In this document: positions 1 through 64,000 of the stretch, in pieces
How the letters are laid out: each line of letters starts with the position of its first letter
Numbering within the stretch: position 1 is the stretch's first letter
DNA from: Actinomadura sp. NBRC 104425
GTDB lineage: Bacteria; Actinomycetota; Actinomycetes; Streptosporangiales; Streptosporangiaceae
Direction of reading: 5' to 3'
Assembly: GCF_030269545.1 (NCBI RefSeq)
Contig: NZ_BSTN01000008.1
Coordinates: 186,001-250,000 of the forward strand
Length of the DNA: 64,000 nucleotides
Translations under genes and position numbers: made by a program
Notes under the pieces: model-generated
What the model was told of the DNA's origin: nothing
Database searches by the model: none
Seen by the model: the letters and a program-made list of their open reading frames with translations, nothing else

Positions 1-643
1 CGCGCTTGGCGACGAGCTCGGCCATCTCGCGGACGCGGTCGGCGTCCCACGGCAGCCCCTCGTAGGCGGACATGTCGGCCATGGCGTGCTTGGCGCGGGC
101 CAGCGCGAGCGCGTGCTCGTCGGGGGCGGCGCCTCGCCAGCGCACGAGCCGGTATCCGGGCGGTCCGGAGGCGACGAGCTGCTCCACGCGGCGGACGGGG
201 ACGTCGTCCAGACGCAGCAGCAGCCCGCGCAGGGTCAGCACGCACTCGAACCCGTGCGACTCCAGGAAGGGGATCGCGGGGGTGCCCGCCATGACCTGGG
301 CGATCACGCTGGTGCGGCCGTCGGCGCGCATCCCCTCGGCGGCGAAGGCCAGCAGCCGCGTGCCGATGCCGCGGCGGCGCCGGTCGGGGCGGACCTGGAT
401 GTCGATCTCCGCTGGACGGTCGGCGCCCGGCCCGCCGGGCAGCCGCAGTTCGGCGACGCCGACCATCTCGCCGCCGTCCACGGCGGCCCACAGCCGCCGC
501 CCGGGGGCGCGCAGCCGGGCGGCCGTCTGCTCGGGGTCCGGTGCGGGCTCGTCGCGCAGGTCGGCGGCGTGCGCGGCGGCCAGGACCGCGTGCCAGCGCC
601 GGATCTCCCCCTGGGCCGGATCATCGAGCGCGATGACGTCCAT
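1..643 (-). CDS. GNAT-family N-acetyltransferase (3' end cut by window edge)
   Basis: The frame opens at an ATG (641-643) preceded by an AAAGG-like ribosome site and runs without a stop off the left edge, so the C-terminus is missing. About 214 residues are visible. Residues around 85-110 carry the acetyl-CoA pyrophosphate-binding pattern RRRRGIGTRLL (Q/RxxGxG/A), preceded by a beta-strand in which EIDIQVRPD is readable, the usual GNAT motif A layout. A second, weaker half follows ([20 protein letters not shown]), as in the long actinobacterial GNAT proteins with two GNAT folds. The acyl acceptor cannot be predicted. It is transcribed on its own, away from the mutase operon on the same strand. 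Confidence 0.85.
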   Translation of the reverse strand, partial: MDVIALDDPAQGEIRRWHAVLAAAHAADLRDEPAPDPEQTAARLRAPGRRLWAAVDGGEMVGVAELRLPGGPGADRPAEIDIQVRPDRRRRGIGTRLLAFAAEGMRADGRTSVIAQVMAGTPAIPFLESHGFECVLTLRGLLLRLDDVPVRRVEQLVASGPPGYRLVRWRGAAPDEHALALARAKHAMADMSAYEGLPWDADRVREMAELVAKR

Positions 644-846
644 CAGCCTTTTGTACCGGATCCCGGAGCGCTGCAGGCCCCGCCCGTCCCAACCCATCCC
701 CTTGGAATGCGGTTCGGTACGCCGGCCGCTCCCCGGGCGGCGGACACCCGGCCGTCTGCCGCGCATCGCGGTCGCCGGCGCCGTTCGAGGCGATCCGGAC
801 CGGACGGTGAACCCTATCCCCCGCACGGCCTCGACGACCGAGGACG

Positions 847-896
847 CCTCCGCCGGGCGCGCCGTGCGAAGACGGCACCCCGCGACCAGGCGGAGG
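847..896 (-). terminator. Putative terminator after meaB
   Basis: CCTCCGCC at 847-854 pairs with GGCGGAGG at 889-896, with a smaller nested stem (GCCGT/ACGGC, 861-876) inside. It starts 8 bases beyond the meaB stop. There is no U-run, which is usual in high-GC actinomycetes. Confidence 0.45.
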
Positions 897-904
897 ACGC
901 GCGG

Positions 905-1909
905 TCAGCGGGTGAAGGCGGACAGGATGCGCTCGGCGGCCAGGGCAGGGGTCAGCCGCCCCTCGGCCACCTCGCGTTCCAGTTCGGGGGCGATGGCGCG
1001 GACGGCGGGGTGGTCGCGCAGTTCGGTCAGCAGCCGGTCGTGCACCAGCTCCCACGTCCAGCCGACCTGCTGGCGTCGCCGGCGGGCCTCCAGTTCGCCG
1101 GAGGCCGCCAGGCGGTCCTGGTGCTCGACCAGGTGCCGCCAGATCTCGTCCAGGCCGCGGTTCTCACGGGCGCTGCACGTCAGGACGGGCACGGCGCGGG
1201 CGCGTTCGTCGCTGCGCAGCAGCCGCAGGGCGCCGGCGAGCTCGCGGGCGGCCTTGCGCGCCTCCATCTCGTGCGGGCCGTCGGCCTTGTTGACGGCGAT
1301 GACGTCGGCCAGCTCCAGGACGCCCTTCTTGATGCCCTGCAGCTGGTCGCCGGTGCGGGCCAGGGTGAGGAACAGGAACGAGTCGACCATCTCCGCAACG
1401 GTCGTCTCGGACTGCCCGACCCCGACCGTCTCGACGAGCACCACGTCGTACCCGGCGGCCTCCATCACCACCATGGCCTCGCGGGTGGCCTTGGCGACGC
1501 CGCCGAGCGTGCCCGCCGTCGGCGAGGGGCGGATGAACGCCTGCGGGTCGGCGGCCAGCCGGTGCATGCGCGTCTTGTCGCCGAGGATGCTGCCGCCCGT
1601 GCGGGTGGACGACGGGTCGACGGCCAGCACGGCGACCTTGTGCCCGGCCCCGGTGAGGTTGGTGCCGAGCGCGTCGATGAACGTCGACTTGCCGACGCCG
1701 GGCACGCCGGTGATGCCGACCCGGCGGGCGCCGCCGGCGAACGGGGTCAGCTCCACCAGCAGCCGCTGCGCCAGGTCGCGGTGGTCGGGGCGGGTCGACT
1801 CCACGAGGGTGATCGCGCGGGCGATCCACGCCCGCGACCCCTTGCGCACGCCCGTGACGTACTCGTCCAGCCCGGGCAGGCCTCGCCGCCGGTTCCCGTC
1901 GCCGTTCAC
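905..1909 (-). CDS. meaB: Methylmalonyl-CoA mutase-associated GTPase MeaB (ArgK/G3E family)
   Basis: A 334-residue chaperone GTPase that protects and reloads the B12 cofactor of methylmalonyl-CoA mutase. The P-loop GVPGVGKST lies near residue 55, followed by switch residues ([18 protein letters not shown]), [10 protein letters not shown] (Walker B region) and the guanine-specificity motif NKADG. The C-terminal dimerisation arm (WELVHDRLL) is present and the length is normal for the family. The GTG start at 1907-1909 overlaps the mutB stop in GTGA, implying translational coupling. A longer open frame upstream lies inside mutB and is not coding. It is the third gene of mutA-mutB-meaB. Confidence 0.95.
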
Positions 1910-4116
1910 GCCGCCCGGTGTCCCAGCCGTGCCGACAGCTGCTCGAGCAGGTCGAGGGCGGCCTCGGCCAGCACGGTGCCGGGCGGGAAGATCGCCGACG
2001 CGCCCGCGGCGCGCAGCTCGTCGAAGTCCTGCGGCGGGATGACCCCGCCCACGACGATCATGATGTCGTCGCGGCCGAGGTCGGCCAGCGCCTCGCGCAG
2101 CGCGGGCACCAGCGTCAGGTGCCCGGCGGCCAGCGAGTTGACGCCGACGACGTGCACGTCGGCCTCGACGGCCTGGCGGGCGACCTCCTCGGGGGTCTGG
2201 AACAGCGGGCCCACGTCGACGTCGAAGCCCAGGTCGGCGAAGCCGGTGGCGATCACCTTCTGGCCGCGGTCGTGGCCGTCCTGGCCCATCTTGGCGACCA
2301 GGATGCGGGGCCGCCGGCCCTCGGCCGCGGCGAACGCGTCGGTCGCCTCGCGGGCCCGTTCGATGGCGCTCACGCGGCCTGCCTCCTCCCGGTACACGCC
2401 GGAAATGGTACGGATGTTGGCGGCATGGCGGCCGAACGCCCGCTCCAGCGCGTCGGAGATCTCCCCCACGGTCGCCTTGGCGCGGGCGGCGTCGACGGCC
2501 AGGGCGAGCAGGTTGCCCTCCAGGCCGGGGCCGCGGTCGCCGCGCACGGCGGCCTCGGCGGCGCGGGTCAGGGCGGCCAGGGCGGCGTCCACCTCCTCGG
2601 CCGACCGCTCCTCGCGCAGCCGCCGCAGCTTGTCGATCTGCTGGGCGCGCACCGCGGCGTTGTCGACCTTGAGGACCTCGATGTGCTCGTCGGCGTCGGG
2701 GCGGTACTTGTTGACGCCGATGACCGGCTGGCGGCCGGAGTCGATGCGCGCCTGGGTGCGGGCGGCGGCCTCCTCGATGCGCAGCTTGGGCAGCCCGTCG
2801 TCGATGGCCCGCGCCATGCCGCCGGCCGCCTCCACCTCGCGGATGTGGCCCCAGGCGCGCAGCGCCAGGTCGCGGGTGAGGCGTTCGACGTAGGCGCTGC
2901 CGCCCCACGGGTCGATGGTGCGGGTGGTGCCGGACTCCTGCTGCAGCAGCAGCTGGGTGTTGCGGGCGATGCGGGCGGAGAAGTCGGTGGGCAGCGCCAG
3001 CGCCTCGTCCAGGGCGTTGGTGTGCAGCGACTGGGTGTGGCCCTGGGTGGCGGCCATCGCCTCGATGCAGGTGCGCGCCACGTTGTTGAACACGTCCTGC
3101 GCGGTCAGCGACCAGCCGGAGGTCTGGCAGTGCGTGCGCAGGCTCAGCGACTTGGGGTTGGACGGCTCGAAGTCCCGGACGAGCCGCGCCCACAGCAGCC
3201 GCGCGGCGCGCAGCTTGGCGACCTCCATGAAGAAGTTCATGCCGATCGCCCAGAAGAACGACAGGCGGGGCGCGAACGCGTCGATGTCCAGCCCGGCGTC
3301 CAGCCCGGCGCGGATGTACTCGATCCCGTCGGCGAGGGTGTAGGCCAGCTCCAGGTCGGCCGTGGCCCCGGCCTCCTGGATGTGGTAGCCGGAGATCGAG
3401 ATCGAGTTGAACTTCGGCATCCGCCGGGAGGTGTAGGCGAAGATGTCGGAGATGATCCGCATCGACGGCCCGGGCGGGTAGATGTAGGTGTTGCGGACCA
3501 TGAACTCCTTGAGGATGTCGTTCTGGATGGTCCCGGCGAGCCGCTCGGGCGGCACCCCCTGCTCCTCGGCGGCGACGATGTACAGCGCCATCACCGGCAG
3601 CACCGCGCCGTTCATGGTCATCGACACGCTCATCCGGTCGAGGGGGATCCCGTCGAACAGCCGGCGCATGTCGTAGATGGAGTCGATCGCCACGCCCGCC
3701 ATGCCGACGTCGCCCTGCACGCGCGGGTGGTCGGAGTCGTAGCCGCGGTGGGTGGCCAGGTCGAACGCGACCGACAGGCCCTTCTGCCCGGCGGCCAGGT
3801 TGCGGCGGTAGAAGGCGTTGGACTCCTCGGCCGTGGAGAACCCCGCGTACTGGCGGATGGTCCACGGCTGGGTGGCGTACATGGCGGGGTACGGGCCGCG
3901 CAGGTACGGGGCGATGCCGGGGTAGGTGTCGAGGAAGTCCACGTCGGCCAGGTCGTCGGCGGTGTAGAGCGGCCGGACGGCGATGCCCTCGGGGGTCTCC
4001 CAGGGCCGGGCGTCGGGGTCCTGCCCCGTCGCCTCGGCCGCCGCCCGCCACCGCTTGGCGGCCTCGTCGGCGGGGACGGGGGCGCCGAGCTCGACCTCGG
4101 AGAAGTCGGGGATCAT
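1906..4116 (-). CDS. mutB: Methylmalonyl-CoA mutase large subunit (catalytic, B12-binding)
   Basis: A 736-residue catalytic subunit that interconverts (R)-methylmalonyl-CoA and succinyl-CoA with adenosylcobalamin. The N-terminal TIM barrel has the substrate-binding stretches [17 protein letters not shown] and [16 protein letters not shown], with [11 protein letters not shown] further on. The C-terminal cobalamin domain has the base-off ligand motif DGHDRG near residue 610 and the GG pair (VVGGVIP) near residue 700. The length matches the family. The ATG overlaps the mutA stop by one base (TGATG). It works as a heterodimer with MutA in propionate and odd-chain/branched-chain catabolism, and supplies methylmalonyl-CoA for secondary metabolism. 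Confidence 0.97.
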
Positions 4117-5939
4117 CAGTTCACTCCCAGATCGCCGAGGGTGGTCTCCAGGACGTCCACGGCGTCGCAGCCGGCGAAGATCCTGGCATCCACCCCGTCA
4201 AAGGAACCCTTACCCGCGAGCCACACCTTCAAGGCGCCCGCGTCCCTGAGCGTCCGCGCGGCGTCGGCGGCCCGCTCCTCGTACAGCGCGTCGCTGGAGC
4301 ACAGGCACGCCACGGTGGTGCCGCTGGCGGCGAACTCCTCCGGGGGCCCGGCGACGGTCTCGATCCCGCCGGCCTGGAACAGGTTGGCGGCGAACGTGGC
4401 GCGCGCGGTGTGCGCGGCGACCGGGCCGAGCGTCGCAAGGAACACCCTGGGGCGGGCCCCGGTGCGTTCGGCGTGCGCGTCGGCGCGGTCGCGCAGGGCC
4501 TCGAAGTCCTGGGCGTACCGTACGACCGGCAGCCCGCCCCCCGGGGCGTCGGGGATGGGCGCGGGGTCACGCTCGGGCAGCTCCTCGTCCAGGTTGGGGA
4601 ACTCGCTGACACCGGTGAGGGGGGCCTTGCGGCGGGCGATGTCGCGGCGGCGGCGCTCCCAGGTGGCGGCGAGCCGCTCGGCCACCATGCCCGACTCCAG
4701 GGCGGCGGCCGGCCCCCCGGCCTTCTCGATCCGGGTGAACCAGTCCCAGGCGGCCTGCGCCAGGTCCTCGGTGAGGCGTTCGACGTACCAGGAGCCCCCG
4801 GCGGGGTCGACGACGCGCGCCAGGCTGGACTCCTCCAGCAGCAGCGTCTGGGTGTTGCGGGCGATGCGCCGGGAGAAGTCGTCGGGCAGCCCCAGGCGGG
4901 CGTCGAACGGCTGGACGGTGACCGCGTCCGCTCCCCCGACCCCGGCCGCGAACGCCGCGACGGTGGTGCGCAGCATGTTCACCCACGGGTCGCGGCGGGT
5001 CATCATCGGCGAGGACGTCACCGCGTGCAGCCGCGCCACGGCCTCCTCCGCCCCGCACACCTGCGCGATCCTCGTCCACAGGCGGCGCGCGGCGCGCAGC
5101 TTGGCGATGGACATGAACTGGTCGGCGGTGACGGCCAGGCGGAACTCCAGCTGCCCGAAGGCGGTGCCGACGTCCAGTCCGGCGTCGGTGAGAGACCGCA
5201 GGTAGGCGACGGCGGCGGCCATCGCGCCGCCCAGCTCCTCGGCGTCGCTCCCCCCGGCGTCGTGGTAGACGGTCGCGTCGACCGTGATCGCCCGCAGGCG
5301 CGGGAACTCGCGGGCGCACCGCACCGCCAGCTGCGCCGCGGGTTCCAGGGGGGCCGCGACGCCGGTGCGGGCGGTCAACCCCAGCGGGTCGGCGCCCAGG
5401 TTGCCCAGCGCCTCGCCGGCCTGGCCGCGTTCGGCCACGAGCCCGAGGAAGGACTCGGCGGCTTCGGCGGTCTGCGCGCCGGCGTCCAGGACCACGGGCG
5501 CCAGGTGCAGGTGGACGTCGCGGAGCACCTCCGGCAGCGCCGCCACGGGCACTCCGTGGCCGCCCAGCGCCAGCCATACGGAGGTGGCGCCGTTCTCCAG
5601 GTCGGCGAGGACGGCCCGCCGGGTCGTCTCGGGGTCCGGGTGGGCGTGCCGCTGCCGCACGTCCCAGCCCGCCAGGCCCTCGCCGTCCGGCCGCACGTCG
5701 CGCACGGACGGCGCCAGCCCGGGGCGCCCCGGGACGGTGTCGTCCTTGGTGTAGAGGGGCGCGATGCGCACGCCGTCGTACGACTCTCGGGTGAGCAGGC
5801 CCTCGACCTCGCTCAGGGGCGTCTCGTCGGTGGCGGCGCCGGACTTGCGCAGCACCGTTCGGACCATCTCCCGCCACCGGTCCCGCTGGACCGGGGGGAA
5901 GACGGCGGCCAGTTCCAGTTCCTCAGGCGGCACCGTCAT
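4116..5939 (-). CDS. mutA: Methylmalonyl-CoA mutase small subunit
   Basis: A 607-residue non-catalytic subunit homologous to MutB. It has the barrel ([38 protein letters not shown]) and a degenerate C-terminal flavodoxin-like domain with no DxHxxG cobalamin motif, as expected for MutA. I chose the ATG at 5937-5939, giving [17 protein letters not shown] as the N-terminus, because similarity to the family begins there. The frame stays open to 6071, but that stretch is Arg/Gly-rich and overlaps inverted repeats. It is the first gene of the operon; the promoter should lie in 5940-6145. Confidence 0.95.
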
Positions 5940-5966
5940 GCCCTGGATGGTAAGCGAGCGCCTACC

Positions 5967-6079
5967 CCCGGAAACGCGCGGGGGGCGTCCTGCGCGTTTC
6001 CGGGTGCAGGCGCCGTGTCCGCGGCGGAACCGGACGCCGCGGAGCCGCCGCGGAAAGGCACCCCGGAGCACGCTCCGGG
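5967..6079. repeat. Three consecutive inverted repeats in the mutA / 6146 divergent region
   Basis: Three perfect dyads lie in 113 bases: CCCGGAAACGCGC (5967-5979) with its complement at 5992-6004; TCCGCGGCGG (6018-6027) with 6045-6054; and CCCGGAGC (6062-6069) with 6072-6079. They sit between divergent start codons, so they could be operators or leader-RNA hairpins. No known riboswitch consensus is recognisable. Confidence 0.6.
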
Positions 6080-6145
6080 CGTGGCGTTGCTAGTGTTCAG
6101 CGTCGTAGTACGTCCCTGATCGAAGGTCTGAGAGAGAAGAGACGC

Positions 6146-6355
6146 ATGTCGAGTGGGAGCCACGCCGGACGGCCGAAGTCGTGGGCCGCGGTGGCGGTGA
6201 TCTTCATCGGTTTCATCGTCGGCGGGGTCGCGCTCGCCATGGGGCCGAACTGGCCCGTGTTCCTCGTCGGCGCGGGCATCGTGGTGCTCGGCGGCATCAT
6301 CGCCTTCGCCGTGGACATCATGAGCGACGTGGTCGTCGACGACCGCAGCCGCTGA
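6146..6355 (+). CDS. Small HGxxPAAW-like membrane protein
   Basis: A 69-residue protein with a GAGAGAAG ribosome site. The N-terminus reads HAGRPKSW, a variant of the HGxxPAAW signature of a conserved actinobacterial small-protein family. Two hydrophobic helices follow (roughly residues 13-32 and 37-58), ending in a short acidic, basic tail. Function is unknown in the family. It diverges from mutA. The ATG has good spacing and no upstream in-frame alternative is credible. Confidence 0.8.
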   Translation: MSSGSHAGRPKSWAAVAVIFIGFIVGGVALAMGPNWPVFLVGAGIVVLGGIIAFAVDIMSDVVVDDRSR

Positions 6356-6403
6356 CCGGCCGCCGAACGGGACTGCGCCGACCGGCCCCGGCCGGCACGT
6401 GAG

Positions 6404-6443
6404 CCGCCCCCGTCCTCCCGCCTCGCGGGCTGGGCGGGGGCGG
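6404..6443. terminator. Hairpin between convergent genes
   Basis: CCGCCCCC (6404-6411) pairs with GGGGGCGG (6436-6443), enclosing a second short stem (CCCGC/GCGGG). It lies between the converging genes ending at 6355 and 6526 and could stop transcription from both sides. Confidence 0.6.
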
Positions 6444-6525
6444 TCGCATGAGGGGGCGCTCCCGTACCTGCGGGCGACGCCCCGCGGCGTCACCCGCAAC
6501 GGACCGAGCAGCGGTGGCCGGCCGG

Positions 6526-7245
6526 TCAGCGGGCGAAGGCGAAGGCTGCGCCCGAGGCGATCGCGGCGGCCAGGACCGCGACGACCACCAGCGTCGGCAG
6601 CGGCCGTTTCCGCCGCGGCGGCTGCGCGCGGCGGACGGCGCGGCGGGTCGCCCGGGTCGGGGTCGGCGACGGGCGCTCGGCCGCGGCGGGCGGCTCGGCC
6701 GCGGGGCGGGGTGGCCGCGTTGTCGCGGACGCCGGTCGGGTGGCCGGTGATGATGCTCGCGGCCGCCTTGGGACGGGCGTCGGTGTCGCCGTCGGTGCCG
6801 GTGTCGCCGTCGGTGTCGCCGTCGGTGTCGCCGTCGGTGGGGGTGTCGGGCGCCGGGTGGGTGAGGGCGTCGGCGGCGGAGGTGGTTCGGGCGGCTCGGG
6901 CTCCGGCGGCTCGGGCTTCGGCGGCCTGGGGGGTTTCGGCGGCCTGGGTGGTTTCGGGGGCTCAGGAGGCGGCGGGCATGGCCAGTCTCCGATCCCGGCC
7001 TGGACGGTCAGGCCGCCGAGTTGGATGCAGACGCCGAGGCCGGGCGGGTCGTGCGGCGGATGCGGATGCCGGACCCGCGCCGCCGCGGGGAGGGCGACCA
7101 CGGCCTCGGCGGTGCGGGCCGGAGCCCAGCGGCCATGGTGACGTGCCGGGACGGCGGCGCGATCGTCGGTGCGGGCCGGGCGGGCGTCGGCGGTGCACGT
7201 CAGAGCCGCCAGGGCTCCGGCCAGCAGCAGCGCGGCGGCGCGCAC
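6526..7245 (-). CDS. Proline-rich exported protein with C-terminal membrane anchor, function unknown
   Basis: 239 residues, GTG start two bases after the upstream DUF4239 gene's stop, so coupled to it. The N-terminus is a signal-peptide-like hydrophobic stretch (MRAAALLLAGALAAL). A short cysteine-containing region follows (VCIQLGGL...DWPC), then about 70 residues of Pro/Lys/Thr-rich low complexity (PPKPPRPPKPP, TPTATPTATP). A basic segment (RRKRPLP) and a final hydrophobic helix (TLVVVAVLAAAIASGAAFAFA) end it. The layout suits a wall-spanning surface protein. No enzyme motif is visible. The low-complexity part makes the reading frame less certain than average, but the signal peptide and anchor are in one frame. 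Confidence 0.65.
   Translation of the reverse strand: MRAAALLLAGALAALTCTADARPARTDDRAAVPARHHGRWAPARTAEAVVALPAAARVRHPHPPHDPPGLGVCIQLGGLTVQAGIGDWPCPPPPEPPKPPRPPKPPRPPKPEPPEPEPPEPPPPPTPSPTRRPTPPPTATPTATPTATPAPTATPTPVPRRPRASSPATRPASATTRPPRPAAEPPAAAERPSPTPTRATRRAVRRAQPPRRKRPLPTLVVVAVLAAAIASGAAFAFAR
6782..6835. repeat. 12-bp tandem repeat encoding a Thr/Pro/Ala tract
   Basis: The unit GGTGTCGCCGTC occurs four times (6782-6793, 6800-6811, 6812-6823, 6824-6835), interrupted once by six bases. On the minus strand it encodes the PTAT repeats of the proline-rich protein. Such tracts vary in length by slippage. Confidence 0.8.
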
Positions 7246-7247
7246 GG

Positions 7248-8015
7248 TCAGCCGCCTCCCGGGATGCGGTCCAGTTCAGGCAGCAGGTCGGTGAAGGCGT
7301 CGGGGCCCACGGCCAGGCCGCCGGTGAAGGCGTGCTGGATGTCGAACGTCAGGTAGACGCCCAGGCCGAGCATCGCCGCCATCAGCGCCAGCGGCACGAT
7401 GGTCATGCCGCGCGGGCGGGCGCCGGCCAGGAACGGGAAGAGCACGACGGCGATGCCGGTGCCCACCGTGGTGACCAGCAGGCCCGGCGGCGGGGCGGCC
7501 TTGGCGTCCATGGCGCGCAGGCGGCGCGCGGCGGTGATCTCCTCGAGCCGGTCGGCGACGGCGTCACGGTCGTCGGCGGCCTGGTCGTCGGCGGCGGGCA
7601 GCGTCATGACCTCGCGCCGCAAGGCCTCCAGGCGCCGCCAGCCCTCCGGGCTGAGCCGCCCGTCGGCCATCATCCGCCACTCGCGGCCCCGCACCAGGCC
7701 GACGTATTCGCGCAGCCCGGTCTGGACGCGCGCGGCGGCCGGGGCGGGCAGCCGGGTGGCGGCCCAGTAGGCCTCGGCGATCGCCTGGCTCTCGGTGCAG
7801 GTGTTGGCGCGGGCGGCGTCGCTGGTGGTCCACGGCACGACGATGGCGATGGCGAACGCCAGCAGGAACAGCGCCGACAGCATCGCCCCGGTGTGCCCGC
7901 CGGTGGGGCCGTCGGGCTGGGCGTCGTCGGTGAGCCGGTCCAGCCGCCGGAACAGCAGTGCCGCGATCACCACCACGCCGATCGCGCATATCCCGGCCGC
8001 GAAATAGAAGAGCAT
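7248..8015 (-). CDS. DUF4239 (bestrophin-like) membrane protein
   Basis: 255 residues with four apparent hydrophobic segments: residues about 2-20, 45-62, 175-195 and 203-220. The central soluble part contains the Trp/Arg-rich block typical of DUF4239 proteins (AYWAATRLP...GLREYVGLVRGREW). The family is widespread in bacteria without a firm function, and is distantly related to bestrophin channels. The ATG at 8013-8015 follows GGGAGACGGGG. It is the first gene of a two-gene operon with the proline-rich protein. Confidence 0.8.
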   Translation of the reverse strand: MLFYFAAGICAIGVVVIAALLFRRLDRLTDDAQPDGPTGGHTGAMLSALFLLAFAIAIVVPWTTSDAARANTCTESQAIAEAYWAATRLPAPAAARVQTGLREYVGLVRGREWRMMADGRLSPEGWRRLEALRREVMTLPAADDQAADDRDAVADRLEEITAARRLRAMDAKAAPPPGLLVTTVGTGIAVVLFPFLAGARPRGMTIVPLALMAAMLGLGVYLTFDIQHAFTGGLAVGPDAFTDLLPELDRIPGGG

Positions 8016-8251
8016 CCCCGTCTCCCACCGTGCACCACCCGAACCGATTCATGACCTTGCGTGTGACTTCTATCACTGTCGGTAGAGGAAGGTGAGATGT
8101 CGGAGCGCGGTCAATGACTGGCGCGACGGAAAGGGATGTGTGCGCCTTGAGTCACAGGAGCGCCGCAGAGGGTGATGACCAGCGCGAATGGACCGTCCCC
8201 GAACGGGTACACCGGAGTGTCACGAAAAAAGCGGGGGATCAGGAGCGGATC

Positions 8252-8428
8252 ATGAGGGGACGCGAGGACGCCCGCGCACCCGGGCCCGCCGCCACCGGCG
8301 AGGCGACCGCCGCGGAGAAGCAGACGACGACGCCGGCCGACACGCCGGAGCCGAAGCAGATGGCGGGCTCTCCCGGCGAGCCGCGCGGGCAGCGTCCGGA
8401 GGAGTTCAGCCCGGACGATTTCGAGTGA
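8252..8428 (+). CDS. Small hydrophilic protein, unknown
   Basis: A 58-residue protein with a clear AGGAG site six bases before the ATG. It is rich in Ala, Pro, Glu and Thr, has no hydrophobic segment, and ends EEFSPDDFE; probably disordered. I recognise no family. The frame is open further upstream to 8114, but the ribosome site favours 8252. Confidence 0.5.
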   Translation: MRGREDARAPGPAATGEATAAEKQTTTPADTPEPKQMAGSPGEPRGQRPEEFSPDDFE

Positions 8429-8779
8429 GCCGTGCCGCCGGCCCGCGAGCCGCACGGGCGCCCCGGCGGCCCGTCACCCCCAATGGATCTTTGTCCGCAA
8501 ATGGCGATTAGTCACGTCTGAATCCTGACAAGAGTAGGGAACAACTGTAAGGACCAGGTCACTTCACGCCGCTGACCTGCGGAGTTATGGTCATAGTCCC
8601 TCTCCTCACCCAGGGGTTTCGGCCTCTCGCCCCCGGCCGCGGCCCCGCAGCGATCCCTGACGAGAGGGACCGAGGCCGCCGGGCCCCAAGGGAAAGCCAC
8701 TCCCCTTGCACCGCCCCGGGCCCGGCTGCCTCTCAACTCGGTCGCGTTCCCGCAACGCGGCGAAACCGGAGCGCAAGGG
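8429..8779. other. 351-base gap with no confident gene
   Basis: Apart from the dyad at 8555-8579, no gene, RNA or strong promoter is recognisable. A weak TTGTCC at about 8491 has no convincing -10 partner. It presumably carries the promoter and leader of the gene starting at 8780. Confidence 0.5.
8555..8579. promoter_or_regulatory. Inverted repeat, possible operator
   Basis: CAGGTCA (8555-8561) and TGACCTG (8573-8579) form a perfect dyad with an 11-base spacer, about 200 bases before the gene at 8780. The size and spacing suit a dimeric regulator; none is identified. Confidence 0.4.
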
Positions 8780-9283
8780 ATGAACGAAACGCCCGGCGAG
8801 GGGCACCGGGGCACCGAGGGGTTCCGGCTGGACGTGCTGCTGAGCGCGCTGCCCACGCCGAACGGGGCGGTGCCGCTGGCGCTGCTGGACGATCCCGACC
8901 GCACGCCCGCTGCCGGGTCGCACGGCCGGGAGCCGACCGGCGCGCTGGTCGCCGCGTGCCTGCGGGGCGGTCTCGGCCTCGCCACGGACGCGCCCGACCT
9001 GCACGTGCCGCTGGCCCCCGAGTGGAGCGCGTCGCTCGACCGCGACGGCACGTTCACCGTCCGGTCCCCGCTCGACCCTCCCGGGCGGCCGTTCTGCCGT
9101 GCCGAAAACGTCGCTGCGCCGCCCGGGTGGGCCGAGCGGGCCGCGGTCCTGGGCTACCTCATGGTGCTCGCCGGGACGATCGGCGTCGCGGACGGCCGGG
9201 GCGACTTCGAGGACCGGCTGCGCGGCGCCGCCGCCGAGGGAACGCTCGCGGCCGGAATCGTCCCGTACCGCCCCGGCTCCTGA
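8780..9283 (+). CDS. Hypothetical protein
   Basis: A 167-residue soluble protein; ATG with GGAG eight bases upstream and AAGGG adjacent. No domain is recognised. The composition is normal for a coding gene (Asp/Glu/Leu well spread, third positions GC-rich). The C-terminal half contains GYLMVLAGTIGVADGRGDFEDRLRGAAAEG, which looks helical. It converges with the flavin reductase gene, 35 bases away. Antisense frames over it are Arg/Pro-rich shadows. Confidence 0.6.
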   Translation: MNETPGEGHRGTEGFRLDVLLSALPTPNGAVPLALLDDPDRTPAAGSHGREPTGALVAACLRGGLGLATDAPDLHVPLAPEWSASLDRDGTFTVRSPLDPPGRPFCRAENVAAPPGWAERAAVLGYLMVLAGTIGVADGRGDFEDRLRGAAAEGTLAAGIVPYRPGS

Positions 9284-9318
9284 TCCCCTATCCGGAAGGG
9301 CGTTGGCGGGAAGGGCGT

Positions 9319-9978
9319 TCACTGCCCACCGGAGGCCAGCAGCCGCTCGAACGGGACCGGGTCCTCGTACGGGTCGGCGTCCCCGGCGCCCCGGCGGTCC
9401 CTCGCCGGCGGACGCGCGGCGACCAGCGACGCCAGTTCGCGCCCGGCCCGGGCGACGCGCTCGGTCAGCCCGTCCGCGCCGTCGGACCCGCCGGACCCCC
9501 AGTCCTGCGAGGCGGCGTAGACGGCCGTCGGCGCGACCGCGGCCCGCAGGTAGGCGAACATCGGCCGGACGGCGTGCTCCAGCACCAGCGAGTGGCGCGC
9601 CGTGCCGCCGGTGGCGCCGATCAGCACCGGCATGCCCTCCAGCGAACCGCGCTCCAGCAGGTCGAAGAACATCTTGAACAGGCCGCTGTAGGAGGCGTTG
9701 AAGACGGGCGTGACCGCGACCAGGCCGTCGGCGCCGGTCACCGTCTCCACGGCGTCGCGCAGCGCACCCGCCGCGAACCCGGTGAGCGCGGCGTCCACCA
9801 TCCGGTGCGCGTGGTCGCGCAGCTCCACCGTGACGACTTCGGTGTCGGCGCCGAGGTCGCGCAGGGCGGCGGTCGCGGCGGCCGCGAGCCGGTCCGCCAG
9901 CAGCCGCGTCGAGGACGGCTGCCCCAGCCCGGCCGAGACCACCGCGACCGTCCGCCCGCCGGCCGGACGCGCCGTCAT
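9319..9978 (-). CDS. NAD(P)H-dependent FMN reductase, CE1759 type
   Basis: 219 residues with a flavodoxin-like fold. The N-terminus TVAVVSAGLGQPSSTRLLADRL is the phosphate loop for FMN. TPVFNASYSGLFKMFFDLL is the conserved NADPH-dependent FMN reductase motif, followed by IGATGGTARHSLVLEHAVRPMFAYL. It should supply reduced FMN to the adjacent luciferase-like monooxygenase. The ATG overlaps that gene's stop in ATGA, so the two are coupled. This pairing is the known CE1758/CE1759 arrangement in actinobacteria. Confidence 0.9.
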   Translation of the reverse strand: MTARPAGGRTVAVVSAGLGQPSSTRLLADRLAAAATAALRDLGADTEVVTVELRDHAHRMVDAALTGFAAGALRDAVETVTGADGLVAVTPVFNASYSGLFKMFFDLLERGSLEGMPVLIGATGGTARHSLVLEHAVRPMFAYLRAAVAPTAVYAASQDWGSGGSDGADGLTERVARAGRELASLVAARPPARDRRGAGDADPYEDPVPFERLLASGGQ

Positions 9979-11078
9979 CGCGCGGCCTCCGCCTCGTCGG
10001 CCTTGGCGCGGGCCGCGGCGACGAGGGACGCGTGCGTGGGCGCCTCGGGGACGTGCGCGGGACGCAGCGCGGCGAACTCCTTGCGCAGCACCGGGACGAC
10101 CTCCTCCCCCAGGATGTCCAGCTGCTCCAGGACGGTCTTGAGCGGCAGGCCCGCATGGTCCATCAGGAACAGCTGCCGCTGGTAGTCGCCGAAGTACTCG
10201 CGGAACTTCATGGTCCGGTCGATCACCTGCTGCGGGCTGCCGACGGTGAGCGGCGTCTGGGCCATGAAGTCCTCCAGCGACGGCCCGTGCCCGTACACCG
10301 GGGCGTTGTCGAAGTACGGCCGGAACTCGCGGACGGCGTCCTGGGAGTTCTTGCGCATGAACACCTGGCCGCCCAGGCCGACGATCGCCTGGTCGGCGCT
10401 GCCGTGCCCGTAGTGCTCGTAGCGCCGCCGGTACAGGCCGATCAGCCGCTGGAAGTGCTCTTTCGGCCAGAAGATGTTGTTGGCGAAGAAGCCGTCGCCG
10501 TAGTAGGCGGCCTGCTCGGCGATCTCCGGGCTGCGGATGGAGCCGTGCCAGACGAACGGCGGCACCCCGTCCAGCGGACGCGGGGTGGAGGTGAAGCCCT
10601 GCAGCGGCGTGCGGTGGCGCCCCTCCCAGTCGACCACGTCCTCGCGCCACAGCCGGTGCAGCAGGTGGTAGTTCTCGATCGCCAGCGAGATGCCGTCGCG
10701 GATGTCCTTGCCGAACCACGGGTACACGGGCGCGGTGTTGCCGCGGCCCAGCATCAGGTCGACCCGGCCGTCGGCCAGGTGCTGGAGCATCGCGTAGTCC
10801 TCGGCGATCTTCACCGGGTCGTTGGTGGTGATCAGCGTGGTGGCGGTCGACAGGATCAGCCGCTCCGTGCGCGCGGCGATGTACCCGAGCATCGTGGTCG
10901 GGGACGACGGGACGAACGGCGGGTTGTGGTGCTCGCCGGTGGCGAACACGTCCAGGCCGACCTCCTCGGCCTTCAGGGCGATCGCCACCATCGCCTTGAT
11001 CCGCTCGTGCTCTGTCGGCGTCCGGCCGTTGGTGGGGTCGGGCGTGACGTCGCCGACGCTGAAGATCCCGAACTGCAT
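9975..11078 (-). CDS. FMN-dependent luciferase-like monooxygenase, CE1758 type
   Basis: A 367-residue TIM-barrel flavin monooxygenase of the bacterial luciferase superfamily. Family features are visible: MQFGIFSVGD start, GLDVFATGEHHNPPF, TATTLITTNDPVKIAEDYAMLQHLADGRVDLMLGRGN and the product-channel region RSPEIAEQAAYYGDGFFANNIFWP. The substrate is unknown. It is the first gene of a two-gene operon with its FMN reductase. I chose the ATG at 11076-11078, where homology begins; upstream lies an AT-rich promoter/operator segment. Confidence 0.93.
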   Translation of the reverse strand: MQFGIFSVGDVTPDPTNGRTPTEHERIKAMVAIALKAEEVGLDVFATGEHHNPPFVPSSPTTMLGYIAARTERLILSTATTLITTNDPVKIAEDYAMLQHLADGRVDLMLGRGNTAPVYPWFGKDIRDGISLAIENYHLLHRLWREDVVDWEGRHRTPLQGFTSTPRPLDGVPPFVWHGSIRSPEIAEQAAYYGDGFFANNIFWPKEHFQRLIGLYRRRYEHYGHGSADQAIVGLGGQVFMRKNSQDAVREFRPYFDNAPVYGHGPSLEDFMAQTPLTVGSPQQVIDRTMKFREYFGDYQRQLFLMDHAGLPLKTVLEQLDILGEEVVPVLRKEFAALRPAHVPEAPTHASLVAAARAKADEAEAAR

Positions 11079-11097
11079 GCCCCGACCTCTCAGCTTT

Positions 11098-11114
11098 ATA
11101 GAACTTTCAACTAT
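11098..11114 (-). promoter_or_regulatory. AT-rich dyad before the monooxygenase operon
   Basis: On the minus strand the sequence is ATAGTTGAAAGTTCTAT, with ATAG/CTAT ends symmetric about TTGAAAGTT, in a locally AT-rich island (11091-11118). It lies 20 bases upstream of the start codon. TTGAAA-centred dyads are common MarR-type operators; no MarR gene is adjacent, so this is an inference. Confidence 0.35.
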
Positions 11115-11253
11115 CTTACCGCGCGCGCGGCGCGGTCTTTTCATGATCCCGTAGGGCGGCGGGCAGGCCGCTGAACCGGGGGGCGCCCGGGCGCGTACCA
11201 GGGGGCGAGCGGCATGACCGACCGGGGAGGTCGCCGCCACGCTGGAAGGGGGT

Positions 11254-11290
11254 GGCCGGGTGGACGCGCCGGACGGCGGTCCACCCGGCC
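11254..11290 (-). terminator. Strong hairpin downstream of yceI
   Basis: GGCCGGGTGGAC (11254-11265) pairs perfectly with 11279-11290, with a 13-base loop, about 100 bases past the YceI stop. The rest of 11115-11390 shows no gene. Confidence 0.55.
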
Positions 11291-11390
11291 CGTCGCCCCG
11301 GCAGCGGTGTTCGATATCGCAGGCAGATCGCACGCAGCCGGACGGGGCGCGCACGGCCGGTCCTGCGCGCCGCTCACGGGCCGGGGCGGA

Positions 11391-11966
11391 TCAGGCGTCG
11401 GCGAGCACGGCCTGGATCTCCAGCCCGACGGCGATGGAGTCGCCGAGGACGACCTTGTCGCCCTGCAGCGGGATGTTGAACTCGATGCCGAAGTCGCTGC
11501 GGCTGATGGAGGTGGTGGCGGTGAACCCGGCGCGGGTGCCGCCCCACGGGTCGCTGGACACGCCGTGGTACTCGGTGAGCAGCCGCACCGGCCGCGTGAC
11601 GCCCCTGATGGTCAGGTCGCCGTCGACGTGGTAGCGCGGGAGGCGCGCCCGCCGTCCGACCTGCGCGCGCTCGGCATGGGTGCTGACGAAGGTCATGGAC
11701 GGGTACGTCTCGACGTCCAGGATGTCGGCCGACCGCACGTGCGCGTCCCGTTCGGCGTTGCGGGTGTCCACGGACGCCAGCGCGATCTCGGCGACGGCGG
11801 TCGAGGCGAGCGGGTCCCGGCGGACCAGGATCTCGCCGCTGAACTCGGCGAAGCTGCCGCGGACGGTGGTCATGAGATGGCGGACCGCGAAGGTCACCTC
11901 CGAGTGCGCCGGATCGATGGTCCACCTTCCGGCGACCAGGTCCGGCGCTTCCGTCGCTTGAGCCAC
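11391..11966 (-). CDS. YceI-family lipocalin-like protein
   Basis: 191 residues forming the single YceI beta-barrel, which binds polyisoprenoid lipids in characterised members. Signatures include RWTIDPAHSEVTFAVRHLM near the N-terminus, FSGEI, SVDTRNAERDAHVRSADILDVETYP, VDGDLTIRGVTRPVRL, and the end FNIPLQGDKVVLGDSIAVGLEIQA. No signal peptide precedes it, so it is probably cytoplasmic, as are many actinobacterial homologues. I chose the GTG at 11964-11966 because AGGGGGG lies four bases upstream and homology starts just after. Confidence 0.92.
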   Translation of the reverse strand: MAQATEAPDLVAGRWTIDPAHSEVTFAVRHLMTTVRGSFAEFSGEILVRRDPLASTAVAEIALASVDTRNAERDAHVRSADILDVETYPSMTFVSTHAERAQVGRRARLPRYHVDGDLTIRGVTRPVRLLTEYHGVSSDPWGGTRAGFTATTSISRSDFGIEFNIPLQGDKVVLGDSIAVGLEIQAVLADA

Positions 11967-12128
11967 AAACCCCCCTAAAGGCGACAAAGCAGTCGGAGCA
12001 CGTGAATGTACCGCAAGTTTGGTGCCCCGCCCCCTCCCGGGTCCGCGAATGCCCTGCTCAGCGCCCTCTGCGACCGGGTGAAACCGCCGCTTCGGTGACC
12101 GGCCGCCGCTCGAGGGAATGACCCGGGT

Positions 12129-12932
12129 GTGATCGGCGAACACGTGCTGGCCGGCTTCACCCCGGACGTCGGCGGCCGCGAGGCTTTGCAACTGGCCCGC
12201 GAGGTCGTGGCGCGCACCGGCGGACGGCTCACCGTGGCCGCCGTCCATCCGCCCGGCCGCCCCGCCGCCGCCGGCGAGGCCCACGCGCTCCTGGAACAGG
12301 TCGCGGCGCTGCTGGACGACCAGCCCGCCGAGTTCGTCGCCCACGAGAGCCGGGGCGTGGCACGGGGGCTGTCGGTCCTGGCCAGCAGGGCCGGCGCCGA
12401 CGTCATCGTCATCGGGTCCCCCGCCGGGGGCGCGCGCGGCCGCATCGCGGTCGGCAGCACCGCCGACCACCTGCTGCACTCGGCCACGGAGGCGGTGATG
12501 CTGGCCCCCGCCGGATACGAGCGCCGCGAGGAACTCGACCGCATCACCGTCGCCTACGTCCGCCGCCCCCAGTGCGACGAGGCGGTCGTCCGGGCCGCCC
12601 AGGTCGCCGCCGCCCTCGGCATCCCGCTGCGGCTGCTCACCCTCGCCGTGGACGGCGACGAGGCCGAGCGGCTCCGCGACGACCTGGCCCTGGCGATCCG
12701 GCTGGCGCGCGGCTCCTCCGGCCTGGCCGCCGAGGCGGTCGAGGCCGAGCTGGGCGAGGGGGACGACATCGCCGACGCCCTGCACGACGCCGGCTGGAGC
12801 CGCGCCGAGCTGCTGGTCTGCGCCAGCAGCGAGGACGCCGCGGCCCACCGCGTCTTCCTCGGCGAGAACGCGCTGAAGGTGCTGCGCGCCGCACCGTGCC
12901 CCGTGGCGGTGCTCCCGAGGGGCTACACGTGA
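12129..12932 (+). CDS. Universal stress protein, tandem UspA domains
   Basis: 267 residues with two Usp domains. The first (about 1-140) ends in the ATP-binding pattern IGSPAGGARGRIAVGSTADHLLHSATEAVMLAP. The second (about 145-265) ends in FLGENALKVLRAAPCPVAVLP and is degenerate for nucleotide binding. Tandem Usps are common in actinobacteria under hypoxia or stress control. The GTG start at 12129 follows a distant GAGGG; it diverges from yceI across 162 bases. Confidence 0.85.
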   Translation: MIGEHVLAGFTPDVGGREALQLAREVVARTGGRLTVAAVHPPGRPAAAGEAHALLEQVAALLDDQPAEFVAHESRGVARGLSVLASRAGADVIVIGSPAGGARGRIAVGSTADHLLHSATEAVMLAPAGYERREELDRITVAYVRRPQCDEAVVRAAQVAAALGIPLRLLTLAVDGDEAERLRDDLALAIRLARGSSGLAAEAVEAELGEGDDIADALHDAGWSRAELLVCASSEDAAAHRVFLGENALKVLRAAPCPVAVLPRGYT

Positions 12933-12989
12933 CCCGACTCCGCCCGGTCAGGGGCACATAGTCCGGATCAACCGTTTTTCCGCCGCCGC

Positions 12990-13019
12990 TTGTCCATACC
13001 TCTTTACCTTCGCTACATT
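12990..13019 (+). promoter_or_regulatory. Possible sigma70-type promoter of the CHAP gene
   Basis: TTGTCC (12990-12995) and TACATT (13014-13019) are 18 bases apart, about 110 bases upstream of the CHAP gene start, within an unusually T-rich stretch. Confidence 0.4.
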
Positions 13020-13126
13020 CCATCGAGACCAACACGTGACCTTGAAGCCCAGTGTTGGATGTCGACCGGGTCGGGGGCGCGCGTCCCGGCCCGTCAGCCG
13101 GCCAGACCGGCGGCACAGGGAGCGTC

Positions 13127-14092
13127 ATGGACCCCATCGGCAAGAAGCTGCTCGAGATCGCCAGGGACGAGCTCGGATACACCGAGAAGGGCGACGGCTA
13201 CACCAAGTACGGCGACTGGTACGCCGAGAACGTCGAGGACGGCGACGCCTACTTCAAGACCGCGCCCTGGTGCGACATGTTCCTGGCCTGGGCAGCGGAC
13301 AAGGCCGGCGTCACCGAGCAGGCGGGGCAGTTCGCCGCCACCGTCCAGCACGCCAAGTGGTTCCGCAAGCACGACGCCTGGACCACCGAGCCCGAACCCG
13401 GCGCCCTGGTGTTCTTCGACTGGAGCGGCTCGAAGGACATCGACCAGATCGACCACGTGGGCCTGGTGGAGAAGGTGGACGGCAAGACCCTCCACACCAT
13501 CGAGGCCAACGCCGACGGCTACAAGCTCACCCGCAAGGTCCGCAGCATGGACACCGTCGTCGGCTTCGGCCTCCCCGGCAAGGTGAAGGTCGGCAAGAAG
13601 TACACCCCCAAGCACGCCGCTCCCCCGCCGTCCGTCGAGGAGCTCAACGGCGCCCCCGCCACGGCCGGCGCGGAGACGCGCAAGCAGGAGCCGTCCTCCT
13701 CCGACCACCACCTCCCGGCTCAGGAGACGGTGCTCGGCGGCGTCCTGGCCTTCGTCCTGTGCGGCACCCTGGCCCTGGCCGCCGGACGCACCGCGGCCGC
13801 CAAGGCGCCCTCGTCGCCCCCCGTGCGGCTGCGCAAGCGCGGCAAGCACCACCGCCCGGCCGCCCCGGTCGCCCTCCCGGCCGACATCACCCCCGCCGAC
13901 CTGGACGCCGCCGACGCCGGCACCACCGTGATGCCCGCGCTGTCGGCGGCCGCCGCCCAGGAGGCCGAGGACCGCGAGTTCTGGGGCCGCATCGCCCACC
14001 TGCGCGAGGACGAGGAGCTGTCCTTCTGGAGCTCCCTGCACGCCGAGCTGTCCCGCGGCGACGAGTACGCAAGCACTCGGAGTTTCCGCTAA
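13127..14092 (+). CDS. CHAP-domain (cysteine amidohydrolase/peptidase) membrane protein
   Basis: 321 residues; ATG at 13127 with AGGGAG five bases upstream. Residues about 1-150 are a CHAP domain with catalytic Cys49 (APWCDMFLAW) and His110 (QIDHVGLVEKV), then TIEANAD supplying the usual third polar residue. CHAP enzymes cut peptidoglycan cross-bridges or amides. A proline-rich linker leads to a hydrophobic helix at about 201-220 (TVLGGVLAFVLCGTLALAAG), then a basic and acidic tail of about 100 residues. There is no N-terminal signal peptide, so how the domain reaches the wall, or whether it does, is unclear. A longer frame from 13052 is less likely. Confidence 0.85.
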   Translation: MDPIGKKLLEIARDELGYTEKGDGYTKYGDWYAENVEDGDAYFKTAPWCDMFLAWAADKAGVTEQAGQFAATVQHAKWFRKHDAWTTEPEPGALVFFDWSGSKDIDQIDHVGLVEKVDGKTLHTIEANADGYKLTRKVRSMDTVVGFGLPGKVKVGKKYTPKHAAPPPSVEELNGAPATAGAETRKQEPSSSDHHLPAQETVLGGVLAFVLCGTLALAAGRTAAAKAPSSPPVRLRKRGKHHRPAAPVALPADITPADLDAADAGTTVMPALSAAAAQEAEDREFWGRIAHLREDEELSFWSSLHAELSRGDEYASTRSFR

Positions 14093-14107
14093 AGTAATCA
14101 CTGCGCC

Positions 14108-14127
14108 CCGGGGGGGAGGCCCCCCGG
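14108..14127 (+). terminator. Hairpin after the CHAP gene
   Basis: CCGGGGGG (14108-14115) pairs with CCCCCCGG (14120-14127) around a four-base loop, 15 bases past the stop and 8 bases before the tRNA cluster. Confidence 0.6.
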
Positions 14128-14135
14128 AAAGGCAG

Positions 14136-14208
14136 GCGGACGTGGCTCAGTTGGTAGAGCATCACCTTGCCAAGGTGAGGGTCGCGGGTTCGAATCCCGT
14201 CGTCCGCT
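14136..14208 (+). tRNA. tRNA-Gly (GCC)
   Basis: A 73-base cloverleaf. Acceptor GCGGACG pairs with CGTCCGC; the anticodon loop CTTGCCAAG gives GCC; the T-loop is GGTTCGAATCC. The CCA end is not encoded. It is first of three tRNAs. Confidence 0.97.
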
Positions 14209-14244
14209 CTGAGAGGCCCTGTATGCGGCTGGGCTGAACTCCCT

Positions 14245-14315
14245 GGTGGAGTGGCCGAGAGGCGAGGCAACGGCCTGCAAAGCCGTGTACACGGGTTCGA
14301 ATCCCGTCTCCACCT
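14245..14315 (+). tRNA. tRNA-Cys (GCA)
   Basis: A 71-base cloverleaf. Acceptor GGTGGAG pairs with CTCCACC; the anticodon stem-loop GGCCTGCAAAGCC gives GCA; the T-loop is GGTTCGAATCC. CCA is not encoded. Confidence 0.97.
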
Positions 14316-14345
14316 CAACCCCCGTGTCGAGGTAGGCGCGGGCTC

Positions 14346-14420
14346 GGGCGATTAGCTCAGTGGGAGAGCGCTACCTTGACACGGTAGAGGTCACTGGTTC
14401 AATCCCAGTATCGCCCACCA
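14346..14420 (+). tRNA. tRNA-Val (GAC)
   Basis: Acceptor GGGCGAT pairs with ATCGCCC; the anticodon loop TTGACAC gives GAC; the T-loop is GGTTCAATCC. The 3' CCA (14418-14420) is encoded, unlike in its two neighbours. Gly-Cys-Val order is conserved in actinobacteria. Confidence 0.97.
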
Positions 14421-14560
14421 TGCATCACCGCAGGCCTGCTTCCCGTCGCCGATGGTGAGTGAGCCCCGCGCCGGCCGCAGCAGGCGGCGGAGTCGCCCGA
14501 TGCGGCCGGCGCCGCGACCGGTGTCATCGCGGCCGGTCTCTTGCGGCTCGCGATGCAGGC

Positions 14561-15310
14561 TCAGTACGCAAGCTCCCCGATGCCGCCGTCAACGCGCAGC
14601 ACGGTGCCGGCGGTGTACGCGGACTCGTCCGAGGCGAGATAGACGGCTGCCTTCGCCAGCTCGGTGGGGGTGCCGAGGCGGTGGAGGGGAACCGTCCGGC
14701 GGAGTTCCTCGTAGATGGCGGCCTGCCGCTCGGGGCCGAGCGGCTTGAACGTGTCGGTGACGGTCGGCCCCGGGCTCAGTCCGTTGACCCGGACACCCCG
14801 GTCCTTCAGCTCATAGGTCAGGCCGCGGGCAAAGGAGAGCAGGCCCGCCTTGGCGGCGCCGTAGACCGCCGCGTTCTCGTGCCCGATGAAAGCGGAGACC
14901 GAGCCGACGAGGATGATCGAGGCCTGCTGCGACAGGAGCGGCAGCAGGGCTTTGATCAGGAAGAACGGTGCCTTGAGGTTGGTGGCGACGAGCTTGTCGA
15001 ACGCCTCTTCGGTCCATGCCTCGATGGGCAGGTGGGTGACATCGGCGGCGTTGCACATCAGGATGTCCAGCCGCGGCCACTCCTGCCGCAGCCGCGCCGC
15101 GAGCTCCGCCTGGCCGGGCACGTCGCCGGCGTCGCCGCGGACGGGCAGCAGCGGGCCGTCCAGCTGCCGGGCGGCCTGGTCCAGCCGGTCCTGCGAACGG
15201 CCGGTGATCGCGACGGTCGCTCCCTCGGCGAGGAACTCGCGGGCGGTCTCAAGCCCGATGCCCGCCGTCCCGCCCGTGATCAGTGCGTACTTTCCTGCAA
15301 GACGACCCAT
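14561..15310 (-). CDS. SDR-family oxidoreductase
   Basis: A 249-residue classical short-chain dehydrogenase. The cofactor motif TGGTAGIG (TGxxxGxG) is near residue 12 and GRSQDRL follows at the end of beta-2, favouring NADP. It has CNAAD (NAG-like), catalytic Ser in SVSAFIG, YGAAK (YxxxK), and the C-terminal LASDESAYTAGTVLRVDGG. The substrate is unknown. The ATG has GAGGAAAG six bases upstream. It lies downstream of an SDR remnant on the same strand, and both may once have been controlled by the divergent TetR regulator at 16035. Confidence 0.93.
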   Translation of the reverse strand: MGRLAGKYALITGGTAGIGLETAREFLAEGATVAITGRSQDRLDQAARQLDGPLLPVRGDAGDVPGQAELAARLRQEWPRLDILMCNAADVTHLPIEAWTEEAFDKLVATNLKAPFFLIKALLPLLSQQASIILVGSVSAFIGHENAAVYGAAKAGLLSFARGLTYELKDRGVRVNGLSPGPTVTDTFKPLGPERQAAIYEELRRTVPLHRLGTPTELAKAAVYLASDESAYTAGTVLRVDGGIGELAY

Positions 15311-15346
15311 TGGAGTCTTTCCTCACTCGCGCCGAGACGCGCGGTT

Positions 15347-15421
15347 GCAGTGGCAGTGGTTGCAGTGGCAGTGGTTGCAGTGGCAGTGGTTGCAGTGGCA
15401 GTGGTTGTGGTGACAGTGGTT
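15347..15421. repeat. 15-bp tandem repeat
   Basis: The unit GCAGTGGCAGTGGTT is repeated four times without change (15347-15406), then once degenerated (15407-15421). It begins 36 bases upstream of the SDR start codon. The internal sub-pattern GCAGTG/GCAGTGGTT suggests expansion by slippage. No spacers are present, so it is not a CRISPR. Confidence 0.95.
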
Positions 15422-15502
15422 CTGGCAACGATGACGGGCCGTCCCCGCCATCTCGGAGAACGCCATACGGCCTTTGCCGTGTCGGCGGCCGGCGCGTTCC
15501 GG

Positions 15503-15908
15503 TCAGATGGCGGTCCGGCCTGCGTCGGCGGCCACGACGGCACCGGTCACGTAGCCGGCCCGGTCACCGGCGACGAAGGCGATCACCTCGGCGACCTCGT
15601 CCGGGGTGCCCGCGCGCTTCAGCGCGGTCGTCAGGCCCATGCCGCCGAGGTCGGACCCCATGGCCGCCATCGCCTCGGCGGAGGTCATCGGGCCGGGCGC
15701 CACGGCAGGCGGCGGGAACGAAGCGCACGGTGCCGGCGGAGCCGGTCGCGCTCCGCGCGTCGTCCGCGGCCCGGGCGCCGCGGTCCGGGTCGGTGCCGGT
15801 GACGATCACGTGCGCCCCGCCGGCGGCGAGGGTCCGCGCCGTCGCGTGCCCGAGCCCGCCGAAGGCGCCCGATCCGGTGACCAGCGCCGTCCTGCCGGTG
15901 AAGTTCAT
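15503..15908 (-). pseudogene. SDR oxidoreductase remnant with internal deletion and frameshift
   Basis: The N-terminal part (ATG 15906-15908, ribosome site GGCAGGG) encodes MNFTGRTALVTGSGAFGGLG with an intact cofactor motif through about residue 66. Near 15703-15712 the frame jumps to VAPGPMTSAEAMAAMG...GYVTGAVVAADAGRTAI, a normal SDR C-terminus. About 110 residues holding the NAG motif and the catalytic Ser-Tyr-Lys are missing, and the deletion is not a multiple of three. It cannot make an active enzyme. Its divergent TetR regulator is intact. Confidence 0.85.
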
Positions 15909-15998
15909 GTGGCCCTGCCCTCCGCGGGTCGTCGCGCCCATGCGCGCGACTTCTGTGCGAGCGTTCAAGAAGTTGCCCGGGCTTCACCATACGGTCTT

Positions 15999-16027
15999 TT
16001 GTGCAGGCGGTCAAAAAGTCGGTAGCC
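15999..16027 (+). promoter_or_regulatory. Possible promoter giving a leaderless TetR transcript
   Basis: TTGTGC (15999-16004) and TAGCCT (16022-16027) are 17 bases apart, and the -10 lies 7 bases before the ATG, so transcription would begin at or near the start codon. CTTTTG and CAAAAAG half-sites overlap it and could be the TetR operator. Confidence 0.35.
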
Positions 16028-16034
16028 TGGGGGC

Positions 16035-16634
16035 ATGGCACGGACGGGGCGGCCCCGCGCATTCGACAAGGACCAGGCCCTGGAGCGCGCGCTCATGCTG
16101 TTCTGGTCCCGGGGCTACGGGGCGACCTCCGTCCAGGACCTCGTCGACGCGCTCGCCCTCGAGCGGGGGAGCCTGTACGGCGCCTTCGGTGACAAGCGGA
16201 GCTTCTACCTGGCTGCGGTCCGGTTGTACTGGGACACCTACGAGCGCCGACTGGCCGCGGCGTTGGAGAGCGGGCCGGTCCTGCCGGCGCTGCGCGAGGT
16301 GCTCGCCACCCCGGCCCGGGTGAAGGAGTACGCCTCAGACGTCGGCGTTCCGCAGGGGTGCATGATCGGCAACACCACCGCCGAACTCGTCCCCCACGAC
16401 GCCGAGGCCCGCGAGATCGTGACCCGCGCCCACACCCGCTTCATCCGGATCGTCGCCGACGCCCTGCGGCGCGCCCAGGCCGAGGGCGAGGTCACCAAGG
16501 ACGCCGCCCCCGAGGCCCAGGCGCAGCTGCTGCTGTTCACCGTCCAGGGTTTCTCCCTGATCTCCCGCACCGGGTTGGACACGGCCGCCGCGCTCGCCGC
16601 CGTCGACGCCCTGATCGACTCGCTCCGCGCCTGA
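16035..16634 (+). CDS. TetR/AcrR-family transcriptional regulator
   Basis: 199 residues. The N-terminal helix-turn-helix is clear (FDKDQALERALMLFWSRGYGATSVQDLVDALALERGSLYGAFGDKRSFYLAAV). The ligand domain includes GCMIGNTTAELVPHD, the TetR_C subtype found in regulators of oxidoreductase genes such as the AcuR/RutR-like SDR repressors. It is divergent from the SDR remnant, whose promoter it most likely controlled, and may still control the intact SDR further on. Confidence 0.93.
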   Translation: MARTGRPRAFDKDQALERALMLFWSRGYGATSVQDLVDALALERGSLYGAFGDKRSFYLAAVRLYWDTYERRLAAALESGPVLPALREVLATPARVKEYASDVGVPQGCMIGNTTAELVPHDAEAREIVTRAHTRFIRIVADALRRAQAEGEVTKDAAPEAQAQLLLFTVQGFSLISRTGLDTAAALAAVDALIDSLRA

Positions 16635-16653
16635 TCCGCGAGCGCGCCTCCGC

Positions 16654-17787
16654 TCAGGCCGACCGGCCCCGGGCCATGGTGCCTTCCAGCCGGTCGGCGG
16701 TGCCTTCCAGCCGGTCGGCGAACTGCGACCACGCACGGGCGCACTCGGCGGCCGCTCGGGCCACCCCCTTCGCGCAGTGCGCCGGAACGTCTTCGACGAT
16801 CTTGTTCCATTCCTCCGCGCTGATCGTGTGCACCGCGAGGAGCCGCAGCAGCGCCCGCCCGGCCTCGTTGAACCGCAGCGCCGGATCCGCCCTGAGGCGC
16901 TCCACCGCCACGAGGCGGTCCCGCACCGGGAGGTGGTCGATCCGCGCACCCCGCCCGGCGGTCGGAGCGGGATCGGCGGCCTCGGACCGGGCCGGTTCCG
17001 CGCCGCCGGCGCCGGCAGGCTTCGGGTTCGGGGCGTCGGGTCGGGCGGAGGCGGTGCGCCTGCGGCGGCGCCGGGAGGGCAGCGGGTCCTCGCCGCGCCG
17101 CAACCGGTTGCGGACGTCGCGCGCCGTCTCCGGCGAGATGCCCGCCGCCCGGGCGATCTGCCGCAGCGACAGGCTCGGGTCGGCGAGGATGAGCTCGCCG
17201 GCCCGCCGCCGCCCCTCCGTCGCGTCGACCGGCCGGACCCGTCCGTCCCGTCCGATCCGGACCCGCTCCGCCGACCCCGCGGCGCTCTTGCGGCGGATGT
17301 CGGCGACGGTGGCGGGCGCGAGCCCGGTGACGGACGCGATCAGCCGGTCCGACCACTGGGGGTGCGAGGCGATGACCCGGGCGGCCGCGCGTTTGCGGTC
17401 CGCCGCCGTCAGCGGCAGGCCGTGCGCGATGTTCGACTTGACGGCCAGCACGAACGCATCGGCCTCGTCCCCCTCGTAGAACCGGACGTCGATCGTGGAC
17501 CGGCCGCGCATCCGGGCGGCCAGCAGCCGGTGCCTGCCGTCGACCACCCGCATCGTCGCCCGGTGCACGATGATGGGCGGCAGCGGATGCGGTGTCTCGG
17601 CCAGCGCCGCCACGTGCTCGGCGACCACTCCGGAGCACCGCGGCGAGTCGTCCATCGCCAGTGCGTCCAGGTCGACCGTCTCCACCGTCTGCCGGACGGT
17701 GCCCCACCGGCTTGATTTCCACGTTTCCGAGAAATTGCGTGAGTCACCTCGCGGCACACCGAGAGGCAACCGAATTGCATTCACCAT
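16654..17787 (-). CDS. StrR-type cluster activator with ParB-like N-terminal domain
   Basis: 377 residues. The N-terminal ParB-like domain reads SPRCSGVVAEHVAALAETPHPLPPIIVHRATMRVVDGRHRLLAA, followed by EADAFVLAVKSNIAHGLPLTAADRK and a helix-turn-helix (WSDRLIASVTGLAPATVADIRRKS). A second HTH-like segment (LSLRQIARAAGISPETARDVRNRL) and a basic linker follow. This is the layout of StrR, Bbr and Dbv4, activators of aminoglycoside and glycopeptide clusters. I chose the ATG at 17785-17787 because AGGGGA precedes it; the frame is open 19 codons further. Inference: it activates the NRPS operon at 51760. Confidence 0.88.
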   Translation of the reverse strand: MVNAIRLPLGVPRGDSRNFSETWKSSRWGTVRQTVETVDLDALAMDDSPRCSGVVAEHVAALAETPHPLPPIIVHRATMRVVDGRHRLLAARMRGRSTIDVRFYEGDEADAFVLAVKSNIAHGLPLTAADRKRAAARVIASHPQWSDRLIASVTGLAPATVADIRRKSAAGSAERVRIGRDGRVRPVDATEGRRRAGELILADPSLSLRQIARAAGISPETARDVRNRLRRGEDPLPSRRRRRRTASARPDAPNPKPAGAGGAEPARSEAADPAPTAGRGARIDHLPVRDRLVAVERLRADPALRFNEAGRALLRLLAVHTISAEEWNKIVEDVPAHCAKGVARAAAECARAWSQFADRLEGTADRLEGTMARGRSA

Positions 17788-17876
17788 GAAATCCCCTGTC
17801 CCCCGGGCCGACTTTCCGCAAGAACAAATGACCCCTCTGGACACCGGAAGCTAACACCGCGATCTCCGGGCGAGGA

Positions 17877-17929
17877 CCCCTACACCCCCCTATCGCCGGT
17901 CCGGCGGCCGGCGATGCCGTCCCCCTATC
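17877..17929. promoter_or_regulatory. CCCCTA repeats upstream of the StrR-type gene
   Basis: CCCCTA occurs at 17877, 17887 and 17922; the last two are part of a direct repeat CCCCCTATC (17886-17894 and 17921-17929) 35 bases apart. They lie 90-140 bases upstream of the StrR-type start, where an activator such as the neighbouring LAL protein could bind. Binding is inferred only from position. Confidence 0.35.
17893..17914 (-). terminator. Hairpin after the LAL gene
   Basis: TCGCCGG (17893-17899) pairs with CCGGCGA (17908-17914) around an 8-base loop, about 30 bases past the LAL stop. Confidence 0.45.
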
Positions 17930-17942
17930 CGCCGCCTTCCGG

Positions 17943-20648
17943 CTAGGGGACGCCCGCGGCCGAGTCGAGCCTGGCCGGCAGTTCGGAGCGGCGGCGCACG
18001 TCGAGTTTGCGGTAGACCCTGGTCAGGTGCTGCTCCACCGTGCTGGTGGTGATGTAGAGCCGGGCGGCGATCTGGCGGTTGGTGTGCCCGCGGGCGGCCA
18101 GCGCCGCGACCCTCAGCTCGGCGTCGCTGAGGCCCGCGGGGTTGCGCGCCCCATCCCGCGGGCCGGGCGCGGCGCCGGCCGGCGCGCCCGCGGCTCCGCC
18201 GCCGGCGGCGCCGATCTCGAGCATCAGGCGCCGGGCCCTGCGGGACAGGCCGCGCCCGGCGGACTCGTCGCCGAGATCGTGGCGGGCCCGGCCGAGGTCC
18301 TCCAGGGCGCGGGCGTATTCGAGGCGGTCTCCGCGCTCCTCCAGGATCATCACCGCCTCCTCCAGCGGGCCGAGGCGGCACCGGGGGGACAGCGCCGCGG
18401 CCAGCACGCGCAGGGTGGCGCCGCGCGTCCCGGTCGGCGCGGGGCCGACCCGGGCCAGCTGCTCCTCGGCGAGATCGCGGGCGCGCCGCCGGTTCCCGAG
18501 CGACAGGTGGACGCGGGCGGCGTCGGTGCGCCAGGGCACCAGCGCGGGTAGGTCGATCCCCCACCGGGTCATGAGGTCGCCGACGGCGTGGAAGTCGTCG
18601 AGCGCGGCGTAGGGGCGGCCGGCGGCGGCGTGATGGTGCCCGCGGGCCCACACGTAGAGCAGCCCGGCGAGGGTGTCGAACGCCGCGTCCGGCACCCGCA
18701 CGGCCAGGTGCCGCGCGGCCTGGCCGGGGCGTCCCGAGACGCTGCCGGTGTAGAGCAGCACGGCCAGGGGCAACGCGACGGCGACGCCCCATCCCTCGGG
18801 CGGGACGAGGGCGAGCGCGGCGCTCGCCCGCTCCTGCGCCTCGGCGGTCCGGCCGCGCCTCATGTCGACGTATGCGCCGACCGCCGTGATCAGCGCCTGC
18901 CAGATCGCCACCCCGTGGCCGGCGGCGGTGCGCGCCAGCGTGTCGCACCAGAAGGCCGCGCGGTCCAGCCGGTCGGCCAGCGCCAGCGACACCAGTGCCG
19001 TGACGATCGCCATCAGCTCGCCGTCCGGGAGCCGGGCGCTCTGCAGGATGCGTTCCGCGCGGACCGCGACGTCGTCGTCCGGGGCGCCGCCGAGCACCGC
19101 GCGGGCCAGCGCGGCCGCGCGTCGGGCGCCGCCGGCCCCCGGCGGCAGGCGGTCGTCCGAGACGTTCCCGGCGGCGCTCCGGCCGTCCGGCGCCAGTCCC
19201 GGGAAGCCGCAGGACGCCCACGGCCTGACGATGTCGGCCGGCACCGGGCCGGGGCGGCCGGCCGGCCGCCGCTCCGCGACGTCGAGCACGGCCAGCGCCT
19301 GCTCGACCTGGCCGAACCAGAGCAGGTAGCCGGTGAGCGCGACGGCGTCGCTCGGCGGCAGCCGCCCGGCCAGGGCGGCGGCGGTGAGCTCGGGCAGCTG
19401 CCGGGACACCGACCCCGGGTCGGCCCGCCAGGAGGCCCGCAGCGTCGCGGCCTTGATCGCGTCGGCGGTGACCGGGTCGGGGCCCGCGTCCCGGGCCGTG
19501 CGCAGGTACTCCAGGGCCAGGGCGGCGTCGCCGGTGGCGAGGGCCCGTTCGGCCGCCTCCAGCAGCGCGGGCACGGCCCAGGCGGCGTCCACGTCCTCGG
19601 CCACCAGCAGGTGCGGGGCCAGCACGGTGCTGGGGGCGCCGCGTTCGTGCAGGACGCAGACGGCGCGGGTCTCCAGCCGGACGCGGCGGTCCGGGTCCAG
19701 GCCGCGCAGCACCGCCTCGCGGGCCGCCGGGTGCCGCAGCCCTCCGGGGCCGACCAGGCCCATCTCCGCCAGGCCCGCGAGCCGCGAGTCGGCCGCCTCG
19801 GGGGTGATCCCGAGGACCTCGGCGACCTCGGCGCGCCCCGCCCGCCCGCCGAGCACCGCCACGGCCTCGGCGGTCCGCCGCAGCGCGGGGTCGCACCGGT
19901 GCAGGCACACGGTCACCGCCTGGCGGTAGGCGTCCCCGGCCGCACCGCGGGTCCGGCCGTCCAGCGCCTCGTCCAGGAGCGCCCGGACGAGCAGCGGGTT
20001 GCCGCCGCTGAGCCGGTACAGCTCCGCCGCGTCGGGACGCGCCCGCCGCTCGGGGATCGCCGCCGCGGCCATCCTGGCCACCCCGCAGGGGGTGAGCATC
20101 GCCAGGCGCAGCAGCCGGAAATCCGGCCGGTGCGGCAGTTCGGCCCGCAGCCCGGGATGGTCGCCGAGATAACTGGTGCTCTGGGTGAGCACCACCAGGA
20201 CACCGCTGGATTCCAGTCGCCTGATCAGATAGAGAACGCCGTCCAACGAGCCGCGGTCGGCATGGTGGACATCGTCGACGATGACCACCAGCGGCTGTTT
20301 TCTGGCCCGGGACAGCAGAATGCGGACCAGTCCGGGAAGCATGCTTCTCACATCGTCCTCGGCCGGCCGCGGATCGGCGGGATTCGGCGGCGCGGACAGA
20401 TTCGCGTCGAGCAGTAGCTGTTCGAACACGCCGAACGGCATTTCACTTTCGCCGGCCGCCGCGGCGGCGCTCAGCACCTGCGCGTCCACGGTGGCGGCAT
20501 ATGCGGCCAGGCGGTGCAGCAACGCGGTCTTCCCGCTCGCCGCGGGACCGCTGATCAAAATCACTCCCCCGGCGCCGGACGCGCAGGCGTCCACCATGCC
20601 GGTCAGGACCGAATACTCGTTGTCGCGTTCCACAAGGTCTCGTAACAT
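17943..20648 (-). CDS. LAL-family (large ATP-binding LuxR) transcriptional regulator
   Basis: 901 residues. The N-terminal AAA-type ATPase has Walker A SGPAASGKTALL near residue 36 and Walker B LVVIVDDVHHAD near residue 125. A long helical middle region resembles TPR folds. The C-terminal LuxR helix-turn-helix is GLSDAELRVAALAARGHTNRQIAARLYITTSTVEQHLTRVYRKL. LALs are pathway activators in many actinomycete clusters. I prefer the ATG at 20646-20648 (AGGGG seven bases upstream; N-terminus MLRDLVERDNEYSVL fits the family); another ATG lies at 20729. The second codon is TTA, the rare leucine codon read by the bldA tRNA. Confidence 0.9.
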   Translation of the reverse strand: MLRDLVERDNEYSVLTGMVDACASGAGGVILISGPAASGKTALLHRLAAYAATVDAQVLSAAAAAGESEMPFGVFEQLLLDANLSAPPNPADPRPAEDDVRSMLPGLVRILLSRARKQPLVVIVDDVHHADRGSLDGVLYLIRRLESSGVLVVLTQSTSYLGDHPGLRAELPHRPDFRLLRLAMLTPCGVARMAAAAIPERRARPDAAELYRLSGGNPLLVRALLDEALDGRTRGAAGDAYRQAVTVCLHRCDPALRRTAEAVAVLGGRAGRAEVAEVLGITPEAADSRLAGLAEMGLVGPGGLRHPAAREAVLRGLDPDRRVRLETRAVCVLHERGAPSTVLAPHLLVAEDVDAAWAVPALLEAAERALATGDAALALEYLRTARDAGPDPVTADAIKAATLRASWRADPGSVSRQLPELTAAALAGRLPPSDAVALTGYLLWFGQVEQALAVLDVAERRPAGRPGPVPADIVRPWASCGFPGLAPDGRSAAGNVSDDRLPPGAGGARRAAALARAVLGGAPDDDVAVRAERILQSARLPDGELMAIVTALVSLALADRLDRAAFWCDTLARTAAGHGVAIWQALITAVGAYVDMRRGRTAEAQERASAALALVPPEGWGVAVALPLAVLLYTGSVSGRPGQAARHLAVRVPDAAFDTLAGLLYVWARGHHHAAAGRPYAALDDFHAVGDLMTRWGIDLPALVPWRTDAARVHLSLGNRRRARDLAEEQLARVGPAPTGTRGATLRVLAAALSPRCRLGPLEEAVMILEERGDRLEYARALEDLGRARHDLGDESAGRGLSRRARRLMLEIGAAGGGAAGAPAGAAPGPRDGARNPAGLSDAELRVAALAARGHTNRQIAARLYITTSTVEQHLTRVYRKLDVRRRSELPARLDSAAGVP

Positions 20649-20821
20649 CCCCGTGCCCCTGGGCGCTCCTACAGGTGCGGTGAATGCGAGGACCCTCGAC
20701 TCCCCCGAGAAGAGTCCATGCGACGGCATGCTACCCAGCCGAATCCCGTGTGCTCATGGCCGGATCGCGCCAGAATCCCAGGGACGTTGCTTTTCCGATT
20801 CGGTCCGTAAAGGTGATGGCT

Positions 20822-20851
20822 ACACTAAGTCATGGCATGTTGACATGGCAA
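20822..20851 (-). promoter_or_regulatory. Possible promoter of the LAL gene
   Basis: On the minus strand TTGCCA (20851-20846) and TAGTGT (20827-20822) are 18 bases apart, about 175 bases upstream of the chosen start, in an AT-rich patch with repeated CATGGCA half-sites. Confidence 0.4.
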
Positions 20852-20916
20852 TGAATGGCGTGCCGGAACATTTCGCCGGCGGGTGCCGGTCAATCCGTCG
20901 GCGCCGGCCGCAGCGG

Positions 20917-20983
20917 TCTCCCGGCGGGCCCGGTGCCGGGGGACCGGGCACCGGTGACGCGGGGGGACGTACCCGCCGGGAGA
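20917..20983 (-). terminator. Nested hairpin after the lipoprotein gene
   Basis: TCTCCCGGCGGG (20917-20928) pairs perfectly with 20972-20983, and the loop holds a second stem, CCGGTGCC/GGCACCGG. It begins 7 bases past the lipoprotein stop. The remaining bases to 20649 show no gene. Confidence 0.7.
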
Positions 20984-20990
20984 CGTCGGA

Positions 20991-21485
20991 TCACGGCGAG
21001 GGGAACTCTGTGGGGCGCAGGTTCCGGCACGCGCGCGACGCCGCCCGGAACTGCGGCGAGGTGATGTCCACCCCGTCCTTGTCCGGATTGATCTGGAGCC
21101 GTCCGTCCGGCCCCGGGTCCGGCATGTTGGGCACGCCGTTCTCACGCATGCAGCGGGAGAACTCCATCGCCCGCCGCTGGTCCTCCGGGCTCACCGTCCT
21201 CTCTGTGTCGACCACCCCGGACATCAGCCCTTTGCACGCCTCCCGCGCGGCCTTCATCTGCGGGCTGTCGAGCGCCAGCGCCCCTTCCCCGTCCAGCGGA
21301 ATCTGCAGCTGGCCGTTCACCGGATCGGGGAAATCCGGCACGCCGTTCTGGCGCATGCAGCGGGAATAGGCGAGCATCTGGTCCTGGCGGTTGGCGGACT
21401 TGGCGGCGGCCGGCTTCTCCGAGGAGCCACCGCAGGCGGACACGGTCAGTGCCGCCGCAAGCGCGACGGCCGGCAGCACTCGCAT
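20991..21485 (-). CDS. Lipoprotein with duplicated SRCMRxNGVP motif
   Basis: 164 residues; ATG 21483-21485 with AGAGG six bases upstream. The signal peptide ends in the lipobox VSAC (lipidated Cys18). The mature part has two related copies of about 60 residues, each beginning YSRCMRQNGVPDFPDP or FSRCMRENGVPNMPDP and ending in a helix with a second cysteine (AREACKGL, ASRACRNL). Each copy could form a disulfide. Similar lipoproteins are common in actinobacteria, often near ABC exporters; their function is not established. The promoter matches that of the ECF sigma operon, so it is a likely sigma target. Confidence 0.88.
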   Translation of the reverse strand: MRVLPAVALAAALTVSACGGSSEKPAAAKSANRQDQMLAYSRCMRQNGVPDFPDPVNGQLQIPLDGEGALALDSPQMKAAREACKGLMSGVVDTERTVSPEDQRRAMEFSRCMRENGVPNMPDPGPDGRLQINPDKDGVDITSPQFRAASRACRNLRPTEFPSP

Positions 21486-21553
21486 ACGAGGCCTCTGCAC
21501 TCCAGGACTCCTTCTGCCGCGGTGGTGGACGTCCGGCGCGACGCCCTCGCCGA

Positions 21554-21582
21554 GTAAGTAGCAGCGGGTCCGCGGACGGTTC
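21554..21582 (-). promoter_or_regulatory. ECF-type promoter of the lipoprotein gene
   Basis: On the minus strand GAACC (21582-21578), 16 bases, then CTAC within CTACTTAC (21561-21554). The same elements and spacing occur before the sigma gene at 24430-24458; the surrounding bases also match. The AAC-containing -35 is characteristic of ECF promoters. Confidence 0.7.
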
Positions 21583-21812
21583 GCATGAATCTTCCGGGTG
21601 ACGCAATTCACGGCGGCGGCCGCGCGGGTGCTCCGTGCGGCCGCGCCGTCACAGCCGGCGACCGGGCGCGGCGGCCCGGCAAGGGCGTGCGGGCCGGCGT
21701 TCGAATTGCCGTCCATGATGTCGGTCACTTCTCTTGACGGATACGGTGTGGCAGCATTCGCGTACGGCAACGAATTGGCGCGGATCTCCTCCGCCGTGCC
21801 CAAGGAGCGCTC

Positions 21813-22508
21813 ATGACACATGTGTCGCGGAGAGCCCGGAAGCCGGCTCTCGGGGACCAGGAACAGCCGCCCCTTTTATCGCCCGGCCGGGAACCTGCGC
21901 CGGAGCGGACCTCGCTGTCCCTTCGCGGGGATCTGGACCTGGACGAGTGGGTGCGCATCGCCCTGCGGATGAACCGGATGGGGCGGCCGTCCCTCTGGTG
22001 GCTGGGGGACTGGCTGAACTACGGGAAGGAACGCTTTCCGAACGGCTACAAACACGCTTTGGAAGCGGTCTGCCTCGATTACCAGACGCTGCGGAACTAC
22101 GCCTGGGTCGCGGGGAGCGTCCGGCCCGCGCAGCGCAATCCGCGGCTGAGCTTCCAGCACCATGCCGAGGTCGCCGCGCTGCCCGCCGCGGAGCAGGAGA
22201 AGTGGCTGGCCAGGGCGGAGCGGTACGGCTGGTCGCGCAACCGGCTGCGGGCGGCGGTCAAGCGGCACGGGGCGGCCGGCGCCGCCCCGGCGCGCGTCCG
22301 GCTGCCGGTCGACGACGATCGGCTTTCGCAGTGGCGGGCGGCCGCCACGCACCAGGGACGCGAACTCGACGAGTGGATCATCAGCATCCTGGACGCCGCC
22401 GCTCGGCCGCCTGCCGGGACGGCCGAGGCGGTCGGCTGCGGCCGGGCGTCCCGGCCGCGGAGCGCCCGGCCGCGTGACGCGGGCAGGCGCCCCGCCCGAT
22501 CGGCCTGA
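21813..22508 (+). CDS. LmbU-family transcriptional activator
   Basis: 231 residues; ATG preceded by AAGGAG at six bases. Residues about 44-150 match the LmbU family (lincomycin activator): WVRIALRMNRMGRPSLWWLGDWLNYGKERF, YQTLRNYAWVAGSV and LSFQHHAEVAALPAAEQEKWLARAERYGWSRNRLRAAVK. These regulators bind DNA with an atypical helix-turn-helix and are found in many natural-product clusters. Codon 22 (21876-21878) is TTA, as reported for lmbU itself. It is divergent from the lipoprotein gene and likely helps activate the NRPS operon. Confidence 0.9.
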   Translation: MTHVSRRARKPALGDQEQPPLLSPGREPAPERTSLSLRGDLDLDEWVRIALRMNRMGRPSLWWLGDWLNYGKERFPNGYKHALEAVCLDYQTLRNYAWVAGSVRPAQRNPRLSFQHHAEVAALPAAEQEKWLARAERYGWSRNRLRAAVKRHGAAGAAPARVRLPVDDDRLSQWRAAATHQGRELDEWIISILDAAARPPAGTAEAVGCGRASRPRSARPRDAGRRPARSA

Positions 22509-22591
22509 GCCCTGTCGCCCCGACCGCTCCGAGCCCGATCGGCGGCCGGCGTCCGGCGGGTGCGCCGCGCCGGGACGGCCCCGCGACCGGT

Positions 22592-22631
22592 GGCCGAGGG
22601 TGGGGACGGTGCCGCGTTCCCACCCTCGGCC
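22592..22631. terminator. Bidirectional terminator
   Basis: GGCCGAGGGTGGG (22592-22604) pairs perfectly over 13 bases with 22619-22631, between the convergent LmbU and anti-sigma genes. Confidence 0.8.
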
Positions 22632-22650
22632 GCGTTGTCGCCCTTCGGCG

Positions 22651-23769
22651 TCACAGCGTGGTCCCGTTGAGCGCGGTGTTGGCGATGGCCTCGCTGTCGC
22701 AGCCGAGGCCGGAGAACAGGTCCTTGGGCAGCTTGTCGCCGAGGTTGCCCGGCAGGCTCGGCAGGTCCTTGGGGCCGCCGGAGCCGAACCCCTCGGGCAG
22801 CTTGAACCCGTTGCGCAGCGACGGCCGGGCGCCGTTGGTCAGCGAGTCCTGCTGGACGGTGGTGGCCTTCAGGCTCTTGTCGCTGTTCAGCGTTCCGACG
22901 ACGACGGTGTACTTGCCGGTCTCCAGCTGGTCCAGCCGCGCCTGCTCCTGCTTGACGACCCTGGTGGAGCCCGACGCGGCGACCCGGATGCGGGTGCCGC
23001 CCGTGCCCGTCACGGTGAAGCCGTCGGAGCCGACGTCGCTGACGGTGCCCATGGCCGTGCCGTTCGAGGCCATCATCGAGGCGATGCCCGATCCCATGCC
23101 CTCGGGCAGCTTGGGCAGCTTCATCTGCGCGGAGGCGACGAGCACGGTCTCGGCGGTGATGGTCTTGCCGGCCTCGTCGCCCTCGCCGCGCACCATGACG
23201 CGCGTGCCGTCGGACAGGTCGGACAGGCTGCCGGCGACCTGGCGGGTCACCCTGGACGCCGCGGACGCGTCGACCTTGATCTGCTTGCCCTCCGCCGTCT
23301 CCACCACCAGGGTCGAGCCGTCCTTGGACCGCAGCGTCCCCGCGGCCACCTTCAGGCTCTGGCACTCGGTGGACAGCAGGCCCATCGCGGCCACCTGCTG
23401 GGCGTCGAAGGAGGCGGGGGTCTGGGCCGGGCCGGTGCCGGAGCCCTGCGGCCACAGCCCGTACCCGGCGGCGGCGATCAGGCCCGCCGAGGCCGCCGCC
23501 GCCAGCAGCAGCACCCCGCGCCGGCCGCGCCGGGCGGACGCGCCGCGCAGCGGCCGGTCGATCTCGTCGAGCACGCCCCGCAGGACGTGCGGCGGCGGCG
23601 CGGCGATCGGGGCGGCCTGGCGGACGGCCTGCGCCGTCGCGCGCCACTGCTCCACCTCGGCCCGGCAGTCCGGGCACTGCTGCAGGTGCGGGTTGGCGAG
23701 CCCCGCCACACCCGGACGGCTCGCGGCGACGAGCTCTTCGAGGCTCAGGTGAGCCGAGGCGTTGGTCAT
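22651..23769 (-). CDS. Zinc-finger anti-sigma factor, membrane-anchored
   Basis: 372 residues. The N-terminal ZAS-type domain has the zinc ligands His28, Cys32 and Cys35 (HxxxCxxC). A single membrane helix lies at about 85-103. The remaining 270 residues are extracytoplasmic: Gly/Thr/Ser-rich, with two beta-rich repeats resembling DUF5666-like segments (TLVVETAEGKQIKVDASAASRV; GFTVTGTGGTRIRVAASGSTRV). It should hold the adjacent ECF sigma factor inactive until a surface signal arrives. The ATG overlaps the sigma stop in ATGA. Confidence 0.88.
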   Translation of the reverse strand: MTNASAHLSLEELVAASRPGVAGLANPHLQQCPDCRAEVEQWRATAQAVRQAAPIAAPPPHVLRGVLDEIDRPLRGASARRGRRGVLLLAAAASAGLIAAAGYGLWPQGSGTGPAQTPASFDAQQVAAMGLLSTECQSLKVAAGTLRSKDGSTLVVETAEGKQIKVDASAASRVTRQVAGSLSDLSDGTRVMVRGEGDEAGKTITAETVLVASAQMKLPKLPEGMGSGIASMMASNGTAMGTVSDVGSDGFTVTGTGGTRIRVAASGSTRVVKQEQARLDQLETGKYTVVVGTLNSDKSLKATTVQQDSLTNGARPSLRNGFKLPEGFGSGGPKDLPSLPGNLGDKLPKDLFSGLGCDSEAIANTALNGTTL

Positions 23770-24380
23770 GACGTGCGCCCCCTTTCGGGCATCGAGCGGA
23801 TGAGTGCGGCCCGCGCCGCGGACAGCCTGCTCTTGACCGTCCCGACGGGGATCTCGAGAACCTCCGCGGTCTCGGCGAGCGACAGGCCGGCCCCGAAGAC
23901 CAGGCCGAGGACCTCGCGGTGGTGCGGCGCGAGGTCTTTGATCCGGTCCATCACCGCCTGGGCCGACACCCGGTCCAGGGCTTGCTCCTCCGGTCCCGGC
24001 TCGGTGGCCGGGCGGTCGGCCAGCGCCTCCTGGGCGACGAGGCCGGGCCGGCGCCGGCGCTGCCGGTCCCGGCACTGCCGGCGGGCGATCGCGATGATCC
24101 ACGACCGCACCGACGACTCGCCGCGGAACCGTCCGGCGCCGCACCAGACGGCCAGCATCGTGTCCTGCAGAATCTCCTCACTGAACCCGTGGTCGCCGGT
24201 GAGCAGCACGAGGTGGGACAGGACCGTCCCCGCGTGCCGCTCGTACAGGGCCACCAGTGCGGCGCGGTCCCCGCGTGCGATCGCCGGGACGAGTTCCCGG
24301 TCGTCTCGCTCGGACAGCTCCGCCTGGGAGGGCCCGAGCATCACGAGGTGAGGTCCGGCGTCGTATCGGATGGGCTCCAC
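23766..24380 (-). CDS. ECF-family RNA polymerase sigma factor
   Basis: 204 residues. Region 2 includes LVALYERHAGTVLSHLVLLTGDHGFSEEILQDTMLAVWCGAGRF and RSWIIAIARRQCRDRQRRRR. Region 4 is LAPHHREVLGLVFGAGLSLAETAEVLEIPVGTVKSRLSAARAAL. The GTG start at 24378-24380 has GGAGGA six bases upstream. It is cotranscribed with its anti-sigma factor and apparently autoregulated: its promoter has the same elements as the lipoprotein promoter. Whether it also acts on the NRPS cluster is not shown; the strong promoter at 51812 does not match. Confidence 0.93.
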   Translation of the reverse strand: MEPIRYDAGPHLVMLGPSQAELSERDDRELVPAIARGDRAALVALYERHAGTVLSHLVLLTGDHGFSEEILQDTMLAVWCGAGRFRGESSVRSWIIAIARRQCRDRQRRRRPGLVAQEALADRPATEPGPEEQALDRVSAQAVMDRIKDLAPHHREVLGLVFGAGLSLAETAEVLEIPVGTVKSRLSAARAALIRSMPERGRTS

Positions 24381-24429
24381 CGTGTGTCCTCCAACTGGTA
24401 CACCTCCCGGGAACTCCCGCTGTCACCCT

Positions 24430-24458
24430 GTAGGTAGCGGCGATTGGGCGAACGGTTC
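24430..24458 (-). promoter_or_regulatory. ECF-type promoter of the sigma/anti-sigma operon
   Basis: On the minus strand GAACC (24458-24454), 16 bases, then CTAC within CTACCTAC (24437-24430). The start codon lies about 45 bases downstream of the expected transcription start. It closely matches 21554-21582. Confidence 0.7.
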
Positions 24459-24580
24459 GGCCCCGGCGCGCGCGAACACCGCGTGGGGCGGACGTCTCGT
24501 CGTCAGGCCCGACCCTCACACGACCGGCCCCGCGGACGCGAGGCCCCGGGCGGCAGCGGGCCGCTCCCGGGAAGGCGAAA

Positions 24581-24610
24581 GCCCGCCGCCTGCGGGAGCA
24601 GACAGCGGGC
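24581..24610 (-). terminator. Terminator of the NRPS-exporter operon
   Basis: A 12-base stem with two G-U pairs and a six-base loop; on the minus strand the descending arm is followed by TTTCG. It lies 26 bases past the ABC permease stop. Confidence 0.75.
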
Positions 24611-24636
24611 GAGGACGGGGCCCGTTCGGTGCCGTG

Positions 24637-25470
24637 CTACTTGGCGACCTTGCGGGTGAACACGCGGACCGACAGCGCCGTCAGGGCCGCTGCGAGGACG
24701 CCGAGGACCGGCAGGACCACCCATGTCGGCATGTGGGCGACCTGCGGCGTCAGCGCGGCGCGCAGCCCCTCGTTCATGTAGACGATGGGGTCGGCGAGCA
24801 CCACGGCCTGCAGCCAGCGGACCTCGTCCAGGGCCTCCCACGGGAAGTAGACGCAGCCGAGCATGATGGCCGGCAGCATGACGACGGTGAACAGCACCTG
24901 GGTCTGCTGCGGTTTGAGCAGCGTGCCGAGCAGCAGCCCGGCGGCGGACGCGGTCAGCGCGCCCAGCAGCACGACGGCGGCCAGCAGGATCCCGTCGTCC
25001 ACGCGGACGTCGGGCGCCTGGCCCTCGGCGTGCACGAGCAGCACCGCGGGGAACACCAGCAGCCCGCCGATGAGGCCCTGCACCATCGCCGAGCCGATCT
25101 TCTGCAGGGCGATCATCCGGACGGGCAGCGGGGCCAGCAGCCGGTCCTCGATGGACGACGGCGGGGTCAGCTCCATCACCAGGGGGAACACCACGGCCAT
25201 CAGCGACTGGGTGATGACGGTGGAGCCGACCAGGCCCGGCACCAGGATGGTGGAGAACGGCGTGTCCCCCGCCGCGTCGCCCGGCACGGTGCCCCGCCCC
25301 ATGAGCCCGGCCTCCGGCAGGACGTAGGCGAACACGAAGGCGAAAAGCAGCGGCTGCAGGACGATCCGGATGACGCTGGACACCAGGCTGCGGCGCATGA
25401 CCCGCAGGTCGCGCGCCACGGTGGCGGTCAGGGCCCGGGCGGGCCCGGCGTCGTGCTCGATCGCGGTCAT
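24637..25470 (-). CDS. ABC-2 type transport permease (DrrB-like)
   Basis: 277 residues with six predicted membrane helices of the ABC-2 family. It begins with a short cytoplasmic region (DLRVMRRSLVSSVIRIVLQPLLFAFVFAYVL). The conserved segment IEDRLLAPLPVRMIALQKI follows, and CVYFPWEALDEVRWLQAVVLADPIVYMNEGLRAAL precedes the last helix. It should pair with the ATPase at 25467 to export the NRPS product or confer self-resistance. The ATG (25468-25470) overlaps the ATPase stop in ATGA. It is the last gene of the 27-kb operon. Confidence 0.92.
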   Translation of the reverse strand: MTAIEHDAGPARALTATVARDLRVMRRSLVSSVIRIVLQPLLFAFVFAYVLPEAGLMGRGTVPGDAAGDTPFSTILVPGLVGSTVITQSLMAVVFPLVMELTPPSSIEDRLLAPLPVRMIALQKIGSAMVQGLIGGLLVFPAVLLVHAEGQAPDVRVDDGILLAAVVLLGALTASAAGLLLGTLLKPQQTQVLFTVVMLPAIMLGCVYFPWEALDEVRWLQAVVLADPIVYMNEGLRAALTPQVAHMPTWVVLPVLGVLAAALTALSVRVFTRKVAK

Positions 25471-26489
25471 TCCCGGTACTCCCGTCCGGTCAGCGTCAAA
25501 AAGACGGTCTCCAGGCTCGGCCGCTGCTGCGACGCGTCGGCGACCGTCGCGCCCGCGGCCGCGCCGAGCGCCACCAGCTCGCCGAGCAGCCCGTCGGCGT
25601 CCCGGGTGAAGACGCGGACGCTGCCGCCGGCCTGCTCCACCCGCTCGACGCCGCGCCGCGCGCGGACGCCGGACAGCTCGGGCACCGGGCCGTCGTAGGT
25701 CACGGTGACCACGGTCTCGGCCTCCACCGCGGCCTTGAGCCCGTCCACGGTGTCGCAGGCCAGCACCTCGCCGCGGTCGATCACGGCGAGGTGCCGGCAC
25801 AGCGCCTCGGCCTCTTGGAGGTAGTGCGTGGTGAGCAGCAGCGTGTGCCCGTCGGCGTGCAGTTCGCGCAGCAGGTCCCACAGGTTGAGCCGGGTCTGCG
25901 GGTCGAGTCCGGCGGTCGGCTCGTCCAGGAAGAGCATCTCGGGCCGGTGCACGAGGGCCCGGCAGATCATGACGCGGCGCAGCTGCCCGCCGGACAGCTG
26001 GTGCGGCATGGCGTCGCGGCGGCCGGCGAGGCCGAACCGCTCCAGCAGCTCCCCGGCGCGGCGGCGCGCCGCGCGGGCGCCCATGCCGAAGTAGCGGCCG
26101 CGGAACTCCAGGTTCTCCGCGACGGTCAGGTCCCGGTCCAGGGTGCCGCCCTGGGACACCACGCCGATCCGCCGTTTGACCTCGACGGGGGCGGCCGTCA
26201 CGTCGTGGCCGAGGACCTCCGCGCGTCCCCCGGTGGGGCGCACCAGCGTCGTGAGCATGCCGATCGTGGTGGACTTGCCGGCCCCGTTGGGGCCCAGCAG
26301 TCCGAAGAAGTCCCCGCGCGGCACGGTCAGGTCCAGCCCGCGGACGGCCTCGACCGGTTGCCTGCGCCCCCGGTAGGTCTTGCGCAGGTCCACGGCGCGG
26401 ACGGCGGGCGGGACGGGCCCGGCGGCCGCCGCGTCGGAGGCCACGGCGTCGGCGGCCGCGGAGCCGGTGGTCACAGATTCGGTGGGCAT
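25467..26489 (-). CDS. ABC transporter ATP-binding protein (DrrA-like)
   Basis: 340 residues. Walker A is GPNGAGKST near residue 65, the signature LSGGQLRR near 165, Walker B MLFLDEPTAGLD near 187, and the switch His is in LLLTTHYLQEAE. A C-terminal domain typical of DrrA-type drug-export ATPases follows. An unusual Ala-rich N-terminal 30 residues (AAADAVASDAAAAGPV) precedes the fold. The ATG has GGAGG four bases upstream and lies 11 bases after the P450 stop, so it belongs to the biosynthetic operon. Confidence 0.94.
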   Translation of the reverse strand: MPTESVTTGSAAADAVASDAAAAGPVPPAVRAVDLRKTYRGRRQPVEAVRGLDLTVPRGDFFGLLGPNGAGKSTTIGMLTTLVRPTGGRAEVLGHDVTAAPVEVKRRIGVVSQGGTLDRDLTVAENLEFRGRYFGMGARAARRRAGELLERFGLAGRRDAMPHQLSGGQLRRVMICRALVHRPEMLFLDEPTAGLDPQTRLNLWDLLRELHADGHTLLLTTHYLQEAEALCRHLAVIDRGEVLACDTVDGLKAAVEAETVVTVTYDGPVPELSGVRARRGVERVEQAGGSVRVFTRDADGLLGELVALGAAAGATVADASQQRPSLETVFLTLTGREYRE

Positions 26490-26500
26490 CGTTCCTCCCG

Positions 26501-27745
26501 TCACCAGGTCACGGGCAGCGACCGCAGCCCGAAGCTGACCGAGTGCTCGCGGAACACCAGGTCCTCCTCGCGCACCGCCACCCGCAGGTCCGGGAACCGG
26601 CGCAGCAGCGCCGGGTAGGCGAGCCGCATCTCCATCCGGGCGAGGCCGGCGCCCAGGCAGTGGTGGATGCCGTGCCCGAACGCCAGGTGCGGCACCGGCG
26701 GCCGGGTGACGTCGAACTCGGCCAGGCCGTCGCCGAGGGCCTCGTCGCGGTTGGCCGACACCAGCGAGCAGACCAGCAGCTCGCCCGCGCGGACCAGCCG
26801 GCCCGACAGCGTGACGTCGTGGACGGCGGTGCGCGGGGTGGAGGTCGGCACGACGGAGATGTAGCGGAGGATCTCCTCCACCGCGGCGGCCGCCGCCTCG
26901 GGCTTGTCGCGGACGATGGCGGCCTGGTCGGGGTGGGAGAGCAGCAGCACGGTGCCGAGGCCGAGCATGTTCGCCATGTTCTCGTGGCCCGCCAGGACGA
27001 TCAGGGCGGCCATCCCGGCGAGCTCGTCGTCGGAGAAGTCCGCGCCGTGCTCGGCGACCAGCCTGGCCAGCAGCCCGCCGCCGCTGCCCTGCCCCTTGCG
27101 CTGCTTGCGGACCAGGTCGCGCAGCATGGCGTGCGACTGCATCACGGCGGCGGTGCGTTCGGCCTCGTCCTTGTCGAAGTCCAGATGCGGGTTGCTGAGG
27201 CGCAGGAACTCGGCGCCGTCGGCGTAGGGGATGCCGAGGATCTCGCTGATCACCGCGAGGGGGACGGGCCGGGCGAACGCCTCCATCAGGTCGGCGGGCG
27301 CTTCCCACTCCTCGATGGCGTCCAAGTGCTCATCGATGATCGCCCGGACGCGAGGCTCCAGCCGCCGCATCTGCGCCATGGTGAACTCGGCCTTGAGGAT
27401 GTTGCGGAGCCGGGTGTGCTCGGGCGGGTCGCTGTGCAGCAGGCCGGCGGCCAGGCCCGCGGGTTTGCCGCCTCCTTCGCCGCCTCCTTCGCCGGGCCCG
27501 TCGCCGGTGTCGTCGGCGGTGCCGGGCGGCGGGCCCAGCATGGCGCTGCTGAAGCGGGTGTAGTCCCCGAAGACGGTGCGCACGTCCTCGTGGCGGGCGA
27601 CGAGCCAGGCGGGTAAGCGAACCGGGCCGAGCGTCACCTCGATCCTGCTGACCGGTTCTTCGGCGCGCATGCGGTCCAGCTCGGGCACCGGGCGCAGGCC
27701 GTCCCGCCGGACGTAGACGGGGGCTTCGGGTGGGGCTTTCGACAT
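26501..27745 (-). CDS. Cytochrome P450 of the NRPS operon
   Basis: 414 residues. The heme loop is FGHGIHHCLG (ligand Cys363) and the K-helix ExxR is Glu291-Arg294. The I-helix reads AGHENMAN: the Thr usually following the acidic residue is replaced by Asn256, which may alter oxygen activation. Residues 72-96 form a Gly/Asp/Glu-rich insertion in the B-C region. A role in beta-hydroxylating carrier-bound Tyr, or in cross-linking Hpg/Tyr rings, is plausible from context but unproved. The ATG at 27743-27745 has AAGGGA at seven bases; one 18 bases upstream lacks a site. Codon 44 (27616-27614) is TTA. Confidence 0.92.
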   Translation of the reverse strand: MSKAPPEAPVYVRRDGLRPVPELDRMRAEEPVSRIEVTLGPVRLPAWLVARHEDVRTVFGDYTRFSSAMLGPPPGTADDTGDGPGEGGGEGGGKPAGLAAGLLHSDPPEHTRLRNILKAEFTMAQMRRLEPRVRAIIDEHLDAIEEWEAPADLMEAFARPVPLAVISEILGIPYADGAEFLRLSNPHLDFDKDEAERTAAVMQSHAMLRDLVRKQRKGQGSGGGLLARLVAEHGADFSDDELAGMAALIVLAGHENMANMLGLGTVLLLSHPDQAAIVRDKPEAAAAAVEEILRYISVVPTSTPRTAVHDVTLSGRLVRAGELLVCSLVSANRDEALGDGLAEFDVTRPPVPHLAFGHGIHHCLGAGLARMEMRLAYPALLRRFPDLRVAVREEDLVFREHSVSFGLRSLPVTW

Positions 27746-27776
27746 GTGGGTTCCCTTCGGCATGCGTGTCGCGGCG

Positions 27777-28598
27777 TCAGCCGCGCTCGTACCCGAACTC
27801 CCGGAGGCACGCGGCGAAGTCGCCGCCGCCCTCGGCCCGCCGCCGGTAGGCGGCCTCGACGTCCGGGCCGATGAAGTCGAGGGACTGGTTGTGCAGGCCC
27901 TTGCCGACGAACTCGCCCTGCCCGCCGAACGGGCTGAACCCGGGGGCGTCCAGGGCGCTGCGCCGCTCCAGGTCGCGCATCACCTCGAAGGTGGAGTTGG
28001 CCACCGCCTTGTCGATGACGTCGTCGCCGAGCGGCCGCCCCAGGTCGAGGAACTCCAGGATGCGCCGGAGCCATCCGGCCGGGTCGGCGCGCATGTCCTC
28101 GTACTTGACGGGGAGCACCTCGATGTTCGGGAAGTGGGTGCGGATCGTGTCCCGGTCGGTCCAGCTGCGCACGTTGGTCGTCCACGACCCCTGCCCGAAG
28201 TGGTCGCGCCAGAAGGAGTGCCCCTCGTTGGCGATGAAGTCCTCGGCGAACCTGCGGCAGCTCGCCAGGTCCGTGCGGGGGATGCCCATGTGGCGCATCG
28301 CGCTGAGCATCACGTCGCGCGGGTTGCGGATGAGGTAGACCGCCTTGGCGGTCTGCTCCCGGTAGAGCTGCATGAGGCCGACGTCCGGTAGGAAGTGGGT
28401 CTTGGCGAGGAGCCGGTCGGCGCCGTCGCCCACGGGGAGGGTCTCGCCGCCGCCGAGCATCTTGTGCAGGTCCGGCACGGCGGTCTGCAGCTGGTCGATG
28501 GACGTCACGGGCCCGTCGTTGAGGTAGGCGGTCAGCATGAAGCGCAGCCAGGTGTTCCCGGCCTTGGGGTAGGAGGCGATCCAGGCGATCTCGGTCAT
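27777..28598 (-). CDS. PAPS-dependent sulfotransferase, StaL/Teg-like
   Basis: 273 residues, full length for the family. The PAPS 5'-phosphosulfate loop is SYPKAGNTWL (residues 9-18), the catalytic base His68 lies in KTHFL, and the 3'-phosphate site is RNPRDVMLSAMRH (Arg91, Ser99). The C-terminal FVGKGLHNQSLDFIGPDVEAAYR matches the end of glycopeptide sulfotransferases such as StaL of A47934, which sulfate Hpg phenols. It starts 8 bases after the last NRPS gene. The likely acceptor is a phenol of an Hpg or Tyr residue of the peptide. Confidence 0.92.
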   Translation of the reverse strand: MTEIAWIASYPKAGNTWLRFMLTAYLNDGPVTSIDQLQTAVPDLHKMLGGGETLPVGDGADRLLAKTHFLPDVGLMQLYREQTAKAVYLIRNPRDVMLSAMRHMGIPRTDLASCRRFAEDFIANEGHSFWRDHFGQGSWTTNVRSWTDRDTIRTHFPNIEVLPVKYEDMRADPAGWLRRILEFLDLGRPLGDDVIDKAVANSTFEVMRDLERRSALDAPGFSPFGGQGEFVGKGLHNQSLDFIGPDVEAAYRRRAEGGGDFAACLREFGYERG

Positions 28599-28606
28599 CG
28601 GTGTCC

Positions 28607-31600
28607 TCACGGTCGTGGGTGGATCTCGGGACTCGGTTCGGTGCCCGTCTCCTGCGGGGACGGGACGCGGACGCCGCCCACGCGCAGCTGCGGGTCGGCG
28701 GCGACCTGCCGGAGGACCTGCACGAACCCCCGGGCGAGGAGTTCGGCCGCGGGCCGGTCGAAGCGGCGGGTCGAGTACCACAGCGCCCCGTCCAGGCCGG
28801 ACGGCGCGCCGCCGGCGGCCGCGCGCAGGTGGAACGCCAGGTCGGACTCGGCCGCCCGGATCCCGTCCACCGGCAGCAGCGGCCTGGTCTGCAGGCGGGG
28901 CAGCCGCCAGGGCGGTGCGGGCAGGTTGTCGACGCCGAGCATGACCTCGGCCAGGGGGCCGCCGCCGGGCCGCAGCGCGTCCAGCAGCGGGTCGAGCGGC
29001 AGGTCCTGGTGGGCGAAGGCCCGCAGGTCGGCTTCGCGGACGCGGCGGACCAGCTCGGCGAAGGCGGGGTCGCCGCTCACGTCGGTGCGCAGCACGAGGG
29101 TGTTGGCGAACAGGCCGATGGCGTCGCTGAGCCGGGCGTCGGTGCGGCCCGCCGTCACGGTGCCGATCGGGATGTCGCAGCCGGCGCCCAGCCGGTGCAG
29201 CAGCGTCGCCAGGGCGGCCTGGACAACCATGAACAGCGTCGCCCGCTCCTGCCGGGCCAGTTCGGCGAGCGCGGCGTGCACCTGCGGGGCGACGTGCAGC
29301 GGCACGGTGTCCCCGCGCGGGACGGGACGGGGCGCCGACGGCTCGGGCGCCCTCCGCGGCTGCGGCGGCGCCGGTGTCGGCAGTGCGGGCAGCGCGGGCG
29401 GCGACGGCGGTTCCGGCAGCGCCGGCTGCGCGGGCAGGGGCGGCCGGGCGGGCGGTGCCGGCAGCCCGAACGGCGACGGCGGCTGCGGCGGCCGGGGCGG
29501 GCGGGGAGGCCGGATCGGCAGCGGCAGGCGTTCGGGGATGTCGGCCAGGACGCGCCGCCAGAACGCCAAATGCTCCCCGGCCGCGGCACCGTCCGGGGCG
29601 CCGCCGTCCGGTGCGGGGTCGCCGAGGAGCCGCCGCTGCCACAGGGCGTAGTCGGCGAACTGCACCGGCAGCGGCGGCCACTGGGGGCCGGTCCCGGCCA
29701 GCCGCGCCGCGTAGGCCTTGGACAGGTCGGCGGCGAGCACGCCCATCGACCAGCCGTCGGCGATCAGATGGTGCGCGACGATGAGCAGCGCGTGCTCGTC
29801 GGGTCCGAGCCGGAACAGGGTCGCCCGGATCGGCGGCTCGGCCGCCGGGTCGAGGTCGTCGTGCGCGGCGGCGGCCAGCCGCTCCTCGAAGTCGGCCGGG
29901 CTCGACGGCACCACGCGCAGCGGCACCCGGGCCGGTCCGGGCGGCAGGACCTGTTGGCGCGGCACCCCGTCGACTTCGGGGAACAGCGTGCGCAGGGCCT
30001 CGTGCCGGTTCACCACGTCCTGGAACGCCAGCCGCAGGGCGGGCACGTCGAGCCGTCCGCGCATGTGGACGGCGAGCGGGATGGTGAAGCGCAGGCCGCT
30101 CCGGCGTGCGGCCGACCAGATCCGCTCCTGGCCGAAGGACAGCGGCAGCTCGGGCGGGCGCGGCGGCGGGACCGCCGGCGGGGCGGCCGCGGCGCGGGAC
30201 GCGAACCGGACGAGCTCCGCCGGGGTCGGCCGGGTGAACAGGTCGCGGATGCCGATGTCGGTGCCGAGCGCCGTGCGCAGCCGCGCGACCAGGCGCCTGG
30301 CCAGCAGGGAGTCTCCGCCGAGGTCGAAGAAGCCGTCGTCGGCGCCGACCGCGGGCAGGCCCAGCACCTCGGCGAACAGCCCGCACACGATCTCCTCCTG
30401 CGGGGAGCTCGGCGCGCGTCCGCCTTCGCTTGCGAACACCGGCGCGGGCAAGGCGTCCCGGTCGACCTTGCCGTTGCCCGTCAAAGGCAGGGACTCCACC
30501 ACGACGACGGCGGCCGGGACCATGTACTCGGGTAACCGGTCGGCGACGAACCGCCGGACCGCGGAGCCGTCCACCTCGCCCACGACGTAGCCCACGAGGC
30601 GCCGCGCTTCGCCCTCGCCCCACACCACGACCGCGGCCTGGGTCACGCCCGGGCACGCGGCCAGCACCACTTCCACCTCGGCGGGTTCGACGCGGAAACC
30701 GCGGATCTTGACCTGGTCGTCGGCGCGGCCCACGAACACCAGCTCGCCGTCGGCGGTCCACCGCACCAGATCCCCGGTGCGGTACATCCGCTCCCCCGTG
30801 CCCCACGGGCACGCCACGAACCGCTCGGCCGTCAACGCCGGCCGGTTCCAGTAGCCGCGCGCAAGCCCTTCTCCGGCCAGGTACAGCTCGCCGACCACGC
30901 CGACGGGCACGCGCCGCAACGCCTCGTCCAAGACGAACACCCGGCGGCCCGGCAGCGGCCCGCCGATCGGCACCACCTCACCCAGGTCCTCACCCGGCTC
31001 CACCACGCGCCAGGTGGCGCACAACGTCGTCTCAGTCGGCCCGTACAAATGCCGCACCCGCACACCCGGCACCTTTTCCAGGACGCGTTCCACCGCACGC
31101 ACGGGGACCACGTCGCCTCCGGTCGCCACCTCCGTCAGTCCGGCGAACACGCCGACGTCCTCGTCCGCCAGGACCCGGAACAGGCCGGCCGTCAGATGCA
31201 CCGCCGACAGGCCGAAGTCGGCCTTCATCCGGCGCAGCACCGCGCCATCGACCTGGCCGTCGGGGGCGACCACGACCCGGCCGCCGCGCAGCAGCGGCAC
31301 CCACACCTCGAACAGGGACGCGTCGAACACGTGCGGGGCGTGGAACAGCACGCCGTCCGCGTCGCCCCATCCGCCGTTCAACGCCAGCCCGGCCAGGTCG
31401 CGGTGCGTGACGACCACGCCCTTGGGCACGCCCGACGACCCGGAGGTGTACATCAGGTAGGCCGCGTTCTCGGGGTGCAGGGCGACCTGCGGCGGGCGGG
31501 ACGCCGTGCGGGTCTTGAGCTCGTCCACCGGAACCCACGGCGTTCCGGCCGGCACCAGGCTCGCCAGTTCCGCTGTCGTCACCACCACGCCGACCCCGGC

Positions 31601-33246
31601 ATCGTCCACGGCGAACCTCACCCGGTCGGGCGGAGCGGACGCGTCCAGGGGCACGAAGACGCCGCCCGCCATCAGCACACCCAGCCAGGCCACTACGACG
31701 TCCACGCCGCGCGGCAGCAGCACCCCGACCCGGGACTCGGCGGTCACGCCGCGTTCCGCCAGGCCGCCCGCCGCCGCCCGGCCCAGTTCCCGCAGCTCCC
31801 GGTATGTCAGGCGCGCTCCGTCGCCCTCCACCGCGACCCGGCCGCCATGGCGGGCGGCCACGGCCTCGAACGCGTCCACCACGACGCCCGCCCCGGCCGC
31901 GGCGCCGGTGTCGTTCGCCCGGCGGAACAGTTCCGCCTCGCCGCGCGTCAGCACGTCCAGGTCGCCCACGGGACGCCCGGGGGCGGCGGACATCTGGCCG
32001 AGCACGTCGAGCAGCCGCTCCAGCAGGTCTTCGACGAACCCTTCGGTGAGCGCGTCCGTCCGGTAGGCGCCGCCGAATCTCAGCCGCTCGCCGGGGAACA
32101 CGGCGAGGCTGAGCGGGTAGTGCGTGAGCGACCTGCCGTTCATCCGGATGTCGAGCGCGTCGCGGCCGGGGCTCTGGCCCGGGTCGTCGCGCGGGTAGCT
32201 CTCGTAGGCGAGGAGGGTGTCGAACCGGGCCGCGGGACCGGCGCAGCGCTGGATCTCGGCCAGTCCGAGGTGCTGGTGCGGCAGCAGCGCGGCCTGGCTC
32301 GCCCGCAGCCGCGCGAGCAGGTCGGCGACCGTGCCCGCCGGGTCGAGCCGGACGCGGACCGGCACGTTGTTGATGAGCAGCCCCACCATCTCGTCCACCC
32401 CGGGCAGCTCGGGCGGGCGGCCGGAGACCACGGTGCCGAACACCACGTCGTCGCGGCCGGTGAGCCGTCCCAGCACGACGCCCCATGCCGCCTGCACCAC
32501 CGTGTTGAGGGTGGTGTCGGCGGACTTGGCCAGCGCCTCCAGGGCGCGGGTGAGTTCTGCGCTCGCCGTCCTCTCCAGGTAGCCGCCGTCGACGGTCGGC
32601 GCCGTGGGGCCGGACGGCACCAGCAGGGTGGGCTCGTCCACTCCGGCCAGTTCCGCCCGCCACGCCGCACGCGCGGCGTTCTTGTCCCGCTGCGCCAGCC
32701 AGGCGAGGTAGTCGGCGAAGGGCGCGGCGGGCGGCAGGCCGCCGGCGTCCCCTCCGGCCGCGTAGATCTGCGCCAGTTCGCGCCTGAGCACGAACAGCGA
32801 CCAGCCGTCCATGAGGAGGTGGTGGCTCGTCATCACCAGCAGGTGCCGTTCAGGGGCGAGGCGGAGCAGCAGCAGCCGCAGCAGCGGCGGCCTGGTCAGG
32901 TCGATGCGGCGGGCCGCCTCCTGCGCGGCCAGCCGGTCCGCCTCGGCCTCGGCGTCCGCCTCGGACAGGTGGGACAGGTCCCGTTCGCGCCACGGCAGCG
33001 CCACCCGGTCCGGAATGATCTGCACCGGCGCGTCTAGCCGCGCGGGCTGGCGGAAGCAGGCCCGCAGGCTGGCATGCCGGTCCAGCAGCGCCTCCCAGGC
33101 GGCCTTCAGCACCGCCGCGTCCAGCCGCCCCCGCAGGTCGAAGAAGTTCTGCACCTGGTAGACGTCCGGTGCGTCCTGGTCGTAGAGGGCGTGGAACTGC
33201 AGGCCCTCCTGCAGCGGGGTCAGCGGCCAGACGTCCCTGACACGGT

Positions 33247-33253
<7 letters not shown>
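28607..33253 (-). CDS. NRPS, one Hpg-type module plus terminal condensation domain (C-A-T-C)
   Basis: 1548 residues. C (about 1-450; HHLLMDGWS near 143; N-terminus [20 protein letters not shown]-donor type). A (about 470-950; YTSGSSG near 595) with code residues D-A-F-H-A-G-L-L-C, an Hpg-type code with one change. T (LGGDS near 975). A second C (about 1040-1548; HHLIADGWS near 1160), complete in its HHxxxDG motif and ending the protein with no thioesterase. This C has a Pro-rich insertion of about 65 residues (about 1247-1310). The ATG overlaps the upstream NRPS stop by seven bases; a GTG at 33250 is possible. Codon 907 (30535-30533) is TTA. It is expected to add the last residue. Confidence 0.93.
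29325..29514. repeat. Proline-rich low-complexity insertion in the terminal C domain
   Basis: Encodes runs such as [16 protein letters not shown] and [22 protein letters not shown], placed where other C domains here read [17 protein letters not shown]. It is in frame and GC-rich, made from short CGG-type repeats. Confidence 0.8.
30420..31440. repeat. A-domain repeat, copy 1 (most diverged)
   Basis: The A-domain core shares long near-identical stretches with copies at 34788-36537, 42460-44203 and 48840-50160, e.g. the segment around 30960-31090. Boundaries are approximate. Confidence 0.75.
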
Positions 33254-40857
<7,604 letters not shown>

Positions 40858-40858
40858 G

Positions 40859-43800
40859 TCAGGTCCCCCACTCCTCTTCCAACAGGTCGATGTCGTCCTG
40901 GGTGACGGCCACCAGCGGCAGGTCGGACGGCGTCCGGCCGCCCAGGTCGGGTCGGTCCGCGGCGTCGGCGAGGAGCGCCAGGACGCGCACCCAGGTGTCG
41001 GCGAGGCGGCGCACCTCGGGTTCGGACAGCTCGTCCGGCTGCCAGGCGAACACCGCCGTCAGCCTCGGCCCGACCGCGTCCGGCACGGCGGCCACGTCGA
41101 TCTCCAGGGGGCGTCCGGTGACCGGCGCGGCGGGGCGCTCCGGGCCGCCGGTCACCGGGGTCCACGGTCGCCGGGCCGCTCCGCTGTCCGCGGCGGGCCG
41201 ACCCAGGTAGTTGAACGAGACGGCGGGCGCGCCGAGCTCGGCCAGCGCCGCGGCGGCGTCCTCGTCGAGATGGCGCAGGATCCCGTAGCCGAGGCCGTCT
41301 CCGGGCACGGCGCGCACCTGCTCCTTGACCGTTTTGACGACCCGGCTCAGGGCGGCGCCGCCGGTGCGCGCCTCGGCCCGGTCGACCGGCCCCGGGTCCA
41401 GCCTGACGGGGTGGGTGCCGGTGAACCAGCCGACGGTGCGGCTCAGGTCCAGCCCGGCCGCCGGGTCCCGGCCGTGCCGCTCCAGTTCCACGACGAGCGC
41501 GCCGCCGCCGTCCGGCGCGACGGCCAGCGCCGCCAGCAGCACCTCTTCGACGGTGGCGTGGAAGGCCGCCGGGATGTCGCGCAGCAGCCGCTCCGTCACG
41601 TGCGGCGGGACGGTGACCTCGTGCACGGCGGCGGGCCCGGTGCGCGGGGGGCGCGGCCGCCACCGGTCGGCGGCCGCGGCGCCCGGTCCGCCGGCGTCGA
41701 GGATCGATCGCCACACCGGCAGTTCGGCGCGCCGCTCGGCGGAGCGGGCGGCGGCGTGCAGCCGTTCCGCCCAGGTGCGGAAGGACGTGGCGACCGGTTC
41801 GAGCTGGGGGGCGCGTTCCGCCGAGACGGCCCGCCAGGCGGCGTCGAGGTCGGGGAGCAGGATGCCCCAGGAGACCGCGTCCACCGCGAAGTGGTGCGCG
41901 ACCAGGAGGAGCTGCCCGTTCCTCCGCGGGCCGGCGTCGTACCAGACCAGCTGCAGCATCACCCCGGCGTGCGGGTCCAGCCGGGCCGCGGCGGCCCGCA
42001 GGTGCTCGGCGGCCATGTCGTCGACGGCGTCGTCGCCCAGCGGCGCCACGTCGATCCGGCGGATCAGCGCACTCGCCGGGACGGTGGCGGCGGCCGGGAC
42101 CTGGAGAACCGGGCCGCGGTCGCCGTCGACGAGCCTGGCGCGGAGCATGCCGTGATGGTCGAGGACGGCCTCCACCACCCGGGCCAGCCGCTGCTCGTCC
42201 AGCCCGGGGGGCGTCCAGATCCGCATCGCCTGGTGCAGGTGCGCGAGTTCCCCGCGCTGCCGGGCGGCGTGCATGACGGGGGTCAGCGGCACGGTGCCGG
42301 TGGCTTCGTCGTGCGCCCGCCGGGCCGGTGCCTGCTTCGCGACGGCGTGCGCGGCGAGCTTCTCGGGCGTCTTGTGCAGGAACACCTCGCGGGTGGTGAT
42401 GCCGATGCCCGCCTTGGCGGCCTGGGACACCAGGCGCAGCGAGACGATGCTGTCGCCGCCGAGTTCGAAGAAGCCGTCGTCGGCGCCGACCCGTTCGACG
42501 CCGAGCACGTCGGCGAACAGGTCGCACAGCCGCTGCTCCAGGGGGGTGCGGGCGGCGCGTCCGCCGGCGGTGAACTCCGGGTCCGGCAGCGCGTCGCGGT
42601 CCACCTTGCCGTGTGCGGTGACCGGCAGCTCCTCCACCACGACCACCGCTGCGGGAACCATGTACTCCGGCAACCGCTCGGCGGCCGCCTGCCGGATGTC
42701 GGCGCCGTCCACATCGCCCACCACGTAGGCCACCAGGCGGCGGGCGGCCTCGTCGCCCCGGACCACCACCACGGCCTCAGCCACTCCTGGAAGCTGCGCC
42801 AGCACCGCTTCCACCTCGGCGGGCTCGACGCGGAAACCGCGGATCTTCACCTGGTCGTCGGCGCGGCCCACGAACACCAGCTCGCCGTCGGCGGTCCACC
42901 GCACCAGATCCCCGGTGCGATACATCCGCTCCCCCTTGCCCCACGGGCACGCCACGAACCGCTCGGCCGTCAACGCGGGCCGATCCCAGTAGCCGCGCGC
43001 AAGCCCCTCCCCGGTCAGGTAAAGCTCGCCGACCACGCCGACCGGGACCCGCCGCAACGCCTCGTCCAGCACGTACACCCGGCGGCCCGGCAGCGGCCCA
43101 CCGATCGGCACCACCTCACCCAGGTCCTCACCCGGCTCCACCACACGCCAGGTGGCGCACAGCGTCGCCTCGGTCGGCCCGTACAAATGCCGCACCCGCA
43201 CACCCGGCACCTTTTCCAGGACGCGTTCCACGGCTCCCACCGGAACCACGTCGCCACCGGTCAACACCTCACGCACCCCGGTGAAGCACTCGGGCGACTC
43301 CTGTGCCAGCACGCGCAGCAGACCCGCTGTCACGTGCACCGCGGTCACGCCGTGGGTGTCGATCTGCTCGCAAAGGACACGGCCGTCCACCACACCCTCG
43401 GGGGCCACGACCACCCGGCCGCCACGCACCAAGGGCACCCACACCTCGAACAACGACGCGTCGAACGCATGCGGAGCATGCATCAACACCGCACCGTCAG
43501 CACACGACCAACCTGAGGCGACCACCAGCGCGGCCACGCTGCCATGCGGCACCACCACGCCCTTCGGCACACCCGACGACCCCGACGTGTACATCACATA
43601 GGCCGCGTCACCGGCACCCACCGGCACGGCATGCGGCTCGCCGTCGAACACCAGATCCTCGAGCACCACCACCGGCAGACCGTCGGGGACCTGCTGCCGG
43701 GTGGCCCGCGTGCACACCACGACCCTGCACCCGGCGTCGTCCATCACGAAGGCGATGCGTTCCGCGGGATAGGCCACATCCACCGGGACGTAGGCCGCGC

Positions 43801-46800
43801 CCGCCTTCCACACGCCCAGCAGAACGGGCACCACGTCCACCGAACGCGGCATCACCACGCCGACCCGATCCCCGCGGCCCACACCCAAAGCCGCCAACCG
43901 AGCCGCGAACACCCCCGCCGCGCGGTCCAACTCGGCATACGACAACGACCGGTCCCCATCGACCACCGCCACCGCGTCCGGCGACCGCTCCACCTGACCA
44001 CCGAGCAGATCCACCACCGAACCGCCGAGCACATCAGCGGCCTCACCCACACCGGCCCGCTCCAGCAACCCGACCTCGGCCGCCGTCAACACCTCAAAAC
44101 CGCTCACACGACGGCCGGGGTCACCCACCGCCTGCTCCAAAACCCCCACCAGACGCTCCACCAGACCCACCACCGAGCTCTCATCGAAGAGGTCGGTGGC
44201 GTACAGCACCTCGCCTTCGATTCCGGCCGGGTCGCCGTCGGCGGTGCGGCGTTCGCGGATGCCGAAGACGAGGTCGAACTCGGCGGTGTCGGGGGCGACG
44301 GGTTCGGTGGTGACGGTCAGGCCGGGCAGCTCCCATTCCTCGACGGGGAAGTGCAGGGCGGTCAGCATCACCTGGAAGATGGGGTGGCGGGCGAGGGAAC
44401 GCGCCGGGTTGATCTCCTCGACCAGGAGCTCGAACGGCACGTCCTGGTGGGCGAACGCCTCCAGGTCCACCTCGCGCACCCGGTCCAGCAGGTCCGTGAA
44501 CGTCGGGTCGCCCGCCAGCGACGTGCGCAGCACCACCGTGTTGGCGAAGAACCCGATCAGGTCGTCGAGCACCGCGTCGGAGCGGCCCGCCGTCACCGTG
44601 CCGAGCGGGACGTCCTCCCCCGCGCCCATCCGGTGCAGCAGGGTGGCGAGCGCCGCCTGCACGACCATGAAGACGGTCACGCCCTGCTCGCCCGCCAGTC
44701 CGACCAGCCGCCGGTGGAGGTCCGCGGGGACCGACCACGGCACCACGTCGCCGCGGTGGGACGCCACCGCGGGCCGCGGCCGGTCGGTCGGCAGCGGCAG
44801 CTCCTCGACCACGCCGTCGAGCGTCTTGCGCCAGTACGCCAGTTCCTCCTCAAGGACGCCGTGCCGCTCCAGCAGTTCCCGCTGCCACACGGCGAAATCG
44901 GCGTACTGCACGGCGAGGGGTTCCCATTGCGGTGCGGCGCCGCGCACCCGGTTGCCGTAGGCCGTGCACAGGTCGCGCACCAGCACCCCGGACGACCAGC
45001 CGTCCCACGCGATGTGGTGCAGCACCACCAGCAGGAGCCACTCGTCCGCGGCGACCTCGAACAGCATGACCCGCCAGGGCAGTTCGCCGCCCACCTCGAA
45101 GCCCTGTCCGGCGACCGCGCGGACCGCCGCGTCCAGCTCCTCCTCCCCGACGCGGGCCGTGACCAGGCGGATGCGCGCCTGCTCCGGGGGCAGGACGTGC
45201 TGGTACGGCACCCCGTCGGTCTCGGGGTAGACGGTGCCGAGCACCTCGTGGCGGTCCACCACGTCCTGCAGCGCCGCCTGCAGCGCCGGTACGTCCAGTT
45301 CGCCGCGCAGGCGCACCCCGAGGGCCATGTTGTAGGCGGAGCCAGCCTCCTCCAGCCGGTTGAGGAACCACATGCGCCGCTGCCCGAAGGACAGCGGGAC
45401 CTTCGACGGGCGTACGGTGCCTTCGACCGGGGGGCGCACCGCCCGGCCGCGCCTGCCCAGCCGGGCCAGTGCCGCCGGGGTCGGGTCGTCGAAGAAGTCG
45501 CCGATCGGCACCTCCACGCCGAGGGCGGTGCGCAGGCGGGCGAGCAGCCGCATCGCCAGCAGCGAGTCCCCGCCGAGTTCGAAGAACCGGTCGTCGGCGC
45601 CCACGTCGCGCAGGCCGAGGAGTTCGCCGAACAGTCCGCAGACGATCTCCTCGGCGGCGTCGGCGGGGCGTCGCCCGGACGGGGCCGGGGTGTGGTCCGG
45701 GACGGGCAGCGCCTGCCGGTCGAGCTTGCCGTTGGCGGTGACCGGCAGCGCGTCCATCCGCACCACGGCCGAGGGCGTCATGTGCTCCGGGAGCCGCTCG
45801 GCCAGGAAGTCCTTCAGTTCCGCCGGGCGGGCCTCCCCGACCACGTAGGCGACCAGCCGCCGGTCGCCGGGCCGGTCCTCGCGGACGGTCACGGCGGCCT
45901 GCGCGACCCGCGGGTGGGCGGCCAGCATCGCCTCGATCTCGCCGGGTTCGACGCGGAAGCCGCGGATCTTCACCTGGTCGTCGGCGCGGCCGACGAACAC
46001 CAGCTCGCCGGCGCGGGTCCAGCGGACCAGGTCCCCGGTCCGGTACATCCGTTCGCCGTCGCCCCACGGGCAGGCCACGAACCGCTCGGCGGTGAGCGCA
46101 GGGCGGTCCCCGTATCCGCGGGCCAGCCCGTCGCCCGCAACGTACAGTTCGCCGACCACGCCGACCGGCACCTGCCGCAGCGCCCCGTCCAGCACGAACA
46201 CGCGGGTGTTGCGGAGCGGCCGCCCGACGGGCACCGGGTCGTCGCCCGCCAGCGGGCCGCTCATCAGCGCGCAGACGGTGGTCTCGGTCGGCCCGTAGGC
46301 GTTGATCATCCGGCGTCCGGGGGACCAGCGCGCCGCCAGCGCCGGCGGGCACGCCTCGCCCGCCACCACCAGGGTCGCCAGTTCGGCGGGCAGCCCGCCG
46401 TCCTCGGCGGCCGCCGCCAGCACCGAGGGCGGCAGGGTGACATGGGTGACGCGCCGCCTGCGCAGCAGGTCGCCGAGCGGGGCCGCCGGCGGCATGTCGC
46501 GGGGGTCGGCAAGCACGAGCGTCGCGCCGGCGAACAGCGCCATGCAGACCTCGGAGATCGCCGCGTCGAAGCCGAGCGCGGCGAACTGCAGCACCCTGGC
46601 GTCGGGGCCGACCGCGAACCGTTCGATCTGGTCGGCCGCCAGCCCGGCCAGTCCGGCGTGGGTGACCAGCACCGGCTTGGGCGTCCCGGTCGACCCCGAC
46701 GTGTAGATCATGTAGGCGGGGTGGCGGACGTCGAGCGGTGCGAGCCGTTCGCCGTCGGTCACCGGCCCGGAGGGGCGTGACGCGACCGCCCGGGCGCAGT

Positions 46801-49800
46801 CGGGGTCGTCCAGTGCGACCACCGCGGCCGGTGCGGCGCCGTCCGGGAGGGCCGCCGCCTGGCGCACCGTCGTGACCACGCAGACCGGGCGGGCGTCGGC
46901 GAGCATGAACGCGATCCGCTCCGCCGGATAGCGGGGGTCGATCGGCAGGTACACCGCGCCCGCCAGCGACACCGCGAGCATGGCGACGAGCTGGTCGGCC
47001 GAGCGCGGAACGGCGACGGCGACGCGCCGCTCGGGGCCCGCGCCCAGGCCGATGAGGTGGCGGGCGAGGCGCGCGGCGCGGGCGTGCAGGTCCCGGTAGC
47101 TCAGTTCCAGGTCCTCGAACACGACCGCCGTGGCATCGGGGGTGCGCGCCGCCTGCTCCTCGAACAGCCGCGCGAAGGGCGCCGCCCGCACGGGCCGGGC
47201 CGTGTCGTTCGCCTCCCGCAGCAGTTCGCGTTCGGCGGGCGTCAGCACGTCCAGGTCGCCGATCTTCACCTGCGGGTCGGCGACGATCTGCTCCAGCAGG
47301 CCGGCCAGCCGGACGGCGATGGCGTCGGCGGTCGCGTGGTCGAACAGGTCCGCCGCGTAGTGGATGTCGCCGTCGATGCCGGCGGGCGCCCCGTCCTCGG
47401 TGCGGTTCTCGGTGAGGCTGAACGACAGGTCGAGCCGGGCGGCGTCGCCGTGGACGCGCAGCGGTTCGGCGTGCAGGCCGGGCAGGTCCCAGGACGGTTC
47501 GGGCGCGTCCTGGAAGATCACCGCCACCTGGAACAGCGGGTTGCGGGCGAGCGCCCTGGCCGGGTTGAGGTCGTCGACGAGCTGGTCGAACGGCAGGTCC
47601 TGGCGGCTGAACGCGTCGATGGCGGTGCGCCGGACCCGGTGCACGAGCTCGGCGAAGGCCGGATTCCCGGCGAGGTCGGTCCGCAGCACGAGGGTGTTGG
47701 CGAAGAACCCGACCGTCCCGCGCAGGTTGGCGTCGGTCCGTCCGGCGGTGACCGTGCCGATGGGGATGTCGGTTCCGGCGCCCAGCCGCGACAGCATGGC
47801 CGCGACCGCCGCGTGCACCACCATGAACACCGTCGCCCGTTCCCGCCGGGCCAGCTCCACCAGTGCCGCATGGGTGCGCGGCCCCAGCGACAGCCGGACG
47901 GTTCCGCCGCGGTGGCTGGGCACGGGCGGGCGCGGCCGGTCGGTGGGCAGCGGCAGTTCCTCCGGGGCCCCGGCGAGCGTCTCCCGCCAGTACGCCAGCT
48001 GCCGGGTGAGCAGGTCCTCGCCTCCGTCCTCGTTGCCGCCGCCGCTGAGCAGGCGCTGCTGCCAGAGCGTGAAGTCGGCGTACTGGACCGGCTCGTCCGG
48101 CCATGCCGGGGCCTCTCCGGCCGCGCGGGCGGCGTAGGCGGTCGACAGGTCCGCGGCGACGATGCCCGACGACCATCCGTCCAGTGCGATGTGGTGGACG
48201 ACGAGGAGCAGGACCCGGTCGTCGGCGCCGAGGTCGAACAGCTCGGCGTGGAAGGGGAGTTCGTCGGCGAGGGCGAACTCCCGTGTCGCCCTCGCCGACA
48301 GCACACCCGGCAGCTCGTCCTCGGTGACGCTGCTGCGCACGAGCCGGACCGGCGCCTGCTCGGGAGGCAGGATCCGCTGGCGCGGCACTCCGTCCGTGTC
48401 GGGATAGGTCGTCCGCAGCACCTCGTGGCGGGTCACCACGTCTTCCAGCGCGGCGTGCAGGGCCGGCACGTCCAGCGGCCCCCGCAGCCGCACCGCCAGC
48501 GTCATGTTGTACGCGGCGCCCGCGTGTTCGACCTGGTTGGCGAACCACATCCGCCGCTGGCCGAACGACAGCGGGATCTCGTCCGGCCGCGCCGTCCTTT
48601 CCACGGGCGGCCGTGCGCGCCTGCCCTGGGCCGCGGCGCGGGCGAGCCCGGCCGGTGTGGGGTCCGCGAACAGGTCACCGATGTCCACCTCGGCGCCCAG
48701 GGCTTCGCGCAGCCGCACGACCACCCGCATCGCCAGCAGGGAGTCTCCGCCGAGGTCGAAGAAGCCGTCGTCGGCGCCGACCGCGGGCAGCCCCAGTACC
48801 TCGGCGAACAGCCCGCACACGATCTCCTCCTGCGGGGAGCCCGCCGCGCGTCCGCCTCCGCTTGCGAACACCGGGTCCGGCAGCGCGTCGCGGTCCACTT
48901 TGCCGTGCGCGGTGACGGGCAGCTCGTCCAGCACGACCACGGCCGCCGGAACCATGTACTCGGGCAACCGCTCGGCGGCCGCCTGCCGGATGTCGGCGCC
49001 GTCCACATCGCCCACCACGTAGGCCACCAGGCGGCGGGCGGTCTCGTCGCCGCGTACCACCACCACGGCCTCAGCCACTCCTGGAAGCTGCGCCAGTACG
49101 GCCTCCACCTCGGCGGGCTCGACGCGGAAACCGCGGATCTTCACCTGGTCGTCGGCCCGGCCCACGAACACCAACTCGCCATCGGCGGTCCACCGCACCA
49201 GATCCCCGGTGCGGCACATCCGCTCCCCCTTGCCCCACGGGCACGCCACGAACCGCTCGGCGGTCAACGCCGGCCGTTTCCAGTAGCCGCGCGCCAGCCC
49301 TTCTCCGGCCAGGTACAGCTCGCCGACCACGCCGACCGGCACGCGCCGCAACGCCTCGTCCAGGACGAACACCCGGCGGCCCGGCAGCGGCCCACCGATC
49401 GGCACCACCTCACCCAGGTCCTCACCCGGCTCCACCACGCGCCAGGTGGCGCACAGCGTCGCCTCGGTCGGCCCGTACAAATGCCGCACCCGCACACCCG
49501 GCACCTTTTCCAGGACGCGTTCCACGGCTTGCACCGGAACCACGTCGCCACCGGTCAACACCTCACGCACACCCGCGAAGCACTCGGCAGACTCCTGCGC
49601 CAGCACACGCAGCAGACCGGCTGTCACATGCACCGCGGTCACACCGTGGGTGTCGATCTGCTCGCGCAGCACCCGGCCGTCCACCACGCCCTCGGGGGCC
49701 ACGACCACCCGGCCGCCACGCACCAACGGCACCCACACCTCGAACAACGACGCATCGAACGCATGCGGCGCATGCATCAACACCGCACCATCAGCACACG

Positions 49801-51760
49801 ACCAACCCGACGCCCCCACCAACGCGGCCACACTGCCGTGCGGCACCACCACACCCTTCGGCACACCAGACGAACCCGACGTATAGATCACATACGCCGC
49901 ATCACCAGGCCCCACCGGCACAGCGCGCGGCTCGCCTGCGAACGCCAGATCCTCGACCACCACCACCGGCAAACCGTCGGGAACCTGCCGCCGCGTCGCC
50001 GGTGTACAGACCACGACCGAGCATCCGGCATCGTTCAGCACGTAGCCGATGCGTTCCGCCGGATACGCCACATCCACCGGAACGTAAGCCGCGCCCGCCT
50101 TCCACACCCCCAACAGCACGGGCACCACGTCCACCGAACGCGGCATCAGCACGCCGACACGGTCCCCGCGCCTCACTCCCAGATCCGCCAACCGAGCGGC
50201 GAACCCTCCGGCGGTGGTGTCCAACCGCTCATACGTCATCGAGTGGACGCTGTCGCAGACCGCCACCGCGCCGGGCGACCGGCCGGCCTGAGCGGCGATC
50301 ATCTCCGGCACCGTCGCCGCGCTCATGGGGCCGCCGACCGCGTTCGCACGTTCGTCGAACAGGTCCACTTCGTCCCGGGTGAGCACCTGGAATGCGCCGA
50401 CACGGCGTCCCGGGTCGGCGGCGGCCTGCTCCAGCACCCCCACGAGACGCTCCGCCAGCGCCGCCGCGGTGCGCTCCTCGAACATATCGACCGCGTAGAG
50501 CAGGTCGCCGTCAAGGCCCGCCGGGGCGCCGCCGGCGTCCCGGCGCTCGGTGAGATAAAAGGACAGGTCGAACATCTGGAAGGACGACTCCGGCCGTCCG
50601 ACCAATGCGTCGAGCCGTTCGGGGGCCGCTGCCAGGCCCGGCATATTCCAGGCCGGCTCGGGAAAGTCGTCGATGACGAGAAGGGTCTGGAAAAGGGGAT
50701 GGCGCGCGAGCGACCGCCTCGGCCGCAATTCGTCCACCAGGAAATCAAAGGGGACGTTCTGATGGGCGAAAGCCGCCTGGTCCGCCTCGCGTACGCGCGC
50801 CAGCAGCTCGACGAAAGTCGGATCACCGTGCAGCGGCGTGCGCAGCACGACAGTGTTCGCGAAGAACCCGACGAGGTCGTGCAACGCCGCGTCGGGGCGG
50901 CCGGGCGTCACCGTGCCCAGCGGTATGTCCGCGCCCGCGCCCATCCGGCTCAGCAGGAGGGCCAGTGCCGCCTGCACCACCATGAACAGGGTGACGCCCT
51001 GGCGGGCGGCCAGCTCGTGCAACGCGGCGTGGAGCCGCGGGTCGATGCGCAGCGGGACCACCGCGCCGCGGTGGGACGCCACCGCGGGCCGCGGCCGGTC
51101 CGCCGGCAACGTCAGCTCCTCCGCCGCCCCGTCCAGCGCCCGACGCCAGTACTTCAGCTCCCCCGCCAGCGCATCTTCGTCGGCCAGCAGCTCGCGCTGC
51201 CACACCGCGAAGTCCGCGTACTGCACCTTCAGCGGTTTCCACCCGGGGGCGCGCCCGTGCACGCGCTCCGCGTAGGCGGTGCACAGATCACGCACCAGCA
51301 CTACGGACGACCAGCCGTCCCACGCGATGTGGTGCAGCACCACCAGCAGGACCCGCTCGTCCTCGCGCACGTCGAACAGCGTCACCCGCCAGGGCAGTTC
51401 GCCGCCGAGGTCGAAGCCCTGCGCCAGCTCCGCGCCGACGGCCGCACCGATCTCGTCCTCGCGGACGCGGACCGTGCGCAGCGCCGGCAGGGCGTCCGGG
51501 TCCGTGCGCACCTGCTGGCGCGGCGCGCCGTCGACCTCCGGGTACACGGTGCGCAGCACCTCGTGCCGCTCGGCCACGTCGTGGAGCGCGCGCTGCAGGG
51601 CGGAAACGTCCAGCCGACCGCGCAGCCGCACGCAGAACACCTGCCGGTAAACCGCGCCGTCGCGCTCCAATTTATTGGCGAACCACATCCGCTGCTGCCC
51701 CGGCGACAACGGAATCACGTCCGGCCGCGGTCCGGCGATAATCGCGGATTCCTTGCTCAT
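40859..51760 (-). CDS. NRPS, three modules (C-A-T-C-A-T-C-A-T-E)
   Basis: 3633 residues; first gene of the operon. C1 (LCL-type start [27 protein letters not shown] near 142), A1 (near 618; code D-A-F-H-L-G-L-L-C, Hpg), T1 (near 1000). C2 (HHIALDGWS near 1189), A2 (near 1683; code D-A-S-T-V-A-A-V-C, the Tyr/beta-hydroxy-Tyr code of glycopeptide NRPSs), T2 (near 2060). C3 (near 2247), A3 (near 2720; Hpg code), T3 (near 3098). E (about 3200-3630; HHFAVDAVS near 3287, [26 protein letters not shown]), mostly canonical, so residue 3 is probably D. It begins with a C domain although no loading module precedes it. The weak GGGAAT site lies upstream of the ATG. Confidence 0.95.
42460..44203. repeat. 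A-domain repeat, copy 3
   Basis: Partner of copy 2 (34788-36537); the T-domain end and the A-domain core are almost identical at DNA level, although they sit in different proteins before different E domains. Confidence 0.85.
48840..50160. repeat. A-domain repeat, copy 4
   Basis: Shares the Hpg A-domain core with copies 2 and 3 (e.g. 49260-49560 against 35280-35580), while its T domain and the flanking C domains differ. Boundaries are approximate. Confidence 0.8.
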
Positions 51761-51811
51761 TGGCGATTCCCGAAGAATTGGCGACTACAGCGGTCGGCTC
51801 ATCGGAAACGC

Positions 51812-51841
51812 AGGATAGCCACGCGAATGATCACGGGTCAA
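51812..51841 (-). promoter_or_regulatory. Promoter of the NRPS operon
   Basis: On the minus strand TTGACC (51841-51836), an 18-base spacer, then TATCCT (51817-51812). The -10 is 52 bases from the first NRPS start codon, giving a leader of about 45 bases. This is the best sigma70/HrdB-like promoter in the region. Confidence 0.6.
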
Positions 51842-51971
51842 TCGCGGTGAAGCCGAGCCGGCGGGCGCCATGTCCCGCGGCGGGACAACGCCCCGCGTAA
51901 GGCTTCTCATACGTTCTGTGAAAAGAGGCCAGCAAACGTGCGCACGACCTTTGCCGCCCCCACTCGAACAC

Positions 51972-51989
51972 ATGACCGCATGTGGTCAT
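51972..51989. promoter_or_regulatory. 18-base palindrome upstream of the NRPS promoter
   Basis: The form is ATGACCRCATGYGGTCAT with one symmetric mismatch pair, about 130 bases upstream of the -35. A likely activator or repressor site; neither the StrR-family nor the LmbU consensus that I know matches it exactly. Confidence 0.5.
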
Positions 51990-52130
51990 TGAATCGGCTT
52001 CCGTTCTGTTGGACACCGCGCCGGAAGAACGGTATTCGGCTTCTGCGGCGCGGCTGAGACGACCGCCCGGGGCCGCCGCCTGCTCCCGTGCGGCCTCGGC
52101 GGGACGGCCGGACGCGCCCGCTCCGCCCGC

Positions 52131-52169
52131 GAGCACCGCCCGGGAGCACCGCCCGGGAGCACCGCCCGG
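52131..52169. repeat. 13-bp tandem repeat
   Basis: GAGCACCGCCCGG occurs three times without gaps or changes in the 744-base gap between the ROK and NRPS genes. No gene is seen in 51761-52504; it holds this repeat, the NRPS promoter, a palindrome and a terminator. Confidence 0.9.
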
Positions 52170-52440
52170 CGGGCGCCCGTCCGGCGGGTCGCCGCTCGGT
52201 GGACGATCGCGCGCGCCGGCCGCCGGCGGGAGAACCACACCTTCGTGCACGTCATGTGCGGCGATGCCGCTCATCGTCCTGCATGCCGGACATTGACCCG
52301 AATATTGGCGTGAGCAGCGCTATTTGCGAGCCGTTCCGGGTAGGACGCCGATTACTCGGCGGACGGCGCCGGTGTTCCAGAAGGCTCCGCTCGGCCGAGA
52401 AGATTCACCTGTCGGTGTGACCGGACATCTTGTCCGCGTT

Positions 52441-52486
52441 CAGGGCCCGCTCGCCGGAGTTCGCCGGTCCCGGGGAGCGAGCCCTG
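52441..52486 (-). terminator. Terminator after the ROK gene
   Basis: A 12-base stem with one mismatch (52441-52452 with 52475-52486), starting 18 bases past the ROK stop. Confidence 0.55.
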
Positions 52487-52504
52487 TTCTGCCGCCGGCC
52501 CGCG

Positions 52505-53701
52505 TTAGCCGCCTCCGCTGTTCAGGAAGAGTTCCAGGGGGAGGGTGGCGGCGCCCAGGGCGACCGCGTCGGGGCCCAGGGTGCACAGTTCGATCGAGGT
52601 GGTCGCGAACGGGTGCCGCAGGGCGTGCCCGCGGGCGGCCTCGCGGATGGCGTCCAGGTAGGTCTCGCCGAGGAGCAGGCCGGCCCAGCCGCCGAGGATG
52701 ACGCGCTCGGGGTTGAGCAGGTTGATCAGCCCGCCGATGGCGGCGCCGAGGTAGCAGATGGTCTCCTCGACGACGAGGGCGCCGACGGTGCCCGGGGTGC
52801 CGGCCTCCAGGATCATGGCGGCCAGGGCCGACTCCTGGTCGGCCGCGGTGACCGTCCCGCCGGCCTCGGCGTAGCGGGCGAGCATGGCCTCGGCGCCGAC
52901 GTAGGCCTCCAGGCAGCCGACGTTGCCGCAGCGGCAGGTCCGGCCGCCGACGACGACCGGGGTGTGGCCCCACTCCCCGGCGGAGGCGGGCAGGCCCCGG
53001 TCGGCGGTGCCCTGCGCGATGATCGCGGCGCCGACGCCGGAGCCGATCAGCCCGACCACGGTGTTCTGGGCGCCGCGGCCGGCACCGAACCACAGCTCGG
53101 CCTGGCCCATGGTGTTGGCGCCATTGTCGATGAGCAGCGGCAGGCCGGTGCCCGCGCGCAGCATCCGCTCCAGCGGCACCCGGTCCCAGCCGAACGTCTG
53201 GGCGTCCACGACGACCTCGGGACGCTGCTGGACGACGCCGGGCACGCCGATGCCCACGCCCAGGATCGCCTCGTGCGGGACGCCGCCGTCGGCGAGGACC
53301 GCCTCGATGCCGGCCAGGATCCGGGAGACGACCTCGGGCGCGGGATGGCGGGCCGGGTCCAGCGGGAAGGCGGCCTTGGCCCGCTCGGTCATCGCCAGGT
53401 CGAACAGCTCGACCTGCACCCGGGTCTCCCCCACGTCCACGCCGACGACGTAGCCGTGCTCGGGGTTCACCTGCAGCAGCACCCTGGGCCGGCCGACCTC
53501 GGAGTCGACCGATCCGATCTCGGCGACGATCCCGTCGCGGATCAGCTCGCGGGTCACGTTGCTGACCGAGGCCTGGCTCAGCCCGGTCGCCTCGGCGAGC
53601 TCCTGCCGGCTGCGCGGGCCGCTGAAGTACAGCGCCCGCAGCAGTGCCGAACGGTTGTCCCGGCGCAGGTCACGCACCGTGCCCCGCCTGCGCTGCGCCA
53701 T
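52505..53701 (-). CDS. ROK-family transcriptional repressor
   Basis: 398 residues. The N-terminal winged helix-turn-helix is SRQELAEATGLSQASVSNVTRELIRDGIV; the ROK domain follows, with GVDVGETRVQVELFD and the zinc/ROK signature CRCGNVGCLEAY. The ATG at 53699-53701 has GGAGGAG seven bases upstream; a longer frame to 53785 covers promoter elements and is rejected. It is divergent from a sugar ABC importer and most likely represses it until a sugar or oligosaccharide binds. Confidence 0.93.
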   Translation of the reverse strand: MAQRRRGTVRDLRRDNRSALLRALYFSGPRSRQELAEATGLSQASVSNVTRELIRDGIVAEIGSVDSEVGRPRVLLQVNPEHGYVVGVDVGETRVQVELFDLAMTERAKAAFPLDPARHPAPEVVSRILAGIEAVLADGGVPHEAILGVGIGVPGVVQQRPEVVVDAQTFGWDRVPLERMLRAGTGLPLLIDNGANTMGQAELWFGAGRGAQNTVVGLIGSGVGAAIIAQGTADRGLPASAGEWGHTPVVVGGRTCRCGNVGCLEAYVGAEAMLARYAEAGGTVTAADQESALAAMILEAGTPGTVGALVVEETICYLGAAIGGLINLLNPERVILGGWAGLLLGETYLDAIREAARGHALRHPFATTSIELCTLGPDAVALGAATLPLELFLNSGGG

Positions 53702-53734
53702 CGTGGCTCCTCCCCCCTGTCCGCCCCCATCTTC

Positions 53735-53749
53735 CTTCACGGCGTGAAG
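53735..53749. promoter_or_regulatory. Inverted repeat upstream of the ROK gene
   Basis: CTTCAC and GTGAAG separated by GGC (CTTCACGGCGTGAAG), 34 bases upstream of the ROK start; a possible autoregulatory operator. Confidence 0.45.
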
Positions 53750-53766
53750 AAAGTCATCTCGAAGTG

Positions 53767-53795
53767 TTGACGCCCACCTGTCCACGGGATTAAAT
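53767..53795 (+). promoter_or_regulatory. Promoter of the sugar ABC operon
   Basis: TTGACG (53767-53772) and TTAAAT (53790-53795) with 17-base spacing. The dyad TCAAG-C-CTTGA overlaps the downstream edge of the -10. Confidence 0.5.
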
Positions 53796-53816
53796 CAAGC
53801 CTTGAAAAAAAGGAAA

Positions 53817-53832
53817 TGTGGCGTACGCCACA
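53817..53832. promoter_or_regulatory. Perfect 16-base palindrome, likely repressor operator
   Basis: TGTGGCGTACGCCACA lies between the putative promoter and the binding-protein start at 53870, a typical roadblock position for a repressor such as the adjacent ROK protein. Confidence 0.6.
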
Positions 53833-53869
53833 CTCCCGTCGTCCCACCCCGAACGTGAGGGACCCGTTC

Positions 53870-55174
53870 ATGGGCATCAGACAGATCGCATCTGCGGCCG
53901 CGCTGGCCCTGCTCGCCGTGACCGCCGCGGGCTGCGGAGGCGGCGGCTCGTCCGCCGGCAATCCCAAGGAGCTCGTCTACTGGGCCTCCAACCAGGGCAC
54001 CAGCCTCGACCACGACCGGCGGGTGCTGGAGCCCCGGCTCGCCGAGTTCACCCGGCAGACCGGGATCAAGGTCAAGCTGGAGGTGATCGGCTGGCCCGAC
54101 CTGCTCAACCGCATCCTGGCCGCCACCACCTCCGGCGAGGGCCCGGACGTGCTGAACATCGGCAACACCTGGTCGGCGTCCCTGCAGGCCACCGGGGCGC
54201 TGCTGCCGTTCGACGACGCGACGCTCGCCAAGGTCGGCGGCAAGGACCGGTTCCTCGGCCCCTGCCTGGCCGCCACCGGGGCCGAGGGCAAGCCGCCGAC
54301 CGCCGTCCCCCTCTACGGCCAGGCGTACGGCCTCTACTACAACAAGAAGCTGTTCCGGGAGGCGGGCATCGAGAAGCCGCCCGCCACCTGGAGCGAGCTG
54401 GTCGACATCGGCAAGAGGCTCACCCGGCCGGGCCGGTGGGGCCTGACCCTGCAGGCCGGGCAGGTCACCGAGAACGCCCACCACGCCGCGATCCTCGGCG
54501 CGCAGCACGGGGCCCGGTTCTTCGACGGCACCAAGCCCACGCTGGCGTCCGACCCCGCCGCCAACGCGATCAAGCAGTACCTCGACCTGATGCAGGTACA
54601 CAAGATCGTCAACCCCGGCAACGCCGAGTACACCGACACCGCCAAGTCGCTGAAGGACCTGGCCGACGGCAGGGCCGCGATGTTCATGAACCAGGCGTCG
54701 GCGGGCTCGTTCCAGGCCGTCGGGATGAAGATGGAGGATCTCGGCGTCGCCCCGATCCCCATGCCCGACCGGTTCCCGCCGGGCGGCCGCAAGGTCAACA
54801 GCTTCGTGGCGGGCATCAACCTCGCGGTGTTCGCCGACACCGGCAACCGCGACGGCGCGCTGAAGTTCGTGCGGTTCATGACCAGCACCGAGCAGCAGGT
54901 GGCGCTCAACAAGGCCTACGGCTCGCTGCCCACGGTCAAGGACGCCTACGCCGACCCCGCCTTCCAGACCGAGCACGCCAAGGTGTTCCAGCAGGTGCTC
55001 AGCGGCACCGCCGAGCCCATGCCGCAGGTGCCGCAGGAAAGCCAGTTCGAGACCGCCGTGGGCACCGCGATGAAGACGATGTTCGCCGACATCGCCGCCG
55101 GTCAGACGGTCGACGCCGCGACCATCAAGGGCAGGCTCGCCCAGGCCGACCAGCAGCTGGCCGCCGGAGGCTGA
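53870..55174 (+). CDS. Sugar ABC transporter substrate-binding lipoprotein
   Basis: 434 residues; the ATG at 53870 follows GAGGGA. The signal peptide ends at lipobox AAGC (Cys22). The mature protein is an extracellular solute-binding protein, family 1 (ELVYWASNQGTSLDHDRRVLEPRLAEFTRQTGIKVKLEVIGW...GEGPDVLNIGNTWSASLQATGALLPFD...GQAYGLYYNKKLFREAGI). The sugar is unknown; the neighbouring GH1 and GH3 enzymes suggest beta-linked gluco-oligosaccharides. It is first gene of an importer operon that lacks its own ATPase, which in actinomycetes is usually a shared MsiK encoded elsewhere. Confidence 0.94.
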   Translation: MGIRQIASAAALALLAVTAAGCGGGGSSAGNPKELVYWASNQGTSLDHDRRVLEPRLAEFTRQTGIKVKLEVIGWPDLLNRILAATTSGEGPDVLNIGNTWSASLQATGALLPFDDATLAKVGGKDRFLGPCLAATGAEGKPPTAVPLYGQAYGLYYNKKLFREAGIEKPPATWSELVDIGKRLTRPGRWGLTLQAGQVTENAHHAAILGAQHGARFFDGTKPTLASDPAANAIKQYLDLMQVHKIVNPGNAEYTDTAKSLKDLADGRAAMFMNQASAGSFQAVGMKMEDLGVAPIPMPDRFPPGGRKVNSFVAGINLAVFADTGNRDGALKFVRFMTSTEQQVALNKAYGSLPTVKDAYADPAFQTEHAKVFQQVLSGTAEPMPQVPQESQFETAVGTAMKTMFADIAAGQTVDAATIKGRLAQADQQLAAGG

Positions 55175-55180
55175 CGCCCC

Positions 55181-56152
55181 ATGACGACACTGGTCGACCA
55201 GCCCCCGGCCGCCCCGGCGGCCGGGGCCCGCCCCCCGCGCCGGCGCGTCCGCGCCCGGCGCCGCCGGATCGCCCTGCCGTATCTGCTCCTGCTGCCCGCC
55301 TTGGCGCTGGAGCTGCTCGTGCACATCGTGCCGATGCTGGTGGGGATCGCCATGAGCTTCCGCAAGCTCACCCAGTTCTACATCCGCAACTGGTCGGCGG
55401 CCCCGAACGCCGGATTGGGCAACTACCGCGTGGTGCTCGACCTCGACTCGGCGGTCGGCCGCGAGCTGCTGCACTCGTTCGGGGTGACGGTCGCGTTCAC
55501 GGTCGTGTCGGTCGGGGCGGCATGGCTGCTGGGGACCGCGGCCGCCGTGCTGATGCAGCCGGTGTTCCGCGGCCGCGGCCTGCTGCGGGCGTTCTTCCTC
55601 GTGCCGTACGCGCTGCCGATGTACGCGGCGGTGATCACCTGGGCGTTCATGCTCCAGCGCGACACCGGCCTGGTGAACGGGCTGCTCGGCCTGGACGGGC
55701 CGGACGCGCCGTTCTGGCTGATCGGCGGCAACAGCTTCTGGTCGCTGGTGGTGGTGTCGGTGTGGCGGACCTGGCCGTTCGCGTTCCTGATCGTCATGGC
55801 CGGGCTGCAGAACATCCCGCAGGACCTGTACGAGGCCGCCGCGCTGGACGGGGCGGGCTGGTGGCGCCGGTTCCGCAGCGTCACCCAGCCGCTGCTGCGC
55901 CCGGTCAACCAGGTGCTGCTGCTGGTGCTGTTCCTGTGGACGTTCAACGACTTCAACACGCCGTACGTGCTGTTCGGCGAGTCCGCGCCGCGCGAGGCGT
56001 CGCTGATCTCCGTGCACATCTACCAGAGCTCGTTCGTGACCTGGAACTTCGGGCTCGGCTCGGCGATGTCGGTGCTGTTGCTGCTGTTCCTGCTGCTGGT
56101 CACCGCCGGGTATCTGGCGGTCGCGTCGCGAAGGAGGAGGGTCGATGCGTGA
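55181..56152 (+). CDS. Sugar ABC transporter permease (MalF/UgpA type)
   Basis: 323 residues. A cytoplasmic Pro/Arg-rich N-terminus of about 30 residues is followed by six membrane helices. The ATPase-contacting EAA loop is EAAALDGAGWWRRFRSVTQPLL. It starts 7 bases after the binding-protein stop and overlaps the next permease by 8 bases, indicating coupled translation. Confidence 0.95.
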   Translation: MTTLVDQPPAAPAAGARPPRRRVRARRRRIALPYLLLLPALALELLVHIVPMLVGIAMSFRKLTQFYIRNWSAAPNAGLGNYRVVLDLDSAVGRELLHSFGVTVAFTVVSVGAAWLLGTAAAVLMQPVFRGRGLLRAFFLVPYALPMYAAVITWAFMLQRDTGLVNGLLGLDGPDAPFWLIGGNSFWSLVVVSVWRTWPFAFLIVMAGLQNIPQDLYEAAALDGAGWWRRFRSVTQPLLRPVNQVLLLVLFLWTFNDFNTPYVLFGESAPREASLISVHIYQSSFVTWNFGLGSAMSVLLLLFLLLVTAGYLAVASRRRRVDA

Positions 56153-56984
56153 GCCGCGCGGGGTGCGCTGGACGCGCCGCGCCGTCCTGGGGTTCCTGAT
56201 CGTGTTCACCGGGCTGCCGCTGTACGCGATGGCGACCTCGGCGCTCAAACCGCTGGGCGACGTGCAGCGCGACTGGCGCTGGTTCCCCTCAAAGATCACG
56301 TTCCGCCCGTTCGCCGACATCTGGACGACGATCCCGCTCGGCCGCTACTTCCTCAACAGCCTGATCGTGTCGGGCGCGGCCACGGTGCTGTCGGTGACGA
56401 TCGCGATCTTCGCGGCGTACGCGATCAGCCGGTACCGCTTCCCCGGCCGGCGGCTGTTCTCGGTGAGCGTGCTGTCCACCCAGATGTTCCCCGGGATCCT
56501 GTTCCTGCTCCCGCTGTTCCTGATCTTCGTCAACATCGGCAACAGCACCGGGGTCGCGCTGTACGGCACGCGGCTCGGGCTGGTGCTGACCTATCTGACG
56601 TTCTCGCTGCCGTTCGCCATCTGGATGCTCGCCGGATACTTCGACTCGATCCCCAAGGAGCTGGACGAGGCGTCGCTGGTCGACGGCAACGGCCCGATCG
56701 GCACGCTGCTGCGGATCGTGGTGCCCGCCGCCATGCCCGGCATCGTCGCCGTCGCCATCTACTCGTTCATGACCGCCTGGGGCGAGGTGCTGTTCGCGTC
56801 GGTGATGACCGACTCCGGCACCCGGACCCTCGCGGTCGGCCTGCAGGAGTACTCCACCGAGGTCCAGGTCTACTGGAACCAGGTCATGGCCGCCTCGCTG
56901 ATCGTGTCGGTGCCGATCGTCGCGGGCTTCCTGCTCCTGCAGCGCTACCTGGTCGCCGGCCTCACCGCCGGCGCCGTCAAGTGA
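56145..56984 (+). CDS. Sugar ABC transporter permease (MalG/UgpE type)
   Basis: 279 residues with six membrane helices. The EAA loop is DEASLVDGNGPIGTLLRIVVPAAMPG. The C-terminal tail is short (GLTAGAVK), typical of MalG-type subunits. The ATG at 56145 lies inside the end of the upstream permease gene. Confidence 0.95.
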   Translation: MREPRGVRWTRRAVLGFLIVFTGLPLYAMATSALKPLGDVQRDWRWFPSKITFRPFADIWTTIPLGRYFLNSLIVSGAATVLSVTIAIFAAYAISRYRFPGRRLFSVSVLSTQMFPGILFLLPLFLIFVNIGNSTGVALYGTRLGLVLTYLTFSLPFAIWMLAGYFDSIPKELDEASLVDGNGPIGTLLRIVVPAAMPGIVAVAIYSFMTAWGEVLFASVMTDSGTRTLAVGLQEYSTEVQVYWNQVMAASLIVSVPIVAGFLLLQRYLVAGLTAGAVK

Positions 56985-57095
56985 CCTGCCCCTGTCCGCC
57001 CCCCTGTCCGCCATTCGCCCCCCGCCGGGCGGCCGTTCGACGCCGGCGCCCGCCCGGGCGGCGGGCCGGCGCACGCCTTCTGGGAGAAGACCGCC

Positions 57096-58427
57096 GTGAA
57101 CCTTCCTGCCGACTTCCTCTTCGGAGCCGCCACCTCCGCGTACCAGATCGAGGGCGCGGTCTCCGCCGACGGCCGCCTGCCGTCCATCTGGGACGACTTC
57201 TGCCGCGTCCCGGGCGCCGTCGCGGGCGGCGACAGCGGCGACGAGGCCTGCGACCACTACCGCCGCTGGCGGGAGGACGTCGCGCTGATGCGGCGGCTCG
57301 GCCTGGACGCCTACCGGTTCTCCGTCGCCTGGCCCCGGGTCCTTCCGGAGGGCACGGGCGCGGTCAACGCCCCGGGCCTGGACTTCTACGACCGGCTCGT
57401 CGACGCGCTGCTCGAGGCGGGCATCCGGCCGTTCGTCACGCTGTACCACTGGGACCTGCCGTCGGCGCTGCAGGAGCGGGGCGGCTGGCCCGCCCGGGGC
57501 ACCGCCGCGCACTTCGCCGACTTCGCCGCCGTCGTCGCCGCCCGGCTCGGCGACCGGGTCACCGACTGGACGACCGTCAACGAGCCGCTGTGCACGGCGT
57601 GGATCGGGCACCTGGAGGGACGCTTCGCCCCGGGCGTGCGCGACCTGCACCAGGCCGTCCGCGCCGCGCACCACCTGCTGCTCGCGCACGGCCTCGGCGC
57701 CGCGGCGGTGCGCGCCCACGCGGCGGCGACCCCGTCGATCGGGCTGGTCAACAACCTCAGCCCGATCGTGCCGGCGTCGGACCGGGACGAGGACGTGCGG
57801 GCCGCGACCCGGGCGGACGGCCACATCAACCGGTGGTGGCTCGACCCCGTCCACGGCCGCGGCTACCCCGCCGACATGATCGAGGTCTACGGGGTCGAGC
57901 CGCCCGTGCAGGCGGGCGACCTGGAGACCATCGCCGCCCCCCTCGACTACGACGGCGTCAACTACTACTTCCGGCAGATCGTCGCGGACGACCCGGACGG
58001 GCCCGCCCCGTACTTCCGGCAGCTCCCGGTGACGGGCGTGCAGACCACCGCGATGGGCTGGGAGGTGCACCCCGACGGGCTCACCGAGCTGCTACTGCGG
58101 CTGAGCGGCGAGTACGGCGCCGCGCAGATCTACGTCACCGAGAACGGCTCGGCGTGGGACGACAAGGTCGGCGCCGACGGCTCGGTCGACGACCGGGAGC
58201 GGACCGCCTTCCTGGAGGACCACCTGGCCGCCGTCGCCCGCGCCGCCCGCGCCGGCGCGCCGGTCAAGGGCTACTTCGCCTGGTCGCTGCTGGACAACTT
58301 CGAATGGGCCGACGGCCGGGACAAGCGGTTCGGGCTGGTCCACGTCGACTACGCGACCCAGGCCCGCACCATCAAGGCCAGCGGCCAGCGCTACGCCGAG
58401 ATCATCCGCACCCACCGCCACCCCTGA
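57096..58427 (+). CDS. GH1 family beta-glucosidase
   Basis: A 443-residue intracellular enzyme with no signal peptide. The N-terminal signature [14 protein letters not shown], the acid/base TVNEP (Glu163) and the nucleophile YVTENG (Glu349) are intact, as is the substrate-recognition NFEWADG. It should hydrolyse imported beta-linked disaccharides to glucose. The GTG at 57096 has GGGAGAAG seven bases upstream. It is 111 bases after the permease gene and probably in the same regulon. Confidence 0.96.
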
Positions 58428-58441
58428 CGAGGAGGAGTGTG

Positions 58442-60595
58442 ATGAGATCCCACCCCGCCCGCACGGCGCTGCCGGCCCTGGCAGTGCTGGCGGCGCTGCT
58501 CACCGTCCCCGCCTCCCCCGCGAGCGCCGCCGCGTGCGGGTCCGGCAACGCCGCCCTGAACCGGCCCGCCACCGCCTCGTCCGTCGAACACGCGGGCACC
58601 CCGGCGTCGGCGGCGTTCGACGGCGACTCCGGCACCCGATGGTCCAGCGCCTTCTCCGACCCCCAGTGGATCCAGGTCGACCTCGGCTCCGTCCGCGACA
58701 TCTGCCGGGTGGAGCTGAACTGGGAGGCCGCCTACGGCAAGGACTTGCGCATCCAGGCGTCCCGCGACGGCACCTCGTGGACCGACCTGACGGCCGTGAC
58801 CGGAGGCACCGGCGGCACCGCCGCCTACACCGTCACCGGTTCGGGCCGGTACGTGCGCATGTACGGCACGGCACGCGGCACCGGCTACGGGTACTCGCTG
58901 TGGGAGTTCGCCGTGCACGTGGAGGACGGCGACGAGCCGCCGCCGACCGGCGGGGGCGACCTCGGCCCGAACGTGCACGTATTCGACCCGTCGATGCCGT
59001 CGTCGGCCATCCAGTCCCGGCTCGACCAGATCTTCCGGGAGCAGGAGTCGGCGCAGTTCGGCACCGGACGGCACGCGATCTTCTTCAAGCCGGGCCGCTA
59101 CAGCGGGCTGAACGCGCAGATCGGCTTCTACACCTCCGTGCACGGGCTCGGCCGCAACCCCGACGACGTGGCCATCGACGGCGACATCACCGTCGACGCC
59201 GGCTGGTTCAACGGCAACGCCACCCAGAACTTCTGGCGCTCGGCCGAGAACCTGTCGATCACCCCCGTCAACGGCACGAACCGGTGGGCCGTCGCGCAGG
59301 CCGCGCCCTTCCGCCGCATGCACGTGCGCGGCGGGCTCAACCTGGCGCCCACCGGATACGGGTGGGCCAGCGGCGGCTACATCGCCGACAGCAAGATCGA
59401 CGGCACCGTGAGCCCGTACTCCCAGCAGCAGTGGTACACCCGCGACAGCTCCATCGGCGGGTGGCTCAACGGCGTGTGGAACATGGTGTTCTCCGGTGTC
59501 CAGGGGTCTCCCGGCGACACCTTCCCCGAGCCGCCGTACACCGACCTGGACACCACCCCGATCAGCCGCGAGAAGCCCTACATCTACCTGGACGGCGACG
59601 ACTACCGCGTGTTCGTCCCCGCCAAGCGCACCGACGCCCGCGGCACGTCCTGGGAAGGCGGCTCCACCCCGGGCACGTCCCTCCCGCTCACCCGGTTCTA
59701 CGTGGCCAGGCCCGGGGACAGCGCCGCGCGCATCAACGCCGCCCTCGACCAGGGCCTGCACCTGCTGCTGACCCCCGGCATCTACCACCTCGAGCAGCCC
59801 ATCGACATCGACCGCGCGGGCACCGTCGTGCTCGGGCTCGGGCTGGCGACGCTCATCCCCGAGGGCGGCGTCACCGCGGTGAAGGTGGCCGACGTCGACG
59901 GGGTGCGGCTCGCCGGGTTCCTGGTGGACGCCGGGCCGACCGAGTCCGCCGCGCTCGTCGAGATCGGCCCGCCCGGCTCCGCCGCCGACCACTCCGCCGA
60001 CCCGACGAGCGTGCAGGACGTGTTCATCCGCATCGGCGGCGCCGGACCCGGCCGCGCCGCCACCAGCATGATCGTCAACAGCGACGACGTGCTCATCGAC
60101 CACACCTGGATCTGGCGGGCCGACCACGGCGACGGCGTCGGCTGGCAGACCAACCGCGCCGACCACGGCCTGGTCGTCAACGGCGACGACGTGCTGGCCA
60201 CCGGCCTGTTCGTCGAGCACTTCAACAAGTACGACGTGCAGTGGTCCGGCGAGCGCGGCCGGACGATCTTCTTCCAGAACGAGAAGGCCTACGACGCGCC
60301 GAACCAGGCGGCGATCCAGAACGGCTCCATCAAGGGCTACGCCGCCTACCGGGTCGCCGACTCGGTGGACGTCCACGAGGCGTGGGGCGTCGGCTCGTAC
60401 TGCAACTACAACGTCGACCCGACGATCCGGCAGGACCACGGCTTCCAGACCCCCGTCAAGCCGGGCGTCAGGTTCCACCACGCGCTGGTGGTGTCGCTGG
60501 GCGGCAACGGCCAGTACAACCACGTGATCAACGACACCGGCGCGCCGACGTCGGGCACCTCCACGATCCCGTCCGTGGTGGTCTCCTACCCATGA
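58442..60595 (+). CDS. Secreted F5/8C-domain protein with GH55-like beta-helix
   Basis: 717 residues; a GAGGAGGAG site precedes the ATG and the gap to the GH1 gene is 14 bases. A Sec signal peptide (to about residue 30) is followed by an F5/8 type C carbohydrate-binding module (about 32-155) and then about 560 residues of repetitive beta-helix (HVFDPSMPSSAIQSRLDQIF, FFKPGRYSGLNAQIGFYTSVHGLG, YVARPGDSAARINAALDQGLHLLLTPGIYHL, VVNGDDVLATGLFVEHFNKYDVQW). This double-helix pattern resembles GH55 exo-beta-1,3-glucanases. Actinomycete homologues are often annotated only as coagulation factor 5/8 proteins, so activity is inferred. Confidence 0.85.
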   Translation: MRSHPARTALPALAVLAALLTVPASPASAAACGSGNAALNRPATASSVEHAGTPASAAFDGDSGTRWSSAFSDPQWIQVDLGSVRDICRVELNWEAAYGKDLRIQASRDGTSWTDLTAVTGGTGGTAAYTVTGSGRYVRMYGTARGTGYGYSLWEFAVHVEDGDEPPPTGGGDLGPNVHVFDPSMPSSAIQSRLDQIFREQESAQFGTGRHAIFFKPGRYSGLNAQIGFYTSVHGLGRNPDDVAIDGDITVDAGWFNGNATQNFWRSAENLSITPVNGTNRWAVAQAAPFRRMHVRGGLNLAPTGYGWASGGYIADSKIDGTVSPYSQQQWYTRDSSIGGWLNGVWNMVFSGVQGSPGDTFPEPPYTDLDTTPISREKPYIYLDGDDYRVFVPAKRTDARGTSWEGGSTPGTSLPLTRFYVARPGDSAARINAALDQGLHLLLTPGIYHLEQPIDIDRAGTVVLGLGLATLIPEGGVTAVKVADVDGVRLAGFLVDAGPTESAALVEIGPPGSAADHSADPTSVQDVFIRIGGAGPGRAATSMIVNSDDVLIDHTWIWRADHGDGVGWQTNRADHGLVVNGDDVLATGLFVEHFNKYDVQWSGERGRTIFFQNEKAYDAPNQAAIQNGSIKGYAAYRVADSVDVHEAWGVGSYCNYNVDPTIRQDHGFQTPVKPGVRFHHALVVSLGGNGQYNHVINDTGAPTSGTSTIPSVVVSYP

Positions 60596-60602
60596 CAGCG
60601 TC

Positions 60603-60682
60603 CCCGCGGGGCCCGGCGGGCGCTTCCGGCGGACACCGCCGACGGACGCCGCCGCCGGGTTACGGCCGCCGGGCCCCGCGGG
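60603..60682 (+). terminator. Long-stem hairpin between the GH55-like and GH3 genes
   Basis: A perfect 17-base stem (60603-60619 with 60666-60682) encloses a 46-base loop, in the 117-base gap. It may end the upstream transcript or reduce read-through. Confidence 0.55.
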
Positions 60683-60712
60683 CCAGGCTCCCCACCCCCC
60701 TGAAGGACGCCC

Positions 60713-63700
60713 ATGAAACACCGCCCCCGCCCCCTGCCCGCGACATTGGCCGCGCTGTCCCTGCTGGCCGCCTGCGCCGTGACCGCCACCGCCCGCCCAG
60801 CGGCGGCCGCCGCCTGCGGCACCGCCAACGCGGCCCTGAACCGCCCGGCGACCGCCTCGTCCGTCGAGAGCGGCGCCTTCCCCGCCTCGGCCGCCGTCGA
60901 CGGCGACCCCGGCACCCGCTGGTCCAGCTCCTTCTCCGACCCGCAGTGGATCCAGGTCGACCTCGGCTCAGCCAAGACGGTCTGCCGGGTGGTGCTCACC
61001 TGGGAGGCCGCCTACGCGCGCGCCTTCCAGGTCCAGGTCTCCGCCGACGGATCGACCTGGACGCCGATTCACACCACCGCCACCGCGACCGGCGGCACCC
61101 AGTCCCTCGATGTCACCGGCACCGGCCGCTACCTGCGCGTGTACGGCACCGCGCGCGGCACCGGCTACGGGTACTCGCTGTGGGAGCTGGCCGTCCACAC
61201 CGCCGACGGCACCGTCCCGGCGGACGCGCCGATCTCGGCGTTCAAGCAGGTTTCGGCCTCGTCCTGGGAGGGCGGCAACGCCCCCGCCGCGGCCCTGGAC
61301 GGGCGCACCACCACCCGGTGGGCCAGCCTCCCCGGCGACGACCAGTGGCTGAAGGTCGATCTCGGCGGCGTCGGAACGATCACCGGCCTGACCCTGAACT
61401 GGGAGGCGGCCTACGCCACCGGCTACCGCATCGAGGTCTCCGACGACGACTCCACCTGGCGGACCCTCTACAGCACCACCACCGGCAAGGGCGGCGTGGA
61501 GAACCTGACGGTCTCGGGCAAGGGCCGCTACGTCCGGTTCACCGGGACGGCCCGCGCCACCGGCTACGGGTACTCGCTGTGGGAGTTCCAGGTCCACGGC
61601 ACCCTCGACACCACCGCCGACACCCCGCCGCTGCTGTCGCCGCCTACCAAGGCACCGGAGGACACCGGCCGGTTCGCGCTGTCCTCCCCGCCCGACGGCG
61701 CGATGGTCACCGACACGCGGCGGCCAGCCCTGTCATGGGCGGCCGTGCCGGGCACCGTCCGCTACGAGGTGTGGATCAACGTCAGCCGGACCGACTACGA
61801 CTTCACCGCCTCCGGCAGCCTGCTCGACCTCTACACCAAGGTCGCCGAGACGGCCGCCACCACGTACACGCCCACCTGGGACATCTCCGACCGCTGGACG
61901 TACCGGTGGTTCGTCGTCGCGGTGGACGGGTCGGGGAACCGGACCGCCTCGGCCGTCCGCACCTTCAGCGTCTACCTGCCCGAGATCGAGCGGGTCGACG
62001 ACGGCGTCCCCATCGTCGACGGCGCCCGCGACCTCAACCGCAACGGGACGATCGAGCCGTACGAGGACTGGCGGCGGCCGGTGGAGGAGCGGGTGCGCGA
62101 CCTGCTCGGCCGGATGACGCCGGAGGAGAAGGCGTACCAGATGTTCTACGGCGCCGAGAAGCACCCGCGGTCGGGCTGGCACTTCGGGCCCGCGCAGCCC
62201 GGCGACCTGCACGAGGTGCTGCTCGGCTCGGCCGCGACCCGCCTCGGCATCCCGCCGGTGTCCGCCGGCGACACCATCGCCGGGTACCAGACCACCTACC
62301 CGCTGCAGAGCGCGCTGGCCGCGGCGAGGAACTACCCGCTGGACCGCGAACTGGGCGACATGCAGCGGCGCGAGCAGCTGGAGGTCGGCACCCGCGGCGT
62401 GCTGGGGCCGCTCGCCGAGGTCGGCACCAAGGTGCTCTACCCGCGGATCCAGGAGGGCAACGGCGAGGACGCGCAGGTCGCCGCGGCCCAGGTGCGGGCG
62501 CTGGTGACGGGCCTGCAGGGCGGGCCGGAGCTGAACCCGGGCTCGGTGCTGGCCACGGTCAAGCACTGGCCCGGCGAGGGCGCCGGCGGCGAGTCCCAGA
62601 TCACCTACGACGAGGTCACCATCAAGTACCACATGATCCCGTTCCGGGCGGCGATCGAGGCGGGCGCCGTCAACATCATGCCGGGGTACGCCGGCAGCCG
62701 GTACCTCGACCCCGGCGGGTCGGGCGCCGGGGACAGCAAGCCCATCCTCGACTACCTCCGCGACAACCTGGGCTACACGGGCCTGATCACCACGGACTGG
62801 CTGCCGTCCGGCGTGTGGACGAAGGCCGCCAAGGCCGGCTCGGACGTGATGGGCGGCGCCGACCCGGGCGCCGAGGGGTTCGACATGTCCCGGTTCCTGG
62901 CCGACGTCCCGATGGCCCGCATCGACGACGCGGTCACCCGGATCCTGCGGTTGAAGTTCCGGCTCGGGATCTTCGAGCGCCCGTACGGGGACCCGGTGAA
63001 CGGGCCCTTCCGGTTCCACCAGCCGTCCTACGCCGCCCTGGCCGAGCGGGCCGCGCGGGAGGTCAACACCCTGCTCAGGAACGACGGCGTGCTGCCCGTC
63101 CGGCTCCGGCCCGGCGACGACATCGTGGTGGCCGGGCCCACCGCCGCCGACGGCACCGCCTGCTGCATCTGGACCAGCTACTTCCACGCCGAGCACGGCT
63201 CGAAGACGCTGCTGCAGGCGATCCGGGACCGGGCCGCCGCCGCGGGCGTCGACGTGCACCAGGACTCCGCGGCGGACCCCGAACTGGCCGTCGTGGCCGT
63301 CGGGGAGCCCACCTACACGCACGCCACCGCCTGGGAGCAGACGAGACCCCAGCTGCCGCCCGAGCAGCTGGAGATCATCCGCCGGTTCCACGACCAGGGC
63401 GTCCCGGTCGTGGTGGTGATGACGCTGCCCCGGCCCACCGTCATCACCGAGTGGCACGAGCTGGTCGACGCCATCGTGCTGACCTACCGCGGCGGCGAGA
63501 AGACGGGCACGGCCACCGCCGCCCTGCTGTTCGGCGACTACGCCCCCGGCGGACGGCTGCCCTGGCAGATGCCCCGCTCCCTCGACCAGATCCTCACGCC
63601 GGGCGGCAGGGACGACCCCGCCGACGCCGTCGAGGACTGGACCGTCCCCTACGACCTGGGCGCGAGCGAGGCGCAGCGCGCCGAGATCCGCGCCCACATC

Positions 63701-63799
63701 GACGCCGGACGCCCCGTCCCCACCGGATACGGAGACCCGCTCTACCCGTACGGCGCGGGAATCCAGGGCTGGGGCCCGGCGCAGCGGAAGGCGGACTGA
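60713..63799 (+). CDS. Secreted GH3 glycoside hydrolase with two F5/8C modules
   Basis: 1028 residues; ATG with GAAGGA upstream. A Sec signal peptide (to about residue 33) is followed by two F5/8C modules (about 35-155 and 175-295), a fibronectin-III-like domain (about 325-420), and a GH3 catalytic region. The GH3 part has RDLLGRMTPEEKAYQM, KHWPGEG and the nucleophile Asp695 in LITTDW, then the C-terminal GH3 sandwich (GDDIVVAGPTA, GGRLPWQMP). The first F5/8C module closely resembles that of the preceding gene, suggesting that both enzymes bind the same polysaccharide. Confidence 0.94.
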   Translation: MKHRPRPLPATLAALSLLAACAVTATARPAAAAACGTANAALNRPATASSVESGAFPASAAVDGDPGTRWSSSFSDPQWIQVDLGSAKTVCRVVLTWEAAYARAFQVQVSADGSTWTPIHTTATATGGTQSLDVTGTGRYLRVYGTARGTGYGYSLWELAVHTADGTVPADAPISAFKQVSASSWEGGNAPAAALDGRTTTRWASLPGDDQWLKVDLGGVGTITGLTLNWEAAYATGYRIEVSDDDSTWRTLYSTTTGKGGVENLTVSGKGRYVRFTGTARATGYGYSLWEFQVHGTLDTTADTPPLLSPPTKAPEDTGRFALSSPPDGAMVTDTRRPALSWAAVPGTVRYEVWINVSRTDYDFTASGSLLDLYTKVAETAATTYTPTWDISDRWTYRWFVVAVDGSGNRTASAVRTFSVYLPEIERVDDGVPIVDGARDLNRNGTIEPYEDWRRPVEERVRDLLGRMTPEEKAYQMFYGAEKHPRSGWHFGPAQPGDLHEVLLGSAATRLGIPPVSAGDTIAGYQTTYPLQSALAAARNYPLDRELGDMQRREQLEVGTRGVLGPLAEVGTKVLYPRIQEGNGEDAQVAAAQVRALVTGLQGGPELNPGSVLATVKHWPGEGAGGESQITYDEVTIKYHMIPFRAAIEAGAVNIMPGYAGSRYLDPGGSGAGDSKPILDYLRDNLGYTGLITTDWLPSGVWTKAAKAGSDVMGGADPGAEGFDMSRFLADVPMARIDDAVTRILRLKFRLGIFERPYGDPVNGPFRFHQPSYAALAERAAREVNTLLRNDGVLPVRLRPGDDIVVAGPTAADGTACCIWTSYFHAEHGSKTLLQAIRDRAAAAGVDVHQDSAADPELAVVAVGEPTYTHATAWEQTRPQLPPEQLEIIRRFHDQGVPVVVVMTLPRPTVITEWHELVDAIVLTYRGGEKTGTATAALLFGDYAPGGRLPWQMPRSLDQILTPGGRDDPADAVEDWTVPYDLGASEAQRAEIRAHIDAGRPVPTGYGDPLYPYGAGIQGWGPAQRKAD

Positions 63800-63821
63800 C
63801 CCCCGTCCGCCGGCCGCTCAC

Positions 63822-63854
63822 GTCGGCCCGGACCCCGGCCGGGTCCGGGCCGAC
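63822..63854 (+). terminator. Terminator after the GH3 gene
   Basis: A perfect 14-base stem (63822-63835 with 63841-63854) with a five-base loop, 22 bases past the stop. The last 146 bases of the window show no gene. Confidence 0.85.
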
Positions 63855-64000
63855 GCCCGTTCCCCCTCCGGACGCGTCGGCGGTCAACCGGCCGATCAGG
63901 GCGTATGTCCGGGCCCGGGGCGGATTGGGGGCGGGCGGCCGGGGGTACTCATGGCGGGCACGGCCGTCGCGTCCGCGGGCGGGCGCGGCGACGGGGAGAC

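What the first reader, a model, noticed from the sequence alone, without database searches (positions are those of the whole stretch)
24637..51760. A six-module, Hpg-rich NRPS operon with sulfotransferase and P450: a candidate undescribed sulfated phenolic peptide
Seen: six A domains in three proteins; reading specificity positions against GrsA gives D-A-F-H-L-G-L-L-C three times and D-A-F-H-A-G-L-L-C once (Hpg type), D-A-S-T-V-A-A-V-C (Tyr), and one unassigned code. Known: such Hpg and Tyr codes are typical of glycopeptide, nocardicin and CDA systems. Inferred product: Hpg-Tyr-D-Hpg-X-Hpg-Hpg, oxidised by the P450, sulfated, and exported by the DrrAB pair. The module order matches no glycopeptide, complestatin, feglymycin or nocardicin order that I know.
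Basis: partly seen in the sequence, partly recalled or inferred. Interest (0 to 1): 0.88.

Follow-up and report, generated by a model that had tools for sequence, protein, structure and literature searches.

The report
Orphan six-module sulfated-peptide assembly line
An actinomycete chromosome carries a seven-gene operon that should build a six-residue peptide made mostly of hydroxyphenylglycine and add sulfate to it; it shares parts with vancomycin-type pathways but lacks their usual docking and release parts, so its product and its way of letting go of the peptide are open and untested.

Summary
On the minus strand, 24637-51760, three NRPS proteins carry six modules: C-A-T, C-A-T, C-A-T-E / C-A-T, C-A-T-E / C-A-T-C. 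Recomputed codes: DAFHLGLLCK (three times), DASTVAAVCK, DVFSVAIVYK, DAFHAGLLCK; the four Hpg-type A domains nest in the Hpg/Dpg clade of a glycopeptide-type (GPA) cluster. Sulfotransferase, P450 and an ABC pair follow.

The sulfotransferase is StaL/Teg-like. The P450 scores best against OxyB, but so does a control P450 without an NRPS nearby; it falls outside the Oxy clade and lacks PRDD. Nothing over 43% identical to the sulfotransferase was found in 64 other genus genomes, 393 of the class, or a pattern scan of named genomes.

Most likely an orphan operon for a sulfated Hpg-rich hexapeptide, perhaps released by the terminal C domain: a new variant, not a GPA. Product unproven.

The parts
40859..51760 (-). 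NRPS1 (3633 aa): C1-A1(Hpg)-T1, C2-A2(Tyr)-T2, C3-A3(Hpg)-T3-E3, ending in a TPSDLPLV...IDLLE tail (COM-donor-like, label recalled)
50381..51760 (-). C1, an N-terminal condensation domain before the first A domain; HHIAWDG intact; sister of C3 (100/98) in the LCL-type group
40961..42226 (-). E3 epimerisation domain (HHFAVDA)
33247..40857 (-). NRPS2 (2536 aa): C4-A4(code DVFSVAIVYK, unassigned)-T4, C5-A5(Hpg)-T5-E5
33637..34665 (-).
28607..33256 (-). NRPS3: C6-A6(Hpg, DAFHAGLLCK)-T6-Cterm; likely start MVNRV at 33256 (the longest frame runs to 33529)
28655..30187 (-). Terminal condensation domain, HHLIADG intact, no A, TE or X domain after it; groups with C1-C3 (81/87), not with a GPA X domain
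29333..29518 (-). 62-residue Pro-rich linker (30 Pro) between the two lobes of Cterm; low confidence (probably disordered) in the model
27777..28586 (-). Sulfotransferase of the StaL/Teg kind (YPKAGNTW and KTH shared with the L009 enzyme)
26501..27763 (-). Cytochrome P450; likely start 27745; PYAD in place of PRDD, AGHEN in the I helix
25467..26504 (-). DrrA-like ABC ATPase (301 bits, just under the NCBIfam cut-off of 312.45)
24637..25470 (-). ABC-2 permease (DrrB model 41 bits, far below its cut-off of 223)
23766..24380 (-). ECF sigma factor; may or may not belong to the cluster
22651..23769 (-). Companion of the sigma factor, probably its anti-sigma protein (weak DUF5666 match below cut-off; role inferred)
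21813..22508 (+). LmbU-family transcriptional regulator (183 bits, cut-off 125)
17943..20729 (-). Large ATP-binding LuxR-type (LAL) regulator; 40-50% identical over parts to a LAL beside HpgT on contig C16
16654..17844 (-). StrR-like regulator (family name recalled; 48% identical to another such protein on contig C21; no curated family model supports the name)

Best explanation
A stand-alone biosynthetic operon for a sulfated, Hpg-rich hexapeptide. Shown by sequence: three NRPSs in operon order, six modules, two E domains placed before D-type C domains, Hpg/Tyr/unknown/Hpg codes, StaL-type sulfotransferase, P450, ABC exporter. Inferred: NRPS1 makes Hpg-Tyr-D-Hpg, hands it to NRPS2 (X, D-Hpg) and NRPS3 (Hpg), giving Hpg-Tyr-D-Hpg-X-D-Hpg-Hpg on T6. 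The terminal C domain then releases it, most likely by internal attack (macrocyclisation) or by a free amine, because the operon has no TE. The P450 oxidises an aromatic residue, and the sulfotransferase sulfates a phenol. Hpg is drawn from HmaS/Hmo/HpgT genes elsewhere in the genome. The neighbouring StrR-like and LAL regulators probably switch the operon on. The N-terminal C1 is most simply read as a remnant of a C-A duplication of module 3, or as an acylating starter domain.
For: Domains and codes. C4 and C6 fall with C domains of the GPA-type cluster (97/99); C1-C3, C5 and Cterm fall in the other, LCL-type group. COM-like tails end NRPS1 and NRPS2, not NRPS3. Hpg A clade. Hpg supply in the same genome: HmaS-like at C21:90291, best PDB hit 2r5v at 327 bits (table name PCZA361.1, recalled as HmaS; next 3zgj, named HPPD, 309 bits); Hmo-like at C21:87338 and HpgT-like at C16:10346. 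Sulfotransferase: StaL/Teg chains 206-239 bits, next chains (cytosolic sulfotransferases) at most 67.1. Cterm keeps HHxxxDG and is modelled with a C-domain fold. None of the 14 TE matches of the genome is on the window's contig C8. A review says terminal C domains can release peptides (PMC11546977, passages).
Against: No chemistry is known. Cterm is diverged, lacks a few residues in its C lobe and carries a long linker, so it may be inactive. Module 4 has no assigned substrate. E5 departs from the usual E motifs (HHLVVDE, ESCGRA). No canonical StrR site (GTCCAR-N17-YTGGAC) with up to 2 mismatches exceeds chance in the window (6 against 9.07 expected). No MbtH match on C8 (five elsewhere).
Confidence: 0.5

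Rival explanations
1. A reduced glycopeptide-type pathway: the P450 makes an aryl or aryl-ether cross-link between phenolic side chains on the NRPS-bound peptide, as OxyB does, with the terminal C domain standing where the X domain would be.
For: The six best PDB chains (297-327 bits) are four named OxyB plus 5ex6 and 1lfk, which I recall as OxyB enzymes; the best chain that I take as non-Oxy is 5it1 at 251. The control P450 shows a much smaller gap (OxyB 326, other P450s 312 and 307). Sister to the Oxy clade at 84/79. Its I helix has Asn where most P450s compared have Thr, as OxyB does (AGHEN, AGDDN). Hpg/Tyr side chains and a StaL-type sulfotransferase are present.
Against: The Oxy rows form a clade without it at 98/96. 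It has PYAD, as some ordinary P450s of the genus do, where the three Oxys of L009 have PRDD, the motif that contacts the X domain (PMC5238595, passages; PxDD in PMC6565677, passages). There is no X domain: Cterm has HHLIADG, not HRxxxDD. A control P450 with no NRPS domain in 40 kb also has OxyB as best hit, and it is the closest row by identity.
Confidence: 0.3
2. The operon is the middle of a longer line: C1 receives a chain from, and Cterm passes it to, NRPS subunits encoded elsewhere in this NRPS-rich genome (71 C-type matches).
For: The line both starts and ends with an LCL-type C domain; another NRPS (C49, L005) also has the code DAFHLGLLC.
Against: COM-like tails lie at the inner junctions only, none at the end of NRPS3; the operon has its own exporter and adjoining regulators; G006 holds like Hpg supply genes in a cluster of its own, without a sulfotransferase closer than 41%.
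Confidence: 0.12
3. Terminal C domain is dead; the peptide is released by hydrolysis or by a free-standing TE such as the one at C17:6795.
For: Pro-rich linker, short deletion and longer branch of Cterm; a TE in a 349-aa frame exists in the genome.
Against: The HHxxxDG residues are kept and a C-domain fold is predicted; that TE sits beside an NRPS frame with a TE of its own and an MbtH gene.
Confidence: 0.25
4. N-acylated (lipo)peptide: C1 is a starter C domain that adds an acyl group to Hpg1.
For: C1 precedes the first A domain and has an intact motif; starter C domains are placed so in lipopeptides (PMC11546977, passages); an AMP-binding enzyme of 575 aa lies on contig C21.
Against: No acyl ligase or ACP was seen in the window; C1 groups with the chain-internal C3 at 100/98. 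No known starter domain was in that tree, so this is weak.
Confidence: 0.3

Closest known systems
Glycopeptide antibiotics with sulfate (A47934/StaL, Teg; reference here: GPA-type cluster of Streptomyces sp. WAC 04229, L009/L058)
   Same: Hpg A domains of one clade, Tyr-type module, E then D-type C junctions, sulfotransferase (43% to that of L009); StrR-like and LuxR regulators, as in dbv and tei clusters
   Different: Six modules not seven, no X domain, no TE, one P450 outside the Oxy clade without PRDD, no Dpg-type module; no halogenase or glycosyltransferase was seen in the operon; residue order differs
Nocardicin (recalled: Hpg-Arg-D-Hpg-Ser-Hpg)
   Same: Alternation of Hpg with other residues, D-Hpg at position 3
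   Different: Six modules, Tyr at 2, no TE, no HHHxxxDG C domain
Terminal C domains that release the chain (fungal CT, PMC11546977 passages; PDB 8z0q HtmB2-CT, seen by title only)
   Same: C domain with intact HHxxxD motif at the end of the line and no TE
   Different: Groups with the line's own LCL-type domains; carries a Pro-rich lobe linker; release not shown
A40926/teicoplanin regulator pairs Dbv4/Dbv3 and Tei15/Tei16 (PMC6022936, passages)
   Same: StrR-like gene next to a large LuxR (LAL) gene
   Different: No GTCCAR-N17-TTGGAC site in the window; an LmbU-family regulator is present too

Membership tests
Glycopeptide antibiotic cluster | Seven-module NRPS (heptapeptide, PMC6565677) | tested here: not met
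   six A/T modules
Glycopeptide antibiotic cluster | X domain (HRxxxDD/E) after the last T | tested here: not met
   Cterm HHLIADG; groups with C1-C3, not with the L009 X domain (HRILADD)
Glycopeptide antibiotic cluster | C-terminal thioesterase | tested here: not met
   no TE in NRPS3 by Pfam; no match on contig C8
Glycopeptide antibiotic cluster | Oxy P450 with PRDD | tested here: not met
   PYAD; outside the Oxy clade (98/96)
Glycopeptide antibiotic cluster | Hpg-activating modules | tested here: met
   by code and clade only; no assay
StaL/Teg-type sulfotransferase | Closest to StaL/Teg, PAPS-site motifs kept | tested here: met
   206-239 bits against at most 67.1 for cytosolic sulfotransferases; alignment (motif roles recalled)
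StaL/Teg-type sulfotransferase | Sulfates a phenol of an Hpg/Tyr peptide | not testable with these tools
   needs enzyme assay
[quoted passage not shown]
Terminal releasing C domain (CT) | Catalyses release or cyclisation | not testable with these tools
   needs enzyme assay
Nocardicin-type synthetase | C domain with HHHxxxDG and a TE (criterion recalled) | tested here: not met
   none of the seven C domains has the extra His; no TE
StrR-like / LAL regulator pair | Sequence kinship to such proteins in the genome's other NRPS clusters | tested here: met
   48% to the L025 protein; 40-50% over parts to the L055/L047 LAL, which lies beside HpgT
StrR-like / LAL regulator pair | GTCCAR-N17-TTGGAC operator at the target genes | tested here: not met
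   no exact site in the window; 6 near matches against 9.07 expected
Piperazic-acid module (for module 4) | Codes such as DVFSVAAYAK, and a piperazate synthase in the genome | tested here: not met
   DVFSVAIVYK differs from those in the three letters after DVFSVA; no FMN_bind_2 match in the genome (that KtzT belongs to this family is recalled)

The most novel reading that the evidence does not exclude
A sister lineage of glycopeptide assembly lines that never had, or lost, the X domain: an intact C domain occupies the X position and itself closes the ring, while an Oxy-like P450 lacking the X-contact motif cross-links Hpg/Tyr side chains without X-domain recruitment, giving a doubly constrained, sulfated cyclic hexapeptide. 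It would let one test how the X domain arose from a C domain.
Probability: 0.15. Interest if true: 0.78.

Novelty: new variant of a known kind. Interest (0 to 1): 0.5.

Why it matters
Sulfated Hpg peptides known to me are few and mostly glycopeptide antibiotics. This operon combines GPA-type A domains and sulfotransferase with a different end of the line (terminal C domain, no TE, no X). If its P450 cross-links, this chemistry does not need the X domain; if Cterm cyclises, it adds an actinobacterial case of C-domain release. Either way it is a compact seven-gene target for expression and a possible new antibiotic scaffold. The bare fact of another orphan NRPS cluster would be ordinary.

Tried and rejected
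Piperazic acid at module 4: set aside, since the code differs from published ones after DVFSVA (passages) and no FMN_bind_2 protein was found in the genome.

X domain: rejected for Cterm. Sequence and fold searches alone do not settle it: X domains rank high in both.

'Best hit OxyB' as proof of cross-linking: rejected after the control P450 of G087, with no C or A domain in the 40 kb fetched around it, gave OxyB as best hit too.

StrR operator in the window: none beyond chance. The exact pattern occurred in 4 of the 58 loci fetched by then, L026, L030, L047 and L055; the L047 site is one of the two in L055, so four distinct sites, three in this genome and one in G006.

Wider relatives of the operon: the sulfotransferase query matched 2 of 65 genus genomes, the own one included (the other, G006, at 41% in a different cluster; also 2 of 59), 1 of 394 class genomes at E up to 1e-35, the own one, and 5 loci in genome contigs, 43% at best and 25-29% for the other four. 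That last scan needs an exact eight-residue stretch and may leave out the window's own genome, so remoter relatives may be missed. The P450 query scored only 28 candidates per genome.

Rows dropped before counts: C-domain tree, 41 domain hits became 37 rows (two Cterm pieces joined, three duplicates left out); A-domain tree, 22 of 33 hits; P450 tree, 17 rows (six of the 20 left out as near duplicates or without heme motif, three PDB chains added; L034 gave no row, so 13 of 14 loci). The frames taken for L020 and L022 were wrong ones, so those two rows mean nothing. No reference starter C domain was available for the C tree.
Full report
What is there. Seven minus-strand genes run head to tail from 51760 to 24637: NRPS1, NRPS2, NRPS3, sulfotransferase, P450, ABC ATPase, ABC-2 permease. 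Stops and starts overlap or lie a few to some tens of bases apart at the six junctions read. C and A domain profiles find no NRPS in the window besides these three frames.

Modules. C4 and C6, which follow the E domains, group with C domains of a GPA-type cluster (97/99), while C1, C2, C3, C5 and Cterm lie in the other (LCL-type) group. COM-like tails end NRPS1 and NRPS2, and NRPS3 has none (label recalled).

Codes. A1, A3 and A5 read DAFHLGLLCK, A6 DAFHAGLLCK, A2 DASTVAAVCK, A4 DVFSVAIVYK. In the GPA-type cluster of Streptomyces sp. WAC 04229 (L009/L058) I find DIFHLGLLC, DALHLGLLC (Hpg-type), DPYHGGTLC (Dpg-type) and DASTLGAIC (Tyr-type) (amino-acid labels recalled). I recall that strain as a pekiskomycin producer; a legend seen gives pek for WAC1420, so I rely on the sequence only. 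The window's four Hpg A domains form one clade (100/100), joined to three A domains of that cluster (94/89), inside a 100/99 clade of 9 rows. A1, A3 and A5 are about 90% identical in DNA. A6 is 48-72% identical to them over the first 750 bases compared, which hold code positions 235-301, and 91-97% over the next 450, a sign of exchange between modules.

End of the line. NRPS3 ends in a C domain with HHLIADG. It groups with C1-C3 (81/87) and not with the X domain of L009, which has HRILADD. A 62-residue linker with 30 prolines lies between its two lobes; AlphaFold2 (mean pLDDT 77.9, eight sequences) gives a C-domain-like fold with nearly all of this stretch below 50. Foldseek's best matches are C and X domains alike. 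There is no TE in NRPS3, and none of the 14 TE matches in the genome lies on this contig. A review states that terminal C domains can release chains (PMC11546977, passages). Hence release by Cterm is my first choice, but it is inference.

Tailoring. The sulfotransferase scores 206-239 bits against StaL and Teg chains; the next chains, cytosolic sulfotransferases, reach at most 67.1. The P450's six best PDB chains are four named OxyB plus 5ex6 and 1lfk, recalled as OxyB enzymes. As a control I took the nearest P450 found in the genus (G087, 50%), with no C or A domain in the 40 kb fetched around it: its best hit is OxyB too (325.6 bits), though other P450s follow closely (312.5, 306.6), whereas for the window's P450 the best chain that I take as non-Oxy scores 251 (that 7tta/7ttb/7tto are Oxy enzymes is recalled; 6m7l is so titled). 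In a 17-row tree the Oxys form a 98/96 clade without it, and it is their sister at 84/79, not shown firmly; the control P450 is its closest row by identity (48%), and holding those two together is not rejected (p-AU 0.078). It has PYAD where Oxys have PRDD, the motif that contacts the X domain (PMC5238595, passages; PMC6565677, passages). Absence of the X domain and of its contact motif agree with each other. Whether the enzyme cross-links or hydroxylates is open.

Hpg supply. Searches of the genome with the HPPD/HmaS model and with an Hmo-HpgT protein list no match on the window's contig C8. HmaS-like lies at C21:90291 (best PDB hit 2r5v at 327 bits, next 309), Hmo-like at C21:87338 (67% to the G006 protein; one TGA inside the hit, perhaps the gene's own stop) and HpgT-like at C16:10346 (72%). 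Exact GTCCAA-N17-TTGGAC sites, the published StrR-like operator (PMC6022936, passages), occur close upstream of the HpgT and MbtH genes on C16 (L055), of a DpgA-like frame on C21 (L026) and of HmaS in G006 (L030), but not in the window.

Regulators. Beside the operon lie a StrR-like gene (16654-17844; 48% to one on C21), a LAL gene (17943-20729; 40-50% over parts to one beside HpgT on C16), an LmbU-family gene (21813-22508) and an ECF sigma factor with a companion. A StrR-like plus LAL pair is what dbv and tei clusters have (PMC6022936). So the cluster may reach to about 16650.

How rare. The sulfotransferase query matched 2 of 65 genus genomes including the own (the other at 41%), 1 of 394 class genomes, the own one, and 43% at best in named genomes (pattern-based, so remote kin may be missed). 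The best P450 match listed in the genus outside this genome is 50% identical (28 candidates scored per genome).

Literature. The listings show no paper that describes such a cluster; the held library lacks most subscription journals, and I read passages only. MIBiG was not available.

Verdict. I file it as an orphan NRPS operon, a new variant that shares parts with GPA pathways and fails four of the five GPA features tested. Odds: hexapeptide line with phenol sulfation about 0.7, release by Cterm about 0.45, cross-linking P450 about 0.3; 0.5 for the main picture as stated.

Noticed in passing
L024/L025 (G000:C21:1-40000) and L029 (G006:C1:640001-660000): Another NRPS cluster with DLTKVGHIG codes (Asp-type, label recalled), an AMP-binding enzyme and two tandem StaL-like sulfotransferases, seen in two species of the genus: StaL-like enzymes beside an NRPS of another kind.
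   Followed up: partly
L029:16644-19097: An 817-aa frame that joins an Hmo-like and an HpgT-like half in G006; in the window's genome the two halves match different contigs.
   Followed up: partly
L026:12289-13422, L055:7191-8561: Type III PKS-like (DpgA-like) and crotonase-like (DpgC-like) genes near HmaS and HpgT (Dpg names recalled): the genome may also make Dpg for a further NRPS cluster.
   Followed up: partly
29333-29518: Pro-rich linker of 62 residues coded by a GC-rich imperfect repeat inside a C domain; could also be a hard place for assembly.
   Followed up: partly
30440-50305 (A domains, approximate): Blocks of 91-100% DNA identity between A1, A3, A5 and A6 next to more diverged blocks (down to 48% for A6): exchange between modules.
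   Followed up: yes
51972-51989: Inverted repeat ATGACC-N6-GGTCAT about 210 bases upstream of NRPS1, a possible operator; not tested against chance.
   Followed up: no
20991-21821: Small lipoprotein-like frame with relatives (34-44% over parts) beside the other NRPS genes of the genome (L024, L027).
   Followed up: partly
52505-63799: ROK-family repressor, then frames that look like a sugar ABC transporter, a beta-glucosidase and further glycoside hydrolases (read by eye): an ordinary sugar-uptake neighbourhood that probably bounds the cluster.
   Followed up: no
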